Source of the DNA: Solirubrobacteraceae bacterium
Lineage (GTDB): Bacteria > Actinomycetota > Thermoleophilia > Solirubrobacterales > Solirubrobacteraceae
Direction: 5' to 3'
Assembly: GCA_025451035.1 (NCBI GenBank)
Contig: JANWLE010000010.1
Coordinates: 1 to 64,000 of the forward strand
DNA length: 64,000 nt
How positions within the stretch are numbered: position 1 is the first letter of the stretch; every line of letters starts with the position of its first letter. Positions 1 through 64,000 of the stretch are shown here, piece after piece. Made by a program: the position numbers and the translations under genes. Under the pieces are notes generated by a model. The model ran no database searches. It saw only the letters and a program-made list of their open reading frames with translations, and was not told the DNA's origin.

Positions 1-104
1 CGTAGTCTCCTGTCCTGCCAGCGCGGCCACGCCGCTCATCCAGCTAGGACAGCACCGACGGTTCCGCAGGCATACCTCATATGCCTAGCCCTGACACCGT
101 CGCC

Positions 105-3100
105 CTATTCAGGCTGAGCGGCCTCGGTGAGACTGTAGGTCCTAAATGTCTTGCTGCTGCGAGTGTCCGCTCGCACTGCGCTGCTCAACCGATACACAAC
201 TGCAGTGCGCCCCGCCGGAGCGTCCAAGGTGATCGCATAGTGCCCATTTGCCTTTGGTTTGACCCGCGCCACGATCTTCCCGCGCGTGCAGTTGGACCCC
301 ATCCGCGAGACCAGGATCCAGGAGCGCGGTCTCGTCAACGGCCGCACGACTTCTCCCGACAGCACCGTCCGTCCACCTCTACTCACCGGCGGCTCCAGCA
401 CCAGCCGGCGTGTTAGCTTCAAGTCCAACGACCGCAACCCTCCGACCATCGCCACGTAACGGGCCCTGTTCGAGAACCGCAGACCCACTGGTGGGAGGGG
501 CGCCCGGGTGCTAAAGAACCCGTCCCTGCGGACTCTGGCGGACGCGACTCTCTGATGGCCATCAAACAAAATCTCGACCACCTTCCCAACCAACCGCCCT
601 TCGGCAACACCGGTCAACAACACTCCGCCGCCCCGCATGGCGACATCGGTGAGGGTCAAACGCCTGTTGGCGCAGACCAGCGCGAGCTGTGGCGCTGAGG
701 CGTTGGCCGGTGGGCTCGCTGATGGCGCTTGCGAGCCCGGCTTATTTTCTGCGGATTGTTGCGGCGGCGCTGGTTGGGGCTTGACGGTGATCGCGTGCGT
801 CGCGGTAGATATGCATCCCGGTCCACCGGCCGCTTTCAGCGTCAGGATGTAGCTACCGGCTTGCTGGAAGGCGTGTTCGAATGTGGCGCCCGTACCGGCA
901 GCGCCGTCTGAAGTCTGCCATCCGAACGTGGCGGTCGGGATGCTGGTCGCAGTGAAGGTGACGGTACTACCAACGGCTGCGCTTTCCGCGCCGCTTATCA
1001 CAGGGTTGGGGACGATGCCTTCGTGACCGGTCAGCTCAAGTGCCCCCTTGTCCTGTAGCCCCGGCAGGCAGCTGCCCACGCCGTTCAGCACGCGCGGATC
1101 TCCAACCAGATCGGTGCTAGAGGGTGTCAGGTTGCCCGGCAGCGAGACCGTGCCCGCCGGCACGCTGTCCACCCCGTCCCAGGCTGGGTTGAGCACGTAG
1201 CTGGTGCCGGGGTGAGCAAAGATGGCCGCCACCGATTCGGTGAAGGTGTTCCCGTCGTTGCCGGTTGGACATTCGATCGTCCCGACCGTTCCCGACTGCT
1301 TCTGGCTGACACCTGGCACCTCGGTGTAGGAGCAGTGGATTGTGACGGTACCGGTCCCTCCTGGGCCGACCGCCACCGCGGAGGCGGCCACAGTCGAGAT
1401 GATCACCGGCGGTATCTTCGCGGCGGGAGGCTCGATGAGGATCGACGTCTCGATGTTCACGAGGGCGGTGCTCGCGGCGTTTTTATCGACGGTCGCAGTG
1501 ATGGAGTTGACGTTCTTGTCGCGCACGCCCTCCTCGCCGGCGTCGATGGTCGAGCTGGCGACGGTCAGCGTGTCCGTTTCGCCCCCGGTGGCTGTGAACA
1601 GCATGCCGCTTCCGCCGAGCACCAGCGAGTTTTCGAGGACCAGGCCGAGGCCTTCAGTGGCGATCACCGCGATGCCGCCAGCTGCCTGCATGCGAACTGT
1701 GGAGCGCCTTATGAAATCCGTGCCTTCACCGCCGAGGCTTACAGTGGGTTCGCCGCCGCTGTTGATCACAGTCGAATCGGTAAGCATGCTTGGGCCATTC
1801 GCGATCAATGCGCTACCGAGTCCAGATGTCAATGTCACTCGTTCGAGGTTCGCCGAGTGACTGGCTCTGATACCCAGTGCTTCACCTACGGAATTGGACA
1901 GGAGAATGGTGCTGTCGGTGAGCTTGAGGCTCCCGCCGCAGCCGATTCCTTCGCCGTTACCTTCTCCCGCGATTGTGATTTCATCGCCTTCCCCTTCGAG
2001 GTCCTTTCCCGTAAACACGCCGCAAGTATTGGTATTCGGGTTCGTCATTTCGACCCGTGTGTCATTGAGGGTCATGGCCTTCCCTGCAAATATGCCGCAC
2101 CCGTGTCCAGCATTGGTGACGTGATCGCCGACTGCTAGGACCGCGCCGGCGGCGAACACGGCTTCGCTGCTTTCGGCGTTGGAGAGCGTGACGGTGCTGT
2201 TTGCGATCGTGAGGTTGCCGGTCGTGTTCAGACCGGTATCCCTGCCTGCGACGCTGATGGTGTCGTTGCTGGCCGTGATGCCGGTGTCTGAGTTGACGCC
2301 GTACCCGTTCGGCTGGCTGTTGGTGAGGGTGATCGTTGTGTTTTCGAGCGTGCTTTCACCCACGTCGTTGACGGCGAGCCCGCTACCGGCAACGGTGATT
2401 GTGGTGTTGGCCGTGTGGATGTCGGCGAAGGTGTTTATCCCATATCCCGATGAAATCGGGTCGGTCATGTTGATCTTGGTGTTGGTGGCCGAGATCACGC
2501 CGTTGATGCCGTTGAGGCCGTAGCCGGTCCCGTCGACGGTGATCGTCGCGCCCGTGACGGTGATCGGGCCGCCCCTGTTGTTGATGGCGTAGCCCTCAGA
2601 TTCGGTGCCCGCGATATGGACGAAGCCGCCGCTGACCGTGACGCTTGCGGGGCCCGCCCATCCGGCGTTTATACCGTCTGCGAATCCACTATCAGCGAGC
2701 TGTTCGACGCCCACGTCGTTGAGACTCAAGTCGGCTTCAGGCGCCTCGATGGCGTCTTCATTGTCGCCCGCGGGGTGGATCACCCGGAGATGTTCGAGCA
2801 CGAGCGCGGTCGCACTGGCGGCTTCGATCGTGTTCACTCCACCTCCACTGACACCGGAGATGATCGTGCTCGTCGCCGGGTCGCTGCCGCTACCCGCCCC
2901 AACGATAGTCAGGCCGTTCACCGCAGAGCTCAGGATCAGGTCTTCGCTGTAGGTGCCGGCGGCCGCGTCGATCGTGGCCGGTTCGCCCGCCAGCGCAGCC
3001 TGTTCGATCGCGTAGCCAAGCGTCTTACACCCCGCCGACTGGCAGTTGCCGCTGTCGCTGCCGTGTACGACATCTACGTGAAGGACGGTGTCCGCCCTCG

Positions 3101-3275
3101 CGCTTGATGGCCAGATGCCGGCCAGCATGGCAAGCACGCTTATGCCGATCAGCAGCCAGCCCCGTTCCCGGCGGTGACTGCGAGGCGCACCCATCGACCA
3201 GGTTCGAGTCAGAGGAGGACGGTCGGACGACACCGTCGCACAAGCCGAACGCCCCATCTGCAAACCACCGGCCAT
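105..3275 (-). CDS. Secreted right-handed beta-helix / PKD-domain surface protein
   Basis: A 1056-residue protein with an N-terminal hydrophobic segment ending near an ARAD signal-cleavage-like site. The more usual start is probably the internal Met at residue 28 (position 3194). Roughly residues 60-640 are degenerate repeats rich in N, T, G, S and V (patterns such as LTIANSTVTLSN), typical of parallel beta-helix proteins. Near residue 790 there is a PKD-like Ig fold (VTFTATSIPTATFGWQTSDG, then GSYILTLKA). A proline/serine linker follows, then a C-terminal beta-rich part with no family I recognise. It is likely exported or cell-wall exposed. Beta-helix folds occur in polysaccharide lyases and adhesins, but I see no catalytic signature, so enzyme activity is not claimed. 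It stands alone, with a decayed region upstream. Confidence 0.8.
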   Translation of the reverse strand: MAGGLQMGRSACATVSSDRPPLTRTWSMGAPRSHRRERGWLLIGISVLAMLAGIWPSSARADTVLHVDVVHGSDSGNCQSAGCKTLGYAIEQAALAGEPATIDAAAGTYSEDLILSSAVNGLTIVGAGSGSDPATSTIISGVSGGGVNTIEAASATALVLEHLRVIHPAGDNEDAIEAPEADLSLNDVGVEQLADSGFADGINAGWAGPASVTVSGGFVHIAGTESEGYAINNRGGPITVTGATITVDGTGYGLNGINGVISATNTKINMTDPISSGYGINTFADIHTANTTITVAGSGLAVNDVGESTLENTTITLTNSQPNGYGVNSDTGITASNDTISVAGRDTGLNTTGNLTIANSTVTLSNAESSEAVFAAGAVLAVGDHVTNAGHGCGIFAGKAMTLNDTRVEMTNPNTNTCGVFTGKDLEGEGDEITIAGEGNGEGIGCGGSLKLTDSTILLSNSVGEALGIRASHSANLERVTLTSGLGSALIANGPSMLTDSTVINSGGEPTVSLGGEGTDFIRRSTVRMQAAGGIAVIATEGLGLVLENSLVLGGSGMLFTATGGETDTLTVASSTIDAGEEGVRDKNVNSITATVDKNAASTALVNIETSILIEPPAAKIPPVIISTVAASAVAVGPGGTGTVTIHCSYTEVPGVSQKQSGTVGTIECPTGNDGNTFTESVAAIFAHPGTSYVLNPAWDGVDSVPAGTVSLPGNLTPSSTDLVGDPRVLNGVGSCLPGLQDKGALELTGHEGIVPNPVISGAESAAVGSTVTFTATSIPTATFGWQTSDGAAGTGATFEHAFQQAGSYILTLKAAGGPGCISTATHAITVKPQPAPPQQSAENKPGSQAPSASPPANASAPQLALVCANRRLTLTDVAMRGGGVLLTGVAEGRLVGKVVEILFDGHQRVASARVRRDGFFSTRAPLPPVGLRFSNRARYVAMVGGLRSLDLKLTRRLVLEPPVSRGGRTVLSGEVVRPLTRPRSWILVSRMGSNCTRGKIVARVKPKANGHYAITLDAPAGRTAVVYRLSSAVRADTRSSKTFRTYSLTEAAQPE

Positions 3276-3512
3276 AGGAACCTCCTACGCACCGGCTACG
3301 GGAGCATCGATTTTCTCGAGGACCACTGAGACCCTCGGAGTCACCTGACTCCTACTTCAGATGTTCACCTTATCCCACCGCACGATCCCCAGTCAAGGCC
3401 CACAGCCGCGTCCGCTAGCCGCGCATCTCCGCGTTCTGGTTCACCCACAACGAGCTCACGTCCGACAGGCCCGCCAGCCACCAACAAGCCTTCAGGCTCT
3501 CTCTCGTCTGTG

Positions 3513-3881
3513 TCAGGAGGCTGGGAAGCTCACTTGCACGCGCAGCCCTCCCTCGGTGCGGGACGCCACGACCAGAGTGGCGTTGTGGGCCTGAGCGATC
3601 GCTGCAACGATCGACAACCCCAGCCCGTGACCGTCGCCCCGGTTCGTGCGCTCGGCGCCGAGGCGCTGGAAGGGCTGGGAGAGGCGCTCGAGCTCGGCAG
3701 GCGCGACGGTCGGGCCACTGTTCTTGACTGACAGGACCGCTCCCGCGGCGGTGGTGGCGGTCGCGACGTCGATGTGCCCCCCGGTCTTGTTGTGGCGGAT
3801 CGCGTTGTCGAGCACGTTTGCGACCAGACGCGGAACCGAGCCACAAAGAGCGAGGCCATCAGAGGTGTGAGGCCGCGCCAC
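3513..3881 (-). pseudogene. C-terminal HATPase stub of a sensor histidine kinase
   Basis: The reading frame encodes only the ATP-binding half of an OmpR-type histidine kinase. It has an N-box (LVANVLDNAIRHN), a short G1-like segment (VKNSGPTV) and a good G2 box (GDGHGLGLSIV) ending in VQVSFPAS. No H-box, dimerisation domain, sensor or membrane segment is found upstream in any frame; the sequence before it is non-coding in character. A functional kinase needs those parts, so I read this as the tail of a deleted gene. A response-regulator start survives at 5350-5514 on the same strand, consistent with a former regulator-kinase operon interrupted in the middle. Confidence 0.75.
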
Positions 3882-4399
3882 CCGAGCTCACCACGCCGAA
3901 AGGCGAGATGAAGCGAAGGTTCCTCAAGCGGCCCGGGACCGCGTCGTCTTTCTAGAGCGGCCTGTGACGGCAGCCGGCATGAACTCCCCACCTCTGCCGG
4001 CCGCCGTCACAATCCCGCGGGCGCGAGCGCGCCTTCACCCCCGCCAAAAAGCAGCACCGAACTCAAACGCGAGCAGGCTCTCGCCAAGGCCCCGAAGTCC
4101 TAAGCGCCCGGATAGCGCCTGAAACCGGAGAGGGCGCTATCCAGTCGTCGCCGGCGAGGATCCGCCACTCCGCCCGTCTTGTTGACAGCGGTTGCGGAGG
4201 ACTCGGGCTGCTGCCACTCCAGCTTTTCGGACATTGGAGATAGTCCAGCCAACCATCAGTGACCTGCAACGCCCGGTGCGACCATCGATGGTCTCCATGG
4301 CGGACTCTCTGCGTTGTGGATACGGCTCGGGGTGAGCAGGCTTCGGGGAGTCTGCAAAACCGCGCGGGCGCCGACCCACGCCCGTACAATCGCAACGCA
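3882..4399. other. Gene-less, decayed stretch with one long inverted repeat
   Basis: No reading frame here resembles a known family. Overlapping frames on both strands have the low-complexity Arg/Ala/Pro composition typical of shadow frames in GC-rich DNA. The only clear structure is the inverted repeat at 3964-4010. Confidence 0.5.
3964..4010. repeat. 16-bp inverted repeat (one mismatch), stem-loop
   Basis: Left arm GTGACGGCAGCCGGCA (3964-3979) pairs with TGCCGGCCGCCGTCAC (3995-4010) at 15 of 16 positions around a 15-base loop. No T-run follows on either strand, so it is not a textbook intrinsic terminator. It could be a terminator remnant, a protein site or the end of a lost mobile element. 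Confidence 0.6.
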
Positions 4400-4723
4400 A
4401 TGCCGATCGAGCACTTCGCTCGGACTGCCCATGCCGTGCTGCGGCTCGACCAACGGCGCCTGACACGCTCGGACGTCGAGCAGGCCGGTACTCTCAATAC
4501 AGCCATGTACGCGTACTACGACCGCGACGCAGACATCGCCTGGCTCCCGACTGGCGAGTCCGGCGATGTCGTCAGCGAGCGCGTCCCCGGCGGACTGCGG
4601 GACTACGACCGCGCGACCCACACGCTTGTCGCCATCGAGGTATGGGACGCCAGCACACGCCTGCCCGCGACTTTGCTAGAGGCCCTGCCAGCGCCGACGG
4701 TTCCGCATAGCGCCGCGGCATAA
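4400..4723 (+). CDS. DUF2283-family small protein
   Basis: The C-terminal 72 residues, from an internal Met at 4505, match the DUF2283 pattern: a short beta-rich domain starting with YYDRDADIAWL and ending in LVAIEVWDASTRLP, where family members have a 'DxxADxxYI...GIEIxxAS' layout. The 35 residues before 4505 are less convincing, so the true start may be 4505. Family function is unknown; such proteins are often near mobile or toxin-antitoxin DNA. It sits inside the decayed region and may itself be a survivor of transferred DNA. Confidence 0.6.
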   Translation: MPIEHFARTAHAVLRLDQRRLTRSDVEQAGTLNTAMYAYYDRDADIAWLPTGESGDVVSERVPGGLRDYDRATHTLVAIEVWDASTRLPATLLEALPAPTVPHSAAA

Positions 4724-4993
4724 CTGAAGGCCCCGTATTGGGGCGGCTCCAAATCTACAAGCGCCCCGGGCAACAGTGCGCACCAGCACACGGCCGCCAG
4801 CAAGCCTTCAGCGCGCGCTTGGCCTGCCAGCTCCTTCTCCCATATGACTTCTCTTACAGCTCACGGGCCGGTCGGGTGCCTCAATGTCCAATCGACCGCT
4901 GCGCGGATCGCTAAAGACCACCCTGGAGCTACCGCCGGAGCCGGAACGCCGAAGGCCGAGCCAAGGCTGGTTTCTTGCGCGCCCTGGACTACA

Positions 4994-5167
4994 TCATTTC
5001 GGTCGCCGAGGTTTCGGCTTCTGCTCGCGTCGCTCTTGGGCCTCGCGCTTGAGCTGGGCTTGCTTCCCAGCTATCTCAGCGGCGCGCTCGGCCTGACGCG
5101 CTTGCGCCAGGCTCCGCGACTTAGCGGCGTCGGCGATGTGATCCTTGGGCTTCTGTTGGCGATTCAT
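4994..5167 (-). CDS. 57-residue charged small protein
   Basis: A short reading frame with an ATG at 5167 preceded by a strong purine-rich ribosome site (GGGGAGGT, 4 bases from GGAGG to the ATG). The product is highly charged: MNRQQKPKDH at the start, repeated Ala/Gln/Arg/Glu (AQARQAERAAEIAGK) in the middle and a basic tail (KPKPRRPK). The middle has the pattern of one long amphipathic helix. I recognise no family. The ribosome site and the helical composition argue that it is real rather than a shadow frame. It may be a nucleic-acid-binding or scaffold micro-protein. Confidence 0.55.
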   Translation of the reverse strand: MNRQQKPKDHIADAAKSRSLAQARQAERAAEIAGKQAQLKREAQERREQKPKPRRPK

Positions 5168-5349
5168 AGCACCTCCCCGTAGAGACAGTCACTCTACGCT
5201 CATACACAAGCCCACACGAATCGGTCCACACCACCGGCCAGTCCTCATCGGAGACCACTCCTTCACGCAGCTGGCTTCCGCGAAGCAGGGCACCTGCGGG
5301 GCGGCGGGCCAGGCGCCCACTGCGTGATCGAAACAGGACTCGGGGCTAC

Positions 5350-5514
5350 TCAGTGCGCCCGGCGGCTGAGTGGAGACCTGTCGCCGACCGACCAATTGTG
5401 TCCGAACGGATCTCGGAAGCCGCCTTGGCGGTGCGTTCCCCAGGGCCGCTGGTGGTCTTCGAGCGCAAGCGCCTCACGCACGGCCGCGTCGTCGTCGACG
5501 ACCAGCAGATGCAT
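5350..5514 (-). pseudogene. Response-regulator N-terminus fused to a VOC/glyoxalase tail
   Basis: The first 16-18 residues (MHLLVVDDDAAVREALAL) are the start of a receiver domain, with the acidic DDD cluster that binds Mg2+. The reading frame then continues without a break into RQGGFRDPFGHNWSVGD, which fits the C-terminal strand of VOC (glyoxalase/bleomycin-resistance) proteins. Neither domain is complete, and the phospho-acceptor Asp is missing. The simplest reading is a deletion that joined two unrelated genes. Together with the kinase stub at 3513-3881 it marks a lost two-component system. Confidence 0.6.
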
Positions 5515-5660
5515 GGGCTGATATTGACGCGCCAACGTGAAAGAAAGCTGAAAGTACGACCTCGCCCCAGATGCGCGCCTGAAGCCAGCCACGAGCGCGT
5601 CCGCTTCGCGCAAGGAGCAAGGCTCGGGTAGTAGCGCCGACGGCGGATAGCGGGCGGCAG

Positions 5661-6473
5661 CTACGGCGCGCGGTAGAGTTGGATGTGGCCGCTGCCGGTC
5701 TTGGCTCTGATCGTGATCGTCTTGCCGGATGTCTCGGGTTTCTCTTCGATTGGCAGTTCGGAGTCGACGCGCCCCGAGCCGGTCACGACGTCCAGCCGCG
5801 CGGCCTGCCCGGCCGGGATCCCGATCGCGAGCTCTCCGGCGCCGCTAGCGAGGTCTACGTCGGCGTGCACCGCCCCCAGGCTCGTGGGCCCGGAGCCTGC
5901 GCGTGTCCGTACCGGGCCGTGCACTGTGGTGACGTCGAGCATGCCGTTGCCGCGCGCGGCAGACAGCCCGCCACCGATCTCGCCGAACCGCGCGTCGCCC
6001 GAGCCCGAGCGCAGCTCGACCGAGCCGCTCACCCGGCCGACCTGACAGGTGCTGCTGCCATACCGTAGGCGAAGGTCGCCGTCGACCTCGTCCAACGAGA
6101 TCGACGATCCGCCGGACGCGATGTCGGCGGCGCCGCAGCGGCCGTCGACGGTGATGTCGGCGGTGACCGATGTCGCCTTTACCGCGGAGCCGCTGGGCAC
6201 GGTGACGGTCACGTCCATCGCGTTGCGAACCTGCCGACGCCCACCGAGGATCGGCAGGTCGAAGATCCCGCCCTGGCGCGGGGCCGTCACGTACAGCGTG
6301 GAGCCGCGCAGCTCGACGAGGGTGCGCTCGACGATGTCGGAGTCGGCGACGCGGGGCACGAGGGTCACGCTCGCCTCGGTCAGCCCGTCCCGGGCGTGCA
6401 CGGTGAGCGAGCCACTGCCGATGCGTACCTGCAAGCCGGTCTGTCCAGAAAGCGGGAACGTCGTGGTGCTCAT
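5661..6473 (-). CDS. DUF4097-type beta-strand repeat protein
   Basis: A 270-residue protein without signal peptide or membrane segment. It is made of short repeating strands (IGSGSLTVHA, LRYGSSTCQV, LRSGSGDARF, TRAGSGPTSL, AKTGSGHIQL), the regular 'GSG' ladder of DUF4097 (putative adhesin/auto-transporter-like) domains. The start at 6473 has an AGGAGG site six bases upstream. It lies 15 bp after the ribbon-helix-helix gene at 6489-6962 on the same strand, so the two are probably co-transcribed. Cytoplasmic DUF4097 proteins are often paired with small transcription regulators; the molecular role is unknown. Confidence 0.85.
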   Translation of the reverse strand: MSTTTFPLSGQTGLQVRIGSGSLTVHARDGLTEASVTLVPRVADSDIVERTLVELRGSTLYVTAPRQGGIFDLPILGGRRQVRNAMDVTVTVPSGSAVKATSVTADITVDGRCGAADIASGGSSISLDEVDGDLRLRYGSSTCQVGRVSGSVELRSGSGDARFGEIGGGLSAARGNGMLDVTTVHGPVRTRAGSGPTSLGAVHADVDLASGAGELAIGIPAGQAARLDVVTGSGRVDSELPIEEKPETSGKTITIRAKTGSGHIQLYRAP

Positions 6474-6488
6474 GGGTGTCCTCCTGGG

Positions 6489-6962
6489 TTAACCGTTGAT
6501 CCAGCCCGTGATGCGCTGGCCGTAGTGGGTGCGTCCGCCGGGGCCGCTTGTGAGCGCGCTGGTAGCGGCGCGCACGATCCAGCTGTTGACCGAGAGTCCG
6601 TCGCGGCCCGCGGCCGCCTCGATGTCGGCCTTCAACGCCTCGGACAGGCGAAGCGAGACGCGGGCGCTTGCGTCGCCGTCGTCGGCCGGGCGTGCGAGCG
6701 GCTGCGCCTCGCCCCGGGTCACGTCGACGCGCAACTGGCCGCCGTCGAGGCGCACCGATACAGCCGGGGAGCCCGGTAGGTCGAGCAACGCAGCGGTGAT
6801 CTCGTCCGCGGCGTCCGCGAGCGCGTTCATGATCGCGAGCCGCACGGCGGGTTCGACCGTTGTCGCAAGCGTGGCCGCGATCTGCTGGGTCCGCTCGTCG
6901 CCGAGCGCGGCCGACGAGCGGAGCTGATCATGGACCTGCTGGATCAAGTCATCTAGATGCAT
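6489..6962 (-). CDS. Ribbon-helix-helix (HicB/Arc-like) regulator
   Basis: A 157-residue protein. The N-terminal about 90 residues are helical and Ala-rich. Residues 95-140 hold a ribbon-helix-helix DNA-binding fold (ASARVSLRLSEALKADIEAA followed by SVNSWIVRAATSAL), as in Arc, CopG and HicB-type proteins. The chosen start at 6962 lies a few bases after a good -10 element, which implies a leaderless transcript; a longer start at 6992 is possible. Three identical 9-bp repeats spaced 22 bp cover the promoter and fit autorepression by this protein. The gene heads an operon with the DUF4097 gene. No HicA-like toxin is present, so I do not call it a toxin-antitoxin pair. Confidence 0.8.
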   Translation of the reverse strand: MHLDDLIQQVHDQLRSSAALGDERTQQIAATLATTVEPAVRLAIMNALADAADEITAALLDLPGSPAVSVRLDGGQLRVDVTRGEAQPLARPADDGDASARVSLRLSEALKADIEAAAGRDGLSVNSWIVRAATSALTSGPGGRTHYGQRITGWING

Positions 6963-7027
6963 GATGTCATCATAACATCGCTTTGATGTCATTGCAATGT
7001 CGAGTTGATGTCATCTCCTGGTCGAGC
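6962..7027 (-). promoter_or_regulatory. Promoter with three 22-bp iterons (TGATGTCAT)
   Basis: The 9-mer TGATGTCAT occurs at 6962-6970, 6984-6992 and 7006-7014, exactly 22 bp apart. A TCG triplet is also kept at the same offset of each unit. On the minus strand a TTGCAA -35 (6997-6992) and a TATGAT -10 (6974-6969) are separated by 17 bp. The iterons cover the region upstream of -35, the spacer and the -10/start codon. The 22-bp spacing places all sites on one DNA face, which fits cooperative binding by the ribbon-helix-helix protein encoded immediately downstream. Confidence 0.75.
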
Positions 7028-7103
7028 GGCGCGCGTTGCCCCTTTCGGCCCAGAGCGAGGGCCATGCACAGTCTCCGGTGGCGCCTGTGCCACGATCTCG
7101 TAG

Positions 7104-7223
7104 GTACTGGCAGACCAGCCGCGGCACAGCGCCTGCCTGACCCTCGCGCAGCCCTACGGGATTCGCGACTGCTCTGTCCGCGATCCCGCCGGCAACCTGA
7201 TCCGCGTCCAACACCTGCCGTGA
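7104..7223 (+). pseudogene. VOC/glyoxalase C-terminal remnant
   Basis: The open frame between an in-frame stop at 7101 and the stop at 7221 encodes PYGIRDCSVRDPAGNLIRVQ near its end. This is the C-terminal strand signature of VOC-superfamily enzymes (PYGxRxxxxxDPxGNxI). No start codon or upstream domain is present, so this is a gene end only. It is distinct from the VOC tail at 5350-5514. Confidence 0.6.
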
Positions 7224-7263
7224 GCGATCCGGCGATCACAGCCATGAAAAGAAGGCGAGACCC

Positions 7264-7503
7264 ATGAAGACGATGACATGTAAACAACTGGGTGGACCAT
7301 GCGATTTCCCTCACCATGGAAACACTGCAGATGAGGTCATCAAGGCACAGGACAAACATCTAAATGATGTGGTTGCACAAGGCGATGCAACGCACGAAAG
7401 TGCCTTGAAGGAGATGAAGGGTAGGTGGAAGCATCCCATTTCAGGAATGGGCTGGTACAGGAAGGCCAAGCGTGATTTTGCTGCTCTTCCCGACGACAGA
7501 TGA
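7264..7503 (+). CDS. DUF1059-like small protein
   Basis: A 79-residue protein beginning MKTMTCKQLGGPCD, the conserved Cys-containing start of DUF1059 proteins. It continues with HGNTADEVIKAQDKH and ends in a helical segment (FAALPDD). A purine-rich site (GAAGGCGAGA) precedes the ATG. Base composition is clearly lower in GC than its neighbours, which suggests it was acquired. Family members are small soluble proteins of unknown function. Confidence 0.8.
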   Translation: MKTMTCKQLGGPCDFPHHGNTADEVIKAQDKHLNDVVAQGDATHESALKEMKGRWKHPISGMGWYRKAKRDFAALPDDR

Positions 7504-7862
7504 GTGCCGGGCGGTGGGGATCCGACCCGGCGCTCAGCGTCGTCGCGACACCGAGCCCCGGCTCACCCACGACATCGATGTCTCGGCGTCCAGCGCTCAA
7601 CCTTAGTCTTGGCACCCTGGTCGATCACCAACCTGCCCAAGTCGACGCCGCAGGCGGAGGTGTTCGCCAAGCAGTTGAAGTCCCAGTGCCACCGCTTCGT
7701 CGGGCCCACGAGCGTGTACGCGTTCGTGCAAAACGTCGGCGTGGTCAACGACCACGTACACGGGTGCTTCCGGGCGGTCGACTACTGCACCACGGCAAGG
7801 AGCCGCCGAAGATCGAAGTCGGCAATATGAGCACCGCATAGTCCGGCTACGCTTGCCTCTAG
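7504..7862 (+). other. Stretch without a confident gene
   Basis: A plus-strand frame (7504-7830) contains a region that looks more protein-like than shadow sequence (PKSTPQAEVFAKQLKSQC and SVYAFVQNVGVVNDHVHGCF, with two Cys). The first 40 residues are Arg/Pro-rich noise and I recognise no family. It may be the end of a decayed secreted protein gene. Confidence 0.3.
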
Positions 7863-9491
7863 ATGACTTCCCGCGATGATGACCGGCTGGCCCAGGTGGC
7901 AGTTCCGGCCGCCAGAGTGCTTTCGAGCACTCAGCTTGAGTTGCTTGCCGAGCACGGTGAGGAGCTCAATGCCGGAGCGGGCGAGAAGCTGTATGAGATC
8001 GGCGACGCGACCTATCCGTTCATCGCGATCATCGAGGGTGAGGCGGCGATTTTGGATGGCGCCGGGAACGAGATCGTGCGCCACGGCGCTTCGGGGTTTC
8101 TCGGCGAGGTCAACCTCCTTAGTGGGCAAGCGGTGTTCGTCACCGCGGTCGTCACTCAGCCGATGCGCTACATCGCCCTCCCGCGCGAGACGCTGCGAGC
8201 GTTGCTGTTCGATGATCCCTCGCTCTCGGATCTGATCCTTGGCGCCTTGGTGGAGCGCCGTGAGTTGCTTCAGCAGCGTCAAGGCATCGGACCGGAGATC
8301 ATCGGCCCGCGCGACTCGCCCGACACACGCCGGCTGCTCGAGTTCGCGCGAGCCCAGCGGCTCCCCCACACCTGGATCGATCCCACCGAGACGACCGATG
8401 GTGCTGACCCGGCGATGGAGCCCTCCGTGTCCGCGATGCCACTGGTGCGCCTGCCTGGCGGCGTGGAGCTTCTAAACCCGAGTAACGGCGAGCTCTCACG
8501 CACGCTCGGCATAGGTCTGGAGCTCGCGCGGCGCGAGGAGGTCGATCTTCTGATCGTCGGCGGAGGCCCTGCGGGACTCGGTGCGGCCGTGTACGGCGCC
8601 TCCGAGGGATTGGACACGCTGATCTTGGAGGGCAGCGGCATCGGTGGTCAGGCGGGCACCTCGCGCAGGATCGAGAACTACCTGGGCTTCCCCGCCGGGA
8701 TCAGCGGCAGCGAACTGACCAGTCGCGCTGCCACCCAGGCGCGCAAGTTTGGCGCGCGCCTGGCCTCGCCCTACCGCGCCCAGGAACTAAGGCCCGGCGC
8801 CGAGCGCCACCTCGTGAGGCTCGAGGACGGCCACGAGATCGCTGCACGCGCGGTGCTGCTCGCCATGGGCGCCGAATACAGGCGTCTGCCCGTGGTGGGA
8901 CTCCAGGCGTATGAGGGGCTGAGCGTGTTCTATGCCGCGGGACCATCAGAGGGTCAGCTCTGCACAGCTCAGCGCGTGGCGGTCGTCGGCGGGGGCAACT
9001 CGGCGGGCCAGGCTGCCGTCTGGCTGGCGCGCGGAGGCGCGCTCGTCACACTCCTGCACCGCCGCGGCAACCTCAGCGAGACGATGTCGCAGTATCTGAT
9101 CGATGAGCTCGACCGCTACGGGGTCGCCGTGCGCGATCGCTCTGAAATCACCAGCCTCCAAGGAGAGCACGGGCGATTGCGAGCGGTCGCGCTCGCCGAC
9201 GGAGAGCAGCTGCCGTTCTCTTTTGTGTTCCTGTTCCTGGGCGCTAGACCGTGCACTGAGTGGCTCGGTGGGGTGCTTGCGCGTGACGCCGACGGTTTTA
9301 TCCTGACCGGCGCAGACGCTAGCGCAGAGGGCCTTCTCGAGACGAGCGTGCCCGGTGTCTACGCAGCTGGCGACGTGCGCGCGGGCTCGATCAAGCGCTG
9401 CGCGACCGCAGTCGGCGAGGGCGCCGCCGTGGTCCAGTTCGCGCACGAGCGACTGGCCCGGCTCGCCGCTCGACCCGGTGTTGTTTCCTGA
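7863..9491 (+). CDS. Cyclic-nucleotide-domain / thioredoxin-reductase-like flavoprotein fusion
   Basis: A 542-residue two-part protein. Residues 20-150 form a cNMP-binding-type beta-barrel (GEKLYEIGDATYPFIAIIEG, then GASGFLGEVNLLSG). From about residue 220 there is a pyridine-nucleotide disulfide oxidoreductase: FAD motif LLIVGGGPAGLGAA, NAD(P)H motif VAVVGGGNSAGQAA and C-terminal FAD motif VYAAGDVRAGSIKR. The redox CxxC of true thioredoxin reductases is absent; the corresponding stretch reads YAAGPSEGQLC. It therefore cannot reduce thioredoxin by the usual mechanism. A ligand binding the N-terminal barrel may gate the flavin domain. No clear ribosome site precedes the ATG. Confidence 0.85.
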   Translation: MTSRDDDRLAQVAVPAARVLSSTQLELLAEHGEELNAGAGEKLYEIGDATYPFIAIIEGEAAILDGAGNEIVRHGASGFLGEVNLLSGQAVFVTAVVTQPMRYIALPRETLRALLFDDPSLSDLILGALVERRELLQQRQGIGPEIIGPRDSPDTRRLLEFARAQRLPHTWIDPTETTDGADPAMEPSVSAMPLVRLPGGVELLNPSNGELSRTLGIGLELARREEVDLLIVGGGPAGLGAAVYGASEGLDTLILEGSGIGGQAGTSRRIENYLGFPAGISGSELTSRAATQARKFGARLASPYRAQELRPGAERHLVRLEDGHEIAARAVLLAMGAEYRRLPVVGLQAYEGLSVFYAAGPSEGQLCTAQRVAVVGGGNSAGQAAVWLARGGALVTLLHRRGNLSETMSQYLIDELDRYGVAVRDRSEITSLQGEHGRLRAVALADGEQLPFSFVFLFLGARPCTEWLGGVLARDADGFILTGADASAEGLLETSVPGVYAAGDVRAGSIKRCATAVGEGAAVVQFAHERLARLAARPGVVS

Positions 9492-9910
9492 GAGCGCTAT
9501 CCCACGCGCCATCGAGACCGCCAGGCGATGTCCGATGCGCCCGACCGGGTGCGGGCACGTCGGGCGAGTCCCCTGACCGTAACGCAGCTTGCAACTGACA
9601 GCAGCTGGCAGCGAGCGGCCCGCTGACCCGACACCTAACCGATCCGCAGGTGCAGTCTCGCGGCGATGGGCGCTCACTCATCATCCAACGCGCCTTGGAG
9701 CTACTCGCAAAGTAGAACGCGGCCTCACTACCCATCACAGTGCAGGCCCCAGCTCGGCCGCTTGCGCGGCTTGGGCCCATCAGGCTGGCCATCGTGTCAT
9801 CAACTTCATGACATCGGCTGCGCCCTGCACAACGTTGCCTGGAAAATGGCAACGTTGCTCGGGAACGACATTCGCCCCGGGTTTCAATAAGGAGCACAGG
9901 CCCAGTGAAA
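9492..9910. other. Intergenic region before tRNA-Lys, with a hairpin
   Basis: I see no protein gene. The region contains a perfect 10-bp stem-loop at 9830-9857, which lies downstream of the tRNA on the minus strand. Confidence 0.5.
9830..9857 (-). terminator. Hairpin downstream of tRNA-Lys
   Basis: CAACGTTGCC (9830-9839) pairs perfectly with GGCAACGTTG (9848-9857) around an 8-base AT-rich loop. It lies 53 bases past the 3' end of the minus-strand tRNA. There is no T-run, so the terminator role is only probable. Confidence 0.45.
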
Positions 9911-9982
9911 TGCGCCGTACGGGACTCGAACCCGTCCCACCGGATTAAAAGTCCGGGGCTCTACCCGATGAGCTAACGGCGC
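9911..9982 (-). tRNA. tRNA-Lys (anticodon UUU)
   Basis: A 72-base cloverleaf on the minus strand. Acceptor arm GCGCCGT pairs with ACGGCGC. The anticodon stem CCGGA/TCCGG encloses loop CTTTTAA with anticodon TTT. The T-arm contains GTTCGAGTC. The discriminator base is A, and CCA is not encoded. Confidence 0.93.
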
Positions 9983-10182
9983 AGGACCCGAACAGTCTCT
10001 CACATGATCGCCACTCGCCCGCACCCACTGCCGGCGCCGCCCGTCGACGCCCACGTCTGAGCGACCGGGCCGCTGTCGGGCGGTGGTGATACACATCGCG
10101 CCGATGGTTATCCTGCCGTCCGTGCGACTAGCCTGCCCGTCGGTCAAGCCCGTCACCCTGAATGTCCAGGAGGTCTTTTTTC

Positions 10183-10395
10183 GTGGTTGAGGTTGAGGCT
10201 CATATCACCGGCACTGTGTGGAAGATCGAATGCGCAGTGGGCGACAAGATCGAGGAGGGCGACACGGTCGCGATTCTCGAGTCGATGAAGATGGAGATGC
10301 CGGTCGAAGCCGAAGATGCCGGCGTCGTCAAGGAGATCCTCTGCGAGGAGGGCCAGGCGGTCGACGAGGGCGACACGCTGGTCGTCCTGGAGTAG
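10183..10395 (+). CDS. Small biotin carrier (biotinyl/lipoyl attachment domain)
   Basis: A free-standing 70-residue biotinyl domain. The ESMKMEMPV motif carries the biotin-accepting lysine, flanked by the two half-barrels (GTVWKIECAVGDKIEEGD and GVVKEILCEEGQAVDEGD). I prefer the GTG at 10183 because AGGAGG (10168-10173) sits nine bases upstream; the ATG at 10162 would overlap that site. It probably serves as the carrier of a biotin-dependent carboxylase encoded elsewhere. It lies next to an enoyl-CoA hydratase and the biotin synthesis genes, so product and target of biotin are neighbours. Confidence 0.9.
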   Translation: MVEVEAHITGTVWKIECAVGDKIEEGDTVAILESMKMEMPVEAEDAGVVKEILCEEGQAVDEGDTLVVLE

Positions 10396-10399
10396 CGGG

Positions 10400-11224
10400 T
10401 TGGGAACTGGTTCCCCGCGCGAGCTCGCCGACGGCAAGCTGCTCATCGACGAGCCCGCCGCCGGGGTGACTCGCCTGACGATCTCCAATCCGGCTAAGCG
10501 AAACGCGCTGGATCACCCGATCCTGGACGCGATCACGGCGACGCTCGCGGGCCTCTCCCAGCTGGATTCCCCGACACGCTGTGTGGTGATCACGGGCGCG
10601 CACGGGATGTTCTCCGCCGGGTATGACATCGGCGAGATCCCTGACGCGGAGTTCGAGGAGCGCGCCGAGCGCCTGATCGCGCACCCGTTCACCGAAGCGA
10701 TAGAAGCGCTCGAGGCGTTCCCCTTGCCCACCGTCGCGTCGCTGCCGGGCCACACGATCGGCGGGGGGCTGGAGCTCGCGCTGGCATGCGATCTGCGGGT
10801 GGCCGAGGACGACATCAAGCTTGGGATGCCGCCGGCGAAGCTCGGCCTGGTCTACTCGCATACCGGCCTGCGGCGCTTCATCGACGCGATCGGGGTTCCC
10901 CGCACGCGCGAGCTGTTTCTGCTCGGCCGCTACATCTCGGCCTCGACGGCGCTGCAATGGGGACTCGTAAACCGGGTGGCGGGCGCCGGCGAGCTCGAGC
11001 CGCTGACGCTCGAGCTGGCCGGCGAGATGGCGGGCAATGCCCCCCTATCGCAGACAGGCAACAAGCGCGTAATCGCCGCGCTACTGCACGCCCACGGCGA
11101 GCTTGCGCCCGACGTGGAAGAGGAGCTGATCGAGCTGCGCCGCACCTCGTTCGCCTCTGATGACATGCGCGAGGGCATGCGCGCCTTCGCCGAGAAACGC
11201 CCCGCTAACTGGCAGGGGCGCTAG
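10400..11224 (+). CDS. Enoyl-CoA hydratase/isomerase family protein
   Basis: A 274-residue crotonase-fold protein. LTISNPAKRNALDHPILDAI is the N-terminal strand. AHGMFSAGYDIGEIPD forms the first oxyanion-hole region and LPGHTIGGGLELALACDLR the second. No ATG fits; a TTG at 10400, five bases after the carrier gene, gives a product of usual family length. It may act on a CoA thioester linked to the neighbouring carboxylase carrier or to pimeloyl supply for biotin, but nothing in the sequence fixes the substrate. Confidence 0.85.
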   Translation: MGTGSPRELADGKLLIDEPAAGVTRLTISNPAKRNALDHPILDAITATLAGLSQLDSPTRCVVITGAHGMFSAGYDIGEIPDAEFEERAERLIAHPFTEAIEALEAFPLPTVASLPGHTIGGGLELALACDLRVAEDDIKLGMPPAKLGLVYSHTGLRRFIDAIGVPRTRELFLLGRYISASTALQWGLVNRVAGAGELEPLTLELAGEMAGNAPLSQTGNKRVIAALLHAHGELAPDVEEELIELRRTSFASDDMREGMRAFAEKRPANWQGR

Positions 11225-11358
11225 CCGGCCAGTGGCGATAGACGCGGACAGCGCCAAACCTTGCCGATCAGTCGCAGATGGCTGGGCGCGCGAGCGCCGC
11301 TGACGTCCGCCACTTCGCATAACGTCCGCCGCCAACAACAACCGGAGGTCCTAGTCAC

Positions 11359-12543
11359 ATGGCGCCGCTCATCACCCGCGAGGAAGCCCTCCAGCTCGGC
11401 GAGATCGAGGATCACGCGCAGATCGAAGCGCTCGTAGAGCGCGCCTGGCAGGCCCGGGTCGAGCGGTTCTCCGATTCGACCGACATGTGCTCGCTGGTGA
11501 ACGCCAAGTCCGGTGGGTGCGCCGAGGACTGCGGCTTCTGCGCCCAGTCGCGTTTCGCCGAGGCGGAGACACCGATGCACGCGATGATGGAGCCCGAGCA
11601 AATCCTCGAACACGCACTCGCCGCCGAAGCCGCGGGCGCGCACCGCTTCTGCATGGTCACCCAGGGCCAGGGCTTGTCCAAGCGCGACTTCGAGAAGATC
11701 GTGCAGGGAGCACGCCTGGTCGCCGAGCAGACCAACCTCAAGCGCTGCGCGTCGATCGGGCACATGTCACTCGCGCGCGCCCACGCGCTCAAGCAAGCCG
11801 GGATCCAGCGGGTGCACCACAACGTCGAGACGGCGTCCAGCTACTACCCGGAGGTCACCAGCACCGTCCAATACGAGGGTCGCCTGCGTACCATCCAGGC
11901 CGTCCGCGAGGCTGGGCTTGAGACATGCGTAGGCGGGATCCTGAACCTCGGCGAGAGCCGTGAGCAGCGAGTCGAGATGGCCTTCGAGCTGGCGGCGATC
12001 AACCCGACGAGCGTGCCGATCAACCTGTTGAACCCCCGGCCGGGCACCAAGTTCGGCGAGCGTGAGCTGATCGACCCATGGGAGGCGGTCAAGTGGATAG
12101 CGATCTTCCGCCTGATCATTCCAGAAGCCCTGTTCCGCCTGTGCGGGGGCCGCACAGAGAACCTCGGCGAGCTGCAGCCGCTGGCTGTCAAGGCGGGGCT
12201 GAATGGCGTGATGATGGGCAACTTCCTGACCACGCTCGGTAACGCTCCCGAGGACGATAGGGCGATGTTCCAGGAGCTCGGCCTGAACGTCGCGCGCCAA
12301 CCGGACAACGGCGCGAACCCTCGTCCGGACAACCGCTGCGGCTACCTGGAGGGCGAGACGCCCGATGTCGTACAGGAGCACCTGCACGACGTCGCGCGGG
12401 GCTCAGCGGAGAACGCGCTTGAGTTGAACGTACGGCTGTGGGACCCGTCGACCCAGCTGCGCTACCGCGCCAAACGATCCGTGCCGCCGCGCCCTGACGG
12501 GCACAGCGTGCCGGCGGGCGCGGTGCCGGTCACCACGGACTGA
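11359..12543 (+). CDS. bioB: Biotin synthase
   Basis: A radical SAM enzyme that inserts sulfur into dethiobiotin. The cluster motif CAEDCGFC gives Cys54, Cys58 and Cys61 for the 4Fe-4S/SAM site. Family segments NVETASSYYPEV, GGILNLGESREQRVEMAFEL and PINLLNPRPGTK are all present. At 394 residues it is longer than the about 340 usual because of a C-terminal extension with no recognised domain. A GGAGGT site lies 11 bases before the ATG. First of the bioB-bioF-bioD series. Confidence 0.96.
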   Translation: MAPLITREEALQLGEIEDHAQIEALVERAWQARVERFSDSTDMCSLVNAKSGGCAEDCGFCAQSRFAEAETPMHAMMEPEQILEHALAAEAAGAHRFCMVTQGQGLSKRDFEKIVQGARLVAEQTNLKRCASIGHMSLARAHALKQAGIQRVHHNVETASSYYPEVTSTVQYEGRLRTIQAVREAGLETCVGGILNLGESREQRVEMAFELAAINPTSVPINLLNPRPGTKFGERELIDPWEAVKWIAIFRLIIPEALFRLCGGRTENLGELQPLAVKAGLNGVMMGNFLTTLGNAPEDDRAMFQELGLNVARQPDNGANPRPDNRCGYLEGETPDVVQEHLHDVARGSAENALELNVRLWDPSTQLRYRAKRSVPPRPDGHSVPAGAVPVTTD

Positions 12544-12583
12544 CGACGGGCGCATACACCAGGGCGAGCCAGAGGAGACACGG

Positions 12584-13876
12584 ATGACCGAGATCGAGCA
12601 GCGGATGGCAGAACTGGAGCGGCTCGGCCTGCAGCGCAGGCTGCGGATGGTCTCCGGTCCACAGGGGCCGCGTGTGCTGCTGGACGGCAAGCCGGTGCTG
12701 CTTCTCTGCTCGAACAACTACCTCGGCCTCGCGGATCATCCACGGGTGCGCGAGGCGGCCGCCGACGCGGCGATGCGCTGGGGCGTCGGCGCAGGCGCCT
12801 CCCGCCTCGTATCGGGCACGATGACGATCCACCGCCGCCTGGAGGAGCGCCTGGCGACGTTCGAGCGCAGCGAGGCGTGCGTGCTGTTCGGCTCCGGCTA
12901 TCTGGCCAACCTCGGCGTGATCGGCGCGCTCGCCGGGCCGGGCGATGTGATCTTCTCTGACGAGCTCAACCACGCGTCGATCATCGATGGTTGCCGCGCT
13001 TCGCGCGCCCGGGTTCTCGTCTACCGTCACGCCGACGCCGAGCACCTGCAGTGGCACCTCACGCGCGCACCCCGGGACGGACGGAGGCTGATCGTCACTG
13101 ACTCGGTCTTCTCGATGGATGGCGACGTGGCGCCACTCGCAGACATCGCCGAACTCGCCGAGGCTTACCAAGCTTGCCTGGTCGTGGACGAGGCGCATGC
13201 GACTGGTGCGCTTGGCCCCGGCGGGCGCGGCGCGGTCGCGCAGGCCGGCATCGAGGACCAGGTCGATGTCTTGATCGGCACGCTCAGCAAGGCGCTCGGC
13301 TCCTACGGCGCCTACGCGTGCGCGAGCGAGACGATGACGCGTTACCTGATCAACTGCGCACGCTCGCTGATCTTCTCGACCGCGCCGCCGCCCCCGGCGG
13401 TCGCGGGCGCGCTCGCCGCGCTGGGGCTGCTCGAAGAGCGCCCGCACCGCGTGGAGCGGCTCAACTGGGCCGCGCGCACGCTGCGCGAGGCGCTAGCGCG
13501 GGAGGGGTTCGCTCTCGGCGCCAGCGAGCTACACATCATCCCGCTGGTCGTCGGCGACGAGCGCACGGCTGTGCGGATGTGCCACGAGGCGGTCGAACAC
13601 GGCGTGTTCGCGCAGGCGATCCGCCCACCGACGGTGCCGCAGGGGACCTCGCGGCTGCGCCTCACGGTGATGGCCTCCCATACCGAGCGTGAGCTGCGGC
13701 GCGCGGCGCAGGTCCTGGCCCGTGCGGCGCGCAACCAAAAGCTCGACCTGTCGCTCACCGCGCGAGGCCCGAACGCGGCGGGCCAGGGAGAGCGCGCCGC
13801 CGAGCCCGCGCGCGAGCTGCAGCCGAACCAGCCGTTTGACTTGGAGCGTGAAGAGTCGATGGCTCACGCCGCCTAG
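12584..13876 (+). CDS. bioF: 8-amino-7-oxononanoate synthase
   Basis: A PLP-dependent alpha-oxoamine synthase that condenses pimeloyl-ACP or -CoA with alanine. Family marks are [61 protein letters not shown] and the PLP lysine in [12 protein letters not shown]. It ends with a 40-residue low-complexity tail beyond the usual fold. A GAGGAGA ribosome site precedes the ATG. bioD follows after a short gap. Confidence 0.93.
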
Positions 13877-13899
13877 CGCCCGGCTTGACGCTGCGCCAG

Positions 13900-14580
13900 A
13901 TGCGCGGGCTCTTCATCACCGGCACCGACACCGCCGCTGGCAAGACGATACTCAGCGCGGCGCTGCTGGCGGCGATGGTCAGGCATGGCAAGCCGGTGCG
14001 CGCACACAAGCCGGTGGTCACCGGCGTGGACGAGAGCGCACCTGACTGGCCGGCAGACCACGTGCTGCTCGGCTCGATCGCCCGTATGCGAGCCGAGGAC
14101 GTCTCGCCGCTGCGCTACCCGGCGGCCGCATCACCCCACCTAGCGGCGTCGCTCGCCGGCGAGAGCATCGACCCGGCGGGGCTGCTCGCCCGCGCCCGCG
14201 CGGCAGCCGAACCAGACCACACGCTGATCGTCGAGGGCGTCGGTGGTCTGCTGGTGCCGCTGGCCGGCGGCTACACAGTCGCCGACTTCGCCTGTGAGCT
14301 CGGCCTGGGATTGCTCATCGCCGCACGTGCGGGCCTCGGCACGATCAACCACACGCTGCTCACCCTGCACGCCGCGCGCGCATACGGCCTGCGCGTGCAC
14401 GCGGTCGTGCTGACCCCGTGGCCGGCAGCGCCGTCAGACGTCGAGCTCTCTAACCGCGAGACGATCGCCTCGCTCGGAGAGGTCGAGGTGGCGACGCTCG
14501 ACACGCTCGAGAACGCCGACCTGGAGGGCCTCGCCCGCGCCGGCGAGCGGTTGCCGTGGCGACGCTGGCTCGCCGCGTAG
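13900..14580 (+). CDS. bioD: Dethiobiotin synthetase
   Basis: An ATP-dependent carboxylase closing the ureido ring of dethiobiotin. It has a P-loop-like GTDTAAGKT near the N-terminus, the substrate lysine in AHKPVVTG, and VEGVGGLLVPL. The ATG at 13900 puts the usual MRGLFITGTDT at the N-terminus; a TTG at 13885 is the alternative. 226 residues, normal for the family. It converges with bioA, encoded on the other strand 15 bp away. Confidence 0.95.
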   Translation: MRGLFITGTDTAAGKTILSAALLAAMVRHGKPVRAHKPVVTGVDESAPDWPADHVLLGSIARMRAEDVSPLRYPAAASPHLAASLAGESIDPAGLLARARAAAEPDHTLIVEGVGGLLVPLAGGYTVADFACELGLGLLIAARAGLGTINHTLLTLHAARAYGLRVHAVVLTPWPAAPSDVELSNRETIASLGEVEVATLDTLENADLEGLARAGERLPWRRWLAA

Positions 14581-14595
14581 GCGCGCTGGCTCGCT

Positions 14596-15909
14596 TCAGG
14601 CGACGGCTGCGGCCGCCACCATCGCGCCGGTGATCGCAGCGACCTCGTCGGAGCCCGTCACATACGGCGGCATCGCGTAGATAAGCTCGCGGAAAGGGCG
14701 TAGCCACACGCCCTGGGCGAGGGCCGCCGCGCTCGCGCGAGCGAGGTCCACTTCGTGCTCGAGTTCGACGACGCCGATCGCGCCGAGCACACGCACGTCG
14801 CTTACGCCGGGCAGCTCCCGCGCTGGCGCGAGGCCCGCTCGCAGCTGGCTTTCGATCCGCAAGACACGCTGGCGCCAATCTCCATCGGCGAGCAGCTCGA
14901 GCGAGGCGAGCGCCACAGCACACGCGAGCGGGTTCGCCATGAACGTCGGGCCGTGCATCAGCGCGCCTCCCTCGCCGTTTGAGATCGCCCGGGCGATCTC
15001 CCCGGTGCAAAGCGTCGCTGCGAGCGTCATGTAACCGCCGGTCAGCGCCTTGCCGACGCACATCACATCCGGTCGCACGCCGGCATGCTCGCACGCGAAC
15101 AGCACACCGGTCCTGCCGAAGCCGGTCGCGATCTCATCGGCAACGAGCGGCAGGCCGTGATCGTCGCAGAGCTCGCGCAGCAGCCTCAGGCACTCCGGCG
15201 AGTGAAAGCGCATGCCTCCCGCTCCCTGCACGATCGGCTCGACGATCACACCGGCGAGCTCCTCGGCGTGGCGCTCAAACAGCTCCCTCACGGCGCCGGC
15301 CCAGTCCGGCTGAAGCCGCGCGTTAAAGCCATCTGGCGGCCGCGGCGCGAACACGTGCTCAGCCAGGACGCCGGTGAACAGACGATGCATGCCTCCGACG
15401 GGGTCGCACACCGCCATCGCCCCGAACGTGTCGCCGTGGTAGCCGCCGCGCACGGTCAACAGGCGGCTGCGCCGCTCCTCGCCGCGCGCGCGGGATCGCT
15501 GCAGGCACATCTTGATCGCGACCTCCACCGACACAGAGCCGGAGTCGGCGAAGAACACGTGCTCGAGGCCCGCGGGGGTGATCGCCAGCAGGCGTTGCGC
15601 GAGTGCCACGGCGGGCTCGTGCGTCAGCCCGCCGAACATGACGTGCGCCATACGGTCCAGCTGCTCACGCAGCGCCTCATCCAGCCGCGGTTGTTTGTAG
15701 CCGTGGATCGCACACCACCACGAGGACATGCCGTCGATGAGCTCGCGCCCGTCAGCCAGGCGCAGGCGGACGCCGTCGGCGGAGAGCACCGGCAGCGAGG
15801 GCGGCGTGACTGGTATCCCCGCGTAGGGGTGCCAGACACGCTTTTGGTCGAGCTCTAGGAGCTGCGCCCAGTCAGTCAGGCTGTCAATCCTCGTACGGCG
15901 TGAAATCAC
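14596..15909 (-). CDS. bioA: Adenosylmethionine-8-amino-7-oxononanoate aminotransferase
   Basis: Class III aminotransferase converting 8-amino-7-oxononanoate to 7,8-diaminopelargonic acid. Seen: VWHPYAGI at the N-terminus, [12 protein letters not shown] substrate region, [28 protein letters not shown] and PLP lysine [14 protein letters not shown]. The N-terminus is best served by the GTG at 15909, which overlaps the rubredoxin gene by 26 bp; longer starts would run through it. With bioB, bioF and bioD it completes the ring-assembly half of biotin synthesis. Confidence 0.93.
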
Positions 15910-16063
15910 GCTTGCGCGCGCCGCACACCGGGCAGTACCAGGTGTCGGGGATCTCATCAAATGAGGTGCCGGCAGGGATGCCGCCGTCGGGATCGCCTTC
16001 CTGGGGGTCGTAGATGTAGCCGCAGGACTCGCAGATCCAGCGCTGGAGGGTGGTGGTCGTCAT
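15884..16063 (-). CDS. Rubredoxin
   Basis: A 59-residue one-iron electron carrier. The two metal knuckles CESCGYIYD and CPVCGARK are 33 residues apart, as in all rubredoxins, and the acidic central segment ([19 protein letters not shown]) is canonical. It is transcribed towards bioA and overlaps its proposed GTG start, so translation is likely coupled. An electron carrier here may feed an oxygenase or reductase. Its link to biotin synthesis is positional only. Confidence 0.95.
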
Positions 16064-16108
16064 GCATGGAAGATTACCGACCGAGCCCCGTCGCGCTAGG
16101 GTCAGCTG

Positions 16109-16744
16109 ATGCGCTCATTCGACCTCGACGGACGGCCCGCCCCAGGGGAGGACTACAACCCGGGTGAGGCGACCCCGCCGCGTCAGGCTGCGACCGTGAT
16201 CCTGCTGCGTGGAGGGTCCGAGCGGCTCGAGGTCTTGCTGGTGCGGCGCACCCCGCAGGCGCGTTTCATGGGCGGCGTTTGGGTGTTCCCCGGCGGCGCG
16301 GTCGACGCCGGAGAGGGGGACGGCGAGCGCGCGCACCGCGCGGCGGCGTTGCGGGAGCTCGAGGAGGAGGCATCCGTCACCGTCGCCGACCCGGATGCGC
16401 TAGTCAAGTTCTCGCGCTGGATCACCCCGGCTGAGGTAAAGATCCGCTTCGACACGCATTTCTTCCTCGCGTCCCTGCCAGCCGGCCAGTCGGTGGCCGT
16501 TGACGGTGAGGAGTGCGTGGACTTTGGCTGGTTCACCGCCCAGGGGGCATTGGACGCCCACCGCGCGGGCGATATTGAGCTCGTCTTCCCGACGATCAAG
16601 CACCTGGAGCAGCTGAGCGCGTTCGCGAGCGAGAGCGAGCTGCTCGCTTACGCGACGGGCCGTGAGGTGCAGCCGGTGCAGCCGCGCGTGGTGCTCGAGG
16701 GCGAGGTCGCACGTGTGCTTCTGCCAGGCGAGCCCGGGTACTAG
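16109..16744 (+). CDS. Nudix hydrolase
   Basis: A 211-residue Nudix-fold protein. VWVFPGGAVDAGEGDGERAH then AALRELEEEASV form the Nudix box, with the REL-EE metal ligands. The spacing between the Gly part and the REL-EE helix is longer than in the 23-residue consensus, as in NUDT19/RNU-type CoA diphosphatases. The region after it (RWITPAEVKIRFDTHFFLA) also matches that subgroup. Substrate not determined, possibly CoA or a CoA ester. Divergent from rubredoxin with 45 bp between. Confidence 0.88.
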   Translation: MRSFDLDGRPAPGEDYNPGEATPPRQAATVILLRGGSERLEVLLVRRTPQARFMGGVWVFPGGAVDAGEGDGERAHRAAALRELEEEASVTVADPDALVKFSRWITPAEVKIRFDTHFFLASLPAGQSVAVDGEECVDFGWFTAQGALDAHRAGDIELVFPTIKHLEQLSAFASESELLAYATGREVQPVQPRVVLEGEVARVLLPGEPGY

Positions 16745-16780
16745 CGAGACGATGAGCGCGCGCGTGATAAGACTGGATTG

Positions 16781-17791
16781 ATGCCTGCGCGCGAGCGACT
16801 GACCGTTGCGGTAACGGGGCCCACGGGCGAGATCGGCCGCTCACTGCTGGCGGCACTCGACCGTTCCGCGGGCGTGGAGCGGGTCATCGGGATGGCCCGC
16901 CGCCCATTTGACCCGTCCGCTCACGGCTACCGTAAGGTCACCTATCACCGCGGCGACGTCCTGGACCCGGTGGCGGTCGCGAGTCTCCTCGCCGAGGCGG
17001 ACGTGCTAGTACACCTGGCGTTCATCATCATGGGTTCTCCGACGCAGACACGCGCGGTGAACCTGGTCGGCTCGCGCAACGTCTTCGCCGCGTGCACGGC
17101 GGCGAAGGTCAAGCGGCTGGTATATGCCTCGTCGGTCGCGGCCTATGGCTTTCGCCGCGATAACCCGCGGCCGTTGACCGAGGACGTGCCGGCCCGCGGC
17201 TCACGCGGCCACTACTACTCGGCGCAGAAGGCCGAGGTCGAGCAGGTGCTGGCGGACACGCTCGCGGGCTCTGACACCGAGGCGTATGTGTTTCGTCCCT
17301 GCATCGTCGCCGGCCCGGACGCGCCGGCGCTGATCAACAACCTCCCCTACACGCAGATCTCGAGGCGTCTGCCGCCGTCGCTCAGCGGCTTGTTGGGAGC
17401 GTTGCCGCTGCTCAGGCCCGTGCTCCCAGACCCAGGCGTGCCGCTGCAGCTGGTTCACCACGACGATGTCGCGAGCGCGATGCTCGCGGCTGTACTGGCG
17501 AAGGGGCCGCCCGGTGTCTACAACCTCGCGGGGGCCGGCACCGTGAGCATCAGCCAGATCGCCTCAGAGCTCGGCTGGCACGCGATCAAGATTCCGCATT
17601 TCATGGTCGACGCGACAGCGCAGGCGGTCGCGTCTATGCCGCTGTTGCCGGCGCAGATGCGCTGGATCCAGGCTATGCGCGAGCCGGTCGTGATGGACAC
17701 GACCCGCGCACGGCGCGAACTTCACTGGCGGCCCAAGCATGACGCGCTGGCAACGCTGCGGGAAATGATCGCTGCGATGAACGACGACTAG
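16781..17791 (+). CDS. NAD-dependent epimerase/dehydratase (extended SDR)
   Basis: A 336-residue extended short-chain dehydrogenase. VAVTGPTGEIGRSLL is the nucleotide-binding loop, LVYASSVAAYGF holds the catalytic Ser region, and YYSAQKAEVE gives the YxxxK dyad. Sugar-nucleotide epimerases share this plan, but no substrate motif is specific. An ATG at 16781 is used; a TTG lies one codon earlier. Its end overlaps the convergent GH15 gene by 4 bp. Confidence 0.85.
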   Translation: MPARERLTVAVTGPTGEIGRSLLAALDRSAGVERVIGMARRPFDPSAHGYRKVTYHRGDVLDPVAVASLLAEADVLVHLAFIIMGSPTQTRAVNLVGSRNVFAACTAAKVKRLVYASSVAAYGFRRDNPRPLTEDVPARGSRGHYYSAQKAEVEQVLADTLAGSDTEAYVFRPCIVAGPDAPALINNLPYTQISRRLPPSLSGLLGALPLLRPVLPDPGVPLQLVHHDDVASAMLAAVLAKGPPGVYNLAGAGTVSISQIASELGWHAIKIPHFMVDATAQAVASMPLLPAQMRWIQAMREPVVMDTTRARRELHWRPKHDALATLREMIAAMNDD

Positions 17792-19704
17792 GCCTGCTGG
17801 GCCTCGATCACGTGCGTGACGGCATTGATCAACGCCAGGTGTGTGAACGCCTGCGGGTAGTTGCCCAGATGGCGCCCGGAGGACGCCTCGAGCTCCTCCG
17901 CATAGAGCTCTAGCGGGGAGGCGTAGGACAGCAGCCGCTCACACAAGTGTTCGGCCTCGCGGACGCGGCCGATCTCCGCGAGCGCGCTCACCAGCCAGAA
18001 GGAGCAGATCAGGAACGTGCCCTCCTCCCCGCTCTGACCGTCGTCGGTCTCATCGGTGCGGTAACGCAGCACCAGGCCGTTGTCGGTGAGCTCTTCGCGG
18101 ATCGCCATGACCGTCGCGTGCACGCGTTCGTCGGTGGTGGGCAGAAAGCGCACGAGCCCAACCAGCAAATTCGAGGCGTCCAGCGCGTCGGTGTCGTAGT
18201 GCTGGCGAAAGACGCCGCGTTGATCGACGCCGCGGTCGAGTATCTCAGCGCGGATCTCCTGCGCGACGGCCTGCCATTCGGCGGCGACATCCTCGTGGCC
18301 GCGGCGTTCCGCTAGGCGCGCGCCGCGGTCCATCGCCACCCAGCACATCAGCTTTGAGGAGACGTAGTGCCTGGGCTCGCCGCGGGCCTCCCAGATGCCC
18401 TGATCCGGCTCCCGCCACGCCCTGGCCGCGCACTGCACCTGGTCCTTCAGTACCGGCCACAGCCGCTCGGGGATGTGGTCGCGCTTCTTGGAGTGCAGGT
18501 AGACGGAGTCGAGCACCGCACCGTAGACGTCGTTCTGGCGCTGCTTGTAGGCGCCGTTTCCGATCCTCACCGGGCGGGCGTTCTCATACCCCTTGAGATG
18601 GTCGAGCGTGGACTCCTCGAGTTCCATCTCCCCCCTTATCCCGTACATGATCTGCAGGGATCCGTCTCCGTTGCGGTTCAGGTCGGCGACATACTGGACG
18701 AAGTCGTCGGCCTCCCAGTCGAGCCCGAGGGCGTGCAGGCCCCACAGCGCGAAGGTGGCGTCCCGCATCCAGCAATAGCGGTAGTCCCAGTTGCGTGACC
18801 CGTGCGGGGTCTCAGGCAGCGAGGTCGTCGGCGCTGCGAGCAGCGCGCCGGTCGGCATGAACGTCAGGCCCTTCAGCGCGAGCGCCGAGCGTTGCAAATG
18901 GAAGCGCCACGGGTGGTCGGGATACGTCCCTTCGGCCAGCCATTCGCGCCAGAAGTGGTTGGTGCGCTCCAGCAGCGCCTCGGCTTCCTCAACCGTGCGT
19001 GGGCCGCCGAGCTGCTCGGTCCAAGAGATCGCGCAGAAGCGCTTCTCTCCTTCCTTGAGCGTGTGGCGGGCGTGCACGCGGTTGCCCTCGATGCCCATCC
19101 GCAGGTCGCTGAACAGACGGAAAGCTCTTTCGCCGTCGACCGCGTCAAGCGCGCCCTGGGCGTCTTCGGCCACCTCCCATCTTGCTGGTGTGGCGCCGTA
19201 GTCGAGCATCGGCTCGCACACCAGCTCGACCTGCACCTGGCCCTGCATGCATTCGACGACCCGCACCAGCAGGTGGTCGGCGTCGTAATCGGTGGGCGGC
19301 CGGGTGTGGCTGGACCCCTTCTCGTTGTCGTGCCAATCCCCGATCGTCAGCGCGTCGAGGACCCGCAGCCATCCCTGGGGGGTCATCCATGTCGTCTCGA
19401 TCACGTTGGTCCCGGGCAGATAGCGCCGCCCGGCCGGCACGTAGACGCCGTAGGGCCCGACACGGAAGGCGCCAGCGCCGCGGTCGAGCATCGCGCCGAA
19501 GACCGACGGGGAGTCGAAGTAAGGCAGGCACATCCACTCGATCGACCCGTCAGAGGCGACCAGCGCACCGGTGTGACAGTCGGACAGAAAGCCGTAGTCG
19601 GCGATCGGCGGGAACGGCGAGGCGCCGTAGGTGGCTTCGCTTCGCCCCTTGGCGAGCGCCGGGGCGCGAGCCTTATCTCGGCGCTGGGAGGCAGACAGAG
19701 CCAT
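17788..19704 (-). CDS. Glycoside hydrolase family 15 (glucoamylase/trehalase-like)
   Basis: A 638-residue cytoplasmic protein with the two-part GH15 layout. The N-terminal beta-sandwich begins with PIADYGFLSDCHTGALVASDGSIEW. The alpha/alpha-barrel contains SLPETPHGSRNWDYRYCWMRDA, with the catalytic region ENARPVRIGN after it and WEARGEPRHYVSSKLMCWVA later. No signal peptide. In actinobacteria this type includes trehalose-hydrolysing enzymes. Divergent from a glucose-dehydrogenase-like SDR with 36 bp between, so a sugar could be hydrolysed and the glucose oxidised. Confidence 0.9.
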   Translation of the reverse strand: MALSASQRRDKARAPALAKGRSEATYGASPFPPIADYGFLSDCHTGALVASDGSIEWMCLPYFDSPSVFGAMLDRGAGAFRVGPYGVYVPAGRRYLPGTNVIETTWMTPQGWLRVLDALTIGDWHDNEKGSSHTRPPTDYDADHLLVRVVECMQGQVQVELVCEPMLDYGATPARWEVAEDAQGALDAVDGERAFRLFSDLRMGIEGNRVHARHTLKEGEKRFCAISWTEQLGGPRTVEEAEALLERTNHFWREWLAEGTYPDHPWRFHLQRSALALKGLTFMPTGALLAAPTTSLPETPHGSRNWDYRYCWMRDATFALWGLHALGLDWEADDFVQYVADLNRNGDGSLQIMYGIRGEMELEESTLDHLKGYENARPVRIGNGAYKQRQNDVYGAVLDSVYLHSKKRDHIPERLWPVLKDQVQCAARAWREPDQGIWEARGEPRHYVSSKLMCWVAMDRGARLAERRGHEDVAAEWQAVAQEIRAEILDRGVDQRGVFRQHYDTDALDASNLLVGLVRFLPTTDERVHATVMAIREELTDNGLVLRYRTDETDDGQSGEEGTFLICSFWLVSALAEIGRVREAEHLCERLLSYASPLELYAEELEASSGRHLGNYPQAFTHLALINAVTHVIEAQQA

Positions 19705-19740
19705 TTGTGCCCACAACGGTAGCGAGATAGTCTGCGCGGA

Positions 19741-20544
19741 GTGCCATCGTCGTTCTGCCTGCGCCCACCCGACGCCCGTCTGCTGGAGGGCCGCCGGGCG
19801 CTTGTGACCGGCGGGGACTCGGGCATCGGGCAGGGCATCTGCTACGAACTCGCGGCTCACGGCGCGTCGGTCGCGATCAACTATGTCGGCGCGCCGGACG
19901 AGGCGCAGCGCATGGCGCAGGAGATCCACGCGGCCGGCGGTAAGGCGCTAGCGGTCCAGATGGACGTCTCCAGCGAGCAGGATGTCGCGCGCGCCTTCGG
20001 CGAGGCCCAGAGTGCCTTCGGGTGCGTGGATCTGCTGGTCAACAACGCCGGCATAGAGCAACGCTATCCGCTCGTCGACATGCCTCTGGCGGCTTGGCAG
20101 AAAGTGATCGACGTCAACCTGACCGGCGTGTTCTTGTGCGCCCGCGAGGCCGCGCGCCTGATGCGCACCGCCCGCTGCGGCGGAGCGATCATCAACATCT
20201 CCAGTGTTCACGAGCAGATCGCTTGGGAGCGCTTCTCGCACTACTGCGCCTCGAAGGGCGGCATGCGCATGTTCACGCAGTCGATCGCGAAGGAGCTAGC
20301 GCCGCTTGGCATACGAGTGATCAACGTTGCCCCTGGGGCGATCGCCACGCCGATCAACCGCGACGTTCTTGCCGATCCGGCCAAGAGCGGCAAGGTCCAG
20401 CGGGAGATTCCGCTGGGACGCTGGGGAGAGGTCACGGACATCGCGCAGGCCGTCGCATGGCTGGCCTCCGAGCAAGCTAGCTATGTAACGGGCGCAACCC
20501 TGTTCGTGGATGGCGGGATGACTCTGTATCCGCGTTTCGTCTAG
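19741..20544 (+). CDS. Glucose-1-dehydrogenase-like SDR
   Basis: A 267-residue classical SDR with a GTG start. It has the cofactor loop TGGDSGIGQG, NNAG (VNNAGIEQRYP), catalytic Ser (IINISSVHEQIAW) and YCASKGG. The VASVAINY-like segment after the first strand and SSVHEQI resemble bacterial glucose 1-dehydrogenases. It shares a 36-bp divergent promoter region with the GH15 gene, which supports a sugar substrate; activity is inferred from similarity only. Confidence 0.85.
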   Translation: MPSSFCLRPPDARLLEGRRALVTGGDSGIGQGICYELAAHGASVAINYVGAPDEAQRMAQEIHAAGGKALAVQMDVSSEQDVARAFGEAQSAFGCVDLLVNNAGIEQRYPLVDMPLAAWQKVIDVNLTGVFLCAREAARLMRTARCGGAIINISSVHEQIAWERFSHYCASKGGMRMFTQSIAKELAPLGIRVINVAPGAIATPINRDVLADPAKSGKVQREIPLGRWGEVTDIAQAVAWLASEQASYVTGATLFVDGGMTLYPRFV

Positions 20545-20553
20545 CGGCACCGC

Positions 20554-21345
20554 TCACCAAGAGGGCCACTCGACGTCGTCCGGCAGCATTCCTTGCTCCT
20601 TGAGCTTCCACAGGTGAGCGGTGAGCGTGAGCGCTGCGACCGCGCGCAAGCCGGCCGGCACGTCAGACCAGGCGCTGTCGAGCAGCTCGGAGACCGAGCG
20701 GCGTCCTTCGCTGAGCGCGGTGAGCAGCCGCCGCTCCCGGCCCAAACGGTGCTCTATGTAGTGCGAGAGCGTTTTCTGCACGTCCCAAATCGCTGGCCCG
20801 TGCCCCGGGCAGAGGACCTCCAAGTTCTGTTCGCGCAGGCGCTCCAGGCCGTTCAGGTAGCCGGCGAGAGCCCCCCGCTCGGGGGCGATGAACGCCGTGC
20901 CTTCGCCGAGGACCGCGTCGCCGGTAAAACAGACGGGTCCACAGATCAACGCGAAGTGGTCGTCGGCGTGACCGGGCGTGAAGAGCGCCCGCAGCGGTCC
21001 GAACTCGCACCCGTCGCTCAGGCGGACCTGCACCTCCCCGCGGCCGGCGGCGAGCGGCGCCGGCATGCACTCGCGCAGCAGGCCGATCGCTTCGCTGTGG
21101 TCGGGGTGGTCGTGCGTGAGCGCTATCCCGCCGAGGCCGCCCCTGCGCTCGAGCGCCTGCTGCAGAGCCTCGATATGGGACGCGAGCGCCGGCCCAGGAT
21201 CGATCACCCACGCTGGGTTGGCGCCCACCACCCAAGTGTTTGTCCCACCGAGTGTAAGCGGCGATGGGTTCTCCGCACGCACACGCGTGACGCCATGCGC
21301 GGCGAGCCGCCGCTTTTCGCTGTCAACCTCGCTCTCCCCTCTCAC
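20554..21345 (-). CDS. Metallo-beta-lactamase-fold hydrolase (LACTB2-like)
   Basis: A 263-residue MBL-fold protein. Metal ligands are in ALTHDHPDHSE (HxHxDH), LFTPGHADDH and FTGDAVLGEG. NPSPLTLGGTNTWVVG is the usual N-terminal strand of the LACTB2/glyoxalase-II-like group, and the C-terminal winged helical part (LLDSAWSDVPAG...LKEQGML) belongs to the same group. The GTG at 21345 overlaps the upstream glycosyltransferase end by 23 bp; longer TTG starts are less likely. Confidence 0.85.
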   Translation of the reverse strand: MRGESEVDSEKRRLAAHGVTRVRAENPSPLTLGGTNTWVVGANPAWVIDPGPALASHIEALQQALERRGGLGGIALTHDHPDHSEAIGLLRECMPAPLAAGRGEVQVRLSDGCEFGPLRALFTPGHADDHFALICGPVCFTGDAVLGEGTAFIAPERGALAGYLNGLERLREQNLEVLCPGHGPAIWDVQKTLSHYIEHRLGRERRLLTALSEGRRSVSELLDSAWSDVPAGLRAVAALTLTAHLWKLKEQGMLPDDVEWPSW

Positions 21346-22636
21346 TTGAGAGGGCGACGTTAGCTGCTCGCGCGAGCTTTCGCGTATCGAAACCAACAGC
21401 GGGCGGACGCGCGAGGGCGCCAGCGCCGCCGGCTAGAGGCTCGCCGTCGGCGGCTTTGCGCTCGCACGGATGCTCACCAGTTCCTGCGCCCGAGGGTCCC
21501 TCCGTGCGCGTGGGACGCGTGAGGCGGCAGTAGATCTGCTCATAGGCGCGAGCGACGCAACGCACGTCACAGCGCTCAACCACGGCCGCACGGCAGAGCC
21601 CGGGGTCGATCACGTCGAGTTCTCGGCAGACCTGCGCCATGTGCTCCTCGTCTCGCGCGAGAAAGCCGTTGCGACCCGGGATCACGAGCTCGCGGGCGGC
21701 TCCCTCGGCGAACGCGATCACCGGTGTACCGCAGATCATCGCCTCGAGCATCACCATGCCAAACGGCTCCGGCCAGCGGATCGGCATCAGCAATGCCCGG
21801 GCGCGCGCGAACAGCCGCTTCTTGGTCGCGCCGGAGACCTCGCCGACATAGGTGACCGTCTCCCCATCCAGATGCGGAGCGACCTCACGCTCGAAGAACC
21901 TCTCGTGCCCCGGCTGCACCGGGCCGGCGAGGATGAGCCGCGCCCGGGCACGGCGCGCCGCGGCGATCGCCCTGTGTGGTCCCTTCTCAGCGGTCATCCG
22001 CCCGATCCACAGCACGTACTGGTCCTTGTCACACTCGAGCGGCCACTCATCCGCGTCGATCGGGTTGGGGATGACCCCCGCGACGCGCAGCTGCGGGGGC
22101 GCCTGGTTCAGCTGCGCGTGACTGATCGCCACCACCTGCGCCTTGCTGGCGTGATGCGCGTAGAAGGCGGCGGTGCTCGCGGTGAACGGGCCGTGCAGGG
22201 TGTGCAGCACGGGGGTCGAGACGCGGTCGGCCATGGCGAACGTGGTGAAGCCGCAGTGGTCGTGGATCACCGTGTAGGGCTCGCCCAATGCCTGGGCCTG
22301 GTCGATCGCCGCGAACGCCCGCGCGACGTGGTCAACCTCGTACAGCGCGCGCTCGATCTCATCCGGGTGGGCGCTGTCTAGCAGCGAGCACACCCGTGCA
22401 TCCGAGCGCGATCCGGGAGGCGCAAAAAGCGTCACGTGATGGCCGCGGTGCACGAGCTCCCGGGTGAGCAGCGCGACCACCGCCTCGATGCCCCCGTAGC
22501 CGGGCGGCGGCACCGGTATCCATGGCGGCGCGAGCATCGCGATCCGAAGGGGAGCGTCATGACCGCCTGCGCCGAGAGCCAGCGCGCGCTGGCTCTCCGC
22601 AGATGCAGCTCGGTGTCGGGTCGGATAAACGCTCAT
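21323..22636 (-). CDS. GT4-family glycosyltransferase
   Basis: A 437-residue GT-B glycosyltransferase. The N-terminal glycine-rich loop is in PVPPPGYGGIEAVVALL. The nucleotide-sugar domain has VLWIGRMTAEKGPHRAI and the retaining E-x7-E motif in EPFGMVMLEAM, then GTPVIAFAEGAARELV. No membrane segments. The last 60 residues are disordered and overlap the following hydrolase gene. Acceptor unknown; trehalose, glycolipid or cell-surface glycan synthesis are possible. Confidence 0.9.
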   Translation of the reverse strand: MSVYPTRHRAASAESQRALALGAGGHDAPLRIAMLAPPWIPVPPPGYGGIEAVVALLTRELVHRGHHVTLFAPPGSRSDARVCSLLDSAHPDEIERALYEVDHVARAFAAIDQAQALGEPYTVIHDHCGFTTFAMADRVSTPVLHTLHGPFTASTAAFYAHHASKAQVVAISHAQLNQAPPQLRVAGVIPNPIDADEWPLECDKDQYVLWIGRMTAEKGPHRAIAAARRARARLILAGPVQPGHERFFEREVAPHLDGETVTYVGEVSGATKKRLFARARALLMPIRWPEPFGMVMLEAMICGTPVIAFAEGAARELVIPGRNGFLARDEEHMAQVCRELDVIDPGLCRAAVVERCDVRCVARAYEQIYCRLTRPTRTEGPSGAGTGEHPCERKAADGEPLAGGAGALARPPAVGFDTRKLARAANVALSSERGERG

Positions 22637-22788
22637 CGCCCCTGAGAGGCCAATACCCGCTTTGAGCGACGTGCATACGGTGACTTGCAGAAGTAGTCCC
22701 CGTCGCGGCTGTCAAGCCTAAGCGCGGGGACTCGCACGAGCTGCTGGGGGTATGGACACGGTCCGTTGCGCGCGTTAGATTCACGGCC

Positions 22789-23409
22789 ATGGCGCGTACT
22801 GTTGTTTCCCCGCAGCCCGGGGTGGCCCAGGCGGCGCCCGCCGCGGCGATGGAGCGGCCCGACTTTCAGATCGTCCCGCGCGCCGGGCTGCCGCTCGTGG
22901 CGATCGTGATGGCGCTCTTGATCGCCGGGATCGCCGCCAACAGGCTCTGGCCGCTCGAGTTCCTGCACGTCGTCGGCGGCGCGGCCTGGACGATTATCGA
23001 CCTGTTCCTCGGGTTCGTCCTGGGCCCGATCATCGGACGACTTTCGATCCCGGCACGCATCGAGTTCACGACACGCCTGATGCCGAAGATGGTGCTGATC
23101 ATGCCGACGGTGGTGACCGTCACGCTTGCGGCTGGATGGCAGCTCGCGACCCACCTCGGCAATGTGCAGAGCAGCTACCACCTGCACGGCTGGATCGTGG
23201 CGAGCTACATAGTCGTCGGCGTGATGGCGGTGATCGCGCTGGGGCTGCTCGAGCCCGCCAACGTCGCGGTGCTGGTCGAGTTGAAGAAGCCGCGGCCGAA
23301 CCCCGAGGTGATCGAGCGGCTGATGAAACGGTTCATCTACACGGCCGGCGTGACGGGGCTGATGCAGGTGGCGACGTTCGTGATCATGACCAGGCTGGCG
23401 GCGGGATGA
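22789..23409 (+). CDS. Multi-pass membrane protein, family not recognised
   Basis: 206 residues with about five hydrophobic helices (around 32-50, 58-78, 98-118, 135-157 and 185-204). The second carries FLHVVGGAAWTIIDLFLG, a His-containing helix like those of DUF2269 or copper-resistance D-like proteins. No catalytic motif seen. It overlaps the next gene by 4 bp (ATGA), so the two are translated together and may form one complex. Confidence 0.7.
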   Translation: MARTVVSPQPGVAQAAPAAAMERPDFQIVPRAGLPLVAIVMALLIAGIAANRLWPLEFLHVVGGAAWTIIDLFLGFVLGPIIGRLSIPARIEFTTRLMPKMVLIMPTVVTVTLAAGWQLATHLGNVQSSYHLHGWIVASYIVVGVMAVIALGLLEPANVAVLVELKKPRPNPEVIERLMKRFIYTAGVTGLMQVATFVIMTRLAAG

Positions 23410-23837
23410 GTGAGCGTCGGCTGCCTCCCGTCACCCAGCTCGGCATGACCTCGCTCGCGCTGATAGTCGCCGGCGGCATCTATCTCTCTGCGCACATCCC
23501 TCAACATGTGCCGCTGGCGCCCGCGATCGTCCTGCTGTCCGCCTCGGCGCTGCTGCTTGCTGTCAACCTCGCGGCGCTCAGCCGCGTACGGGACTTTGCG
23601 TGGGCGCGCTTCTTTGAGATCGCGAGATGGGCGCTGCTGGCATATGTCCTGATCGCCGGCATGATCGAGTACACGTTCGTGCGCAATCACCTGCGCGGCG
23701 GGCCGCTGGTGGTGCTCACCCTCTCGCTGCTCGTATTCGCCGTGCACGTGCCGGTGCTGATCGGCTTCACGGTCGCCCGCTACGCCCAGGCCGACGCCGA
23801 CGCCGCCGCGACCGATGCCGCCGCGGCGCAGTCCTAG
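23406..23837 (+). CDS. Partner membrane protein, four helices
   Basis: A 143-residue protein with four hydrophobic helices and a short Ala/Asp-rich tail (AQADADAAATDAAAAQS). Its ATG overlaps the stop of the previous gene, so I take 23406 rather than any longer reading. Not recognised. Pairing and similar size suggest a hetero-oligomer with the upstream membrane protein. Confidence 0.7.
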   Translation: MSERRLPPVTQLGMTSLALIVAGGIYLSAHIPQHVPLAPAIVLLSASALLLAVNLAALSRVRDFAWARFFEIARWALLAYVLIAGMIEYTFVRNHLRGGPLVVLTLSLLVFAVHVPVLIGFTVARYAQADADAAATDAAAAQS

Positions 23838-23850
23838 ACGTCAACGGCTT

Positions 23851-25026
23851 TCAGGCGGCCCGCTGGCCCTTGGGTTGATACGGACAGCTCTCGTCTGAGG
23901 CGAGCGGGTCGCCGCTGACGGCGAAGGCGCGGGCGCGGCTGCCCCCGCAGATCTCCCGAAACTCGCAGCGGCCACACTTACCCGTCAACGCGTCCGGGTC
24001 GCGCAGGCGTTTGAACAGGCGCGAGTGGCGATACAACGAGACCGGGTCGTGCAGACGCACGTTTCCTGCGCTCAGGGGAAGGAAGCCCGAGGGCATCACC
24101 TCGCCTGTGTGGGAGATGAACATGAAGCCGCGGCCGTCGTTGACCCCCTTGTGCGCGTCGGGGCGGTCGAGCCCGTCGGCGAAGCTGAAGCCCGCGCCCG
24201 CCACCCGATGGGAGCGTTGGCGAACGACGCGCCGGTAGTGCGGGGAGGCGGTCGCCTTGATGTCGAACGGAACGCGTTCTGTGAGCTCGCACAGCCAACG
24301 CAGCGTCGCCTCGTGCTCCTGGGGGGCTAGCATTTTCAGGCGCGCGCCGCGGCCGACTGGGACGAGGAAGAACACCGACCATTGGACGACGTCCCACTGT
24401 TCGAGCTGCTCCACCAGACCCTCGAGCTGCTTGAAGTTCTCGGCACAGACGGTCGTGTTGATCTGCAGCGGCACTCCCGCTGCGTGAGCGTTGGCGATGC
24501 CGTTCAGCGTGCGCTGGAAGGAGCCGCTGACGCCTCTGAAACGGTCGTGCACCGCCGCCTCGGCGGCATCGACGCTGAACGCGATGCGGCGTATCCCGCA
24601 TTCGCGTGCGAGGCGCATGCGCTTGAGCGTCGGCAGCGCGGTTGCGGTTGGGGTGAGCGATACGCGCAGCCCGCGCTGGTCGGCGTAACCGGCGAGCTCG
24701 AAGACGTCGCGGCGCATCAGCGGATCGCCACCGGTGAGCACGAGGATGGGGCTTGTGCCGAAGCGCTCGAGCGAGTCGATCAGGCGCTTGCCCTCGGACG
24801 TGTCGAGCTCGCGCCGGTCGCGTCGCGGCTGTGCGTCGGCGCGGCAGTGCGCGCAGGCGTACGCGCATGCACGCGTGAGCTCCCATGCGATCGTAAACGG
24901 AGCCAAGTCGAAATCGACGGTGGCCATCATCCCGTCGCGCTCCACCCGCGCGGCATGGGCGGCACTGGCTAGATGGGATGGTTTCTCTGCGTGACCAGGG
25001 GAATCGATGTCGAGGTGCTGTGTCAT
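23851..25026 (-). CDS. Radical SAM/SPASM protein, heme/cofactor-type (TIGR04053-like)
   Basis: 391 residues. The radical SAM cluster motif CAYACAHC follows IAWELTR, as in the AhbD/NirJ/PqqE branch. LTGGDPLMRRDVFELA and TATALPTLKRM are also typical. The C-terminal SPASM region CGRCEFREICGG...SCPY binds extra Fe-S clusters. The start at 25026 (MTQHLDID) is preceded by a long gene-less region. Related enzymes act in heme synthesis or peptide modification; the substrate here is unknown. A 14-bp palindrome at 25171-25184 lies upstream, and a matching site lies before the NRAMP gene. Confidence 0.85.
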   Translation of the reverse strand: MTQHLDIDSPGHAEKPSHLASAAHAARVERDGMMATVDFDLAPFTIAWELTRACAYACAHCRADAQPRRDRRELDTSEGKRLIDSLERFGTSPILVLTGGDPLMRRDVFELAGYADQRGLRVSLTPTATALPTLKRMRLARECGIRRIAFSVDAAEAAVHDRFRGVSGSFQRTLNGIANAHAAGVPLQINTTVCAENFKQLEGLVEQLEQWDVVQWSVFFLVPVGRGARLKMLAPQEHEATLRWLCELTERVPFDIKATASPHYRRVVRQRSHRVAGAGFSFADGLDRPDAHKGVNDGRGFMFISHTGEVMPSGFLPLSAGNVRLHDPVSLYRHSRLFKRLRDPDALTGKCGRCEFREICGGSRARAFAVSGDPLASDESCPYQPKGQRAA

Positions 25027-25170
25027 GTGATCGATCGTATGTAGTCGTCCTGGGGGCACGCTACGGGGTGTACTACTGAGAGCTTCTCGCCTCACCAAAG
25101 TCGTTTCAGAGCAGATCGCATAGTTGTTCGAGCCAATCCGGCGGGGAAGCCAAACCAAAGAGCCTTCGTG

Positions 25171-25184
25171 TTAGGGTACCCTAA
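25171..25184. promoter_or_regulatory. 14-bp palindromic operator TTAGGGTACCCTAA
   Basis: A perfect palindrome between the divergent radical SAM and YceI genes. Its half-site TTAGG(G/T) is the same as that of the imperfect palindrome at 26039-26052, and resembles halves of DtxR/IdeR-type boxes, although the spacing is shorter. Confidence 0.6.
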
Positions 25185-25281
25185 TGTCTGACGGCGTGGT
25201 CTTGACTGTTGGGTCAGGACACCCAGGTCAGGACGAAGCACGAAGACCATTTCAGCCCATCACCGCCCAGGGGGTGCTCGG

Positions 25282-25851
25282 ATGTCCTCAATGCGTTCCG
25301 CCAGTGTCGTGGCTATCGCTCCGGCCGGCAGATGGATGGTTGACCCGGCGCGGTCGAACGTGCAGTTTTCGGTCAGACACGTGATCGGCACCCTGCGGGG
25401 TCGCTTCACCGACTTCGAGGGTGTGCTCGAAGTGGACGAGGATGGTGTTGCGCGTGCGGCCGGCTCTGTCAAGGCGGCATCGATCAACACCAACGAGCCT
25501 GTGCGCGACGGGCACCTGCGGGACTCACCAGAGTTCTTTGACGTAGAGCGCCATCCAGAGATCACCTTCAGCTCGATGCATGTAGAGCACTCCGATCACG
25601 GGATGCCGCGCGTCCTCGGCGAGCTGACGATGCTCGGCGTCACGCGCGAGCTCGCCCTTTCGGTAGAGAATCACAGCGCCTTGGGCGACGCCCAGGGCGA
25701 AGGAGCGATCGCCCTCCAGCTACAGGGGGAGCTCAATCGCAAGCAGTTTGGCCTCGCCTGGAACCAGGTCATGGAGGCGGGCGGGGCGCTGGTGGGTGAC
25801 CGGGTCAAGATCGCACTCGAGATCCTGGCCGTGCGCGCAGACCCGCAGTGA
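25282..25851 (+). CDS. YceI-family lipid-binding protein
   Basis: A 189-residue lipocalin-like YceI protein. It opens with WMVDPARSNVQFSVRHVIG and has the family segments FTDFEGVLEVDEDG, RDGHLRDSPEFFDVERHPEI and GELTMLGVTRELAL. No signal peptide, so it probably acts inside the cell. YceI proteins bind isoprenoids or quinone-like lipids. It is divergent from the radical SAM gene and shares the intergenic palindrome at 25171. Confidence 0.92.
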   Translation: MSSMRSASVVAIAPAGRWMVDPARSNVQFSVRHVIGTLRGRFTDFEGVLEVDEDGVARAAGSVKAASINTNEPVRDGHLRDSPEFFDVERHPEITFSSMHVEHSDHGMPRVLGELTMLGVTRELALSVENHSALGDAQGEGAIALQLQGELNRKQFGLAWNQVMEAGGALVGDRVKIALEILAVRADPQ

Positions 25852-26038
25852 CGGCCTCCTCGCCGCACCACCGCTGACGCCGCACACCGCCCGCCGACCG
25901 GTGCGGACAAGCGAGCTAGGCGAAGACGCCGGCAGCTCGCAAGATCTCTGAGCACATAAGGGTTCGTTATGAGATACATCAGTCAAATGAAGCACTTACA
26001 GGCTGACTGGTCCAAACGTCATAGTCTTTAGATATGGT

Positions 26039-26052
26039 TTAGGTATGCCTAA
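26039..26052. promoter_or_regulatory. Second TTAGG-type inverted repeat before the NRAMP gene
   Basis: TTAGGTATGCCTAA has the same layout as the site at 25171: half-site TTAGGN, two bases, NCCTAA. It lies 87 bp upstream of the favoured NRAMP start, the position expected for a metal-responsive repressor. Confidence 0.6.
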
Positions 26053-26138
26053 TGCGGGCCATAGAGCACCTGCCTGGTGAGGGCCGGACCCTCGTGGCAC
26101 TCTCACAGGTGAGTGACGTAGACCGGCTCGGCGGGCCT

Positions 26139-27560
26139 ATGAACGACCCCACTGCGATCGCCATGGCAGCGCGTGGATGGCGCCCGGGATGGACTCGCGC
26201 ACTGTGGGTACTCGGCCCGGGACTCATGGTGATGCTCGCAGACACAGATGCCGGCAGCGTCGTCACTGCCGCCCAGTCTGGAGCCAGCTGGGGCTATCGC
26301 CTGCTCCCACTCGAGCTGGTGCTGATACCGGTGCTATACCTGGTGATGGAGCTGACTGTCAGGCTCGGCATCACGACCGGCAAGGGGCACGCCGAGGCGA
26401 TCCGCGACCGGTTCGGCACGCGGTGGGCCGCTCTATCCGTCGGCACGCTGCTGCTGAGCGCCACCGGCGCGTTGATCACCGAGTTCGCGGGCATCGCCGG
26501 CGTCGGCGAGCTGGTCGGGCTGGCACCGGCGGTGACCGTTCCCCTCGCGGCCGCTTTCTTGATTGCCATCGTGCTCTGCCGGGGCTACCGTCGGGTCGAG
26601 CTGATCGGGCTGACGCTGGGAATGTTCGAGGTCGCGTTCGTCCTCGCCGCGGTGCTCGCCCGTCCCAAGGTCGGGGCCATAGCCGACTCGCTGTGGACAC
26701 ACCAGCCGGTTACCGACCACGGCTACCTGGCGCTCGTCGCAGCGAACGTCGGCGCTGTGGTGATGCCATGGATGATCTTCTGCCAGCAAGGAGCCGTGGT
26801 CGACAAGGGCCTGCGAGCGAGACACATTCGCCTCGCCCGCCTGGACACCGCTCTCGGGGCCGTACTGACGCAGCTGATAATGGCGGCCGTCCTGATCGTC
26901 ACCGCCGCGACCCTCTCCGGCCATGGCGCCGGGCGGCTCACCTCGGTTGGCGAGATCTCCACGGCGCTCACCCCATATCTCGGCGCCTTCGCGAGCCGCC
27001 TCACCTTCGCTTTGGGCATCGCCGGCGCGGCGCTGCTCGCAAGTATCGTCGTCTCGCTGGCCGCGGCGTGGGCGGTCGCCGAGGCTTTCGGCGCGCGCCG
27101 CAGTCTCAATGACGGCGTACGAGGAGCCCCTCTCTTCTACGGCCTTTATCTCACTTGCATCGCCGTTGGGGCAGGAATGGTTCTCGCCAGCAACTCGCTC
27201 ATCCGCCTGGCGATCGACGTGGAGATCCTCAACGCGTTGTTGCTGCCCTTGGTCGTCGGCCTGCTGCTCGCGCTCGCCTGGACCACCCTCCCTCATCCTC
27301 ACCGGCTTCGTCGCGGCGAGCGCGTGGTGCTCGCGGCCGTGCTTGGCACCCTGACCCTGGTCGGGCTCGGCTGGGCCACGGTCACGGTCCTACCAGGCTC
27401 CCCTCAAACGGCGTGCTGTGCCGCCCGCCAGAGCATGAGCACCGAGTCAGCGCGCGCGCGTCGAGGCGCGCGGATCGGCGCTCCAAGGTCGTCCCGGCTC
27501 GTCAGTCGGCCGCCGAGCGGCGTGTTGTTCGGCTCTGCCCTCGGGCTGGGGGGAAGTTAG
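26139..27560 (+). CDS. Divergent NRAMP-family divalent metal transporter
   Basis: A 473-residue membrane protein with about 11 helices in NRAMP order. In TM1 the canonical DPGN reads DAGS (LADTDAGSVVTAA): the metal-binding Asp is kept but Asn is Ser. In TM6 the usual MPHN reads MPWM (VVMPWMIFCQQGA): the Met is kept and the His is lost. These changes point to a distant subgroup, possibly with a different metal such as Mg2+ or Mn2+. The start at 26139 leaves the operator upstream; an earlier ATG at 26052 sits on it. The kinase gene starts two bases after its stop, which suggests an operon. Confidence 0.85.
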   Translation: MNDPTAIAMAARGWRPGWTRALWVLGPGLMVMLADTDAGSVVTAAQSGASWGYRLLPLELVLIPVLYLVMELTVRLGITTGKGHAEAIRDRFGTRWAALSVGTLLLSATGALITEFAGIAGVGELVGLAPAVTVPLAAAFLIAIVLCRGYRRVELIGLTLGMFEVAFVLAAVLARPKVGAIADSLWTHQPVTDHGYLALVAANVGAVVMPWMIFCQQGAVVDKGLRARHIRLARLDTALGAVLTQLIMAAVLIVTAATLSGHGAGRLTSVGEISTALTPYLGAFASRLTFALGIAGAALLASIVVSLAAAWAVAEAFGARRSLNDGVRGAPLFYGLYLTCIAVGAGMVLASNSLIRLAIDVEILNALLLPLVVGLLLALAWTTLPHPHRLRRGERVVLAAVLGTLTLVGLGWATVTVLPGSPQTACCAARQSMSTESARARRGARIGAPRSSRLVSRPPSGVLFGSALGLGGS

Positions 27561-27561
27561 C

Positions 27562-29061
27562 GTGTCGGCATCCAACGACATAGTCGGCCCGGTCGCGAGG
27601 TTTGGTGAGCCGTGTGAGCCCGGTCTGCGAACGAAGCGCAGGTCGGTTACCGGACGAGACGCCAAGACAGCTGTTTTCGGTGCTCTCAGCAGGCAGCGGT
27701 TAGAGACGGCGAAGGCGCCACCGACCCTCCGGCGCCTGAAGCTCGCCGGCGCAGCCCTGCCGGTGCTCTTCATCCTCGCGCTGGAGCTGATCCGCCTGAC
27801 GGTCATCGAGAAAGGCACCGCCGATTACAGCCCGCACATCGCTCTTGCGCTCGTCACGATCGTCGCGGTCGTCGCCTTCTCGTTCGTCATGTTCCATTTC
27901 ATAGCCCGTGCTCAGACAGAGACGGCCCAAGTGGTAGCGAACCTGCGGCTAAGGCAGCAGCAAGGCCACGCTTTCTACGACGTGCTGCTTCGCATCTCAA
28001 ACCAGGAGCCGCTTGCGGACATACTCGCCGCTGTAGCGCGACATGCCCGCAACCTGCTGGCAGGCGAGCACGCGGCCGTCTGCCTGAACGAGCTCACGGC
28101 CCGGTCCGTTCAGCTCGACCCCACACGGACGGGCGGCGTCCTTTGGCCTGGTGGTGTCTGCATCCTGCCCGACGCTAACGAGTCCTACGACCTCCACGAT
28201 GCTAGTTTTGTGCACTCTCTGCGCTCCTCTGCCGAGCTCAAGGAGAGCGTGCGCGTTCAGGTACAGAGCTCTGACAGAGCACTCGGCCATCTCTGGGTCG
28301 GCCGTAGTTCGGAGATCCCCTTCAGTGGGCGTGACCAGGCGTTTTTGAAAACTCTCTCTGGTTTCGCCTCGATCGCTGTAACCAGCGCCCGGATGCGCGA
28401 GAGCGAAAGGCAGGGCGCGATCCTCGCCGAGCGCGAGCGGCTCGCGTGTGAGCTGCACGACAGCCTGGCACAGGTTCTCGGCGCGGTGCACCTGCGGCTG
28501 CGTGGGCTCGCCTCGGGCGAAGGCGAGCTGGAACCGGAAATCGCGCTGGAGCTGATCGAGCTGGCCGATATCTGCGAGGAGGGCTACGGCGACGTGCGCG
28601 GCGCGATCCTCGACTTGCACGAGTCCAGCCGCGGCGAGGGTAACCTGCTCGACAGCCTGAGCGCCTACCTGGACAAGTACAGCAGGCAGTGCGGTATAGC
28701 GACCTCGCTGCAGTCAGACCTCGATCGTGACCTGACGCTTCCCCCGCGCAGCGAGGTGCAGATCATCAGGGTCATACAAGAGGCTCTCGCCAACGTCCGC
28801 AAGCACTCGGGCGCGGCCACGGCGACAGTCCGTCTCAGCGAGCATGAGGGCACGGTCATGTTCCTCGTCGAGGACGACGGCCTGGGCTTCGACATCACCC
28901 CAAAGCTGTTCGAGCAGGGCGGCTTCGGGCTGCATTCGATGCGTGAGCGCATGGAGATGATCGGCGGCACGCTGCTGACCGACTCCGCCGCCGGGCGCGG
29001 CACGCGCGTCGTCGGGCGGCTCCCCCACGCTTGCATGCAGGCACCGATCCGCTCAACCTAG
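27562..29061 (+). CDS. NarL-type sensor histidine kinase with GAF domain
   Basis: 499 residues from a GTG. Two hydrophobic helices around 56-70 and 90-112 anchor it, and a GAF-like sensor domain spans about 130-280. The HisKA_3 box is ERLACELHDSLAQVLG, with the phospho-His near residue 299. The ATPase domain has EALANVRKHSGA, VEDDGLGF and GGFGLHSMRERMEMIGG. It ends in IRST. No response regulator is adjacent. Its last 60 residues resemble the decayed kinase tail next to the LuxR-type regulator at 42625-43308, so that regulator is a candidate partner. Confidence 0.9.
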   Translation: MSASNDIVGPVARFGEPCEPGLRTKRRSVTGRDAKTAVFGALSRQRLETAKAPPTLRRLKLAGAALPVLFILALELIRLTVIEKGTADYSPHIALALVTIVAVVAFSFVMFHFIARAQTETAQVVANLRLRQQQGHAFYDVLLRISNQEPLADILAAVARHARNLLAGEHAAVCLNELTARSVQLDPTRTGGVLWPGGVCILPDANESYDLHDASFVHSLRSSAELKESVRVQVQSSDRALGHLWVGRSSEIPFSGRDQAFLKTLSGFASIAVTSARMRESERQGAILAERERLACELHDSLAQVLGAVHLRLRGLASGEGELEPEIALELIELADICEEGYGDVRGAILDLHESSRGEGNLLDSLSAYLDKYSRQCGIATSLQSDLDRDLTLPPRSEVQIIRVIQEALANVRKHSGAATATVRLSEHEGTVMFLVEDDGLGFDITPKLFEQGGFGLHSMRERMEMIGGTLLTDSAAGRGTRVVGRLPHACMQAPIRST

Positions 29062-29115
29062 ACCCTACGGGCGCGAGCCGCTCGGCCCCGAGCGTGACCG
29101 CTCGCGAGAAGCCGG

Positions 29116-29400
29116 TCACCTGTGCAATCTGTCGATCATCTCGACGAGCGCCTCGTCGTCAGCCAGGACACGCTGCGCGGCCGGGTAAAGCCGTGTGCCG
29201 GCCGGGGTCGGCGAGGTGCCCCGGTGGGAGCGCACCAGCAGGCGAACACCTGCCCACGTCTCCAGCGAGCGAAGCCGCTTGGACAGGGTGGGCTGGCTCA
29301 CGCGCAGGACCTTCGCCGCCATCCCCAGGCTGCCGAGGTCTATCACCATGCAAAACGCCCGTAGATCGGCGAGCTGCGGCTCCCGCTTGTTACCCGTCAT
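29116..29400 (-). CDS. LysR-type HTH domain only
   Basis: A 94-residue protein that is just the winged HTH of LysR regulators: LADLRAFCMVIDLGSLGMAA, VSQPTLSKRLRSLETWAGVRLLVR, then TPAGTRLYPAAQRVL. The co-inducer domain of about 200 residues is missing, and the frame ends cleanly at a stop. Either a truncated gene or a genuine single-domain regulator. It lies immediately downstream of the minus-strand HTH-HemA gene. Confidence 0.75.
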   Translation of the reverse strand: MTGNKREPQLADLRAFCMVIDLGSLGMAAKVLRVSQPTLSKRLRSLETWAGVRLLVRSHRGTSPTPAGTRLYPAAQRVLADDEALVEMIDRLHR

Positions 29401-29493
29401 GCGACCCCTACCCGACCTCCGCAATCGCCGCGCGCAGCTTCGCGACCCCGAAGCTCCCGCTACGGGCGACCCTGCCCCGGCTGCGCATCAAGC

Positions 29494-30888
29494 TCACGTC
29501 CCGAAGAGCTTTCGCGCGGCCTGCGCGAGCTGGCCGCCCCCATCGGAGCTGAGAGCAGACCGGGGCGCGTGAAGGATGTCCGCCACGAGACGGTTGCTCA
29601 TCTGCTCGATCAGCGAACGCTCCTTCGCCGGCAGGTCGGGCAGACGCCGAAACAGCCACTCCAGCTCGCTTCGGCGCTGCTCGTCCGCGGCCTGACCGAT
29701 CGCCTGTATGGCTGGCACCGAGTTTCGCGAGCGCAGCCAGCGCAGGTATGTGTCAGCGGACTGCTCCGCGAGCCGCTCGAGCTGCCCGCGCAGCGGATCC
29801 TCGGACTCCACGCCCTTCTCCGCAGCCAGATCGTCGGCCGAGACGAAGCGCTCGCCGAGCGCAGCCTGAAGCGCCTTGGGAACCGCGCTGGGCGAGGACA
29901 TGTCGACGACGACCGCGCCGGTCTCGACCAGCCGGCGAGCGTCCCGCTCGCCGGGCGACCAGACTCCACCGAGGGCAACGATCACGCCCGCGAGCGGCGG
30001 CACGACATCCTCGCCTTCGAACGGGATTACGCTCGCACCGACCTCGCGCGAGAGAGCGAGCGCTCGCTCGCTGGTCCTGCTCGTGATGATCACCTCGGCG
30101 CCCCGCCTCGCCGCGGCAAACGCTGCGAGGCGTCCCATCACCCCGGCGCCGACTACCAGGATCCGCTGGCCCTCGGGCTCCCCGCAGTACTCTTGCATGC
30201 GCTCGAGCGCGACGTCGGCCAGCGATCGCGTCGCGCCGCCGAAACGGCTGCGAGCACGCCTGCCAGTTTGAAGCGCGATCTGGAACAAGCGGTCCAGCGC
30301 GGGATCAAGCGGACGCTCGCCGCGGCGGCGCTCAAGCGTCTCGCGCAGCTGGTGCAGCAGCTGGTTCTCGCACAACACGGCGCTGTCCAGCCCGCAGGCG
30401 ACCGCGATCAGGTGTCGCGCCGCCTCGATGCCGTCGAAACGCTGCGATCCCGAGGGTGGCTGCGGTAGCGTCCGCTCCGCGAGCTCGTCGAGCGCGACGT
30501 ACAGCTCCACGCGATGACAGGTGTGGACGACGATGGTCGCCTCGCTGAGTTGCAACTCGGCCAGTTCGCCCGCGAACGCCTCGCGCGCGGGCGCCGGTAC
30601 ACGGGGTGCCTGCGCCACGAGCGCGGTTAGCGAAGGCAGCGGCGGGCAGTCTTCAGCCCGTTCGTGGACCGCGGCGGCGGGGGCCTCGATGCCCCGTCCT
30701 TGCGGCACCGGTAGCAGGTCGAGAATCGCCGAGCGGGCGAAGCGGCGGTGACCGCCTGGCGTCGTGAAGGTCCTGACATCCCCATTCGCGCTCCAGCGGC
30801 GCAGCGTGGCCGGCGAGACGCCGATGAGCGCACAGGCCTCCTGCAGGGTCAGCCACTCCTCGTAAGCCGGCATGTGAACGGTGCTCAT
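29494..30888 (-). CDS. hemA: HTH-domain fused to glutamyl-tRNA reductase
   Basis: 464 residues in two parts. Residues 8-60 are a BldC/MerR-like helix-turn-helix: EWLTLQEACALIGVSPATLRR, WSANGDV, then PGGHRRFARSAILDLL. From about residue 85 it is a glutamyl-tRNA reductase, the first committed enzyme of C5 heme synthesis. It has the catalytic Cys in VVHTCHRVELYV, the LDSAVLCENQLL helix, the NADPH loop VVGAGVMGRLAAFAA and the C-terminal dimerisation helices. The first HemA strand with GxxHRxAP is missing and appears replaced by the HTH. Its ATG overlaps the upstream cytochrome stop (ATGA), so it is the last gene of the cytochrome operon. It may be a paralogue dedicated to, or regulating, this cluster. 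Confidence 0.85.
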   Translation of the reverse strand: MSTVHMPAYEEWLTLQEACALIGVSPATLRRWSANGDVRTFTTPGGHRRFARSAILDLLPVPQGRGIEAPAAAVHERAEDCPPLPSLTALVAQAPRVPAPAREAFAGELAELQLSEATIVVHTCHRVELYVALDELAERTLPQPPSGSQRFDGIEAARHLIAVACGLDSAVLCENQLLHQLRETLERRRGERPLDPALDRLFQIALQTGRRARSRFGGATRSLADVALERMQEYCGEPEGQRILVVGAGVMGRLAAFAAARRGAEVIITSRTSERALALSREVGASVIPFEGEDVVPPLAGVIVALGGVWSPGERDARRLVETGAVVVDMSSPSAVPKALQAALGERFVSADDLAAEKGVESEDPLRGQLERLAEQSADTYLRWLRSRNSVPAIQAIGQAADEQRRSELEWLFRRLPDLPAKERSLIEQMSNRLVADILHAPRSALSSDGGGQLAQAARKLFGT

Positions 30889-32480
30889 AATCCTCGCTCC
30901 TTGCTGCTCAGGACCTGCTGCTTCTTGTGACATCTGGCGCAGAAGGCCTCTTGGTGGCAGTACGCGCAGGCCTGTATGCCGGCCCTTTCGATCACCTGCG
31001 GGTGGTGGAAGAGCATTTCTTCGTGTCTGACCTGCGTCGCGCCGGAGCTGTGGCAGTTCGTGCAGAAACTGCTTTTCGCCGCGGACGGTTCGAGCGCGGC
31101 GGGCGAGCGCGCGTGTTCGAAGACCCACAACTTGGACAGATGGTCCGCCGGGGGGCTGAGCAGCGACACGCTGGATATCGTCGACCCTGACTGCGGGAAG
31201 GTATGGCACGTAGTGCATTCCCAGGGCACGGTGTTGCTCAACAGACGCCCGTCGGAGCCAACCTTGAAATGGGCGCCATCGTGGCAGCGGAAACAGCCGG
31301 GGCCCGTCTGGTGGCCGAGGTCGTTGGGATAGTCGGCCGCGATCATGTTCATTTCAGGATCCGCGACAAGCGGGTAGATCACCTTCATCTCGTCGACCGC
31401 CTGCTTGACATCCCCCTGGTGGCTTCCGGCGAGCAGCGGATACTTCTGCGCGTACGTACCGCGGATACCTTCGATCGCCTTGTCCGCCTCCCCAGTCGAG
31501 CGGTAGCGCTTGCCGAGGAGGGCTACCGCTTCACGCTTGATGTAGGGCAGTGACCGGCTGATCTTGTCTTCGGAGATCGCGGTGTCGAGCGCTTCGCCGG
31601 GGCTCGGGAATTCGTGTCCGACGCGGTTGTGGCAGCTGATGCAGTCGATCTGCCTCACAGTCTCGGTCTGCTTGATCCGGTTGATCTCCGGCAGCACGTC
31701 GCTTGAGACGCCGACCTGCGAGCGGCCAATGAACTGTTCGCTGCGGCCATCCTGGTAGACGACCCGCATCCAGTCGATTTTCTGAGCGTCCTTTTCGGGA
31801 CTCGCATATTCGACCTTCACCCCGATGTGCCAGTGCGCGCCGCGGCTTGCCGTGCCTTCGCCGAGGCGCCTGGGGCGCACGACGACCGCCACCATCTGCC
31901 GCGTATTTGCCTCATCTTCGCGGTAGTAGGAGTGCATCACGAGCTTGATCGGGCCGTTTTCGTTGGTGAGAGAGCTCAGCGAATGGCATTTCATGCAGGT
32001 GTCCTGGGTGGACGGAAGCAGGTTGTGGTCAGGCGGCGGGATCGGCTTCGGATAGGTGCCGGCGACCGTCTGAAGGAGCTGGCTCGCGCCTTTGATCTTC
32101 GATTCGACGAAGCCGGCGACGCCAGGCCCGACATGGCACTGCCCGCAGGCCACGTTGCGGTGGACCGACAGCCTGTTCGCCTGCGCCTCCGGTGCCATCG
32201 TGTGGCAGCGCGAGCAGAAGCCAGATGTCTCGCTCCACTTCTGAAAGGTGCTGCCGCCCACCACCGCTACCGAGCAGAAGCCGCCGACGGCGACCAGCGA
32301 GACGAGAAAGCCGCGGCCGCTGCGCGGCGGGTGGGCCCGCCGTAGGATCCCGGCAAGGAGCTCGCCAGCGCGGCTGTGGCGCCGCCCTGCGGGCTGGCCC
32401 GAGGCACGTGGCCTACCTCTTGGCGCCGGCAAGGCCGAGTCCGATCTGTTTGAGGTCTTCGTCCATTTCCGGCGGGTCAA
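30885..32480 (-). CDS. NapC/NirT-like nonaheme membrane cytochrome c
   Basis: 531 residues, one N-terminal membrane helix (about residues 58-78: FLVSLVAVGGFCSVAVVGG) and nine CxxCH heme motifs: CSRCH, CGQCH, CMKCH, CISCH, CFRCH, CTTCH, CTNCH, CAYCH and CARCH. The first two, with CHTMAPEAQANRLSVH between them, are typical of NapC/CymA quinol dehydrogenases. Such proteins take electrons from menaquinol and pass them outward. No ATG fits; TTG at 32480 or 32432 are candidates, overlapping the TlpA-like gene. It is the natural electron entry point for the three hexaheme cytochromes in the same run. Confidence 0.9.
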   Translation of the reverse strand: MTRRKWTKTSNRSDSALPAPRGRPRASGQPAGRRHSRAGELLAGILRRAHPPRSGRGFLVSLVAVGGFCSVAVVGGSTFQKWSETSGFCSRCHTMAPEAQANRLSVHRNVACGQCHVGPGVAGFVESKIKGASQLLQTVAGTYPKPIPPPDHNLLPSTQDTCMKCHSLSSLTNENGPIKLVMHSYYREDEANTRQMVAVVVRPRRLGEGTASRGAHWHIGVKVEYASPEKDAQKIDWMRVVYQDGRSEQFIGRSQVGVSSDVLPEINRIKQTETVRQIDCISCHNRVGHEFPSPGEALDTAISEDKISRSLPYIKREAVALLGKRYRSTGEADKAIEGIRGTYAQKYPLLAGSHQGDVKQAVDEMKVIYPLVADPEMNMIAADYPNDLGHQTGPGCFRCHDGAHFKVGSDGRLLSNTVPWECTTCHTFPQSGSTISSVSLLSPPADHLSKLWVFEHARSPAALEPSAAKSSFCTNCHSSGATQVRHEEMLFHHPQVIERAGIQACAYCHQEAFCARCHKKQQVLSSKERGL

Positions 32481-33012
32481 GCGAGGAGATCCTGATCTCC
32501 CGCAGGATCCCGGAGCTATCTATGAAGAAATGCGAGGGGATGCCTACGATCCGGTACTTGGAGGCGATCTTCCCGTCGGCGTCCTCGACCTTTGTGTAGG
32601 TGAGGCCGACCCGCTGCGCGTATTCCTCGATGTCAGACTTGCTGTCCTGGACGAACACCGCCAGTACAACCAGGCCGCGCGCACGGTACTTCGCGTAGGC
32701 GGCCTCGATGTCCGGATTCTCCGCCCGGCACGGCTGACACCACGGGGCTCCGAAGGTCAGCCAGACGGGATGGCCCCGCAACCCGCTCAGCCTCGCCCTC
32801 GCGCCTTCGATCGTAGTCGCGGTGAAGTCCGGCGCCGGCTTTCCGACTTCAGGCGCGGGGCCAGTCGCGCCGCCCGAGAGGACGACCGAGGTGAAGCTAC
32901 CGCCCGACGCCGGCCGGTTCGTCATATACGAGGCCGCGAGGACGGCGGCGGCGGTCACGCCCATCACCATGAGGTTCCGGGAACGACCCAGGCCATTGCG
33001 TCGACTAGCCAT
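32413..33012 (-). CDS. TlpA/ResA-like thioredoxin for cytochrome c maturation
   Basis: 199 residues: an N-terminal membrane anchor (LMVMGVTAAAVLAASYM) then a thioredoxin fold with active site APWCQPCRAENP and cis-Pro region VGIPSHFFIDSSG. ResA-type proteins keep apocytochrome CxxCH cysteines reduced outside the membrane. The ATG at 33012 overlaps the ccsA stop by 8 bp. Part of the System II set ccdA-resB-ccsA-tlpA. Confidence 0.9.
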   Translation of the reverse strand: MASRRNGLGRSRNLMVMGVTAAAVLAASYMTNRPASGGSFTSVVLSGGATGPAPEVGKPAPDFTATTIEGARARLSGLRGHPVWLTFGAPWCQPCRAENPDIEAAYAKYRARGLVVLAVFVQDSKSDIEEYAQRVGLTYTKVEDADGKIASKYRIVGIPSHFFIDSSGILREIRISSLDPPEMDEDLKQIGLGLAGAKR

Positions 33013-33883
33013 AGCTGTGCAGACCCCCGAAGAAGAGGTTTCCGAAATAGGTGAACAGCGCTGCCGCGAACACGAGCGTGAGCAGCAACGCGGCTCGCTG
33101 GCCACGCCAACCGCGGGCGCTGCGTGCGTGGAGGTAGGCCAGGCACACGATCCAGGTGACCAGCGACGCTGACTCCTTGGGATCCCAGCTCCAGTACCTG
33201 CCCCACGCGATATCAGCCCAGATCGCCCCGAGCACAATCGTCAAGGTCAAAAACGGGAAGCCGATCAATGTTGCCCTATAGGACAGGTCATCCAGCAACT
33301 CGCGCTTGGGCAGCAGCCGCCGCCCGCCGCCGCTCTGCACCAGGTACAGCAGCGCGGCGGCGAACCCGACCGCGAACGCGCCGTAGGCGATCACCGCGGT
33401 CGCTACGTGGACCGTTAGAAGCAGGTTGTTCTGGAGCGCGGGGACCAGCGGCGTGGCCGTGCTCGGGACCGTCGTCGAGTAGAGGAGCATCCCCAGCGCG
33501 ACCGGCAGCACGATCACGCCGATCGTCCACTGGCGATAGCGCCGCAGGAAATAGGCATTCACGCTCAGGGCGCCCCAGGCGAAGGCGACGGAGAACTCGT
33601 ACATGTTCGCGAACGGGCCATGACCGGTCGCCCCCCAGCGCAGGGCGAGCGCCGCGGAGAGGAAGCCGAACGCCAGCCACGAGGTCAGCGTGCCGAAGAC
33701 GGCTACGCCGCGAGCAACTTCGCCGTCTTGCACAGCGGTGATCTTTGCGCCGACGGTGTCCGCCGCCACCATCACGCGAGCCTGAAAGATGCGGTCTGAC
33801 GCGAAGGCCAGCACGTAGCAGACCAGCGCCAGCACCACCGCGATCATGCCAGCGAAGACACAGTACTGAGACAGGCTAAGCAT
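33005..33883 (-). CDS. ccsA: Cytochrome c synthase subunit CcsA/ResC
   Basis: 292 residues, about eight membrane helices. The heme-handling motif is WGRYWSWDPKESASLVTW, the WGxxWxWD signature of the CcsA/CcmF family, with further conserved His in VHVATAVIAYG and LHARS. It works with ResB/Ccs1 to deliver heme and attach it to apocytochromes. Overlaps resB by 8 bp. Confidence 0.95.
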   Translation of the reverse strand: MLSLSQYCVFAGMIAVVLALVCYVLAFASDRIFQARVMVAADTVGAKITAVQDGEVARGVAVFGTLTSWLAFGFLSAALALRWGATGHGPFANMYEFSVAFAWGALSVNAYFLRRYRQWTIGVIVLPVALGMLLYSTTVPSTATPLVPALQNNLLLTVHVATAVIAYGAFAVGFAAALLYLVQSGGGRRLLPKRELLDDLSYRATLIGFPFLTLTIVLGAIWADIAWGRYWSWDPKESASLVTWIVCLAYLHARSARGWRGQRAALLLTLVFAAALFTYFGNLFFGGLHSYG

Positions 33884-35354
33884 CGGCTCGGCCTCCTTTC
33901 TTGGTTGCAGGCCCCGGGCCCACGGAGCGCCGCAGGTCCGCGGCGAGACGCTCGAACTGAGCGGCGAATCCAGCGTGGTGTCGCTCGATCGCCGCGACTG
34001 CGACCTCGCTGCCGCCGGGCCCGGGACAGATCACGGCCCTGACCCGCCGGTGCGGGAACAGGAAGACCATGAACAGTCCGAGCACGAGCAGCGCCGAGCC
34101 GATCCAGACGATCGTCGACCCGGGGTCTTGGGCGACGATCAGACCGGTGAACTCGCGTTCGCGCACAAACGTGAAGCCCACGCCGCCGATGCTCGCCGGC
34201 TTGCCCGGCGAGAGCGTCTGGATCCCAACCGGCGTGTTGCTCCCGGACCTGTATACCTCGAGCTGCGTGTCACCGACAGGGATGCGCGGGTCGACTTCAC
34301 CCGAGGCTGGGGAGACGACGAACACGCTCAGCCCCTGCTGAGGAAGCAAGAAGCGCCCGACGCGATCCTTTTCGTTCTGTGACACATACAGCAGCGCGAC
34401 GCCTTGGTTGAAGAGGACACGCCCGGTGGCGGTCCTAGCCTGCATCACGACCGCCGGCCCGAAGAACGACTGGTAGAAGGTGATGCCGTCGTAGCGCACC
34501 GGATGGTTGACGCGGTCATCTTGCGTCTTGACCGGGACCCCGCCCTTGTACAAGACGAGCCGGCTTTCGTAGCTTCGGGGCGGACCGCTGGGGTAGTAGG
34601 AGTCCGCGAACGACTTGGCTTCGACCGCCAGGCCCGTTCCATGCCCCACGTTCACCCTGCTGCCGACGGGAACCGCAACCGATTCGTCGCGAAACCCACT
34701 GGTCGCAGTGATCAGCGCGCCGACGAGGATGAGCACGAAGCTCAGGTGAATGAAGATCCTACCGAACGGCGCCCAGCGGAAGCGGTCGGCGCAGACGTGG
34801 ACCCGCTCGCCGTCTCGCTTGACGCTAACCCGGAAGTAGTTTTTGCGAAAGGCGCTGCGCAGCGCGGCCAACGCGACCGCGGGATCCTTCTCCGATGTGA
34901 TCTTCGCCCGTTGTGGCGCCCGCTCGAAGAAAGCTTCGGTCATCACCATGCGCGGCCTGGTCGCCGTTCTCCACAATCCAGCTGAGCGGCGCAGCGAGCA
35001 CGTGATGAGGCTGGCCGAAAGGAGCAGCAGCGTCCCCTTGAACCAGACCGAGGAGAACACGGAGAAGAGCCCGAGTATGTCCAGGACCTCGGTCCACCCT
35101 CCATACTTCGGGCGCACTGCTTCCAGCCATTCCGCGTAGGCGGCCGGGTTGCCCCTGACCGCGGCGGGGGCCTGGCTGAGCAGCGTGCCGACGAGGGTGA
35201 GCAGGCCGAGCACCAGCAAAAGCATCAGCGCCACCCGCATCGAGGTCAGCTTGCGCAAGATCCAGGCGTGCGGCGCGACCCCCGCGCGGCGAAGCTCTCT
35301 GGCGGGCCGAGGTGGACGTCCGGAACGTGAGGCTGTGCTGACGGTGGAGCTCAT
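33876..35354 (-). CDS. resB: Cytochrome c synthase subunit ResB/Ccs1
   Basis: 492 residues with the ResB plan: membrane helices near 40-60, 100-118, 190-210 and a last one near 420-440, with a large outside domain between the third and fourth. Segments LLLVLGLLTLVGTLLSQ and FGRIFIHLSFVLILVGALI are typical. Partner of CcsA in System II. A 50-residue cytoplasmic tail follows the last helix. Confidence 0.92.
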   Translation of the reverse strand: MSSTVSTASRSGRPPRPARELRRAGVAPHAWILRKLTSMRVALMLLLVLGLLTLVGTLLSQAPAAVRGNPAAYAEWLEAVRPKYGGWTEVLDILGLFSVFSSVWFKGTLLLLSASLITCSLRRSAGLWRTATRPRMVMTEAFFERAPQRAKITSEKDPAVALAALRSAFRKNYFRVSVKRDGERVHVCADRFRWAPFGRIFIHLSFVLILVGALITATSGFRDESVAVPVGSRVNVGHGTGLAVEAKSFADSYYPSGPPRSYESRLVLYKGGVPVKTQDDRVNHPVRYDGITFYQSFFGPAVVMQARTATGRVLFNQGVALLYVSQNEKDRVGRFLLPQQGLSVFVVSPASGEVDPRIPVGDTQLEVYRSGSNTPVGIQTLSPGKPASIGGVGFTFVREREFTGLIVAQDPGSTIVWIGSALLVLGLFMVFLFPHRRVRAVICPGPGGSEVAVAAIERHHAGFAAQFERLAADLRRSVGPGPATKKGGRADA

Positions 35355-35364
35355 GTGCGCTCGC

Positions 35365-36102
35365 TCATAGTTCGACCAGCGGGAGCGCGCCGGATAGCCG
35401 CCCGAAGGTGTTCGTGATCATCAAAAAGCCGATCCCGACGAGCATCGCCCCGGTCACGACGCCGACCGCGGTGTCGTGCCTGCCTAGCCAGCCGAGCCGG
35501 TCGCTCACCGCGGTGACACCGAGCGCGACCAGCACGAACGGGATGCCCAATCCGATTGCGTACACGAGCAGCAGCGCGACGCCCTGGACGACGCTTGCGC
35601 TGACCGAGGCCATCCCGATGATCCCTCCCAGGATCGGCCCGATGCAGGGGGTCCAGCCGGCGGAGAAGATGACGCCGAGCAAGGCCGAGCGCCCGTAGCG
35701 GCGAGCGCCGGACACGTTCGTTCTCCCATCGCTGGCGGCGCCTGCGGCAGCACCGACCGGCAGCCGCTTCTCACGGTAAAGAGCCGAGATGTTGATCACG
35801 CGGGCAACGTGCAGGCCCATGAAGACGAGGATCGCGCCGCCAAGCTGTCGAATCAGGCCGACGTAATCGCGAAACAGGTAGCCGATCAACCCGACAGACG
35901 CCCACATCGCGACGAAGACGACCGAGAAGCCGGCGACGAACGCGAGCGCATGAAGCAAGGCGACGCGCCGCGACGCCTTGGAGCGGTCGGGGCTCGAGGC
36001 GACCATGTAGCTGACGTAGCCGGGAACGAGCGGCAGGCAGCACGGTGAGGCGAAGGACACGATTCCGGCGAGGAACGCAACCGGAAGGCCGACCGCGTTC
36101 AT
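35365..36102 (-). CDS. ccdA: CcdA/DsbD-type transmembrane thiol reductase
   Basis: 245 residues, six helices. The two redox cysteines are in FASPCCLPLVPGYVSYM (helix 1) and GWTPCIGPILGGI (helix 4), the paired PCxxP/TPC layout of CcdA. It carries reducing power from cytoplasmic thioredoxin to the TlpA/ResA-like protein for heme attachment. Start overlaps the TPR gene stop by 4 bp. Confidence 0.93.
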   Translation of the reverse strand: MNAVGLPVAFLAGIVSFASPCCLPLVPGYVSYMVASSPDRSKASRRVALLHALAFVAGFSVVFVAMWASVGLIGYLFRDYVGLIRQLGGAILVFMGLHVARVINISALYREKRLPVGAAAGAASDGRTNVSGARRYGRSALLGVIFSAGWTPCIGPILGGIIGMASVSASVVQGVALLLVYAIGLGIPFVLVALGVTAVSDRLGWLGRHDTAVGVVTGAMLVGIGFLMITNTFGRLSGALPLVEL

Positions 36103-36890
36103 TTTTTCTCAAGCCCCTTTATGTGCATCGCGATCGTCTTGGCCACAGCTGACTTCGGCGCGAGCTTCAGGACCTCATCCCAGTACTTCTTCGCGCTAGC
36201 CATATCGGGCGGATCTTTGCTGACATACAAAAAGCCGAGGTCGTAATACGCTTCGACGTTCTTGGGGTCGGCCGCGATGACTCGCTGCCAGTCGCTGCGA
36301 GCGTCGGCGGCGTCGCCGATGTTGAACTCCGCCGCGCCGAGCGCCAGGCGCGCCGTCACGTTCTTCGGGTCGGCTTGCACAGCACGCTTCATCCACCCGC
36401 CAGCGCTGTTGTATTCATGGGCTTCGAAGAAGGTGTCTCCGAGCGCGATCAGCGTCTTGGCGTCCTTCGGTCGCGCTTTGAGTCTTTCCATCAACTGCGA
36501 GACACGTGCCCGCTGCGCGGAGCTGAGGCCGTGCTGTTCGCTAGAGCCTCCCCGAGGACTGGCCTTGCCGCTGGAGCTCCCGCCCAGGTCGTAGACGCCG
36601 ACGACGACGCCCGCGCTCACAGCAAGAGCGATCGCGCCGATGACGACTCGCAGCAGCGGAGCCGCCCGCCTTCCCGCCGAGTGAGAGCTCGCCGCGTACG
36701 CATCTTTGACCGCGTCCATCTGTTCTGTCGCCCAGCCGCGCGCACTCTCCGGGGCGCCCTCGAGGAAGTTCACGAGCTCCCTGTGGGCCTGCTTGGCTTC
36801 CTCGGCACTCTCACCTGGCCTGGCGCCGACGGCGCCGGGGTCAAGTCGGTCGCTGTTCGCGTGTCGGCTGGGTTTTGTGGAGGGCGTCAT
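36099..36890 (-). CDS. Membrane-anchored TPR protein
   Basis: 263 residues. A membrane helix near 84-103 is followed by about three TPR units (KTLIALGDTFFEAHEYNSAG, VTARLALGAAEFNIGDAADA, VEAYYDLGFLYVSKDPPDMA). The cytoplasmic N-terminus is charged. TPR proteins of this kind (NrfG/CcmI-like) hold apocytochromes during heme attachment. Position between the cytochrome genes and ccdA supports that role. Confidence 0.85.
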   Translation of the reverse strand: MTPSTKPSRHANSDRLDPGAVGARPGESAEEAKQAHRELVNFLEGAPESARGWATEQMDAVKDAYAASSHSAGRRAAPLLRVVIGAIALAVSAGVVVGVYDLGGSSSGKASPRGGSSEQHGLSSAQRARVSQLMERLKARPKDAKTLIALGDTFFEAHEYNSAGGWMKRAVQADPKNVTARLALGAAEFNIGDAADARSDWQRVIAADPKNVEAYYDLGFLYVSKDPPDMASAKKYWDEVLKLAPKSAVAKTIAMHIKGLEKK

Positions 36891-37058
36891 GATCTCAAGC
36901 CTCTCTTGCTCTTTCCCTCAGCGAGGGTCGTCGAGATGCCTTTGCGGGGCTTGCGGCGTCGCTGACGAATTAACCAATCTTGGACAGTTTCGAGCGCAGC
37001 TTTTTCCGGCACAACCCGCCGGCCGACACGTTTCGGGTAGAGGTGCGCCAGCCCGAAA

Positions 37059-37095
37059 CATCCGGGAGATACACCACGTCTATATCTCCCGGATG
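37059..37095 (-). terminator. Perfect 13-bp hairpin between cytochromes and maturation genes
   Basis: CATCCGGGAGATA (37059-37071) and TATCTCCCGGATG (37083-37095) pair perfectly around an 11-base loop. In the transcribed direction only a short TTT follows, so it may be a leaky terminator or a processing/stabilising hairpin. Confidence 0.6.
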
Positions 37096-37140
37096 CCGTT
37101 GAACGCGAACGGGAAGCGCGCAAAGGCGCCACATGCAGCG

Positions 37141-37189
37141 AAAGGCGGTGGCCACCATGGAAGGGGGTTCATCGGCGACCACCGCCTTT
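37141..37189 (-). repeat. 11-bp inverted repeat after the last cytochrome gene
   Basis: AAAGGCGGTGG (37141-37151) pairs with CCACCGCCTTT (37179-37189) across a 27-base loop that contains a smaller GGTGGCCACC palindrome. Second structure in the same transcribed gap. Confidence 0.55.
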
Positions 37190-37312
37190 GCTTGTTCGCG
37201 ACCCCATATTCGTGATCACCGGCGGTCATCCGCCGCGATCACTACTGGGTTTGCTCCCGGTGGCCGTATGTGCATGGCAAGGCGGGCCGCCGGGAGCTTC
37301 CTCTCCGGCCGT

Positions 37313-38314
37313 TTACTTGTTGTGGCACATCTGGCAAACGCCCCTGTTGTCGGCTCTCAGGAGGAAGCTGTTGGAGCCGGCCGATTTGCCGTCGGGGTAG
37401 TTGACGGTAGTTGCGTAGCCTCCCATGGCCGCATCCGAGCCATGCGCGACGTGACACTGGATGCAGCTGGGCTTGGTCTTGTTGGGAGTTTCTTTTTCGA
37501 GTTTTTCGTATTCTTCCTGCGTGTAGAGGCTGCGGTGGCGGTAGGCGAACACCGCGTCTCCCGTGAAGGTGTTGCCGCTTCCGCTTTCACCCAGCAGGCG
37601 CGTGTGACAGGTCGCGCACCACGAGGAGATCTGGTAGCGGAACTGCGGGTTCTTGGTTTCCCAGCTCTGCCAGTAGTTGGTCGTCGTGTATTCCTTTTCT
37701 GTGACGTCAGGTATCTTCACTTCCGTCTTGACCCCCGATTCCTGCGGGATCGGTCTCAGGATCCGGTAGTTGCCGTTGCCGTGCGGGTCATGGCAGGAGC
37801 CGCAGCGCAGTGAAACTTCCTTGCCGTTGTTCGCGGTGGCGCTGAATGCTCCGTTGCCCCAGGCGACCTGCATGGAAGAGTCGACCGTGTGGGCCGAGGT
37901 CGTCGCAGCACCGGTGCCCAATGTCGGGATTTCCCCGCTCACCAGCCTTCCGGATACGTAGTTGCCTTTTGGTTTGCTCGAGTCGATCAGAGCGAACTTG
38001 AAGCCGCCGCCGCGCAGAGCGCTGGCGGCACCAGTCCGTTCATGGCTCGAGTAGCCGGCGCCATCCGCGACGTCGAGGCTCGAGCCGCCGGCCCCGGAGC
38101 CGTGGCAGGTGTAGCAGAGCGCTTCCTCTGAGGATTCCTTCAGCAGATAGGGCGCCTGGGCGGTGTGAGCCCGATGGCAGGCGGCACAGCGATCCGTGGT
38201 GGCTCCCATACCCATCGCATGTGGGCCATTGTCAGCCCAAGCGGCGGCGGGAGCGACAACCAGCAGCAAGGACATGCAACCAAGCGTGAAGAGCGAGACC
38301 GCCAGCCTTCTCAT
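37313..38314 (-). CDS. OmcS-like hexaheme cytochrome c, copy 1
   Basis: 333 residues: signal peptide (MRRLAVSLFTLGCMSLLLVV, cleavage near AWA), then six CxxCH motifs with distinctive surroundings: CAACHRAH, LCYTCHG, CGSCHDPHGNGNYR, WCATCHTR, CIQCHVAHGS and CQMCHNK at the very C-terminus. The same order and context (CxxCHxxH, CxxCHDPHG, WCxxCHT, CxxCHxAH, terminal CxxCH) is what I recall of Geobacter OmcS, whose subunits stack into heme filaments. AGGAGG precedes the ATG at 38314. Exported, probably cell-surface or extracellular. Most downstream of three tandem copies. Confidence 0.88.
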   Translation of the reverse strand: MRRLAVSLFTLGCMSLLLVVAPAAAWADNGPHAMGMGATTDRCAACHRAHTAQAPYLLKESSEEALCYTCHGSGAGGSSLDVADGAGYSSHERTGAASALRGGGFKFALIDSSKPKGNYVSGRLVSGEIPTLGTGAATTSAHTVDSSMQVAWGNGAFSATANNGKEVSLRCGSCHDPHGNGNYRILRPIPQESGVKTEVKIPDVTEKEYTTTNYWQSWETKNPQFRYQISSWCATCHTRLLGESGSGNTFTGDAVFAYRHRSLYTQEEYEKLEKETPNKTKPSCIQCHVAHGSDAAMGGYATTVNYPDGKSAGSNSFLLRADNRGVCQMCHNK

Positions 38315-40002
38315 TCTCAGACCTCCTGGGCAAAGCATCTGCTTTGGCGTTGTCGATTATCAACACGTGATTAACGTGCCTAGCAGGGACAAGCGCAATC
38401 CGCCGGGTGGTATGTATTGGGTAGAGGTGGCCCTGTACAGGTCCGCCGGCATAGCCCATGGGACATATGGCTCTGCTTGGACCGTGCCTGGGACGACATC
38501 TGGATCCAGGGTCATTCGTAGTGGCACATCCGACAAGTGCCTTTGTCGTCGACTCGCAGCAGGCGGCTGTCTGAGGCCGCGGGCACCGCGTTAGGACTGT
38601 GCACTGCCATTGACGACGCTTCTTCGACGCTGGCGTTGGAGCCGTGTGCGACGTGACACTGGATACAGTTCGCCGAGCCCTGCGCCTTCTGGTCGGAGAT
38701 GTGGCGGTCGGTAAAGACCGCGTCGCCGCTTTCGGTGTAGGAAGTGTCGCTGAGGTAACGCGTATGGCAGGTGGCGCACCACCCCGAGATGTCTTCGATG
38801 AAGCCCGGCGCGTACTGGTCCTGGACATCCCAATAGTTATCGGTCGTGTAGACCTTCGCGGTGGCGTCAGGGACGTACACGCCGCTCGCCCCGGATTCCA
38901 GCGGGATCGGCCTCAGGATCCGGTAGTTGCCGTTGCCGTGCGGGTCATGGCAGGAGCCGCAGCTCAGCGAGATCGTCTTGCCATAGTCCACTTCCGTGCT
39001 GACCGGCCCGCTGCCCCACGCTGTCTGGCTCGAGGAGTCCACCGAATGGGCTGAGGTGATCGCTGCCCCTTCCGCCGTCACCGGGACCAGGCCGCCAGGG
39101 TCCGATCCCCCGCTCTGCTGACCCGAAGGATGGGCCGAGTCGATCAGCGCGTACTTGAAGCCGCCGCCACGCAGTGGGAGGGGTTTACCGCTGCGCAGCG
39201 CGTTCGCGTAGCCGACGCCGTCCTTCACGTCGGTGCTGGCGCCGGCCGCCGCGGCGCCATGGCAGGTGTAGCAGAGAGCTTCACCGGCCTGCTTGAGCAG
39301 GTACGGCGACTGCGCAGTGTGGACCCGATGGCACAGCGCGCAGGTGTCCGGGGTGGCGCCCGCACCCATGATGTGGGGGCCGTTGTCGGCCGCGGACCGC
39401 GTGGCTGTGGCAAACAGCAACACAACACAGCCCAGCGCCAAAAGCGCCAGGTTGCGTGCGTTTTCTTTTGCTCTCGTACTGTCCAATATGCTGACGCTTC
39501 GTTTTCGTGGCCTTCCTCGCTTGCCCGCTGTCACTTGTTGTGGCACATCTGACAGACACCCATGTTGTCGATTCTCAAAAGCCGGCTGTCGGGACCAGCG
39601 GGAGTGCTCACCGCGGAGCTGCCATCGGGGTTGGCGATAGCAGCTGAGTAGGTTCCCATGCTCGCATTCGAGCCGTGCGCCACATGGCACTGGATGCAGG
39701 TCGGCGTGCTCTGTGAGGTCTCGTTGGTGCGGTGACGGTAAGTGAACACCTTGTCGCCGCTGCTGGTTGTGGCGCTGTTGTGACCAGCCAAATAGCGCGT
39801 GTGGCAGGTGGCGCACCAGGACGAGATCTTCTCCACGAATTCGGGCGCGGATTCATCCTCGACCTCCCAGTAGTTTTCGGTCGTGTAGACCTTGGCGGTG
39901 GTGTCGCCGATCGACACGCCCGTCGTGGCCCCTGATTCCTGCGGGATCGGTCTCAGGATCCGGTAGTTGCCGTTGCCGTGCGGGTCATGGCAGGAGCCGC
40001 AG
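37744..40002. repeat. 62-bp near-identical blocks in the three cytochrome genes
   Basis: Blocks at 37744-37805, 38901-38962 and 39941-40002 encode the third heme motif and the following ILRPIP stretch. The first and third are identical over 62 bp; the middle one differs at one base. Flanking sequence is much more diverged, which suggests gene conversion or strong selection. Confidence 0.75.
38512..39486 (-). CDS. OmcS-like hexaheme cytochrome c, copy 2
   Basis: 324 residues. A hydrophobic signal (NLALLALGCVVLLFATATRS) leads to ADNGPHIMGAG and six motifs: CALCHRVH, LCYTCHG, CGSCHDPHGN, WCATCHTR, CIQCHVAHGS and CRMCHYE at the end. No ATG is present before the signal; TTG at 39486 is the best start. 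The gap to copy 1 (38315-38511) has no gene. Sequence between motifs 3 and 4 is shorter in shared elements than copies 1 and 3, so it is the most diverged subunit. Confidence 0.87.
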   Translation of the reverse strand: MDSTRAKENARNLALLALGCVVLLFATATRSAADNGPHIMGAGATPDTCALCHRVHTAQSPYLLKQAGEALCYTCHGAAAAGASTDVKDGVGYANALRSGKPLPLRGGGFKYALIDSAHPSGQQSGGSDPGGLVPVTAEGAAITSAHSVDSSSQTAWGSGPVSTEVDYGKTISLSCGSCHDPHGNGNYRILRPIPLESGASGVYVPDATAKVYTTDNYWDVQDQYAPGFIEDISGWCATCHTRYLSDTSYTESGDAVFTDRHISDQKAQGSANCIQCHVAHGSNASVEEASSMAVHSPNAVPAASDSRLLRVDDKGTCRMCHYE

Positions 40003-40526
40003 CGCAGGGCGACCTGCTTGCCGTAACTCGCTTCGCTGCCGTTGATCGGCCCGTTGCCCCATGCCATCTGGCTCGAAGAGTCCACCGAGTGGGCCGAGGT
40101 GACCGCTGCGCCGCTTGCCAGCGTCGGGATTTCGCCTACGTATCCGTTGCCCGACGGGTGAGCCGAGTCGATCAGCGCGTACTTGAAGCCGCCGCCACGC
40201 AGCGCCATCTTCGCACCGGTACGCCCGGCGCCCGAATAGCCTACGCCGTCCGCGACATCGAGATTGGAGCCTGTCCCCGAGGTGCCGTGGCAGGTGTAGC
40301 AGAGGGCTTCCTCAGGCTGCTTGAGCAGATAGGGGGCCTGCGCGGTGTGGGCGCGATGGCACATCGCGCAGCGGTCTGTGGTGGCTCCCATGCCCATGAT
40401 GTGCGGACCGTTGTCGGCCGCAGCATCACAGCTGAAATACAACGACACGACACAGGCCGCGGCGAAGACCGCCGCTCCTCTCATCATCCGTATCGCCTGC
40501 ATAGGCGTCCAGCCCCTAGCTCTCAA
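39531..40526 (-). CDS. OmcS-like hexaheme cytochrome c, copy 3
   Basis: 331 residues from 40526, or 323 from a second ATG at 40502. Signal peptide (AAVFAAACVVSLYFSCDAAA) then six motifs: CAMCHRAH, LCYTCHG, CGSCHDPHGN, WCATCHTR, CIQCHVAHGS and terminal CQMCHNK. First cytochrome transcribed, 12 bp after the NHL gene, so propeller and cytochromes are co-expressed. Very close to copy 1 in the CHDPHGNGNYRILRPIP block, including identical DNA. Confidence 0.88.
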   Translation of the reverse strand: MRARGWTPMQAIRMMRGAAVFAAACVVSLYFSCDAAADNGPHIMGMGATTDRCAMCHRAHTAQAPYLLKQPEEALCYTCHGTSGTGSNLDVADGVGYSGAGRTGAKMALRGGGFKYALIDSAHPSGNGYVGEIPTLASGAAVTSAHSVDSSSQMAWGNGPINGSEASYGKQVALRCGSCHDPHGNGNYRILRPIPQESGATTGVSIGDTTAKVYTTENYWEVEDESAPEFVEKISSWCATCHTRYLAGHNSATTSSGDKVFTYRHRTNETSQSTPTCIQCHVAHGSNASMGTYSAAIANPDGSSAVSTPAGPDSRLLRIDNMGVCQMCHNK

Positions 40527-40538
40527 TGCATTCGGCTC

Positions 40539-41609
40539 TCAGTATTCCCAGACCTGGACCCTGCCGTTTTCACGATCGGTGATGTAGATTCGCCCGCCTT
40601 CGATTGCGATCCCGTTCGGGTACTGGAACTGCCCGTTGCCGAGCCCTTCCCCGCCGAACGATCCGATATACCGCGGCACTTCCGCGACGCGGCTTGAGAG
40701 TTGATAGACATCGACCACCTGGGCGGTCGCGTCGACCACATAGAGCCGGTTGTGGCTGTCGATCGCCACCCCGCGCGGGAGGTTGAGGTCTCCTTCTCCG
40801 ACCCCGCGCGCGATCGAGCTGACGAGCCTGCCGGACGGGTCGAGGATCGCCAGTCTGCCGTCATTGCTGTCGGCCACGTAGACATCGCGGTGCGAGTCGA
40901 CCGCCAGGCCATTGGGGAACCAGAACATGCCGGCAGAACCGACCTTGCGCAGCGACTTGCTGCCGCCGGCGCCAATAACCAGCACGCGGTGGTTGCGGCG
41001 GCTACCACCAACGTCGGTCATGTAGAGGTCCCCTTCGGCGCCAAAAGTCAACCCAAGCGGCTGGGAGCCATTTCCTAGGGCGCCGGAGGGCCGCATGGAG
41101 CGCAGATACTTGCCGTTGCTGGCGTAGACGTCGATGTCTTCGCGCAGGCGGTCGCTGACGTAGACCTGTTCGGTGCGTGGGTCAACCGCTACATAGACCG
41201 GCAAATGCCAGTTGTGGTTGCCGTTGACCGGGGGCGGCGCGAGTGAGCCAACCCGTTTGCCGGAACGATCGAAGACCCGCACCAGACGCGGCCCTTCGCT
41301 TTCGGTCACATAGATCCTTTCGCCGGATGGGCTGACCGCCACACCCATCGGCTGACTAACCCCATAGATGCTGGATACGTAGTGGGGGAGCGTGGACGAG
41401 AGGCTCGGAAGCGGGCTGTGTCCAGAGAGCGCGCGGACGATGAGCAGGGCGAGGACAGCGAGGACGACGAGAATCGCCGACAGCGCGGCGATCTTTTGCC
41501 TTAGGCGCTTGCGCTCCTCCTGATCACTGGGCTGCTCTGCCTCGCCGCCCGCACCACGGTCAAGCGCCACCTGCAGGCGCAGCGGAAAGCTGTCGTCCCG
41601 GGGTGGCAT
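40539..41609 (-). CDS. Membrane-anchored NHL-repeat beta-propeller
   Basis: 356 residues: cytoplasmic N-terminus, one membrane helix (about 39-61, LSAILVVLAVLALLIVRAL), then a six-bladed NHL propeller on the outside. Blades carry the usual repeat (PMGVAVSPSGERIYVTE, PVYVAVDPRTEQVYVSD, PLGLTFGAEGDLYMTD, PNGLAVDSHRDVYVADS, PRGVAIDSHNRLYVVD, PNGIAIEGGRIYITD). Directly upstream of the three hexaheme cytochromes. An NHL gene next to omcS is also what I remember from Geobacter. Likely an assembly or docking factor for the cytochromes. Confidence 0.9.
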   Translation of the reverse strand: MPPRDDSFPLRLQVALDRGAGGEAEQPSDQEERKRLRQKIAALSAILVVLAVLALLIVRALSGHSPLPSLSSTLPHYVSSIYGVSQPMGVAVSPSGERIYVTESEGPRLVRVFDRSGKRVGSLAPPPVNGNHNWHLPVYVAVDPRTEQVYVSDRLREDIDVYASNGKYLRSMRPSGALGNGSQPLGLTFGAEGDLYMTDVGGSRRNHRVLVIGAGGSKSLRKVGSAGMFWFPNGLAVDSHRDVYVADSNDGRLAILDPSGRLVSSIARGVGEGDLNLPRGVAIDSHNRLYVVDATAQVVDVYQLSSRVAEVPRYIGSFGGEGLGNGQFQYPNGIAIEGGRIYITDRENGRVQVWEY

Positions 41610-41610
41610 C

Positions 41611-42561
41611 TCAGCCGGCCTTCACGCTGACGCCCAGCCTGGCCAGGCCGTTGCGGGCGTTGAAGTTCTTGGGGTCGGCCGCGAGGACCTTCTGGTACCA
41701 GCGGGCCGCGCGCGCACGTTGCGACTGGGTCTCTGCGGCCATGCCAAGCCCGAGCATCGCTTCGATCGCGGCCGACCCGGAGGTCAGGTGTTCGAGTCGC
41801 GCCGTGCCGTCCGCCGGTTTCTTTTCGCAGAGCTGCACCATCGCCTCGGCGTATTCAGACTGGGGTCCGCGGTGCTGGGCTTGGTAGGCCCTCGCCAACT
41901 GCTCATAGGGTTCGCACCAGCCGCCCGGCACGTACAGCACTGCCTGCCTGAGCGCGTTGACCGCCGTTTGGTAGGAGCCTGTTTCGATGGAGGCCCTCCC
42001 CAGCAGATACCACGCATCGGCGTCCGTGGGTTCTATCTTGAGCGCCTTCCTCACTTCGTGAATGGCCGCACTCGCCTGGTGCTGTTTGAGCATCACCACG
42101 CTCAAGCCGTAGTAGGCGGTCTCTAGCTGCGGATTGACGCGGGAGTACTCTTTTCCTGTCGCATTGCCGATCAGCGTCCGGAAAGACCGCCTCGCTTCGG
42201 CGAGGTCTCCCTCTTGAGAGAGGATTTCCGCGCGCCCGAGCAGCGCCGTGGCGTCGTCCGATTCAACCTTGAGGACCTCCTTGTACTGTTCGAGCGCCTG
42301 GTCGGGCTTCTTCGCGGCCCTGTAGACGTTCGCCAGCTCCAGCCGCAACTCGACGTTCGTCGGGTTTGAGCGAACCGCGCGTTCCCCGGCCGTTATCTGT
42401 CTTTCCACCAGCGATGGACCCGAATCAGGCTGATTGAGATAGTAGGCGATCGCCACGGCAGCACTGCCGAGCACCACAGCCTTGAGGCCGATCCTGATCA
42501 AACGGTCGAGGGTTTGCTCTTGCACACCGAGATTGTCGCGGCTTGCCGACCCCCGACTCAA
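41611..42561 (-). CDS. Membrane-anchored TPR protein, upstream copy
   Basis: 316 residues with an N-terminal membrane helix (IGLKAVVLGSAAVAIAYYL) and about six TPR units (VELRLELANVYRAAKKPDQA, ATALLGRAEILSQEGDLAEA, ADAWYLLGRASIETGSYQTA, YEQLARAYQAQH). TTG at 42561 or GTG at 42525 may start it. First structural gene of the cytochrome run, one base before the NHL gene. Probably a scaffold for apocytochrome or filament assembly. Confidence 0.85.
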   Translation of the reverse strand: MSRGSASRDNLGVQEQTLDRLIRIGLKAVVLGSAAVAIAYYLNQPDSGPSLVERQITAGERAVRSNPTNVELRLELANVYRAAKKPDQALEQYKEVLKVESDDATALLGRAEILSQEGDLAEARRSFRTLIGNATGKEYSRVNPQLETAYYGLSVVMLKQHQASAAIHEVRKALKIEPTDADAWYLLGRASIETGSYQTAVNALRQAVLYVPGGWCEPYEQLARAYQAQHRGPQSEYAEAMVQLCEKKPADGTARLEHLTSGSAAIEAMLGLGMAAETQSQRARAARWYQKVLAADPKNFNARNGLARLGVSVKAG

Positions 42562-42607
42562 TCCATCTGGAGGTAGATTCTTGGTACAGACGGGCGCTTG
42601 CCGGACT

Positions 42608-42633
42608 AGCGCCTATATCCCCCGTTAGGCGCT
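42608..42633 (-). terminator. Hairpin at the end of the LuxR-type regulator gene
   Basis: AGCGCCTA (42608-42615) pairs with TAGGCGCT (42626-42633) around a 10-base loop, overlapping the stop codon region of the regulator. No T-run; may reduce read-through from the regulator into the cytochrome run. Confidence 0.4.
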
Positions 42634-43308
42634 CTCGCCTCGTCCCAAACCATGACGGACGATGTACGCGGCGGCCTGTGTGCGATTTTCGAGCTGAAGC
42701 TTCTCGAGGGAGTTGTGGATGTGATTCTTCACAGTCCCCTCCGTGATGAAAAGGCTCGTGGCGATCTCCTTGTTGCTGAGTCCGTCAGCCACCAGTTGCA
42801 GGACCTCCAGCTCACGCCGCGTGAGCGTCGGCGCATCGGACGGGGGGACCGGCAGGCTCGCCAGCGCGGTGCCGTCGCGGATCTGCCCGAGCAGCCGCTT
42901 GGCTATTGCGGGCGACAGGGGAGATTCGTCGCGCATAACCGCCCTAATGAGAGAGAAGAGTTCCGCGGGGCGGAGGTTCTTGAGCAGATATCCATGCGCG
43001 CCGAAGCGGATCGCGTCGAAGAGATGGTCATCGGAGTCTGACACCGTCAGCATGACGACCTTGGCGTTCGGGACCTGTTCACAAATAAGGCGCGTCCCCT
43101 CAACGCCATCCATGACCGGCATCTCAATGTCCATGACTACCACGTCGGGCTTCAGCGCACGTGCCTTCTCGACCGCCTCTAGGCCGTTCTCGGCTTCGCC
43201 GACGACTTCCAGATCTTCCTGTGTTCCAATGAGCTCGGCTATCGCCGTGCGGAAGAGCGCCGTGTCGTCGGCGAGCAGGATGCGCGTGGTGCTGGTCGGC
43301 GACTGCAC
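42625..43308 (-). CDS. NarL/LuxR-type response regulator
   Basis: 227 residues. The receiver domain has ILLADDTALF, phospho-acceptor Asp60 in VVVMDIEMPVMDG and LTVSDSDDHLFDAI. The output domain has LTRRELEVLQLVADGLSNKEIATSLFITEGTVKNHIHNSLEKL, a clear LuxR HTH. It lies directly upstream of, and co-directional with, the cytochrome run, so it likely controls that run. The gene one base upstream is only a decayed kinase tail, so its partner is probably elsewhere; the NarL-type kinase at 27562 is the best candidate. Confidence 0.93.
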   Translation of the reverse strand: MQSPTSTTRILLADDTALFRTAIAELIGTQEDLEVVGEAENGLEAVEKARALKPDVVVMDIEMPVMDGVEGTRLICEQVPNAKVVMLTVSDSDDHLFDAIRFGAHGYLLKNLRPAELFSLIRAVMRDESPLSPAIAKRLLGQIRDGTALASLPVPPSDAPTLTRRELEVLQLVADGLSNKEIATSLFITEGTVKNHIHNSLEKLQLENRTQAAAYIVRHGLGRGESA

Positions 43309-43309
43309 T

Positions 43310-43492
43310 TTAGGTTGAGCGGATCGCCGCTCGCGTGGGGATCATGGGCTCGCTGGCGATGACGCACGTGCCGCGCCCTGCGCAGAAGTCGCTCGGCGGC
43401 GCGCCACCGATCATCTCCGTGCGCCCGCGCATCGCGCGTCTGGGGCGCCCGAGGGTCTGCTCGCACCAACCGCCGGTGCCGTTGGGTCTTCC
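43310..43492 (-). pseudogene. Decayed tail of a NarL-type histidine kinase
   Basis: The frame ending at 43310 reads WCEQTLGRPRRAMRGRTEMIG and then SDFCAGRGTCVI and ends AAIRST. The intact kinase at 27562 ends FEQGGFGLHSMRERMEMIGG, SAAGRGTRVV, APIRST. The last 16 coding bases, CGATCCGCTCAACCTA, are identical in both genes. Upstream of about 43492 no kinase sequence is recognisable. The remnant is one base from the response regulator start, the usual place for a cognate kinase. Confidence 0.65.
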
Positions 43493-44051
43493 TGGACGTT
43501 CAGACTGCGCCTCCTTCACTCCTTGGGCTTGGCGTGGAGAACCGCCCAAGGTCGCGATCCGACCGAGCATGCCATTCGGCACAGGCATACTACCCACCAC
43601 GCCGCGAGAAAGCGCTCGCCAACCAATCGCCGTTTGAGGCCGGGTTGGCCTATCAGGGGTTGTTCGTCGTCTCACAGGCTCACTGCGCCTACGCCGCTTC
43701 GGCCAAAACACCAAGACCGCACCGGCTCGCTAACCCACGAGACGAACCTGATAGCAGCCCTCTCATTAACCCCTTTCAGCAGCTGGCCGCCGCGCTCAGC
43801 GGCGAACCTAGCGCCGTAACGCCAGGACAACGCCAACTGACGCCGCTCTCAATTTTCGGGCTGGGCAGCCGCCCCGCCATCGAACGGCCAACGGTGAAAG
43901 CTCACACGATCGAGCGTAGCCTCGTATTTCACCAACAGCAGGCCCAGGCAAAAAACGACACTCTCTGTGAGCGCGAGCCGACGACGCCGCGCCCCGCTGG
44001 CATGACTGAGTAAGCTGACCGCGATGGCCCTTCGCGGATTCGACAGTTAGC
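43493..44051. other. Gene-less stretch upstream of hemE
   Basis: Open frames on both strands have no recognisable domain. It is probably the eroded remainder of the kinase gene plus the hemE promoter region. Confidence 0.5.
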
Positions 44052-45182
44052 GTGCGTCCCGCCCCGAGTGACATCTCTCCCGCAGCGGATCCCCAGCATC
44101 AGGCGAGCGAGCTCAACAGCCCACGCGAAGGCGAACCCTTGCTCCTGCGAGCCTGCCGCGGCGAGCCTGTCGAGCGCGTGCCGGTGTGGTTCATGCGTCA
44201 GGCGGGGCGCTCGCTGCCCGAGTACCGGGCGGTGCGCGAGCACGCCGACATTCTGCGCATATGCCGTGAGCCGGAGCTCGCCGCCGAGGTGACGCTGCAA
44301 CCGGTCAGGCGCCTGGGCGTCGACGCGGCGATCCTCTTCTCGGACATCACCGTACCGCTCGTGGCGATGGGGGTTGACATCAAGATAGTGCCGGGAACGG
44401 GCCCCGTGCTCGAGCGGCCGATCCGCAGCATGGCCGACCTCGAGCGCATCGGGCAGTTTGAGCCGAACACGCACGCGCCGTTCGTCGCTGATGCGGTGCG
44501 CTTGGCTGTCGCCGAGCTCGAGGTACCGCTGATCGGCTTCGCGGGGGGGCCGTTCACGCTCGCCAGCTACTTGATCGAGGGTGGCCCGTCAAAGACCCAC
44601 ACCCTCACCCGCAAGCTCATGTACTGCGAGCCCGAGCTGTGGGAGCAGCTGCTGAGCCGCCTGGCCGATATCGCCACGGCGTCCCTGCGCGCACAGGTGG
44701 ATGCCGGAGCGCAGGCTGTTCAGGTCTTTGAGAGCTGGGCCGGCGTGTTGTCCGTCGACAGCTACCGCAGGTTCGTGCTGCCGGCGGCCGCGCGCATCTT
44801 CGCCGGAGTCGCTGATCTCGGCGTGCCGCGTATCCACTTCGGCGTCGGCACCGGGGAGCTGCTCGAGCTGATGGCCGAGGCCGGCGCGGATGTCGTGGGC
44901 GTCGACTGGCGAGTACCACTCGATCGCGCCCGTGCTCGCCTGGGCGCGCAGACGGCGGTGCAGGGCAACCTCGACCCGGTGGCGTGCCTGGCGCCATGGG
45001 AGGTGCTCTCAGAGCACGTCGACGCGGTGCTCGAGCGTGGCGGCGGGAGAGGGCATATCTTCAATCTCGGCCATGGCGTCTTGCCGGAGACATCGCCCGA
45101 CATGCTCAAGCGTATAGTCGAGCGCGTGCACCAGCGCAGCTCGACAGCGCAGACTACGAGCCCCACCGGGGGGGCGGACTGA
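44052..45182 (+). CDS. hemE: Uroporphyrinogen III decarboxylase
   Basis: 376 residues from a GTG. Decarboxylates uroporphyrinogen III to coproporphyrinogen III. Family marks: [14 protein letters not shown] near the N-terminus, [51 protein letters not shown] and [14 protein letters not shown]. The N-terminus before [11 protein letters not shown] is about 25 residues longer than usual. First of hemE-hemH-hemY, the order of Bacillus-type coproporphyrin-dependent heme synthesis. Confidence 0.96.
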
Positions 45183-45184
45183 CG

Positions 45185-46105
45185 GTGCCCGACGGGGTCT
45201 TGTTGATGGCGTACGGCACACCCGCGACGCTCGCAGACCTCGAGCCCTATTACACCCACATTCGGCGAGGCAGACCGCCGGAGCCGGCGCAGCTAGCTGA
45301 GCTGAGGGCCCGCTATGAGGCGATCGGGGGGTGCTCTCCGCTGCTTGAGATCACCCGCGCCCAGGCTCGCGGACTAGAACAGGAGCTGCAGGCCCGGACC
45401 GGGAAGCCGGTACCAGTGGAACTCGGCATGAAGCACTCGCCTCCGTTCATCGAGGATGGGGTGCAGGCGCTGTACGCGGCCGACATACGGCAAGTCACGG
45501 GTCTCGTGCTGGCACCGCACTACTCAGCCCTGAGCGTCGGCGAGTATCGCGACCGGGCGCTCGCCGCGGCCGAACAGCTCGATCTGTCTTTCATCGAGCA
45601 ATGGCATCTCGCGCCCAAATACATCGAGTTTCTGGCGAGCGGCGTACGCGCATGCCTGGATGACTTCCCGGCGCAGACGCGTGACCAAATCGACGTGGTG
45701 TTCACCGCCCACAGCCTGCCGGAACGCATCGTGCAGGCCGGCGACCCCTATCCGCAGCAGCTGCGCGAGACTGCCGAGGCGGTCGCTCAACGCGCCGGGG
45801 TGAAGCGTTGGTCTACAGGCTGGCAGAGCGCCGGACGCACCTCCGAGAAATGGCTTGGACCGGACATCGTGCAGGTCGTGGGCGAGCTGGCCGGCGCCGG
45901 CAGCCGCGGCCTGATCGTGTGCCCCGCCGGCTTTGTCTCCGACCACCTGGAGATCCTGTATGACCTGGACATCGAATGCAGTCAGGTGGCCGCCGCGGCA
46001 GGTCTCCCCTTCAAGCGCACCGACTCGCCGAACACGGACCCCATGTTCCTGAGCGCGCTCGCAGACGTCGTACTGCAGCGAGAGCAACTGACGGCGGCGG
46101 GATGA
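45185..46105 (+). CDS. hemH: Ferrochelatase (coproporphyrin type)
   Basis: 306 residues from a GTG two bases after hemE. Inserts Fe2+ into the porphyrin ring. GVLLMAYGTPATL opens the fold; catalytic His is in VVFTAHSLPERIV; YQSAGRTSEKWLGPD-like WSTGWQSAGRTSEKWLGP and LIVCPAGFVSDHLEILYDLD complete it. In actinobacteria this enzyme normally uses coproporphyrin III (CpfC). ATGA overlap with hemY. Confidence 0.93.
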   Translation: MPDGVLLMAYGTPATLADLEPYYTHIRRGRPPEPAQLAELRARYEAIGGCSPLLEITRAQARGLEQELQARTGKPVPVELGMKHSPPFIEDGVQALYAADIRQVTGLVLAPHYSALSVGEYRDRALAAAEQLDLSFIEQWHLAPKYIEFLASGVRACLDDFPAQTRDQIDVVFTAHSLPERIVQAGDPYPQQLRETAEAVAQRAGVKRWSTGWQSAGRTSEKWLGPDIVQVVGELAGAGSRGLIVCPAGFVSDHLEILYDLDIECSQVAAAAGLPFKRTDSPNTDPMFLSALADVVLQREQLTAAG

Positions 46106-47544
46106 GCCAGAGGCATGTCGTCGTCGTGGGAGGCGGGATCACCGGGCTGACGGCTGCCCGTGCGCTGCTCGGCGCCGGCACCGCGCCCGTGCGGGTGACG
46201 CTGGTCGAGTCCTCCGAGCGGCTCGGCGGGAAGATCCGCACCGAGCAGATCGCCTCCAAGGCGGTCGATGTTGGCGCCGAGGCGCTCTTGACGAAGGTCC
46301 CGGGCGGGCTCGAGCTGTGCCGCGAACTGGGCCTTCAGGGAGAGCTGATCTCGCCGGCGGAGAAGACGACCTACGTGTGGGCGCGCGGGCGGCTGCGCGA
46401 GCTGCCGGCAGGGATCCTCGCCGGGCTGCCGGACGGGGCCATGCCACTGCTGCGCTCGGGCATCCTCTCCCCTAGCGGCGTGGCGCGCGCCGCGCTCGAC
46501 CTCGTGCTACCCGCCGCCAAAGCGCGGGAGGACCGCTCGGTTGGCGAGCTCGTGCGTGGCAGGCTGGGACAGCAGGCGCTCGACCGGCTCGTGGACCCGC
46601 TGCTGGGGACGATCTACGCCGCCGACTCCGACAGCCTGAGCGTCAGGGCCACAGCACCGCAGATCGAGACGCTGGCGCGCAAGCACCGGAGCCTCATTCT
46701 CGCCTCGCGTGGCGTTAAACCACCCCCCTACAGCGGCCCGATGTTCGTCACTGTCGCGGGCGGCCTGCAACGGATCGTGGATCGCCTGCGGGACGAGATC
46801 GCACCCGCCGATGTGCGCCTGCAGACGCGCGCCACTCGGATCGAGCGAGCGGGCGACGGCCGCTACCGCCTTGAGCTGTCGGCGGGCGAGACGCTGTCGG
46901 CCGACGGGATCGTGATCGCCGCGCCCGCCAGCGAGGCGTCCTCGATGCTCAGCGCGTTGAGTCCCGCCGCAGCAGATGAGCTGCGCGGCGTGCGCTACAC
47001 CTCGACCGTCCTGCTGACGCTCCGCTACCCGAGCTCGGCCGCCAGAGCGCCGTTGCACGGCGCCGGCTTTCTGGTGCCGCAGAGCACCGGCTGGCTGCTC
47101 GGCGCCTGCACCTGGCTTTCAGCCAAGTGGACGCCGCTCGCCGCCGGTGAAGAGCTGTGGCTGCGCTGCTCGATCGCACGCCCCGCGATCGACCGCGCGT
47201 CCTCCCTGGATGACGAGCAGCTGACACGCGCGATCAGCGACGAGCTGACGCAGGCGATGGGCCTCCTCGGCAGGCCCCTCACCGTGATGGTCACCCGCTG
47301 GCACCACGCCCTGCCGGTGTATGAGCCAGGTCATCTGGACCGGATGGCGCGGCTCGAGGAGCACGTCTCCAAGTTGCCGGGGCTAGAGCTCGCCGGTGCT
47401 GCCTACCGGGGGATCGGCGTGCCTCAGTGCATCGCCCAAGGGAAGGCCGCCGTCGTTCGCGTCCTGTCCGAGCTCGACCGGACTATCGAGCCAGGTCGCG
47501 AGCGGAACCTCGGCGCCGACGGCGACGCCCTCACCGCTGTCTGA
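46102..47544 (+). CDS. hemY: Protoporphyrinogen/coproporphyrinogen oxidase
   Basis: 480 residues. FAD motif VVVVGGGITGLTAARALL and LVESSERLGGKIRTE at the N-terminus; VGAEALLTKVPGGLELC, VDPLLGTIYAADSDSLSVRA and C-terminal GAAYRGIGVPQCIAQGK are typical of HemY/CgoX. In the hemE-hemH-hemY arrangement it most likely makes coproporphyrin III. The final oxidative decarboxylase ChdC is not in this window. Its last 160 bases overlap the antisense sensor kinase gene. Confidence 0.93.
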   Translation: MSQRHVVVVGGGITGLTAARALLGAGTAPVRVTLVESSERLGGKIRTEQIASKAVDVGAEALLTKVPGGLELCRELGLQGELISPAEKTTYVWARGRLRELPAGILAGLPDGAMPLLRSGILSPSGVARAALDLVLPAAKAREDRSVGELVRGRLGQQALDRLVDPLLGTIYAADSDSLSVRATAPQIETLARKHRSLILASRGVKPPPYSGPMFVTVAGGLQRIVDRLRDEIAPADVRLQTRATRIERAGDGRYRLELSAGETLSADGIVIAAPASEASSMLSALSPAAADELRGVRYTSTVLLTLRYPSSAARAPLHGAGFLVPQSTGWLLGACTWLSAKWTPLAAGEELWLRCSIARPAIDRASSLDDEQLTRAISDELTQAMGLLGRPLTVMVTRWHHALPVYEPGHLDRMARLEEHVSKLPGLELAGAAYRGIGVPQCIAQGKAAVVRVLSELDRTIEPGRERNLGADGDALTAV

Positions 47545-48960
47545 GAAGATCTCTAGCGATCCACCGATCATTTCCAGGCGAGCGCGGGGCGTCGCCAGTC
47601 GCATCGGCAGCGGCTGGGGATCAATGGTGGAGAGGGCCGGCCCCTCGATCTTGATCTGGAGCCGCTCGCCGTCCGCGGCCATGCCCACGCCCAGCGTGAG
47701 CGGACCGTCGAGCGCGGCCAGCATCTCCTCGGTGACGCGGTAGGCGAGCGTCTCGGTGTCCGCCGGCAGCTGTTCGGGCAACGCCTCTGGTAAGAGCATG
47801 ACCTCGCGGTTGCGCTCGCTTCGCTCGCGCTCGCACAGACGTTCGAGCGCCGCCAGCAACCCGAACTCTTGCAGCACCGGCGAGCGCAGCGTACCGGCGA
47901 GCTGCCGCAGCTCCGCGATGCATTCGCGAACGCTGTGGCGGGCGCGCTCCAGCTGCGCCTGGGCGAGATCGTCCACGATGTCGCGCTCGAGCCGGCCGAC
48001 GACGAGCAGGGACGCCGCCATCGCTTGAGCCGCCTGCTCGTGCAGCTGACGCGCGATCTCAAGGCGCTCCTGCTCGTGCACGTCGAGAATGCGCCCGGCG
48101 CTGCGCCACTGGTTCTGCAGCCGCCGCTGCGTGTAGCGCAGGTCGGCTTGGAGCGCAGCCCGGTCGCGTTCCACCGCAAGCAGCCGATGGTTGTCGGCGG
48201 CGACCGCGGCCTGCAGGGCCAGAGCCGCTAGCAGCAGCCGCTTTTCGACGCTGAACCGGCGATCGGCCTCGATCCCGACCTCGAGCGCCCCGAAGCGTCT
48301 CTGACGCAACGTGATCGGCACACGCAAATATTTGTCAGCGGGGTGCCCCACCTCTACGGGCGAAGCACCGGCAAGCTCGACACGCACGTACTCGACATCG
48401 GCGATCCGCTTGACCTGCTCGGCGAGCATGACGCTCAGCATTTCGGGCTCCGCCAGATGCGCGAGCTCGAGTCCGGAGTGCAGCAGCTGGCGCTGCTGGG
48501 ATTGCGCGGCGCGCATGCGGTCGCTGAAGCGACCGGAAAGTATGCCGACCGCGAGCAGCGCCGTGCCGCGGGTGATTATCCCGACGACGTCGAGCGTCGG
48601 GTTATTGGATATCGGGTGAAGCGCCACCAATGCGAGCGTGCCGAACGCGGCCAGCACTCCGGCGCCTATCCCGAGCTCGAGGCCGACGAGCGCGACTGGG
48701 ATCACGAACAGCAGCCCTACGACAACCCCGCGGTCGTTGACCAGCATCTCACGCGCGAGGATCGTGGCGATGAACATCACGGCCGCGGTGCCGAGGACGA
48801 TCAGGCGCCGCTCGTGCCACCTGCGGACCGGCCCGGTCACGTCCAGCAGCTCGTAATCGGCGTCTGAGATGGCCCCTCCGGGCTTCAATTGGGGGCGCTT
48901 ATGGAGGGCGTGAGCTTTTCGCCAGGATGAGATCCTGCTTTTGCTCAGGAATGTCTTCAT
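47383..48960 (-). CDS. Membrane sensor histidine kinase (HisKA_3-like)
   Basis: 525 residues. Four or five N-terminal helices (about 45-140; LIVLGTAAVMFIATILA, VVGLLFVIPVALVGLELG), then a GAF-like domain (MLSVMLAEQVKRIADVEYVR, PADKYLRVPITLRQRRFGALEV). HisKA_3-like box: HEQERLEIARQLHEQAAQAM. The ATPase part is weak: the N-box is poor and the last glycines appear as MIGGSLEIFSDSGEGV. No partner regulator is adjacent. The C-terminus runs 162 bp into the 3' end of hemY on the opposite strand. Confidence 0.8.
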   Translation of the reverse strand: MKTFLSKSRISSWRKAHALHKRPQLKPGGAISDADYELLDVTGPVRRWHERRLIVLGTAAVMFIATILAREMLVNDRGVVVGLLFVIPVALVGLELGIGAGVLAAFGTLALVALHPISNNPTLDVVGIITRGTALLAVGILSGRFSDRMRAAQSQQRQLLHSGLELAHLAEPEMLSVMLAEQVKRIADVEYVRVELAGASPVEVGHPADKYLRVPITLRQRRFGALEVGIEADRRFSVEKRLLLAALALQAAVAADNHRLLAVERDRAALQADLRYTQRRLQNQWRSAGRILDVHEQERLEIARQLHEQAAQAMAASLLVVGRLERDIVDDLAQAQLERARHSVRECIAELRQLAGTLRSPVLQEFGLLAALERLCERERSERNREVMLLPEALPEQLPADTETLAYRVTEEMLAALDGPLTLGVGMAADGERLQIKIEGPALSTIDPQPLPMRLATPRARLEMIGGSLEIFSDSGEGVAVGAEVPLATWLDSPVELGQDANDGGLPLGDALRHADPPVGSTGEL

Positions 48961-49245
48961 CTCGTGGAAAGCGGCTCCTTGGGAGACGTTCGAATGGTGG
49001 CTTTCGGCACCTCCTGCCAGGCCGCTACCCACCCGTATTAGTGTGCTTACCCAGCTTCGATGCAGACGAGGCTGGCCGGCAAGGGGGTAAACCACCGATA
49101 CCCGGTACGTAGCTGCCGCGCTCGGTGGCCTCAAAGGACCACCCGACCACTCATGTCGCCCGCAGCAAGCGGCTTTCGCGGTTGCGGTAGCGTCCTCGTG
49201 GCCGAGATGAGACCTTCCACATGAAGCTCCGCTCAAGTCGCCGCG

Positions 49246-50568
49246 CTAGGGGCCGTCCGCGGCCAGCCAGCCGAACAGCTCGACGGTGGCGGCGTCTGTG
49301 CGCAACATGTCTGGTTCGGCCTGGTGCGCAGACATGTCGCTGCCGTTCCATGCCTTCAGATACAGACCCATGCTAGAGCGTGCGTGGGCCTGCGCTTGCT
49401 TGGCGAAGGTGAGTGCCATCGCCGCCCAGCGTGGATCGCCGGTCTGCTGCCCGTAGACAAGCATCCAGTGCAGGTAGATCACGTCGAACTGAGGGCCCAT
49501 GTTCAGACGGTAGGCAAAGCGCTCATAGGCGGCGTCGGCGAGTCGAGTGGCCTGCGCGCAGTAGGGATTGCCCGCGGCTACCAGCCGGCAGAGGAGCTCC
49601 TTTGCCTCGATCTCGACCCCCGCCACATACGGCATCGGTGTGGGATCGTTCTGTGTCCGCCAGTAGAGACCGTCCGAGTCGGCGAAGTTGGCGTCACCCC
49701 AGCTCAAGAACTGCTTGACCCTGCGCAGGTCCGCGGCGGCGAGCGCCGCACTGCCGGCTTGCTGCCATGCCTGTGCGAGCAGCCCCCCCAGCAGAGAGCC
49801 GGCGGCGAGCGCCTCACCAGACTTCTGCCCGGCGGGGGTGTGGTCGGTGTTCCACCACATCCCACCGGTGGATGAGTCCCAGCCGCGTCGTGCTATGAAA
49901 TCGAAGGCTGCCTGCGCGTCGTCCAGGAAGCGACGCTTGCCCAGTGCGCGGTAGGCGTCGATGAAGGCGATACCCCACCACGAGTTGTCGTCAAACCACG
50001 TGTTCGCCGCCCCGCGATCCCCCGGGTAGGGAGCGAAGCCTTCCACCGCCCGATCCCAGTAGGACTCCGCGCCCATATACACAGGGATCTTGGCGCCGCG
50101 CGAGAGAGAGCCTTTGCGCGCAGCCGCAGCGGGCGGGCGGGCGCCCTCGGCGAAGACGTCCAGGGCGCGGCGGTTGGCGGGCGTTGGGTCAGCGATCGTG
50201 ATGGCGCAGAGCGACTCGAAAAGCGGCACCGCCCCCCAGATCGTCGCAAGGGGATAGCGGTTGTGTGAGTGAAGGCGCTCGTCGTACCAGTGCAAGGGCA
50301 CGTTGCTATGACCGTTCCAGACGCCGTGCGCGCCGTCTCTGAATGCTTCGCGCGCCTGTCTTGCTCCACTCTGGGCGAGCGCGAGCAGACCCGACTGCTG
50401 CGTGGAGAGAGCTCGGGCTGGACGAGCGGGCACGAGCGCGAGGACGAGCGCGGCCACCCCGATGAGGACGGCCGCTCGCCCACCGCCCCGGGCATGCAGT
50501 CCAGCGAACCCCATGGCTTTACTCAAGGCGGCCTCGCTGACGAGGGGGGTCGGCGACGCTTCGCTCAT
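49246..50568 (-). CDS. Secreted GH76-family alpha-1,6-mannanase-like enzyme
   Basis: 440 residues. A signal peptide-like segment (AAVLIGVAALVLALVPARPARA) precedes an alpha/alpha-barrel. The paired catalytic Asp residues are in NTWFDDNSWWGIAF, and GGMWWNTDH, LYWRTQNDP and FDVIYLHWMLVYG fit family GH76. Such enzymes cut alpha-1,6-mannan, for example in actinobacterial lipomannan or fungal walls. Confidence 0.85.
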   Translation of the reverse strand: MSEASPTPLVSEAALSKAMGFAGLHARGGGRAAVLIGVAALVLALVPARPARALSTQQSGLLALAQSGARQAREAFRDGAHGVWNGHSNVPLHWYDERLHSHNRYPLATIWGAVPLFESLCAITIADPTPANRRALDVFAEGARPPAAAARKGSLSRGAKIPVYMGAESYWDRAVEGFAPYPGDRGAANTWFDDNSWWGIAFIDAYRALGKRRFLDDAQAAFDFIARRGWDSSTGGMWWNTDHTPAGQKSGEALAAGSLLGGLLAQAWQQAGSAALAAADLRRVKQFLSWGDANFADSDGLYWRTQNDPTPMPYVAGVEIEAKELLCRLVAAGNPYCAQATRLADAAYERFAYRLNMGPQFDVIYLHWMLVYGQQTGDPRWAAMALTFAKQAQAHARSSMGLYLKAWNGSDMSAHQAEPDMLRTDAATVELFGWLAADGP

Positions 50569-50660
50569 AGGGCCCTACCTTTTCTAGCTGGGCGCTCAGG
50601 TTGTTCTCGTTTTCTTTCCGAAAGAGGAGGATCCCTCCCGACGACTGGTTGGGAGAGGCC

Positions 50661-51341
50661 TCATGTACCAGCAAGCGCCCGGCTGCCCTGCACCTCGATC
50701 ACGCATCCGGCCCGCTCGGGGTCGTGCGGCGTGAAGGCGGTGAGTGATGCGCCAGGCTCGAGCTGCTCGAGCATGCCCTGGGTGAGGCCCTTGTGCAAGG
50801 CGCAGACCGCCGGCTGGTTTTCACTCACTGCGTCGCGGTAGGGGCAGTTCCCAAGAGAGAATGTGAGCGTCCCTTTCTCGCCCGCTCGCGGCGACGGCTG
50901 AAAGCCGAGCGCGGCAAGCATCATCTCGAGCGAGGAGTCACCGTCCCGAGCCGTCTCACCCACAAGTTCGCGGCCGATCTCCCTCCCGGTCGTTTCCATA
51001 CCGCGGACCCCCACACGACCGGACCGCATCGCGCGCGCCAGCCAGCGCCCGAGGTCGCGGTACGCGCGCGGCGGCTCGCCCGCCGGCCTAGCCCCCGGCG
51101 CAATCGCCCACGAATCCGGTGGTCGCCCCCGTCCGTTGCGGGCGCGAGACCGTACGAGCAGCCCCGCCCGCATGAGCCGCTCGAGATGAATGCGCACCCC
51201 ATTTGGGTGAAGCCCGAGACGTTCGGCCAGCTCGACTGTGCGTGCGGGTCGTCTCAGCTCGTCCAGCAGCGCAAATAGCCGCGCTCGCGTCGGCTGGGCT
51301 AGCGCGTCGCCGGGATCAACCGTGCGTGGAATATCGAGCAT
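50661..51341 (-). CDS. SufR-like winged-helix regulator with conserved cysteines
   Basis: 226 residues. Winged HTH at the N-terminus: PTRARLFALLDELRRPARTV, AERLGLHPNGVRIHLERLMRAGLL. The C-terminal half has LGNCPYRDAV, QPAVCALHKGL and DPERAGCVIEV, three cysteines in the positions used by SufR-type regulators to bind a 4Fe-4S cluster. It may sense Fe-S status, O2 or NO. An AT-rich inverted element lies just upstream (51351-51374) and a similar one lies between hemerythrin and ferredoxin. Confidence 0.8.
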   Translation of the reverse strand: MLDIPRTVDPGDALAQPTRARLFALLDELRRPARTVELAERLGLHPNGVRIHLERLMRAGLLVRSRARNGRGRPPDSWAIAPGARPAGEPPRAYRDLGRWLARAMRSGRVGVRGMETTGREIGRELVGETARDGDSSLEMMLAALGFQPSPRAGEKGTLTFSLGNCPYRDAVSENQPAVCALHKGLTQGMLEQLEPGASLTAFTPHDPERAGCVIEVQGSRALAGT

Positions 51342-51350
51342 TGCGGCGAG

Positions 51351-51374
51351 TTTTGCACAGTGACACTATGAAAA
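51351..51374. promoter_or_regulatory. AT-rich TTTTGCACA...TATGAAAA element
   Basis: Lies 10 bp upstream of the SufR-like gene start. Outer TTTT/AAAA and inner CACA/TATG halves resemble the element at 52396-52418. Possible autoregulatory site. Confidence 0.35.
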
Positions 51375-51427
51375 TCAAGGACTACACATTCGGCCCCGAC
51401 GTCCGGAATCCGGCGCCTCACTTGGCC

Positions 51428-51892
51428 TCACTTGAAGACCATCAGGGCGATGATCGCCAGCATCAGCAGAGAAGAGAGATAGTTCGCCGCCCGCGAAATT
51501 CGGTCGTCGAGCAATCCGCGCAGCTCGCTGCTGATTTCCGATCCCTCGCCCGCCAATCGACTGGCGAGCTTACGCGCCTGCTTTGGCCGTCGCCCACCAA
51601 GGCCACCGAGCGCCAGCGCAAGCACGTACAGCACGATCGCCTCGTCAACCCAGCCGGAGCCATAGCCCCAGCCGCCGAGATGCACCAGCCACAGCCCGAA
51701 GACCGGCAGCAGGATTCCACCGACGGCGACGAGCAAAACCCCGATCCGCGCGAGACCGAGCATCAGCGCTACCTCCGCCGGCGTGCGGGCGCGCCGCGCG
51801 ACTTCGAAGGTCATCCCGGCCAGTACGATGCCGGAGACGAAGAGCATCGCGCCAAGCAGGTGCAGCAGGAGCGCCATCTCATACGTGCGCAT
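51428..51892 (-). CDS. DUF2269-type membrane protein
   Basis: 154 residues, four helices. EMALLLHLLGAMLFVSGIVLAG with its conserved His is the first helix; LARIGVLLVAVGGILLPVFGLWLV the second; then the third and a last C-terminal helix. DUF2269 proteins are of unknown role, and some lie near copper or heme genes. Lies between the SufR-like regulator and hemerythrin, all on the minus strand. Confidence 0.75.
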   Translation of the reverse strand: MRTYEMALLLHLLGAMLFVSGIVLAGMTFEVARRARTPAEVALMLGLARIGVLLVAVGGILLPVFGLWLVHLGGWGYGSGWVDEAIVLYVLALALGGLGGRRPKQARKLASRLAGEGSEISSELRGLLDDRISRAANYLSSLLMLAIIALMVFK

Positions 51893-51943
51893 CTCAGCGA
51901 GATCGTGCCAGACGGTCGAGGGTAAACAGCGCCGTCGGCCGCA

Positions 51944-52384
51944 TCAGCTCTCCTGCGCCCGCAGGCCCTGGCGCAGGCGCTCGCCGAGGGCTTGCAGCTC
52001 GGGGGCGGGAATCGCGTCTTCGATCAGCGGGAAGACCTCGCGCTCCTCGAGCCTGACATGCGCCTCGAGCGTGACGCCGAGCGCGTGCAGCAGCTGCAGC
52101 GAGGGCTCTCTGGACAGGAGCTCGGCGTCGCGGCGGATGAGGACGTGGTCGAGCAGCATGCGGATGATGGGAGGTTGCTGGAGGTCACCGAAAACGGCAT
52201 ACGCGGGCAGCAGGATCTCATCCTCCAGGCGAAAGTGCAGCCGCTCCTCTTCGCGCCAGTGTCCTAGGAACCTGTCCGCCTCGGCGCTCACTGTGGCGGC
52301 GCTCGCTTCCCGTAGACGCCGGGCGAGAACCAGCGCGTGGTGGTGGTCGCGCGAGAGTGGGGCAAGGGCAGGGTGACGCTTCAT
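51944..52384 (-). CDS. Hemerythrin-type (HHE) protein
   Basis: 146 residues. Metal ligands of the diiron hemerythrin fold are in LSRDHHHALVLARRL, LGHWREEERLHFRLEDEILLP, LLDHVLIRRDAEL and EAHVRLEEREVFPLIE. Such proteins bind O2 or help protect and repair Fe-S clusters under NO stress. Divergent from the ferredoxin gene with 95 bp between, where AT-rich inverted elements lie. Confidence 0.9.
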   Translation of the reverse strand: MKRHPALAPLSRDHHHALVLARRLREASAATVSAEADRFLGHWREEERLHFRLEDEILLPAYAVFGDLQQPPIIRMLLDHVLIRRDAELLSREPSLQLLHALGVTLEAHVRLEEREVFPLIEDAIPAPELQALGERLRQGLRAQES

Positions 52385-52395
52385 CGCCCACCCGA

Positions 52396-52458
52396 TTTTA
52401 CACACAAACTTGTGAAAATAGAGGCCGGTGCGCTATTTTCCTAGCATCACTGTGTAAA
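52396..52458. promoter_or_regulatory. AT-rich divergent promoter region, hemerythrin/ferredoxin
   Basis: TTTTACACA (52396-52404) faces TTGTGAAAA (52410-52418). In addition TTTACACA (52397-52404) is the exact reverse complement of TGTGTAAA at 52451-52458. These stand out in very GC-rich DNA and are likely regulator sites and promoter elements for both genes. Confidence 0.5.
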
Positions 52459-52479
52459 TGTTCTCGAGAGGAGTACGCC

Positions 52480-52758
52480 GTGACCTATGTCATCAACGAG
52501 CCCTGCGTCGGTGTCAAGGACGGCAGCTGCACCGAGGTCTGTCCGGTGGACTGCATCCACCCGACGCCCGATGAGACCGGGTTCGACGAGACCTCCCAGC
52601 TCTACATCGACCCCGAGGAGTGCATCGATTGCGATGCCTGCGTGGAGGCCTGCCCGGTCGACGCGATCCTGCCCGAAGACGCGGTGCCGGCCGAGTGGCA
52701 TCACTACATCGAGAAGAACGCCGCTTACTTCCGCGACGCCAGTACGCCGCTGCGCTGA
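52480..52758 (+). CDS. fdxA: Seven-iron ferredoxin
   Basis: 92 residues from a GTG with GAGAGGAG seven bases upstream. The cluster residues are in CVGVKDGSCTEVCPVDCIH and CIDCDACVEACPVDAI, the 3Fe-4S plus 4Fe-4S layout of FdxA ferredoxins; the tail (PAEWHHYIEKNAAYF) is also usual. An electron carrier, expressed next to hemerythrin. Confidence 0.95.
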   Translation: MTYVINEPCVGVKDGSCTEVCPVDCIHPTPDETGFDETSQLYIDPEECIDCDACVEACPVDAILPEDAVPAEWHHYIEKNAAYFRDASTPLR

Positions 52759-52814
52759 GGCCCGGCGCGGTCACCCACGCATGCGCCGTGTCGGGGAAGC
52801 TGCGGCGCGATCGC

Positions 52815-53249
52815 TCAGTCCTCGAGCGCAACCTGGTGAACAACACCTTCGAGCGTTTGGGCCAGCGCAGCGATGCGCGCGAGGTGATCGCGCGTGAGCA
52901 CCTCCAGGCAGGCTTGACCCTCGTCTGTGAGCCGCAGGCGAACGCGGCGGTGGTCTTCGCCGTCGCGCTCGCGCTGGACGAGCCCCATCGCCTCGGCTCG
53001 CTGGGCGAGCTCGACCGCGCTGTGGTGGCGAATATGAAGCGCCTCGGCCGCCTCCCCCACGGTCGGCCCCTCGGCGACCGTGTGATGACCGCGGGTCACG
53101 AGCAGCAGCTGGTGGATCGAGGGAGTGAGGCCCGCTTGATGAGCAGCCTCTTCGCTCCAGCGTAGAAACGCGCGCAGCTCCATACGGAACGCCAGCAGAC
53201 GCTGATAGTCCTCGGCTCGTAGCGGCGCGACGGCCCGCTTGGATGTCAT
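52815..53249 (-). CDS. MarR-family regulator
   Basis: 144 residues. The winged helix reads TVGEAAEALHIRHHSAVELAQRAEAMGLVQRERDGEDHRRVRLRLT, the MarR pattern with DxRxxxxxLT. Its ATG overlaps the stop of the ClC gene, so both are in one transcript. The perfect palindrome just before the ClC start is the likely operator. Confidence 0.92.
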   Translation of the reverse strand: MTSKRAVAPLRAEDYQRLLAFRMELRAFLRWSEEAAHQAGLTPSIHQLLLVTRGHHTVAEGPTVGEAAEALHIRHHSAVELAQRAEAMGLVQRERDGEDHRRVRLRLTDEGQACLEVLTRDHLARIAALAQTLEGVVHQVALED

Positions 53250-54979
53250 CCGGAGACCTCGCCTGGGCGCTCGCGCAGCGCCGCGGACATTCCCCAGCGG
53301 CGCGGGTCGAGCGTACGCTCGCGTCGGCGCTCCGCGTCAAGCACACGTTCGTGCGCGCGCAGCAGATCGAGCGGGCTGACCAGGCCGAGCGTCCGATCGG
53401 GCATACCGCGTGCTACGACCGGCAGGATCGTGCTTTCGCTCAGGACCATACGGTCCGCGACCGCGCGCAGGGTCTCGTCGGGGTAGGCCACGGGCGAGCC
53501 GCTGGCCTGAGCGCGGAGTTCGAGGGCGAGCGCGGCCGGCGTCGTCTGATTGGACATCACATCGCGCACGAGCATGGCACTGAGGGGATCGATTTCGTAC
53601 TCGCGCGTGATGTGGTGCCCGCGGCGCGCGACCTTCTCGGTGAGGATAGAGCGCTTCAGCGTCAGCACGCTGACGAGGTGCGCGAGCGTGCACGCGACCA
53701 GCAACGCGAATAGCGACCCCACGCTATGGGTGAGCTCGACAGCGAAGATGATGCTCGTAAACGGCGAACGGGTTACTCCCGCGAGCGCGGCGGCGAGCCC
53801 GAGCAGCGCCCAGACTCCCTCTCCCGCGCCGCCACACAGCGCGCCGAGCAGACCGCCGAGCGCCGCGCCGAGCATCAGCAGCGGCGCAAGTATCCCGCCA
53901 CTCGTGTTGGAGCCGAGCGCGATCGACCACACCGTGAGCTTGACGAGCAGCAGCGCGATCAGGGCGCTGACAGCGAGCCGGCCGGCGAGCTCAGCACCGA
54001 TCGTTTCGTAGCCGACCCCGAGCACGCGTGGATCTATCAGGCCGCCGAGTCCCACAACCAACCCGCCAAGCGCAGGCCACCAGCTCCAGTGAAGCTTCAG
54101 CCGGCCGAACAGATCCTCGGCCGCATAGACGCAGCGTGTCATGATCCAGGCGAGCAGACCACCAGCCAGACCGACTAGGGCCGCACCGGCGATCATCGCG
54201 GGCGCAAGCACACCGGCGCCGGCCATCGGAAAGAGCGGGACTGAGTGGATCAGGCCGGCGTTGGTGAGTGCTTCACGCACCACCTCGGCCGCCATGGCCG
54301 CCGCGGCAACGGGGATCATCGAGCGGGGTCGCCACTCGAACAGGAGCAACTCGACGGCGAGCAGGACCGCGGCCACCGGTGTGCCGAAGACGGCTGTCAT
54401 GCCACCAGCCGCACCAGCGACAAGCAAGCTACGCCGCTCACTGGAGGTCAGGTGCAGAAGCTGGCCGAAGATGCTGCCGAGCGCCCCGCCGGTGACGATG
54501 ATCGGCCCCTCGGCACCGAATGGACCGCCAGTGCCGATGCTGATCGCGGACGAAAGCGGCTTGAGCACCGCCAGCCGTGGCTCCATACGGCTCCCGCGCA
54601 AGAGGATCGTTTCCATCGCCTCCGGGATACCGTGACCGCGGATCCGCTCTGAGCCAAGGCGCGCCATGAGGCCAACGATCAACCCTCCCGCTACCGGCAC
54701 CAGCGCGGACAGCAGACCCAGTGGAGCGATGTCAGGACGCTGGATGCGTACACCGGTTTTTCCGGTATATGCGAGATGGGTGACCAGCCCGATCAAATCG
54801 AGCAGGCCGAGAGCCACGAATGCGACACACGCGCCGATCGCGACTGCGATCGGTACGAGCCACAGAAGACCATGCGTTACCACGAAGTCTCCGAGAGCAC
54901 GCTCCGGCGCATCCCGCGGCCGGCGGTCTGGCTCGACGAGAGCGTCGCTGGGGTAGCGGGCGTTGTCAGAAGACGCCAT
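53246..54979 (-). CDS. ClC-family chloride channel/transporter with CBS region
   Basis: 577 residues. ClC filter segments: GHGIPEAME (for GSGIP), GGPFGAEGPIIVTGG with the gating Glu, and SGGILAPLLMLGA. After the last helix a CBS-like regulatory part begins near VRDVMSNQTTPAAL and continues with LRAVADRMVLSESTILPVV. Likely an anion channel or H+/anion exchanger; the gating Glu favours the exchanger. The start lies three bases from the palindrome, with no ribosome site, so the mRNA is probably leaderless. Confidence 0.93.
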   Translation of the reverse strand: MASSDNARYPSDALVEPDRRPRDAPERALGDFVVTHGLLWLVPIAVAIGACVAFVALGLLDLIGLVTHLAYTGKTGVRIQRPDIAPLGLLSALVPVAGGLIVGLMARLGSERIRGHGIPEAMETILLRGSRMEPRLAVLKPLSSAISIGTGGPFGAEGPIIVTGGALGSIFGQLLHLTSSERRSLLVAGAAGGMTAVFGTPVAAVLLAVELLLFEWRPRSMIPVAAAAMAAEVVREALTNAGLIHSVPLFPMAGAGVLAPAMIAGAALVGLAGGLLAWIMTRCVYAAEDLFGRLKLHWSWWPALGGLVVGLGGLIDPRVLGVGYETIGAELAGRLAVSALIALLLVKLTVWSIALGSNTSGGILAPLLMLGAALGGLLGALCGGAGEGVWALLGLAAALAGVTRSPFTSIIFAVELTHSVGSLFALLVACTLAHLVSVLTLKRSILTEKVARRGHHITREYEIDPLSAMLVRDVMSNQTTPAALALELRAQASGSPVAYPDETLRAVADRMVLSESTILPVVARGMPDRTLGLVSPLDLLRAHERVLDAERRRERTLDPRRWGMSAALRERPGEVSG

Positions 54980-54982
54980 ACA

Positions 54983-55013
54983 GGAAATAATATCGGCTAC
55001 CGATATTATTTCC
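54983..55013. promoter_or_regulatory. Perfect palindrome with 14-bp arms upstream of the ClC-MarR operon
   Basis: GGAAATAATATCGG (54983-54996) and CCGATATTATTTCC (55000-55013) are exact reverse complements around a 3-base centre. The minus-strand -10-like TATTAT (54992-54987) lies inside the right-hand half of the operator in the direction of transcription. The ClC start codon is 3 bp away. Fits MarR autorepression by blocking the promoter. Confidence 0.8.
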
Positions 55014-55128
55014 AGCGCCTGCGAGCCCCACTGCGTGACTGCGCGGCACGACGGCCCGGGTGGAACCGGACATGACCGATCAGCCCGCAGCGGAAGTGCG
55101 ACTACGGCGCCCAGCGCGCCAGCGATTC

Positions 55129-55437
55129 CTACCCTGATGGGCTTGCTGGTTGTGCTGACCCAGACTCAACGGGCACCTGAGCGGCCTTGCCGCTGAGCGC
55201 GTCGCGCAGACGCCCATACTCGGCAATGGTGATCTCTCCCTGCGCCAAGCGTCGGTCGATGATCTCGCGAGCCGAGGCTTCTGATCGGTCGACCGCTGAT
55301 CGGTCGACCGGATTTCCGCGAGAAAGCGCCGAGATGAGCCATACGATCGCTGCGGCGACGAGCGCAAGCACGATGACAGTCCACAGCACCGAGATGATCC
55401 AGCCGCCGGTACTCATGTGACCGTTCCAGTACATCAT
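55129..55437 (-). CDS. SHOCT-domain membrane protein
   Basis: 102 residues: one membrane helix (IISVLWTVIVLALVAAAIVWLI) and a C-terminal SHOCT motif (ASAREIIDRRLAQGEITIAEY, LRDAL). TAGGAG lies before the ATG at 55437. A 15-bp tandem duplication (CTGATCGGTCGACCG twice, 55281-55310) encodes the VDRSAVDRS linker. Confidence 0.85.
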   Translation of the reverse strand: MMYWNGHMSTGGWIISVLWTVIVLALVAAAIVWLISALSRGNPVDRSAVDRSEASAREIIDRRLAQGEITIAEYGRLRDALSGKAAQVPVESGSAQPASPSG

Positions 55438-55607
55438 CACTTGCTCCTATCCAGGGACAGCAGCCCGTCTCGCGCTCCGTCGATGCCCGACACGCTAGAT
55501 GACCGCTAGCTGGCCGCCATCCGTGTGAGCCCGCTGCCAGGTTCAGCTATCTACCCACGCCTCTAACCGAAAGCCGCCACCGCGGTGTCTAGCTCCAGCA
55601 CAAGCAG

Positions 55608-55766
55608 CTAGAAGCCTCGCCGCCCACGCGCGTGTGCAGCGCTGAGATCCAGGGCAACCGCGAGTATCAATGTCGCAGCCCAGGCGTTCACGGGGTTCAA
55701 TAGCAACGGCTCGTGGCCGCCAGTCCGGTCGGCGATAAACCACACTATGAGCCAGATGAGGGTCAA
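55608..55766 (-). CDS. 52-residue two-helix membrane peptide
   Basis: Starts at a TTG that overlaps the flavodoxin stop (TTGA). Two hydrophobic stretches, LIWLIVWFIAD and NAWAATLILAVALDLSAA, are joined by a short loop, with a basic tail (HARGRRGF). Not recognised. Translation coupling to flavodoxin suggests a linked role such as membrane docking. Confidence 0.5.
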   Translation of the reverse strand: MTLIWLIVWFIADRTGGHEPLLLNPVNAWAATLILAVALDLSAAHARGRRGF

Positions 55767-56302
55767 CTCTGCACCCCGCTTGAGCTCTTTGCGCTCACAA
55801 CATGCGCGAGGGCGTCTCCCCAGTGACAAGCACGATCGAGCTCACCCTGCTCGAGTGGCCCCTCCGAGTCCTGGACCAGGAAGCTGTCGCTGCCCAGCAG
55901 CTCGTAGCCGCGGCCGCGCAGGCGCCGAGCAATGCCGTGCGCCGCTACGCCGGTAAGCCACGGCGACTTGTCGAGGCGGGTGTCAAACGCCGCGGCACAG
56001 CCGCCATCTCTGCTCGGCAAATCGTGGAGCCAAGCCCGCAGCCCGGGTTCGCGCATAGCTGACTGCTCGACGGTGACATCAGGATCCTCCTGCGCTGCCG
56101 CGGCTGCCAGCTGGCGGCTGCGAGCCGTCGAGAGCCCATGCATGTGGGTGGGCCCACCCACCACCAGGAGCTCGACATCAAGCGAGCGATTCGTGGCGTC
56201 GCAGACAGCGACGGTGTCGGCGCCATCGAGTCCTTCCGCGATAGCTTCGGCCACTGCGCGGGTGTTCCCGTAAACCGACTCGTATACGACCAGCGCTCTC
56301 AT
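55763..56302 (-). CDS. Flavodoxin-family protein
   Basis: 179 residues. FMN phosphate loop VYESVYGNTRAVAEAIAEGL at the N-terminus and the second-loop pattern VVGGPTHMHGLS. The middle 30 residues (QLAAAAAQEDPDVTVEQSAM) are an insert compared with short flavodoxins. Electron carrier or FMN reductase-like; partner unknown. Confidence 0.88.
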   Translation of the reverse strand: MRALVVYESVYGNTRAVAEAIAEGLDGADTVAVCDATNRSLDVELLVVGGPTHMHGLSTARSRQLAAAAAQEDPDVTVEQSAMREPGLRAWLHDLPSRDGGCAAAFDTRLDKSPWLTGVAAHGIARRLRGRGYELLGSDSFLVQDSEGPLEQGELDRACHWGDALAHVVSAKSSSGVQS

Positions 56303-56611
56303 AGCTCACTCGCCACCTTCGATCGAAGCGTGCCCAGCAGACGCTCTGCGAAAAAGCCTGCCTGGCAGCCGCCGGAACGACATCCGCAGCTTGCCTCAAG
56401 CGACTCGAGCAAACTACTGACAGCCCACGTTTAGAGGGCCTGTGTCTTTGCGCTCACTCGGGTAGAGCGCACTTGTGCCTACGAGGTGGCGCCACTCGCT
56501 AGAGGGCCAGGACGACTACACCGCTTACGTGGTGCGCGCCATGGGCGCCCGAGCGGCCGAAACCGGCGCGCCTACAGCCGGCGACGTGAGCAGCATGCCA
56601 GATGCTCGAAC
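56303..56611. other. Intergenic region, nothing recognised
   Basis: I see no gene, clear hairpin or repeat in this stretch. Confidence 0.5.
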
Positions 56612-56926
56612 TTAGCCGGCCTGCAACTCGTGCGTGTCGGCCCTGAGCCACACGACCGTGGCGGTGCCCAGCGCGAGCAGCAGCACAGACGGCCATGCCC
56701 CGACCGCGAGCGCGAGCAGGTGGGAGAGCACGAACGCGCCGAACATCGCACCCACCAGTTCCAGCGCCGCACGCCCGCCGTGACGCCGGGTCCACGCCGC
56801 CGCGCACCACAGTCCACCGGCGGCGAGCATTACACCGCCGAGCGGCCGCGATCCGCTGCTCGCGGCGACCGCGTACCCGGCTATGAGCGAGCCGCCAGCA
56901 ACAGGTGCGGTCGGGAACGTGCGCAT
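56612..56926 (-). CDS. Small membrane protein, not recognised
   Basis: 104 residues from the ATG at 56926 with three to four hydrophobic helices (GGSLIAGYAVAASSG, LGGVMLAAGGLWCAAAW, LVGAMFGAFVLSHLLALAVG, SVLLLALGTATVVWL). The longer frame before this Met lacks coding character. No family recognised. Confidence 0.6.
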   Translation of the reverse strand: MRTFPTAPVAGGSLIAGYAVAASSGSRPLGGVMLAAGGLWCAAAWTRRHGGRAALELVGAMFGAFVLSHLLALAVGAWPSVLLLALGTATVVWLRADTHELQAG

Positions 56927-57304
56927 CGCGTCAGCGTAACGCCAATTCACGCACTCGGCGCCGGCATGGCTGATGGTCTCAACCGAAGCGACACTCTCGT
57001 GCACACGCCTGACCAGTGCCATCGGATAGGCAAACCAGACGCTGCTCCGGCCGAAAACAGCTGAACACGAGCACAACCTAAGCAGGCGGCCCAGTATGAG
57101 CGCCGCTCGTGGTGGACTACGGATGGCTCTGTCGGTAGGAACCCCGATGCGTAGCAGCGCTGCCGGTCATACCGTCGCAGTGACCGAGTCAGAGCGGCTG
57201 AGCTCGTGTCGTGGGGCGAGCCACCGCCAGCCCGCTCGTGAAGGGGACGCTCATGCGAACTTGGGTCAGCGTGAGCACACCACCAGTAAGAAGGAGGGCA
57301 AGAA

Positions 57305-57679
57305 ATGGGCGCGCTAGAGAACAAGCACGCCGCGCAGGCGGCGTATGAGGCGTTCAGTCATGGCGACGCGGAAGCCGCGATGCGCAACATCGACGACTCG
57401 ATCGACTGGACCGTGCGTGGCAACAACGCACTCAGCGGCAAATATCATGGTCGGCAGGAGGTCGGCGAGCTGTGGGCGCGGTTCCTCAGCCGGGGCTTTC
57501 GCACCGAACCACACGACTTCATCGCCGACGAAGACAAGGTTGTGGTGCTGACCACCGCGCACCTGGACGGTGAGATCGATGAGAGCGTCGACGTGCTCAC
57601 ATATGACTCCAGCGGCAAGGTGATCGCGTTCGACACGATCGGCAACACCGCCATCCTCGACCGCGTCTTCCCGCGCTAG
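57305..57679 (+). CDS. SnoaL/NTF2-like protein
   Basis: 124 residues with the NTF2-like cone fold pattern: AYEAFSHGDAEAAMRNIDDSIDWTV, LSGKYHGRQEVGELWARF, ADEDKVVVLTTAHLDG. A good ribosome site (AAGGAGGGC) precedes the ATG. Members include isomerases, dehydratases and ligand binders; none is specified here. Confidence 0.88.
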   Translation: MGALENKHAAQAAYEAFSHGDAEAAMRNIDDSIDWTVRGNNALSGKYHGRQEVGELWARFLSRGFRTEPHDFIADEDKVVVLTTAHLDGEIDESVDVLTYDSSGKVIAFDTIGNTAILDRVFPR

Positions 57680-57715
57680 AGGCTAGCGCAGCGAAAGGGC
57701 CACGCTATAGCTGTA

Positions 57716-58006
57716 GTGATGGCCCTTCGCTCGCGCATCATCGTGCTTGGCGCAGTCGGCGTCGTCGTGATCGCCGGCATACTCTGCGCCATCTTGGTAA
57801 CGGGCATTGAGGGCGAAATCCTCACGATCGCATTGCTCTCGCTTGGCCTTGCCGGCGCTGTGCTGCTCGTCTTCCTCGAAATCGGATTGGGCGAAGAGCG
57901 CGATCTGGCAAAGCAGCAAGAGCGCCGGGTGGCACGGGAACACGGCCGGCTGCTCTCCGGGCGCAGGCGGCTCTCACCGCGGCGGCATCGACGACGACCG
58001 AGCTGA
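57716..58006 (+). CDS. Small two-helix membrane protein with basic tail
   Basis: 96 residues (GTG at 57716; ATG at 57719 also possible). Helices IIVLGAVGVVVIAGILCAIL and ILTIALLSLGLAGAVLLVFLEI are followed by a strongly basic, Arg-rich C-terminus (GRRRLSPRRHRRRPS). Not recognised beyond that. Confidence 0.65.
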   Translation: MMALRSRIIVLGAVGVVVIAGILCAILVTGIEGEILTIALLSLGLAGAVLLVFLEIGLGEERDLAKQQERRVAREHGRLLSGRRRLSPRRHRRRPS

Positions 58007-58134
58007 TGTAGCATCTATTTGAGGTGTGCCGGGAAGCCTGGTCGGCGCCATTTTGTCGTCGACCGAGGTGAAGCGTCCATGTCGCTCGCAGGCACGCTCT
58101 TTAGCTTGATACCGGCACCGAAACTCAGAACATC

Positions 58135-59142
58135 GTGGCGCCTGCACTAGCCGTTCCGTTGTTCGTTCTATCGCTGGCCGGAACCTTGTTCGCGGCGCGC
58201 ATGTTCGCGCGCCGGCTGGACCGACTGGGTTTGCGCTTCGGTTTCCCCGAGGCGCTCGTGGGGCTGCTCAGCGCATTGGCAGCTGACGGCCCAGAGATCT
58301 CATCGGCACTGTTCGCCCTGGCGAAGGGCGCACACGGGGTGAGCATCGGCGTGCTGGTGGGGTCAAACACGTTCAATCTCGCGGCGATGATCGGCGTCAG
58401 CGGGCTGCTCGCGGGCAGCGTCAGCCTTGCGCGCGACACCCTGCTGCTGGAGGGTCTGATCGGCGCTGCGATCACCGCTATGGGTGCAGCCGTGCTGCTC
58501 GGGTGGCTCGACCCGCTGATCGCCGCCCTTGCCGGCGCGTGTGTAGTAGTTCCCTACCTGTTGCTCATCGTCGGCGGATCGGAGCTGATACTGGCCAAGC
58601 GCACACGGCCAACCGCCCACCTCGTGTCCCGCCTTGCGGACGCGCTCGCCCAGCGACCTCAATCTACGGCGACACGCGAGCTGTCCTCAGACCCGACGCA
58701 TCACCTGCTCGTGTTGATCGTGCTCGACGTAGCGCTGATCATCGCTGGCAGCGCTGGAATGGTCCAGTCAGCGCTCGCGCTCGCCGGCCGATGGCACATC
58801 TCAAACGTGGTGCTCGGCGTGCTCATCCTCGCCCCCCTCACCAGTATCCCCAACGCGATCACTGGTGTGCGGCTGGGTATCTCAGGCCGCAGCGCAGCAC
58901 TAGTCGGCGAGACGTTCAACAGTAACTCCCTCAATCTAGGTGCGGGCGTGATCGTCCCCTCACTCTTCCTCACTCTCGGCGCTCTCTCGGCATTGGCGAA
59001 GTTCCAGCTTTCCTGGCTTCTAGTCATGACGGGCTTGTCCCTGGCCATGCTCCTGCCAAGGCGCGGAATGCGCCGGGCGCAGGCCGCCTTTCTGATCCTT
59101 TTGTATTTGCTGTTCGTAGTTATTTCGCTCGCCTGGAGCTGA
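58135..59142 (+). CDS. Cation/Ca2+ exchanger (CaCA superfamily)
   Basis: 335 residues, about ten helices in two inverted halves. Alpha-repeat 1: LVGLLSALAADGPEISSALF and HGVSIGVLVGSNTFNLAAM. Alpha-repeat 2: GVLILAPLTSIPNAITGVRL and VGETFNSNSLNLGAGV. The GSN(T/S)xFN signatures are kept, but the first repeat has DGPE where Na+/Ca2+ exchangers have (T)S(xPE). Ion not determined. GTG start. Confidence 0.88.
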   Translation: MAPALAVPLFVLSLAGTLFAARMFARRLDRLGLRFGFPEALVGLLSALAADGPEISSALFALAKGAHGVSIGVLVGSNTFNLAAMIGVSGLLAGSVSLARDTLLLEGLIGAAITAMGAAVLLGWLDPLIAALAGACVVVPYLLLIVGGSELILAKRTRPTAHLVSRLADALAQRPQSTATRELSSDPTHHLLVLIVLDVALIIAGSAGMVQSALALAGRWHISNVVLGVLILAPLTSIPNAITGVRLGISGRSAALVGETFNSNSLNLGAGVIVPSLFLTLGALSALAKFQLSWLLVMTGLSLAMLLPRRGMRRAQAAFLILLYLLFVVISLAWS

Positions 59143-59208
59143 CGATGAGTGTGATCTCCCACCTTTGTACATGCAAGCCGGCTACCCCTTCTGCTTAGCT
59201 AAGGGTTA

Positions 59209-60762
59209 ATGCGCCTTTTCGGTTTCTTGTTGACTAGTGAGCCGCCGTCGCGGCGCGTTGGCCTGCTGGTAGCAGCGTCGCTTGTGGCGCTGTGTACGTT
59301 GCTCATCTACCCACTCAAGCAGGCTGCCCCTGTCGTCTCGCTCGGCGTCCTCTACATGCTCGCTGTGCTGGTCGTGTCGACTAGCTGGGGGCTCTGGCTG
59401 GGTGTCGCTACTGCTGTGGCCAGCGCACTAGCGTTCAATTACTTTCACCTACCTCCAGTCGGGCGATTCACGATCAGAGACCCAGACAACTGGGTGGCGT
59501 TGATCACATTCGTCGTCGCGGCGGTGCTCGCCAGCTCGGTGGCCGAGGTCACCCGCTCGCGGGGGCGTGAGGCCGCCGACCGAAGACAGGAGGCTGACCT
59601 GGCAGCGGAGATGGCGCGGCTGTTGCTGCGAGGTGGCCGGCTAGCCGAAGATCTGCCGACAGCGGCCGCCCGACTCTCCCAGGTGCTCGGGCTCTCCTCC
59701 GCGGCGATCGAGCTCGAGGCTGTCGCCGGCGATGAGCGTCGCATAGCTTTCCCATTGCGCGAAGGGCCCCGCCGCCTGGGCACGCTGATCGTCCCGGCAG
59801 ACACCCCCGAGACAGTGCTGCGCCGGCTGCAAGAGCGAATTGTGCCAGCGCTCGAGGGTCTCCTCAGCGCTTCGCTGGAACGAGAGTCACTGCTCACGGA
59901 CGTCGTCGAGACAGCGGCATTGCGGCGGGCCGACGTTGTCAAGACAGCGCTCTTGCGCGCTGTCTCCCACGATCTGCGCAGCCCGCTCACTGCGATCGCC
60001 ACAGCCGGCGAGGCGCTTGACTCGTTGTCACTCACCGAGGCGGAGCGAAAGGAAATGGTTGTGATCGTGCGCGAGGAGGCGCGGCGCCTATCAAGGCTCG
60101 TCGACAACCTGCTCGACCTCTCACGACTCGAGGCCGGTGCCGCCGAGCCGAGGTTCGCGTGGACCTCGGTGGATGAGGTGATCCGCTCGGCGCTAGACGA
60201 CCTGGCCGCCAAGCCCGAGGAGTTCTCACTCTCGATCGACCGCGACCTGCCGCTCGTACGTGCCGACCCGACACAGCTCGAGAGGGCGTTCGTGAACGTG
60301 CTCGAGAACGCCCGCCGGCACTCCGGCGGGCATCCAGTTTCGGTTCGCGCCCGCGCTGTACACAGTCTCGTGGGCGAGCACCCGACCCCGAGCGTCGCCT
60401 CGGCCGAGCAACGCCCAGGCACAGGTCCGGCAGAAGCCCTCGGGCTGCTGGAGGCACGGCCGGGCAGACCGGTGGGCGACCGGATCGTGGTGCGCGTGGT
60501 CGACCGGGGACCGGGTATCCCGCCCGCACAGCTCGAGCGGGTGTTCGAGCCGTTCTACCGGGCGGGCACACCTCAGGGCGGACACCGTGGATCGGGGTTG
60601 GGGCTTGCGATCGCGCGCGGCTTCATGCAGGCCAGCGGAGGGCGGCTGTACGTGGAGTCGCTTCCTGGTCAGGGTGCCACCTTCGTGTTCGAAATGCCTC
60701 TCTCCCCCAGCGAGCCGGTGGCGGTGAGCGAGGGTAATGAGCCGACGTCGAGCGAAGCCTAG
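59209..60762 (+). CDS. kdpD: KdpD-like histidine kinase lacking the N-terminal KdpD/USP domains
   Basis: 517 residues. It begins directly at the four-helix DUF4118 membrane region (LVAASLVALCTLLIYPLK ... FNYFHLPPVGRFTI), then a GAF-like part. H-box AVSHDLRSPLTAIATAGEAL (His254), N-box RAFVNVLENARRHSGG, G1 VVDRGPGIPPAQL, G2 GSGLGLAIARGFM. The cytoplasmic KdpD and USP domains of the about 900-residue E. coli protein are absent, so second-messenger or ATP sensing in that part is missing. A CTTAGCTAAG palindrome sits 5 bp before the ATG. kdpE follows after 9 bp. Confidence 0.92.
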   Translation: MRLFGFLLTSEPPSRRVGLLVAASLVALCTLLIYPLKQAAPVVSLGVLYMLAVLVVSTSWGLWLGVATAVASALAFNYFHLPPVGRFTIRDPDNWVALITFVVAAVLASSVAEVTRSRGREAADRRQEADLAAEMARLLLRGGRLAEDLPTAAARLSQVLGLSSAAIELEAVAGDERRIAFPLREGPRRLGTLIVPADTPETVLRRLQERIVPALEGLLSASLERESLLTDVVETAALRRADVVKTALLRAVSHDLRSPLTAIATAGEALDSLSLTEAERKEMVVIVREEARRLSRLVDNLLDLSRLEAGAAEPRFAWTSVDEVIRSALDDLAAKPEEFSLSIDRDLPLVRADPTQLERAFVNVLENARRHSGGHPVSVRARAVHSLVGEHPTPSVASAEQRPGTGPAEALGLLEARPGRPVGDRIVVRVVDRGPGIPPAQLERVFEPFYRAGTPQGGHRGSGLGLAIARGFMQASGGRLYVESLPGQGATFVFEMPLSPSEPVAVSEGNEPTSSEA

Positions 60763-60771
60763 AGCGACCCG

Positions 60772-61482
60772 ATGAGCATCAATAATCCCTCCCCACGGCA
60801 GACACATGCCCGGCGCGTGCTGGTCGTGGACGACGAGGCGCAGATCCTGCGGGCGTTGCGGGTGGTGCTGCGCGACGCCGGTTTTGAGGTCATACCGGCC
60901 GAAACTGGCTCTGAGGCGCTCGACTGTGCAGCTGTACGTCCGCCTGAGGCGGCGATCATCGATCTGATGCTGCCTGACATGGACGGCGTCGAGGTGACGC
61001 AGCGGTTGCGCGAGTGGAGCGAGATGCCGATCCTAGTGCTCTCGGCAGTGGGCGATGAGGACCACAAGGTCAGGGCGCTGCAGGCAGGCGCGGATGATTA
61101 CGTCACCAAGCCGTTCGGCTCGAGGGAGCTCGTGGCACGCCTGCAGGCGGCGCTGCGGCGCGGCGGGCGACCCCAAGAGCAGCCCCGCATCACAGCGAGC
61201 GAGCTCGAGATCGACATCGGCGCGCGCACCGTGCAGCGCCGCGGCGAGCAGGTCCACCTCACCCCAATCGAGTTCGAGCTGCTATGCGTCCTCGCCCGCA
61301 ATCGTGGGAGGCTGATGACCCACCGGTCACTTTTGACCGATGTTTGGGGACCGGAGTACGCAGATGACGTGCAGACGCTTCGGACACATATCGCGCGCCT
61401 GCGAGCCAAGATCGAGCCCGAGCCCAACAGCCCCCGACACATAGTCACCGACCCGGGCGTGGGATATCGCTTCTCGGCATAG
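60772..61482 (+). CDS. kdpE: Response regulator KdpE
   Basis: 236 residues. Receiver domain with VLVVDDEAQI, phospho-acceptor Asp64 in AIIDLMLPDMDGVE, LSAVGDEDHKV and the Lys in DYVTKPFG. The OmpR/PhoB winged helix covers LTPIEFELLCVLARNRGRLM and DDVQTLRTHIARLRAKIE. It should activate the kdp genes immediately downstream; direct repeats at 61587-61619 are candidate sites. Confidence 0.95.
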   Translation: MSINNPSPRQTHARRVLVVDDEAQILRALRVVLRDAGFEVIPAETGSEALDCAAVRPPEAAIIDLMLPDMDGVEVTQRLREWSEMPILVLSAVGDEDHKVRALQAGADDYVTKPFGSRELVARLQAALRRGGRPQEQPRITASELEIDIGARTVQRRGEQVHLTPIEFELLCVLARNRGRLMTHRSLLTDVWGPEYADDVQTLRTHIARLRAKIEPEPNSPRHIVTDPGVGYRFSA

Positions 61483-61586
61483 CCCTTCCACGGCGCCCCT
61501 CCGCCGTTGGTGAGATACCGCCCTGATTCCGGACGCGCGTTCGCGATCTGGGAGCTGACATTGGCGGTTGAGCTCGACTGTCACGA

Positions 61587-61619
61587 AATCGTTATGCGTT
61601 TCGCTGGAATCGTCATGCG
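61587..61619. promoter_or_regulatory. Direct repeats, candidate KdpE site
   Basis: AATCGTTATGCG (61587-61598) and AATCGTCATGCG (61608-61619) match at 11 of 12 bases and are spaced 21 bp, two helical turns. OmpR-family regulators bind tandem direct repeats. The first small Kdp peptide starts 31 bp further on. Confidence 0.55.
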
Positions 61620-61650
61620 AGCGTAACGACACGTCGCTGATACTCGTGTC

Positions 61651-61731
61651 ATGGACGTAGTAGCCATCTTGATGGGCGTGCTCATGTTCGCCCTCCTGCT
61701 CCTGCTAATCGAAGGCATAGATCGGATATGA
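61651..61731 (+). CDS. 26-residue single-helix peptide upstream of kdpF
   Basis: Starts MDVVAILMGVLMFA and ends LIEGIDRI: one hydrophobic helix with a short charged end. Its stop overlaps the next ATG (ATGA). It resembles KdpF in size and layout but is a separate peptide. Possible extra small subunit of the Kdp complex, or a leader peptide coupling translation. Confidence 0.55.
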   Translation: MDVVAILMGVLMFALLLLLIEGIDRI

Positions 61732-61850
61732 CCACGGTGGCGGGAGCACTGATCGCGCACATGAGTAGCGCCGACGTGTTCGGTCTAGTCGTGACGCTGG
61801 CGATCATCGCCTACCTCTTCTACGCGTTGATACGCGGGGAGAAGCTCTAG
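61728..61850 (+). CDS. kdpF: KdpF small subunit
   Basis: 40 codons, or 29 from the internal ATG at 61761, which gives the usual KdpF length. The helix DVFGLVVTLAIIAYLFYALI followed by RGEKL is the KdpF pattern. KdpF stabilises the KdpABC K+ pump. Its TAG and the kdpA GTG share one base. Confidence 0.8.
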   Translation: MTTVAGALIAHMSSADVFGLVVTLAIIAYLFYALIRGEKL

Positions 61851-63622
61851 TGACCTTCTCCGGCTGGGCCACGATCGTCCTGTTCGCGGTCATCCTGACC
61901 GCGCTTGCCATGCCGCTGGGGAGCTACATGGCGAAGGTTTACACGGGCAAGCGCGTCTTTCTCTCGCCGTTGCTCGGCGGTCCCGAGCGCGCGTTGTACG
62001 CCATCCTGCGCGTTGATCCCAAGCAACAGCAGGACTGGAAGGCCTACGCGAAGAGCCTCCTCTTCTTCTCGCTCGCGGGCTGGTTGTTGCTGTACGCGAT
62101 CCTGCGTACCCAGAACGCGTTTTTCGTCCCCCACGCGCTGAACCCGCTCGGTTATCACCCGGCGCCGTGGAACGTGACGTTCAACACGGTGTCGTCGTTC
62201 GTGACGAACACGAACTGGCAGTACTACAGCGGCGAGACAACGATGAGCTACCTCAGCCAGATGATCGGCTTGACCGTCCAGAACTGGCTGTCGGCGGCGA
62301 CCGGGATCGTGGTGGCCGTCGCGCTGATCCGCGGCATCGTCGGCCGCAGCGGCAAGGGGCTCGGCAACTTCTGGGGCGACATGGTGCGTACGGTCCTGTA
62401 CCTGCTCGGACCGATCTCCGTCATCGGGGCGCTCGTGCTCGTCTCCCAGGGCGTGATCGAGAACTTCACCACCTACCTCACGGCGCACACGATCACCGGC
62501 CTCACACAGACGATCGCGATGGGCCCAGTCGCCTCGCAGGAGGTCATCAAGGAGCTCGGCACCAACGGAGGCGGCTTCTTCAACGTCAACTCCGCCCACC
62601 CGTTCGAGAACCCCACGGCTTTCACCAACCTCTTCGAGATGCTGCTCGTCCTGCTCATCCCCGCGTCCCTGGTGTTCGCCTACGGGCGCATGACCGGCAA
62701 TCGCCGTCAGGGGATCGCGATCTACACCACGATGATTGTGATGTTCCTCGGCGCGGTAACCGTCGCCTACATCGCCGAGGCGCACGGCTCGCCCGCCCAG
62801 CACGCCGCCGGCCTTCACACGCATGTGATCTCGGGGTCGGGCGGTGGCAACATGGAAGGCAAGGAGCAGCGCTTCGGCATCGCGGGGTCAGCCTTGTTCG
62901 ACGTCGTCACCACCGTCACATCCTGCGGCGCGGTGAACAGCGCGATCGAGTCCTTCACCGGAATCGGCGGCGCGGTGCCGTTCGCCAACCTATCGGCGTC
63001 CGAGGTGATCTTCGGCGGGGTGGGCACCGGGCTCTACTCGATCCTCCTGTACGTGCTGCTGGCCGTGTTCATCGGTGGGCTGATGGTTGGTCGCACGCCC
63101 GAGTGGCTCGGCAAGAAGATCGAGGCGCGAGAGATAAAGCTCGCGGGTCTCGGCATCCTCATAACGCCGCTCGCTGCGCTCTTCTGCACGGCGATGGCCA
63201 CCGCCAGCAAAGGTGGACGCGCGTCGATCTCCGATCTCAGCGTAGGTCCGCAGGGGTTCTCGGAGACCTTCTACGCCTATCTCTCCCAAGCCAACAACAA
63301 CGGCTCGGCCTTTGCCGGCTACACCGGCTTCATCCAGCCAAACGCCGGCAACCTCGGCTCCCACGGCGTCACATTCGCCGATCTGCTCGGCGGCTTCGAC
63401 ATGCTGTTCGCGCGCTTTGCCCCGATCCTCTTCGCGCTCGCGGTCGCCGGCTCGCTCGCGGGCAAGCGCGTCAGCCCCGCGGGGCTCGGCACGATGCGCA
63501 CCGACAACTCCACGTTCGTGGTGCTCTTGATCGGCGTGATCGTCCTCGTGGGCGCGCTCACCTTCTTCCCCGCCCTGCTTCTCGGGCCGATCGTGCAGGG
63601 ACTGACAGGACACCTCTACTAG
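61850..63622 (+). CDS. kdpA: K+-transporting ATPase subunit A
   Basis: 590 residues from a GTG. The ion-conducting subunit with ten helices. Selectivity-filter-like loops appear as NTNWQYYSGE, KELGTNGGGFFNVNSAHPFE, TSCGAVNSAIESF and QANNNGSAFAGYT. Length and motifs are normal. Unusually kdpC, not kdpB, follows after 2 bp. Confidence 0.97.
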   Translation: MTFSGWATIVLFAVILTALAMPLGSYMAKVYTGKRVFLSPLLGGPERALYAILRVDPKQQQDWKAYAKSLLFFSLAGWLLLYAILRTQNAFFVPHALNPLGYHPAPWNVTFNTVSSFVTNTNWQYYSGETTMSYLSQMIGLTVQNWLSAATGIVVAVALIRGIVGRSGKGLGNFWGDMVRTVLYLLGPISVIGALVLVSQGVIENFTTYLTAHTITGLTQTIAMGPVASQEVIKELGTNGGGFFNVNSAHPFENPTAFTNLFEMLLVLLIPASLVFAYGRMTGNRRQGIAIYTTMIVMFLGAVTVAYIAEAHGSPAQHAAGLHTHVISGSGGGNMEGKEQRFGIAGSALFDVVTTVTSCGAVNSAIESFTGIGGAVPFANLSASEVIFGGVGTGLYSILLYVLLAVFIGGLMVGRTPEWLGKKIEAREIKLAGLGILITPLAALFCTAMATASKGGRASISDLSVGPQGFSETFYAYLSQANNNGSAFAGYTGFIQPNAGNLGSHGVTFADLLGGFDMLFARFAPILFALAVAGSLAGKRVSPAGLGTMRTDNSTFVVLLIGVIVLVGALTFFPALLLGPIVQGLTGHLY

Positions 63623-63624
63623 CC

Positions 63625-64000
63625 ATGCGCCGCGACATCCTCACATCTGTAATCGCGATCGTCGTGTTCACGATCCTGCTCGGGCTGGTGTACCCGTTGT
63701 TCATCACCGGTGTCAGCCAGGTCGCCTTCCCCGGCAACGCGAACGGGCAGAAGATCTACGTCAACGGGAAGCTCGTGGGCTCGAAGCTAATCGGCCAGTC
63801 CTTCTCCTCGCCGGTGATCGGCAAGAACGGCAAGCCCGAGGAAAAGGAAGAAGAACTCGTCACCGAACCCGACGCGAAGTACTTCCAGTCGCGTCCCTCC
63901 GCCACCGAAGGCGGAGCGTACAACGCGGCGTCCAGCACGTTTTCAAATCGTGGTCCCAACGACAAGGCAACCGAGGAAGCCGATGCCGAAAACATCAAGG
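63625..64000 (+). CDS. kdpC: K+-transporting ATPase subunit C (runs off the window)
   Basis: The open frame continues to the window end (125 codons seen). An N-terminal helix (VIAIVVFTILLGLVYPLFITG) is followed by GSKLIGQSFSSPVIG, YFQSRPSA and YNAASSTFSNRGPN, the KdpC sequence signature (FxxRPSA...ASxxSNxGP). An insert rich in Glu/Lys (KNGKPEEKEEE) lies between them. kdpB, usually between kdpA and kdpC, is missing here and may lie further right. Confidence 0.93.
   Translation, partial: MRRDILTSVIAIVVFTILLGLVYPLFITGVSQVAFPGNANGQKIYVNGKLVGSKLIGQSFSSPVIGKNGKPEEKEEELVTEPDAKYFQSRPSATEGGAYNAASSTFSNRGPNDKATEEADAENIK

What the first reader, a model, noticed from the sequence alone, without database searches (positions are those of the whole stretch)
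29494..30888. DNA-binding domain fused to glutamyl-tRNA reductase
A BldC/MerR-like HTH replaces the first strand of HemA, including the GxxHRxAP segment. The catalytic Cys (TCHR) and NADPH loop remain. It is the last gene of a cytochrome operon needing very large amounts of heme. It could be an enzyme that also reports heme-precursor or tRNA status to DNA, or a HemA-derived regulator. I know of no described case.
Basis: partly seen in the sequence, partly recalled or inferred. Interest (0 to 1): 0.72.

Follow-up and report, generated by a model that had tools for sequence, protein, structure and literature searches.

The report
DNA-binding domain fused to heme enzyme
Three uncultured actinobacteria carry a second, very divergent copy of the first enzyme of heme synthesis, fused to a DNA-binding domain and placed as the last gene of an operon for multiheme cytochromes; it may be an enzyme that also controls genes, which would link heme supply directly to cytochrome production.

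Summary
One 464-aa frame (30888..29494, minus strand) joins a BldC/MerR-type winged HTH to a full-length but very divergent glutamyl-tRNA reductase (GluTR). Two other Solirubrobacteraceae MAGs carry the same architecture (73% identity), so it is not a chimera. It occurs in 3 of 146 genomes of the family, exactly the three with the 9-heme NapC-like gene, and overlaps that gene by 4 bp in all three. A canonical HemA lies elsewhere in this genome (beside ccm genes). Canonical and fused copies are equally conserved between two of the genomes (73%), and the HTH is the best conserved part, so neither half is decaying. Catalytic Cys, His and other active-site residues are kept, as are BldC's base-reading Arg and the wing. 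One detail is wrong: the first HemA strand is not replaced; it is present in register, but its GxxH(K/R)xAP motif has degenerated. hemE-hemH-hemY lie divergently next to the operon. The likeliest reading is a BirA/NadR-like bifunctional enzyme-regulator serving the operon. Catalysis and DNA binding are inferred, not shown, and I found no operator. I found no described precedent, but the literature and genome searches were limited.

The parts
29494..30888 (-). HTH-HemA fusion gene, 464 aa, ATG start with AAGGAG ribosome-binding site, overlaps the upstream gene by 4 bp
30715..30855 (-). BldC/MerR-type winged HTH (residues 12-58)
   Evidence: Pfam HTH_17 40 bits; phmmer to BldC 6ama/6amk
30625..30708 (-). 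Linker (residues 61-88): constant length in three species, sequence free to vary (dN/dS about 1)
30580..30624 (-). Degenerate but collinear remnant of HemA strand 1 / GxxH(K/R)xAP motif (residues 89-103)
30247..30573 (-). GlutR_N catalytic domain (residues 106-214) with T123 C124 R126 E128 Y130, H159, S169, E174, Q180
30505..30522 (-). Catalytic motif TCHRVE (canonical TCNRTE)
30133..30150 (-). NADPH-binding glycine loop GAGVMG (residues 247-252)
29500..29781 (-). GlutR_dimer domain (residues 370-463)
30885..32480 (-). NapC/NrfH-like 9-heme cytochrome; co-occurs with HTH-HemA in exactly the same 3 of 146 genomes
32413..33237 (-). ResA/TlpA-like thioredoxin (longest ORF; true start further downstream)
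33005..33883 (-). CcsA (system II cytochrome c assembly)
33876..35354 (-). ResB
35368..36108 (-). CcdA/DsbD-like membrane protein
   Evidence: ORF; Pfam DsbD_TM in the relative
37313..40526 (-). Three 6-heme CxxCH cytochromes
40539..42561 (-). NHL-type propeller protein (40539-41609) and TPR protein (41611-42561), start of the structural genes
42625..43308 (-). NarL/LuxR-type response regulator at the head of the operon
44052..47544 (+). Divergent hemE-hemH-hemY; same arrangement in the relative G022
26052..29061 (+). NRAMP transporter (26052-27560) and GAF/HisKA_3 histidine kinase (27562-29061); in G022 the kinase heads the operon and NRAMP follows HTH-HemA

Best explanation
HTH-HemA is an accessory, operon-dedicated glutamyl-tRNA reductase that doubles as a transcription regulator. 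It is made last, translationally coupled to the cytochromes. Through its GluTR body it would bind glutamyl-tRNA and NADPH and make glutamate-1-semialdehyde, raising ALA supply for the roughly 27 hemes of the operon. Through its N-terminal winged HTH, tethered by a flexible linker of fixed length, the GluTR dimer would bind DNA and adjust transcription of the operon and/or the divergent hemE-hemH-hemY genes, according to its substrate- or heme-loaded state. Shown: architecture, conservation, linkage, retained residues. Inferred: catalysis, DNA binding, the target and the signal.
For: Both halves are under selection: dN/dS in the window-versus-relative pairs is 0.15-0.16 for the HTH, 0.17-0.34 for the GluTR domains and about 1 or more for the linker, with no indels. 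Between genomes G000 and G022 the fused copy (74%) and the canonical HemA (73%) are equally conserved. Of 22 columns invariant in 62 canonical HemAs, 19 are kept, including T, C, R, E, Y, S, E and Q; the His at canonical position 100 is also kept. In the HTH the equivalents of BldC Arg30 (base contact), Trp31, Thr27, His46, Arg47 and Arg48 are invariant (PMC5859096). A canonical HemA exists elsewhere. The NapC-like gene and the fusion occur in the same 3 of 146 genomes, with a 4-bp overlap in all three. hemE-hemH-hemY are divergent from the operon.
Against: GluTR residues G114, D245 and R284, invariant in 62 canonical HemAs, are replaced, and the GxxH motif is degenerate. BldC Lys26, Lys33 and the key head-to-tail residue Leu43 are not kept. 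The operon already has its own two-component system. No conserved operator was found in the divergent promoter region. The branch to canonical HemA is very long, 2.98 changes per site.
Confidence: 0.45

Rival explanations
1. HemA-derived transcription factor: the GluTR body no longer makes GSA but still binds Glu-tRNA, NADPH or heme as a sensor, and the HTH acts on the operon.
For: A canonical HemA supplies the pathway; three residues invariant in canonical HemA and the GxxH motif are changed; very long branch; the HTH is the best conserved domain.
Against: The catalytic Cys, the His and the other active-site residues plus the NADPH loop are all kept in three species, and the copy is as conserved as the canonical enzyme.
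Confidence: 0.27
2. Accessory GluTR whose HTH does not act as a regulator: it serves oligomerisation, localisation or turnover control, and the protein is just an extra ALA supply for the cytochromes.
For: Active-site retention and position at the end of a heme-hungry operon. BldC Lys26, Lys33 and Leu43 are not kept. No operator was found.
Against: The base-reading Arg, Trp and the whole GGHRR wing are invariant and the HTH has the lowest dN/dS, as expected if DNA contact matters.
Confidence: 0.23
3. Artefact: assembly chimera, frameshift or a decaying pseudogene.
For: MAG data; strong divergence from HemA.
Against: The same gapless fusion in three independently assembled species, purifying selection, conserved 4-bp overlap.
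Confidence: 0.02

Closest known systems
Glutamyl-tRNA reductase (HemA; M. kandleri 1GPJ, Arabidopsis 5YJL)
   Same: Three-domain layout, catalytic Cys/His, NADPH loop, dimerisation domain; top sequence and fold matches.
   Different: 24-25% identity to the genome's own HemA, N-terminal HTH, degenerate strand-1 motif, substitutions at three invariant positions; below NCBIfam's hemA equivalog cut-off (144 vs 209.6 bits).
BldC (NF033787; 6AMA/6AMK)
   Same: HTH sequence and equivalents of the DNA-contact residues Arg30/Trp31/His46/Arg47/Arg48.
   Different: BldC is a 68-residue stand-alone protein that forms head-to-tail oligomers through Leu43; here that position is Pro and the domain is fused to an enzyme. 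Score 45 vs cut-off 77.
Enzyme-regulators ('trigger enzymes'): BirA, NadR, PutA
   Same: DNA-binding domain fused to a metabolic enzyme that could report pathway status (general knowledge).
   Different: None of them uses GluTR or reports on heme synthesis; DNA binding is not shown here.
MerR-type cobalamin regulators (CarH 5C8D; 8JBS)
   Same: TPGGHR-type winged HTH N-terminal to a ligand-binding body.
   Different: The C-terminal body is GluTR, not a B12-binding domain.

Membership tests
Glutamyl-tRNA reductase (HemA) | GlutR_N, NADPH and GlutR_dimer domains in order | tested here: met
   GlutR_N and GlutR_dimer above Pfam cut-offs, Shikimate_DH (NADPH) in between; PDB fold match 1gpj E 3e-15, on a medium-confidence model
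Glutamyl-tRNA reductase (HemA) | Catalytic Cys in TCNR-x-E and active-site residues | tested here: met
   T, C, R, E, Y, H, S, E, Q kept; Asn replaced by His
Glutamyl-tRNA reductase (HemA) | Curated equivalog score (TIGR01035, 209.6 bits) and strand-1 GxxH(K/R)xAP motif | tested here: not met
   144.3 bits; motif degenerate
Glutamyl-tRNA reductase (HemA) | NADPH-dependent reduction of Glu-tRNA | not testable with these tools
   needs an assay
BldC family | BldC-like winged HTH with base-reading Arg30 and wing HRR | tested here: met
   Aligned to 6ama; contacts from PMC5859096
BldC family | Stand-alone protein forming head-to-tail oligomers (Leu43); NF033787 cut-off | tested here: not met
   Fused; Pro at the Leu43 position; 45 vs 77 bits
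Trigger enzyme (BirA/NadR-like) | Enzyme with its own DNA-binding domain | tested here: met
   Anatomy only
Trigger enzyme (BirA/NadR-like) | Both catalysis and ligand-dependent transcription control shown | not testable with these tools
   needs experiments

The most novel reading that the evidence does not exclude
A bifunctional GluTR that binds its own operon and/or the divergent heme genes and couples tRNA-Glu charging or heme-precursor status directly to transcription of multiheme cytochromes: a trigger enzyme at the entry of tetrapyrrole synthesis.
Probability: 0.35. Interest if true: 0.85.

Novelty: new variant of a known kind. Interest (0 to 1): 0.62.

Why it matters
GluTR is the committed, tightly controlled step of tetrapyrrole synthesis in most bacteria. 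The controls I came across are post-translational (for example GBP/FLU in plants, PMC6597238 and PMC4726326; HemX in S. aureus, PMC5801465). A GluTR with its own DNA-binding domain, dedicated to a multiheme cytochrome operon, would be a direct and testable link between heme supply and heme-protein expression, and could serve as a sensor of Glu-tRNA or heme status.

Tried and rejected
AlphaFold with the 3-row alignment was useless (pLDDT 43). With viral HemAs added it reached 64: the GluTR fold is recognisable, but the HTH and strand 1 stayed at low confidence, partly because the viral N-termini were misaligned onto the HTH, so nothing is claimed about HTH placement. Phylogenetic footprinting of the hemE/regulator intergenic region gave no conserved motif, and repeat and promoter scans gave nothing convincing. 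Wider distribution: no fusion surfaced in the class (399 genomes) or phylum (296) samples with profile A1, although those searches list only matches at E <= 1e-28 and weaker ones were not inspected; none in 72,556 plasmid records. The genome-contig scan sees close relatives only, so fusions in other phyla are not excluded. Distant NapC-like homologues in another family (G173, G178) showed no HTH-HemA in the stretches read, by inspection of ORF starts only; G178's is a 4.6-kb contig. The HTH-HemA clade lies on the same side as divergent HemAs of family f49 (99/97), but long-branch attraction is likely, so no donor is claimed. A conserved internal start giving a HemA-only isoform looked unlikely: no ATG lies between residue 6 and residue 231 in P0001, and one GTG candidate (V61) is Ala in L034. 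Literature searches found no HTH-GluTR fusion, but only open-licence papers are held.

Full report
Observation. The minus-strand frame 30888..29494 encodes 464 aa. Pfam finds HTH_17 at 12-58 (40 bits, cut-off 27), GlutR_N at 106-214 (73.7), Shikimate_DH/NADPH at 235-355 and GlutR_dimer at 370-463 (66.6), all above their cut-offs. The HTH aligns to Streptomyces BldC (6ama, 6amk) and to cobalamin-regulator HTHs. The best solved relatives of the body are Arabidopsis and M. kandleri GluTR, which are also the best fold matches of a medium-confidence model (pLDDT 64).

Reality of the fusion. Two other Solirubrobacteraceae MAGs (JADGPK010000013.1 = L033/G022; JASHYF010000133.1 = L034/G023) carry the same gene, 73-74% identical, with a single terminal gap. 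Pairwise dN/dS: in the two pairs that include the window copy, HTH 0.15-0.16, GluTR domains 0.17-0.34, linker 1.2-1.6. The closer L033/L034 pair is less clear (HTH 0.27, GluTR 0.37-0.65, linker 0.83) and its dS is uneven along the gene. The linker keeps its length but not its sequence, as a flexible tether would.

Strand 1 of HemA is not replaced. Residues 89-103 run in register with the canonical VLGISHKTAPVALRE; Pro, Arg and Glu are kept, while Gly, the motif His and Ala are lost. The stretch after strand 1 and a second stretch further on are shortened.

Active site. Among 22 columns invariant in 62 canonical HemAs, 19 are kept in all three fusions (T123, C124, R126, E128, Y130, S169, E174, Q180, the glycines of the NADPH loop, R271 and others). 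H159 (canonical H100) is kept. Lost are G114 (now Cys173), D245 (Gly301) and R284 (Ser/Ala334). The genome's canonical HemA and its G022 counterpart are 73% identical, and the fused copies of the same two genomes 74%: the fused copy is not currently decaying relative to the housekeeping enzyme.

DNA-binding residues. In BldC, Arg30 makes the specific base contact, Trp31/Thr27/Thr29/Lys33 contact the backbone, His46/Arg47/Arg48 dock the wing, and Leu43 builds the head-to-tail dimer (PMC5859096). In the fusions Arg, Trp, the Thr27 equivalent and the GGHRR wing are invariant; Lys26 is Ala, Lys33 is Ala, Asp or Lys, Thr29 is Arg, and Leu43 is Pro. So DNA contact is plausible, but BldC-style oligomerisation is not supported; dimerisation would more likely come from the GluTR body (inference).

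Distribution. 3 of 146 genomes of the family, all in one genus, have the fusion. The 9-heme NapC-like protein is found in exactly the same three. No fusion surfaced in the class and phylum samples at E <= 1e-28, nor on plasmids. Fusions in distant phyla cannot be excluded.

Operon and surroundings. In all three, HTH-HemA follows [NHL propeller, CxxCH cytochromes,] TPR, CcdA, ResB, CcsA, ResA-like thioredoxin and the NapC-like cytochrome, with a 4-bp ATGA overlap (the L034 contig starts at the TPR gene, so the bracketed genes were seen in two). The four main cytochromes of the window hold 27 CxxCH motifs. A NarL-type regulator (in G022 also its kinase) heads the operon, and hemE-hemH-hemY are divergent from it in the window and in G022; in G022 this is shown by a 99-bp exact contig overlap. 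An NRAMP transporter follows HTH-HemA in L033 and lies near it, on the other strand, in the window. The canonical hemA is elsewhere, downstream of ccm genes and a siroheme-synthase-like gene (the ccmC family call is, the others by eye).

Mechanism. Most likely a bifunctional enzyme-regulator: extra GluTR flux for the cytochromes plus transcriptional control (0.45). Rivals are a catalytically dead sensor-regulator (0.27) and an accessory enzyme whose HTH is not regulatory (0.23). Shown: fusion, conservation, linkage, residues. Inferred: catalysis, DNA binding, target and ligand. No operator was found.

Novelty. Enzyme-HTH fusions (BirA, NadR, PutA) are a known kind. I found no description of one built on GluTR, within open-licence literature only.

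Noticed in passing
G000 44052-45182 and 35 sampled Solirubrobacteraceae genomes: HemE (UroD) was found in only 8 of 36 sampled genomes, and not in several that are 96-99% complete (e.g. G031, G035, G036, G075), although these have HemA where it was searched. Heme synthesis may be patchy in this family.
   Followed up: partly
L082-L087 (IMG/VR contigs of 50-271 kb): Viral contigs encode HemA-like proteins of 321-393 aa with intact STCNRTE; in L083, L084 and L087 the GluTR dimerisation domain is shortened or missing.
   Followed up: partly
L063, L064, L067 (family f49, same phylum): Another divergent HemA group lacks the His of the GxxH motif and, like the fusion, has TCHR instead of TCNR (seen in L067); no HTH.
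   Followed up: partly
window 27562-29061 vs L080 9732-11108: The histidine kinase sits at the head of the operon in G022 but lies beyond its other end, on the opposite strand, in the window.
   Followed up: no
window 29116-29424: Short LysR-type HTH fragment (102 aa) just downstream of HTH-HemA; looks like a truncated regulator (by eye).
   Followed up: no
L033 vs L034 HTH-HemA genes: Synonymous divergence is uneven along the gene (dS 0.40 in the HTH, 0.15 in GlutR_N), hinting at recombination between lineages.
   Followed up: no
window 30370-30372 (Cys173) and 30394-30396 (Cys165): A Cys replaces the otherwise invariant Gly next to active-site Glu174, and a second Cys (165) precedes it in all three fusions; possible redox or heme-sensing site.
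   Followed up: no

What the first reader, a model, noticed from the sequence alone, without database searches (positions are those of the whole stretch)
29494..42561. Candidate cytochrome-nanowire (OmcS-type) system in a Gram-positive actinobacterium
Three tandem exported hexaheme proteins carry motifs in the order I recall for Geobacter OmcS: CxxCHxxH, LxxCxxCH, CxxCHDPHG, WCxxCHT, CxxCHxAH and a C-terminal CxxCH. In OmcS filaments the extra His of the first CxxCHxxH (His16) ligates a heme of the next subunit; all three proteins keep it (CHRAH, CHRVH, CHRAH). The same run supplies an NHL propeller, two TPR scaffolds, complete System II maturation, a nine-heme NapC-like quinol oxidase and HemA. 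That is a full build-and-feed kit for extracellular electron transfer or long-range conduction across a thick wall.
Basis: partly seen in the sequence, partly recalled or inferred. Interest (0 to 1): 0.93.

Follow-up and report, generated by a model that had tools for sequence, protein, structure and literature searches.

The report
OmcS-family cytochrome module in soil actinobacteria
A soil actinobacterium carries three relatives of the protein that Geobacter polymerises into electricity-conducting filaments, set in a gene block that would load them with heme and feed them electrons, and the same block occurs in what is very probably a harmless culture-collection bacterium where the idea can be tested.

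Summary
Three exported hexaheme cytochromes (37313-40502, minus strand) lie between TPR/NHL genes and a System II maturation, nine-heme NapC-like and HemA block. The OmcS link is now tested: a profile of 88 family members finds Geobacter OmcS (6ef8) as the best of 177,635 PDB sequences (E 7e-19, hemes 1-5 colinear), and residue-shuffled OmcS stays far below. Two AlphaFold2 models match OmcS end to end (Z 8.3 and 7.3); no other compared chain exceeds Z 2.9, though Foldseek alone found nothing significant. The position of OmcS His16 is His in 88 of 88. All three paired-CXXCH hits of this genome lie here. The module recurs in Actinomycetota and Chloroflexota, including a 4,024,382-bp chromosome, the published length of the Intrasporangium calvum type strain, an aerobic BSL-1 isolate. 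Polymerisation, inter-subunit ligation and electron export are inferred, not shown. One OmcS homolog in a Coriobacteriales genome was already published (PMC7399161), so this is a new variant of a known kind. New: the conserved operon, aerobe-capable soil lineages, and a testable cultured host.

The parts
42625..43308 (-). NarL/LuxR-type response regulator, upstream of the block
   Evidence: Pfam Response_reg + GerE; a similar regulator on the same strand upstream of TPR2 in L046, L049, L052, L055, L060, L062, L107
41611..42561 (-). TPR2: membrane-anchored TPR protein
   Evidence: Pfam TPR, one TM at 21-39; within 10 kb upstream of a hexaheme hit in 46 of 79 loci
40539..41609 (-). NHL: membrane-anchored NHL beta-propeller
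   Evidence: Pfam NHL 4.7e-32, TM 40-58; within 10 kb upstream of a hexaheme hit in 59 of 79 loci
39531..40502 (-). hexC: exported OmcS-family hexaheme cytochrome (ORF opens at 40526; ATG at 40502 used)
38512..39486 (-). hexB: exported OmcS-family hexaheme cytochrome (ORF opens at 39816; TTG at 39486 inferred; the alignments used 38512-39501)
37313..38314 (-). hexA: exported OmcS-family hexaheme cytochrome (ORF opens at 38338; ATG at 38314 inferred; alignments used 37313-38323)
36891..37312 (-). intergenic gap with three strong hairpins between structural cytochromes and maturation genes
   Evidence: inverted repeats; RNA fold z -3.47 for 37040-37115 only
36099..36890 (-). TPR1: membrane-anchored TPR protein, CcmH/CycH-like, likely apocytochrome handling
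   Evidence: TPR_CcmH_CycH 1.5e-9, below its curated cut-off; TM 79-97
35365..36102 (-). CcdA-type thiol transporter
   Evidence: DsbD_TM 2.7e-13
33876..35354 (-). ResB (System II cytochrome c synthase subunit)
   Evidence: ResB 4.4e-72
33005..33883 (-). CcsB/CcsA (System II heme handling and ligation subunit)
   Evidence: TIGR03144 3.5e-64 over cut-off; PF01578 2.3e-43
32413..33012 (-). ResA/TlpA-like thiol-disulfide oxidoreductase (ORF opens at 33237; ATG at 33012 inferred)
   Evidence: PRK03147 1.1e-26 (below its cut-off), AhpC-TSA 6e-24
30885..32480 (-). nine-heme membrane-anchored NapC/NrfH-like cytochrome, presumed menaquinol oxidase
   Evidence: nine CxxCH; Cytochrom_NNT 4e-11; NrfH structure 2j7a 1.4e-6; TM 57-75
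29494..30888 (-). BldC/MerR-type HTH fused to a second, divergent glutamyl-tRNA reductase (HemA); ORF opens at 31218, ATG at 30888 inferred
   Evidence: HTH_17, GlutR_N, GlutR_dimer, BldC model below its cut-off; another, higher-scoring GlutR_N hit on contig C63

Best explanation
A dedicated extracellular electron-transfer module. The nine-heme NapC-like protein takes electrons from menaquinol in the membrane and passes them to exported hexaheme cytochromes of the OmcS family. These relay electrons through the thick wall to acceptors outside (humics, Fe(III), partner cells). They most likely do so as head-to-tail polymers, in which the CHxxH histidine of one subunit ligates a heme of the next. 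CcdA, ResB, CcsB/CcsA, the thioredoxin and TPR1 load heme; HTH-HemA boosts heme supply; the membrane-anchored TPR2 and NHL proteins are conserved partners, probably assembly or anchoring factors. Shown by computation: the genes, OmcS homology and predicted fold, a full set of 12 conserved histidines, and conserved gene order. Inferred: quinol oxidation, polymerisation, wall crossing, and the roles of TPR2, NHL and HTH-HemA. I hold the OmcS-family electron-conduit reading at about 0.75 and actual filaments at about 0.45-0.5.
For: Profile of 88 members: OmcS best PDB sequence, E 7.2e-19, colinear over hemes 1-5; 20-member profile 1.1e-10. OmcS as phmmer query finds 3 of 221 multiheme ORFs below 1e-5, two of them six-heme family members (1.8e-9, 4.9e-7). 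Controls: OmcS 71.3 bits against a maximum of 24.1 (300 shuffles, heme C/C/H fixed) and 37.4 (300 shuffles, all His fixed too); 1 of 719 segment-order permutations reached it, and that one keeps hemes 1-5 in order. Of 45 columns conserved in at least 90% of members, 33 are identical in OmcS, 15 of these outside CxxCH. His at the OmcS H2, H16, H110, H147 and H335 positions in 86, 88, 88, 87 and 88 of 88. AF2: 6ef8_A Z 8.3, 3.8 A, 194 residues, model 28-323 on chain 1-406; L051 model Z 7.3, 3.9 A, 191 residues, next of 389 chains Z 2.1. Synteny. No NrfA-family hit in G000 or G022.
Against: Foldseek gave no significant PDB match for either model; the tool warns that Z under 8 may be only a common arrangement, and the second model scores 7.3. 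Single-sequence phmmer of one window protein, and the 3-row profile, did not list OmcS. Segment-permuted OmcS still averages 47.4 bits, so heme order adds only part of the score, and heme 6 is not in the profile alignment; hhalign aligned only hemes 1-4. The histidine at window 257 (88 of 88) aligns with OmcS Lys278, so one ligand is not matched column for column. The His276 column is partly fixed by the search pattern C[LI][TQS]CH[RVQ]AHG. No wall anchor was found on the hexahemes, and no multimer prediction was possible. Pairwise identity to OmcS is only 26-28%. The genome also has two heme-copper oxidase subunit I hits, so EET is not its only respiration.
Confidence: 0.62

Rival explanations
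1. OmcS-family cytochromes that act as wall-embedded or secreted monomers (relay or shuttle), not filaments.
For: PMC12954529 (passage) says Geobacter encodes three other hexaheme homologs closely related to OmcS, beside the one identified as the filament. In Gram-positive Carboxydothermus the 11-heme OmhA is a loosely bound surface cytochrome that is easily sheared off (PMC7829351 passages). Six of six hemes could be bis-His ligated within one chain (12 conserved His).
Against: End-to-end OmcS fold match. The OmcS His16 position is kept in 88 of 88. The AF2 N-terminal segment 29-59 around heme 1 is the least confident part of the window model, compatible with, but not proof of, a segment ordered by a neighbour.
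Confidence: 0.35
2. The block mainly serves nitrite ammonification or general cytochrome c maturation, and the hexahemes are electron donors to an enzyme.
For: In the chromosome taken for I. calvum the block is followed by a four-heme NapC/NrfH-like ORF and a NrfA-family gene. CcsB/ResB serve any c-type cytochrome (recalled).
Against: No NrfA-family hit in the window genome or in G022 (0 of 2). The paired-CXXCH and NapC-family hits of the genome all lie in this locus; other cytochrome families were not searched. The hexahemes have the OmcS fold.
Confidence: 0.1
3. The module takes electrons in (from Fe(II), humics or partner cells) for aerobic respiration, rather than exporting them.
For: Two heme-copper oxidase hits in the genome; the I. 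calvum type strain is described as aerobic; multiheme conduits can run both ways (recalled).
Against: A NapC/NrfH-type quinone-reactive cytochrome usually oxidises quinol (recalled for the family); no test of direction here.
Confidence: 0.15

Closest known systems
Geobacter sulfurreducens OmcS (PDB 6ef8, 6nef), hexaheme filament cytochrome
   Same: Six CxxCH in the same order, colinear profile match over hemes 1-5, conserved extra histidines including the His16 position, same predicted fold over the full chain.
   Different: About 27% identity; shorter chain; one distal-His column (window His257) falls on OmcS Lys278; monoderm host; operon with TPR, NHL, System II and NapC; polymerisation unproven.
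OmcS homolog of anode-biofilm Coriobacteriales S27 (PMC7399161, passages seen)
   Same: Actinobacterial hexaheme OmcS homolog (28% identity) from an electrode community; the precedent for OmcS relatives in this phylum.
   Different: Coriobacteriales with 37 multiheme cytochromes; the passages seen describe no operon; in the window genome the paired-CXXCH hits sit in one block.
OmcE (PDB 7tfs), tetraheme filament cytochrome
   Same: CHxxH at its first heme motif and weak profile similarity (2.4e-9).
   Different: Four hemes; Z only 2.9 against 8.3 for OmcS.
Solirubrobacterales MAG of Trout Bog with seven predicted wall multiheme cytochromes (PMC6344600, passages seen)
   Same: Same order; four of the cytochromes in one cluster; electron transfer on the wall proposed.
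   Different: Up to 15 hemes per protein; the passages seen make no OmcS comparison for it.
NrfH (PDB 2j7a) / NapC family
   Same: N-terminal membrane anchor and NapC/NirT domain in the nine-heme protein.
   Different: Nine to ten hemes; no NrfA-family hit in the window genome.

Membership tests
OmcS family (hexaheme cytochrome) | six CxxCH motifs in one exported chain | tested here: met
   signal-like hydrophobic N-termini
OmcS family (hexaheme cytochrome) | significant colinear sequence homology beyond the heme motifs | tested here: met
   E 7.2e-19, OmcS top of the PDB; shuffle controls 0 of 600 reach it, order permutations 1 of 719; 15 of 27 conserved non-CxxCH columns shared. Hemes 1-5 only; single sequences are too distant
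OmcS family (hexaheme cytochrome) | OmcS fold | tested here: met
   predicted models only: Z 8.3 and 7.3, full chain, next best 2.9 and 2.1; Foldseek alone not significant
OmcS family (hexaheme cytochrome) | twelve His axial ligands including the CHxxH histidine at OmcS position 16 | tested here: met
   12 His columns in 86-88 of 88 members; 11 fall on OmcS His, one (window 257) on Lys278. That His16 is the donated ligand is recalled; Filman 2019 (PMC6584659 passages) says one of 12 ligands comes from a neighbour at heme505
OmcS nanowire | heme ligated by a histidine of the next subunit | not testable with these tools
   no multimer or heme-bound modelling available
OmcS nanowire | forms extracellular filaments | not testable with these tools
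   needs cryo-EM of the organism or of purified protein
Geobacter OmcS pathway | charging by PpcA-E periplasmic cytochromes (PMC10954620) | not tested
   no PpcA search was run; the window has a NapC-like nine-heme protein instead
System II cytochrome c maturation | CcsA/B, ResB, CcdA, ResA-like set | tested here: met
NapC/NrfH quinol dehydrogenase | membrane-anchored NapC/NirT heme domain | tested here: met
   Cytochrom_NNT over cut-off, TM; quinol oxidation not tested
NrfH equivalog (TIGR03153) | curated NCBIfam cut-off | tested here: not met
   49 of 134 bits: it is NapC/NrfH-like, not NrfH

The most novel reading that the evidence does not exclude
Aerobic, mycelial or soil-dwelling monoderm bacteria (Solirubrobacteraceae, Intrasporangium, relatives) build OmcS-type heme wires through their thick wall from a compact, laterally spread operon whose TPR2 and NHL proteins are a dedicated assembly or anchoring machine. 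Cytochrome nanowires would then be a portable module shared with Chloroflexota, not a speciality of anaerobic diderms.
Probability: 0.4. Interest if true: 0.9.

Novelty: new variant of a known kind. Interest (0 to 1): 0.72.

Why it matters
How monoderm bacteria move electrons across a thick wall without porins is open. This gives a compact, conserved gene module with an OmcS-fold cytochrome as its core. It extends OmcS relatives beyond Geobacter and one reported Coriobacteriales genome to soil actinobacteria and Chloroflexota, with possible consequences for Fe(III) and humic respiration in soils and peat.

Tried and rejected
Single-sequence phmmer and the 3-row profile against the PDB did not find OmcS; only wider profiles did. 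Foldseek gave nothing significant for either model; VIA-align on Foldseek's candidates found OmcS in both (7 and 389 chains compared). I expected an NHL gene beside Geobacter omcS from memory; the table seen in PMC10599522 lists GSU2505 as hypothetical, so that claim is dropped. 6r2q (deposited chain name cystathionine beta-synthase; recalled to be MtrA), OmcE and 9yuq were considered as closer relatives and set aside on score and extent. The rival that the block serves NrfA was tested in the window genome and one congener (no hit). A careful tree did not finish; only the quick, midpoint-rooted tree is used. Paper searches run: (one search matched 1,027 papers, 20 listed); PMC7399161 and PMC6344600 bore most directly. 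No random-locus control was run for the NHL and TPR neighbours, and tblastn with window queries undercounts distant ones. The hexaheme set was selected before counting: 85 of 150 profile-matching ORFs (of 221 ORFs with at least three CxxCH in 79 loci) were kept (over 195 bits, 6-7 hemes, under 560 aa), plus 3 from the window. The lipobox scan covered the first 60 residues of each ORF; for hexB it was repeated from the inferred start; none found, nor LPxTG.
Full report
Observation. A six-frame scan of the window (66% G+C) finds three ORFs with six CxxCH and one with nine, all on the minus strand within 30885-40538, and three short ORFs with one motif each. The hexaheme proteins are 56-65% identical to one another, begin with a hydrophobic signal-like segment and carry no LPxTG motif or lipobox. 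The flanking genes are as described: NHL propeller, two TPR proteins, CcdA, ResB, CcsB/CcsA, a ResA/TlpA-like thioredoxin, a nine-heme protein with a NapC/NirT N-terminus and a glutamyl-tRNA reductase. A response regulator at 42625-43308 belongs to the block by synteny.

Host and distribution. The window is part of a 2.87-Mb, 94%-complete genome. Contigs of two congeners (60,202 and 5,559 bases) have the lengths of records titled Solirubrobacteraceae bacterium. Counting the window's own genome, the hexaheme family occurs in 3 of 24 genomes of the genus (2 of 11 good-quality ones) and 12 of 396 genomes drawn from the phylum at E <= 1e-10, some matches being partial. In the window genome all three Paired_CXXCH hits lie in this locus, as do the three NapC-family hits, one of them below cut-off. 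The genome also has two COX1-family hits and no NrfA-family hit. So this is an aerobe-capable organism whose multiheme genes, as far as these families show, form one locus.

Relation to OmcS. A single window protein does not find OmcS by phmmer, nor does the 3-row profile. A 20-member actinobacterial profile does, as the best of 177,635 PDB sequences, E 1.1e-10. An 88-member profile gives 7.2e-19, aligned colinearly through hemes 1-5, ahead of 6r2q (7e-13; recalled to be MtrA), 9yuq (1e-9) and OmcE (2e-9). hhalign gives E 8.7e-19 over hemes 1-4. In the other direction OmcS as query, in a set of 221 multiheme ORFs, hits two six-heme family members at 1.8e-9 and 4.9e-7 and a five-heme ORF of L124 at 2.5e-10; no other ORF passed 0.01. 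Because heme motifs could drive such scores, I scored randomised OmcS. OmcS gets 71.3 bits. With the heme Cys, Cys and His fixed and all else shuffled the maximum of 300 is 24.1; with every His fixed too the maximum of 300 is 37.4. Permuting the order of the six heme segments leaves a mean of 47.4 bits, and 1 of 719 orders reaches 71.3; that one keeps hemes 1-5 in order and only moves the sixth. So most of the score is local similarity around the hemes, and order adds to it. On an alignment to which OmcS was added, 33 of 45 columns conserved in at least 90% of the family are identical in OmcS, 15 of them outside the CxxCH residues.

Ligands. Twelve histidines are conserved in 86 or more of 88 members: six proximal and six others. 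Five of the six others align with OmcS His2, His16, His110, His147 and His335. The sixth (window His257) is placed on OmcS Lys278; the nearest OmcS histidines, 257 and 309, lie 21 and 31 residues away. The His16 position is kept in 88 of 88. Filman et al. 2019 (PMC6584659, passages) state that 11 of 12 OmcS ligands are from the same subunit and one, at heme505, from a neighbour; that this one is His16 is recalled. The His276 column was partly fixed by the search pattern.

Fold. AlphaFold2 with the 88-row alignment gives mean pLDDT 79 and pTM 0.79, the weakest part being residues 29-59 around heme 1. VIA-align places OmcS 6ef8_A first at Z 8.3, 3.8 A, 194 residues, model 28-323 on chain 1-406, with OmcE at 2.9; only seven chains were compared. 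A second model (mean pLDDT 74), of the Intrasporangium calvum PheN6 protein (L051), scores OmcS at Z 7.3, 3.9 A, 191 residues, end to end, while the next of 389 chains reaches 2.1. Foldseek alone found nothing significant for either model, as may be expected of a coil-rich chain folded without its hemes. I read this as membership of the OmcS family; it does not prove a filament.

The operon. tblastn of window proteins against 79 named loci (the best of 169 confirmed) shows the order regulator - TPR2 - NHL - hexaheme(s) - TPR1 - CcdA - ResB - CcsB - TlpA - NapC - HemA in Solirubrobacteraceae (L046) and a 'bacterium' MAG (L049), nearly the same in Intrasporangium calvum PheN6 (L051; the regulator is on the opposite strand and the last gene matches by its HTH part), and parts of it in Chloroflexota and other Actinomycetota. 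NHL lies within 10 kb upstream on the same strand in 59 of 79, TPR2 in 46 of 79, both in 46; at least three of six downstream maturation/NapC genes are seen in 7 of 79. These are lower bounds, because many contigs are cut and queries came only from the window; no random-locus control was run. TPR2-NHL-hexaheme is thus the core; roles in assembly or anchoring are my inference. In the quick tree the window clade, with Intrasporangium, Propionibacterium and Nanopelagicales sequences, sits among Chloroflexota sequences and apart from the main Coriobacteriia-rich clade (sets of 95-96% SH-aLRT, midpoint root), compatible with transfer between phyla; bin contamination and paralogy are not excluded.

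A cultured host. In the family of I. calvum PheN6, 5 of 186 genomes, PheN6 included, carry the hexaheme. One, G491, has it on a 4,024,382-base contig, exactly the published length of the I. calvum type strain genome (PMC3035309 abstract; described there as aerobic, Gram-positive, mycelial and biosafety level 1, abstract and passages). It holds TPR2, NHL, hexaheme, a seven-heme protein, TPR1, CcdA, ResB, CcsB, TlpA, a ten-heme NapC-like protein and an HTH protein without a HemA domain, followed by a four-heme NapC/NrfH-like ORF and a NrfA-family gene.

Known and new. PMC7399161 (passages) already reports one OmcS homolog in an anode-biofilm Coriobacteriales (28% identity, six motifs). PMC6344600 (passages) reports wall multiheme cytochromes in a Solirubrobacterales MAG. 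PMC7829351 (passages) describes Gram-positive surface cytochromes such as the 11-heme OmhA. PMC10954620 (passages) speaks of OmcS homologs in diverse bacteria, without 'Actinobact' or 'Gram-positive' in its text. In ten searches of the held library (some listings capped) I saw no paper describing this operon; key papers are not held. So: a new variant of a known kind. Family membership is well supported; the wire is a good candidate, unproven, and testable in a culture-collection strain.

Noticed in passing
29494-30888 (-): HemA of the block is a second, divergent glutamyl-tRNA reductase fused to a BldC/MerR-type HTH domain; kept as a fusion in the congener L046, while the presumed I. calvum chromosome has an HTH protein without HemA there and L047, L049 and L114 have HemA without HTH. 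Another, better-scoring hemA is on contig C63.
   Followed up: partly
36891-37312: Three strong hairpins fill the gap between the last hexaheme gene and TPR1; the same gap in L046 also has inverted repeats. Possibly sets cytochrome-to-maturation expression ratio.
   Followed up: partly
44052-47544 (+): hemE (the only PF01208 hit in the genome), ferrochelatase and an amine-oxidase-fold flavoprotein, perhaps protoporphyrinogen oxidase, lie divergently next to the block.
   Followed up: partly
L142 8922-11291 (-): Seven-heme partner protein with a long Pro/Thr/Ser-rich N-terminus between the hexaheme gene and TPR1 in the presumed I. calvum chromosome; seven-heme ORFs follow the hexaheme in several other loci (L047, L049, L051, L055, L056, L107) but not in the window.
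   Followed up: partly
26052-29061 (+): Nramp-type metal transporter followed by a histidine kinase just outside the block.
   Followed up: no
L119, L122: Carboxydocella and Thermincola loci combine family hexahemes with giant cytochromes (42 hemes; at least 26 in an ORF cut by the locus end) and NHL genes.
   Followed up: no
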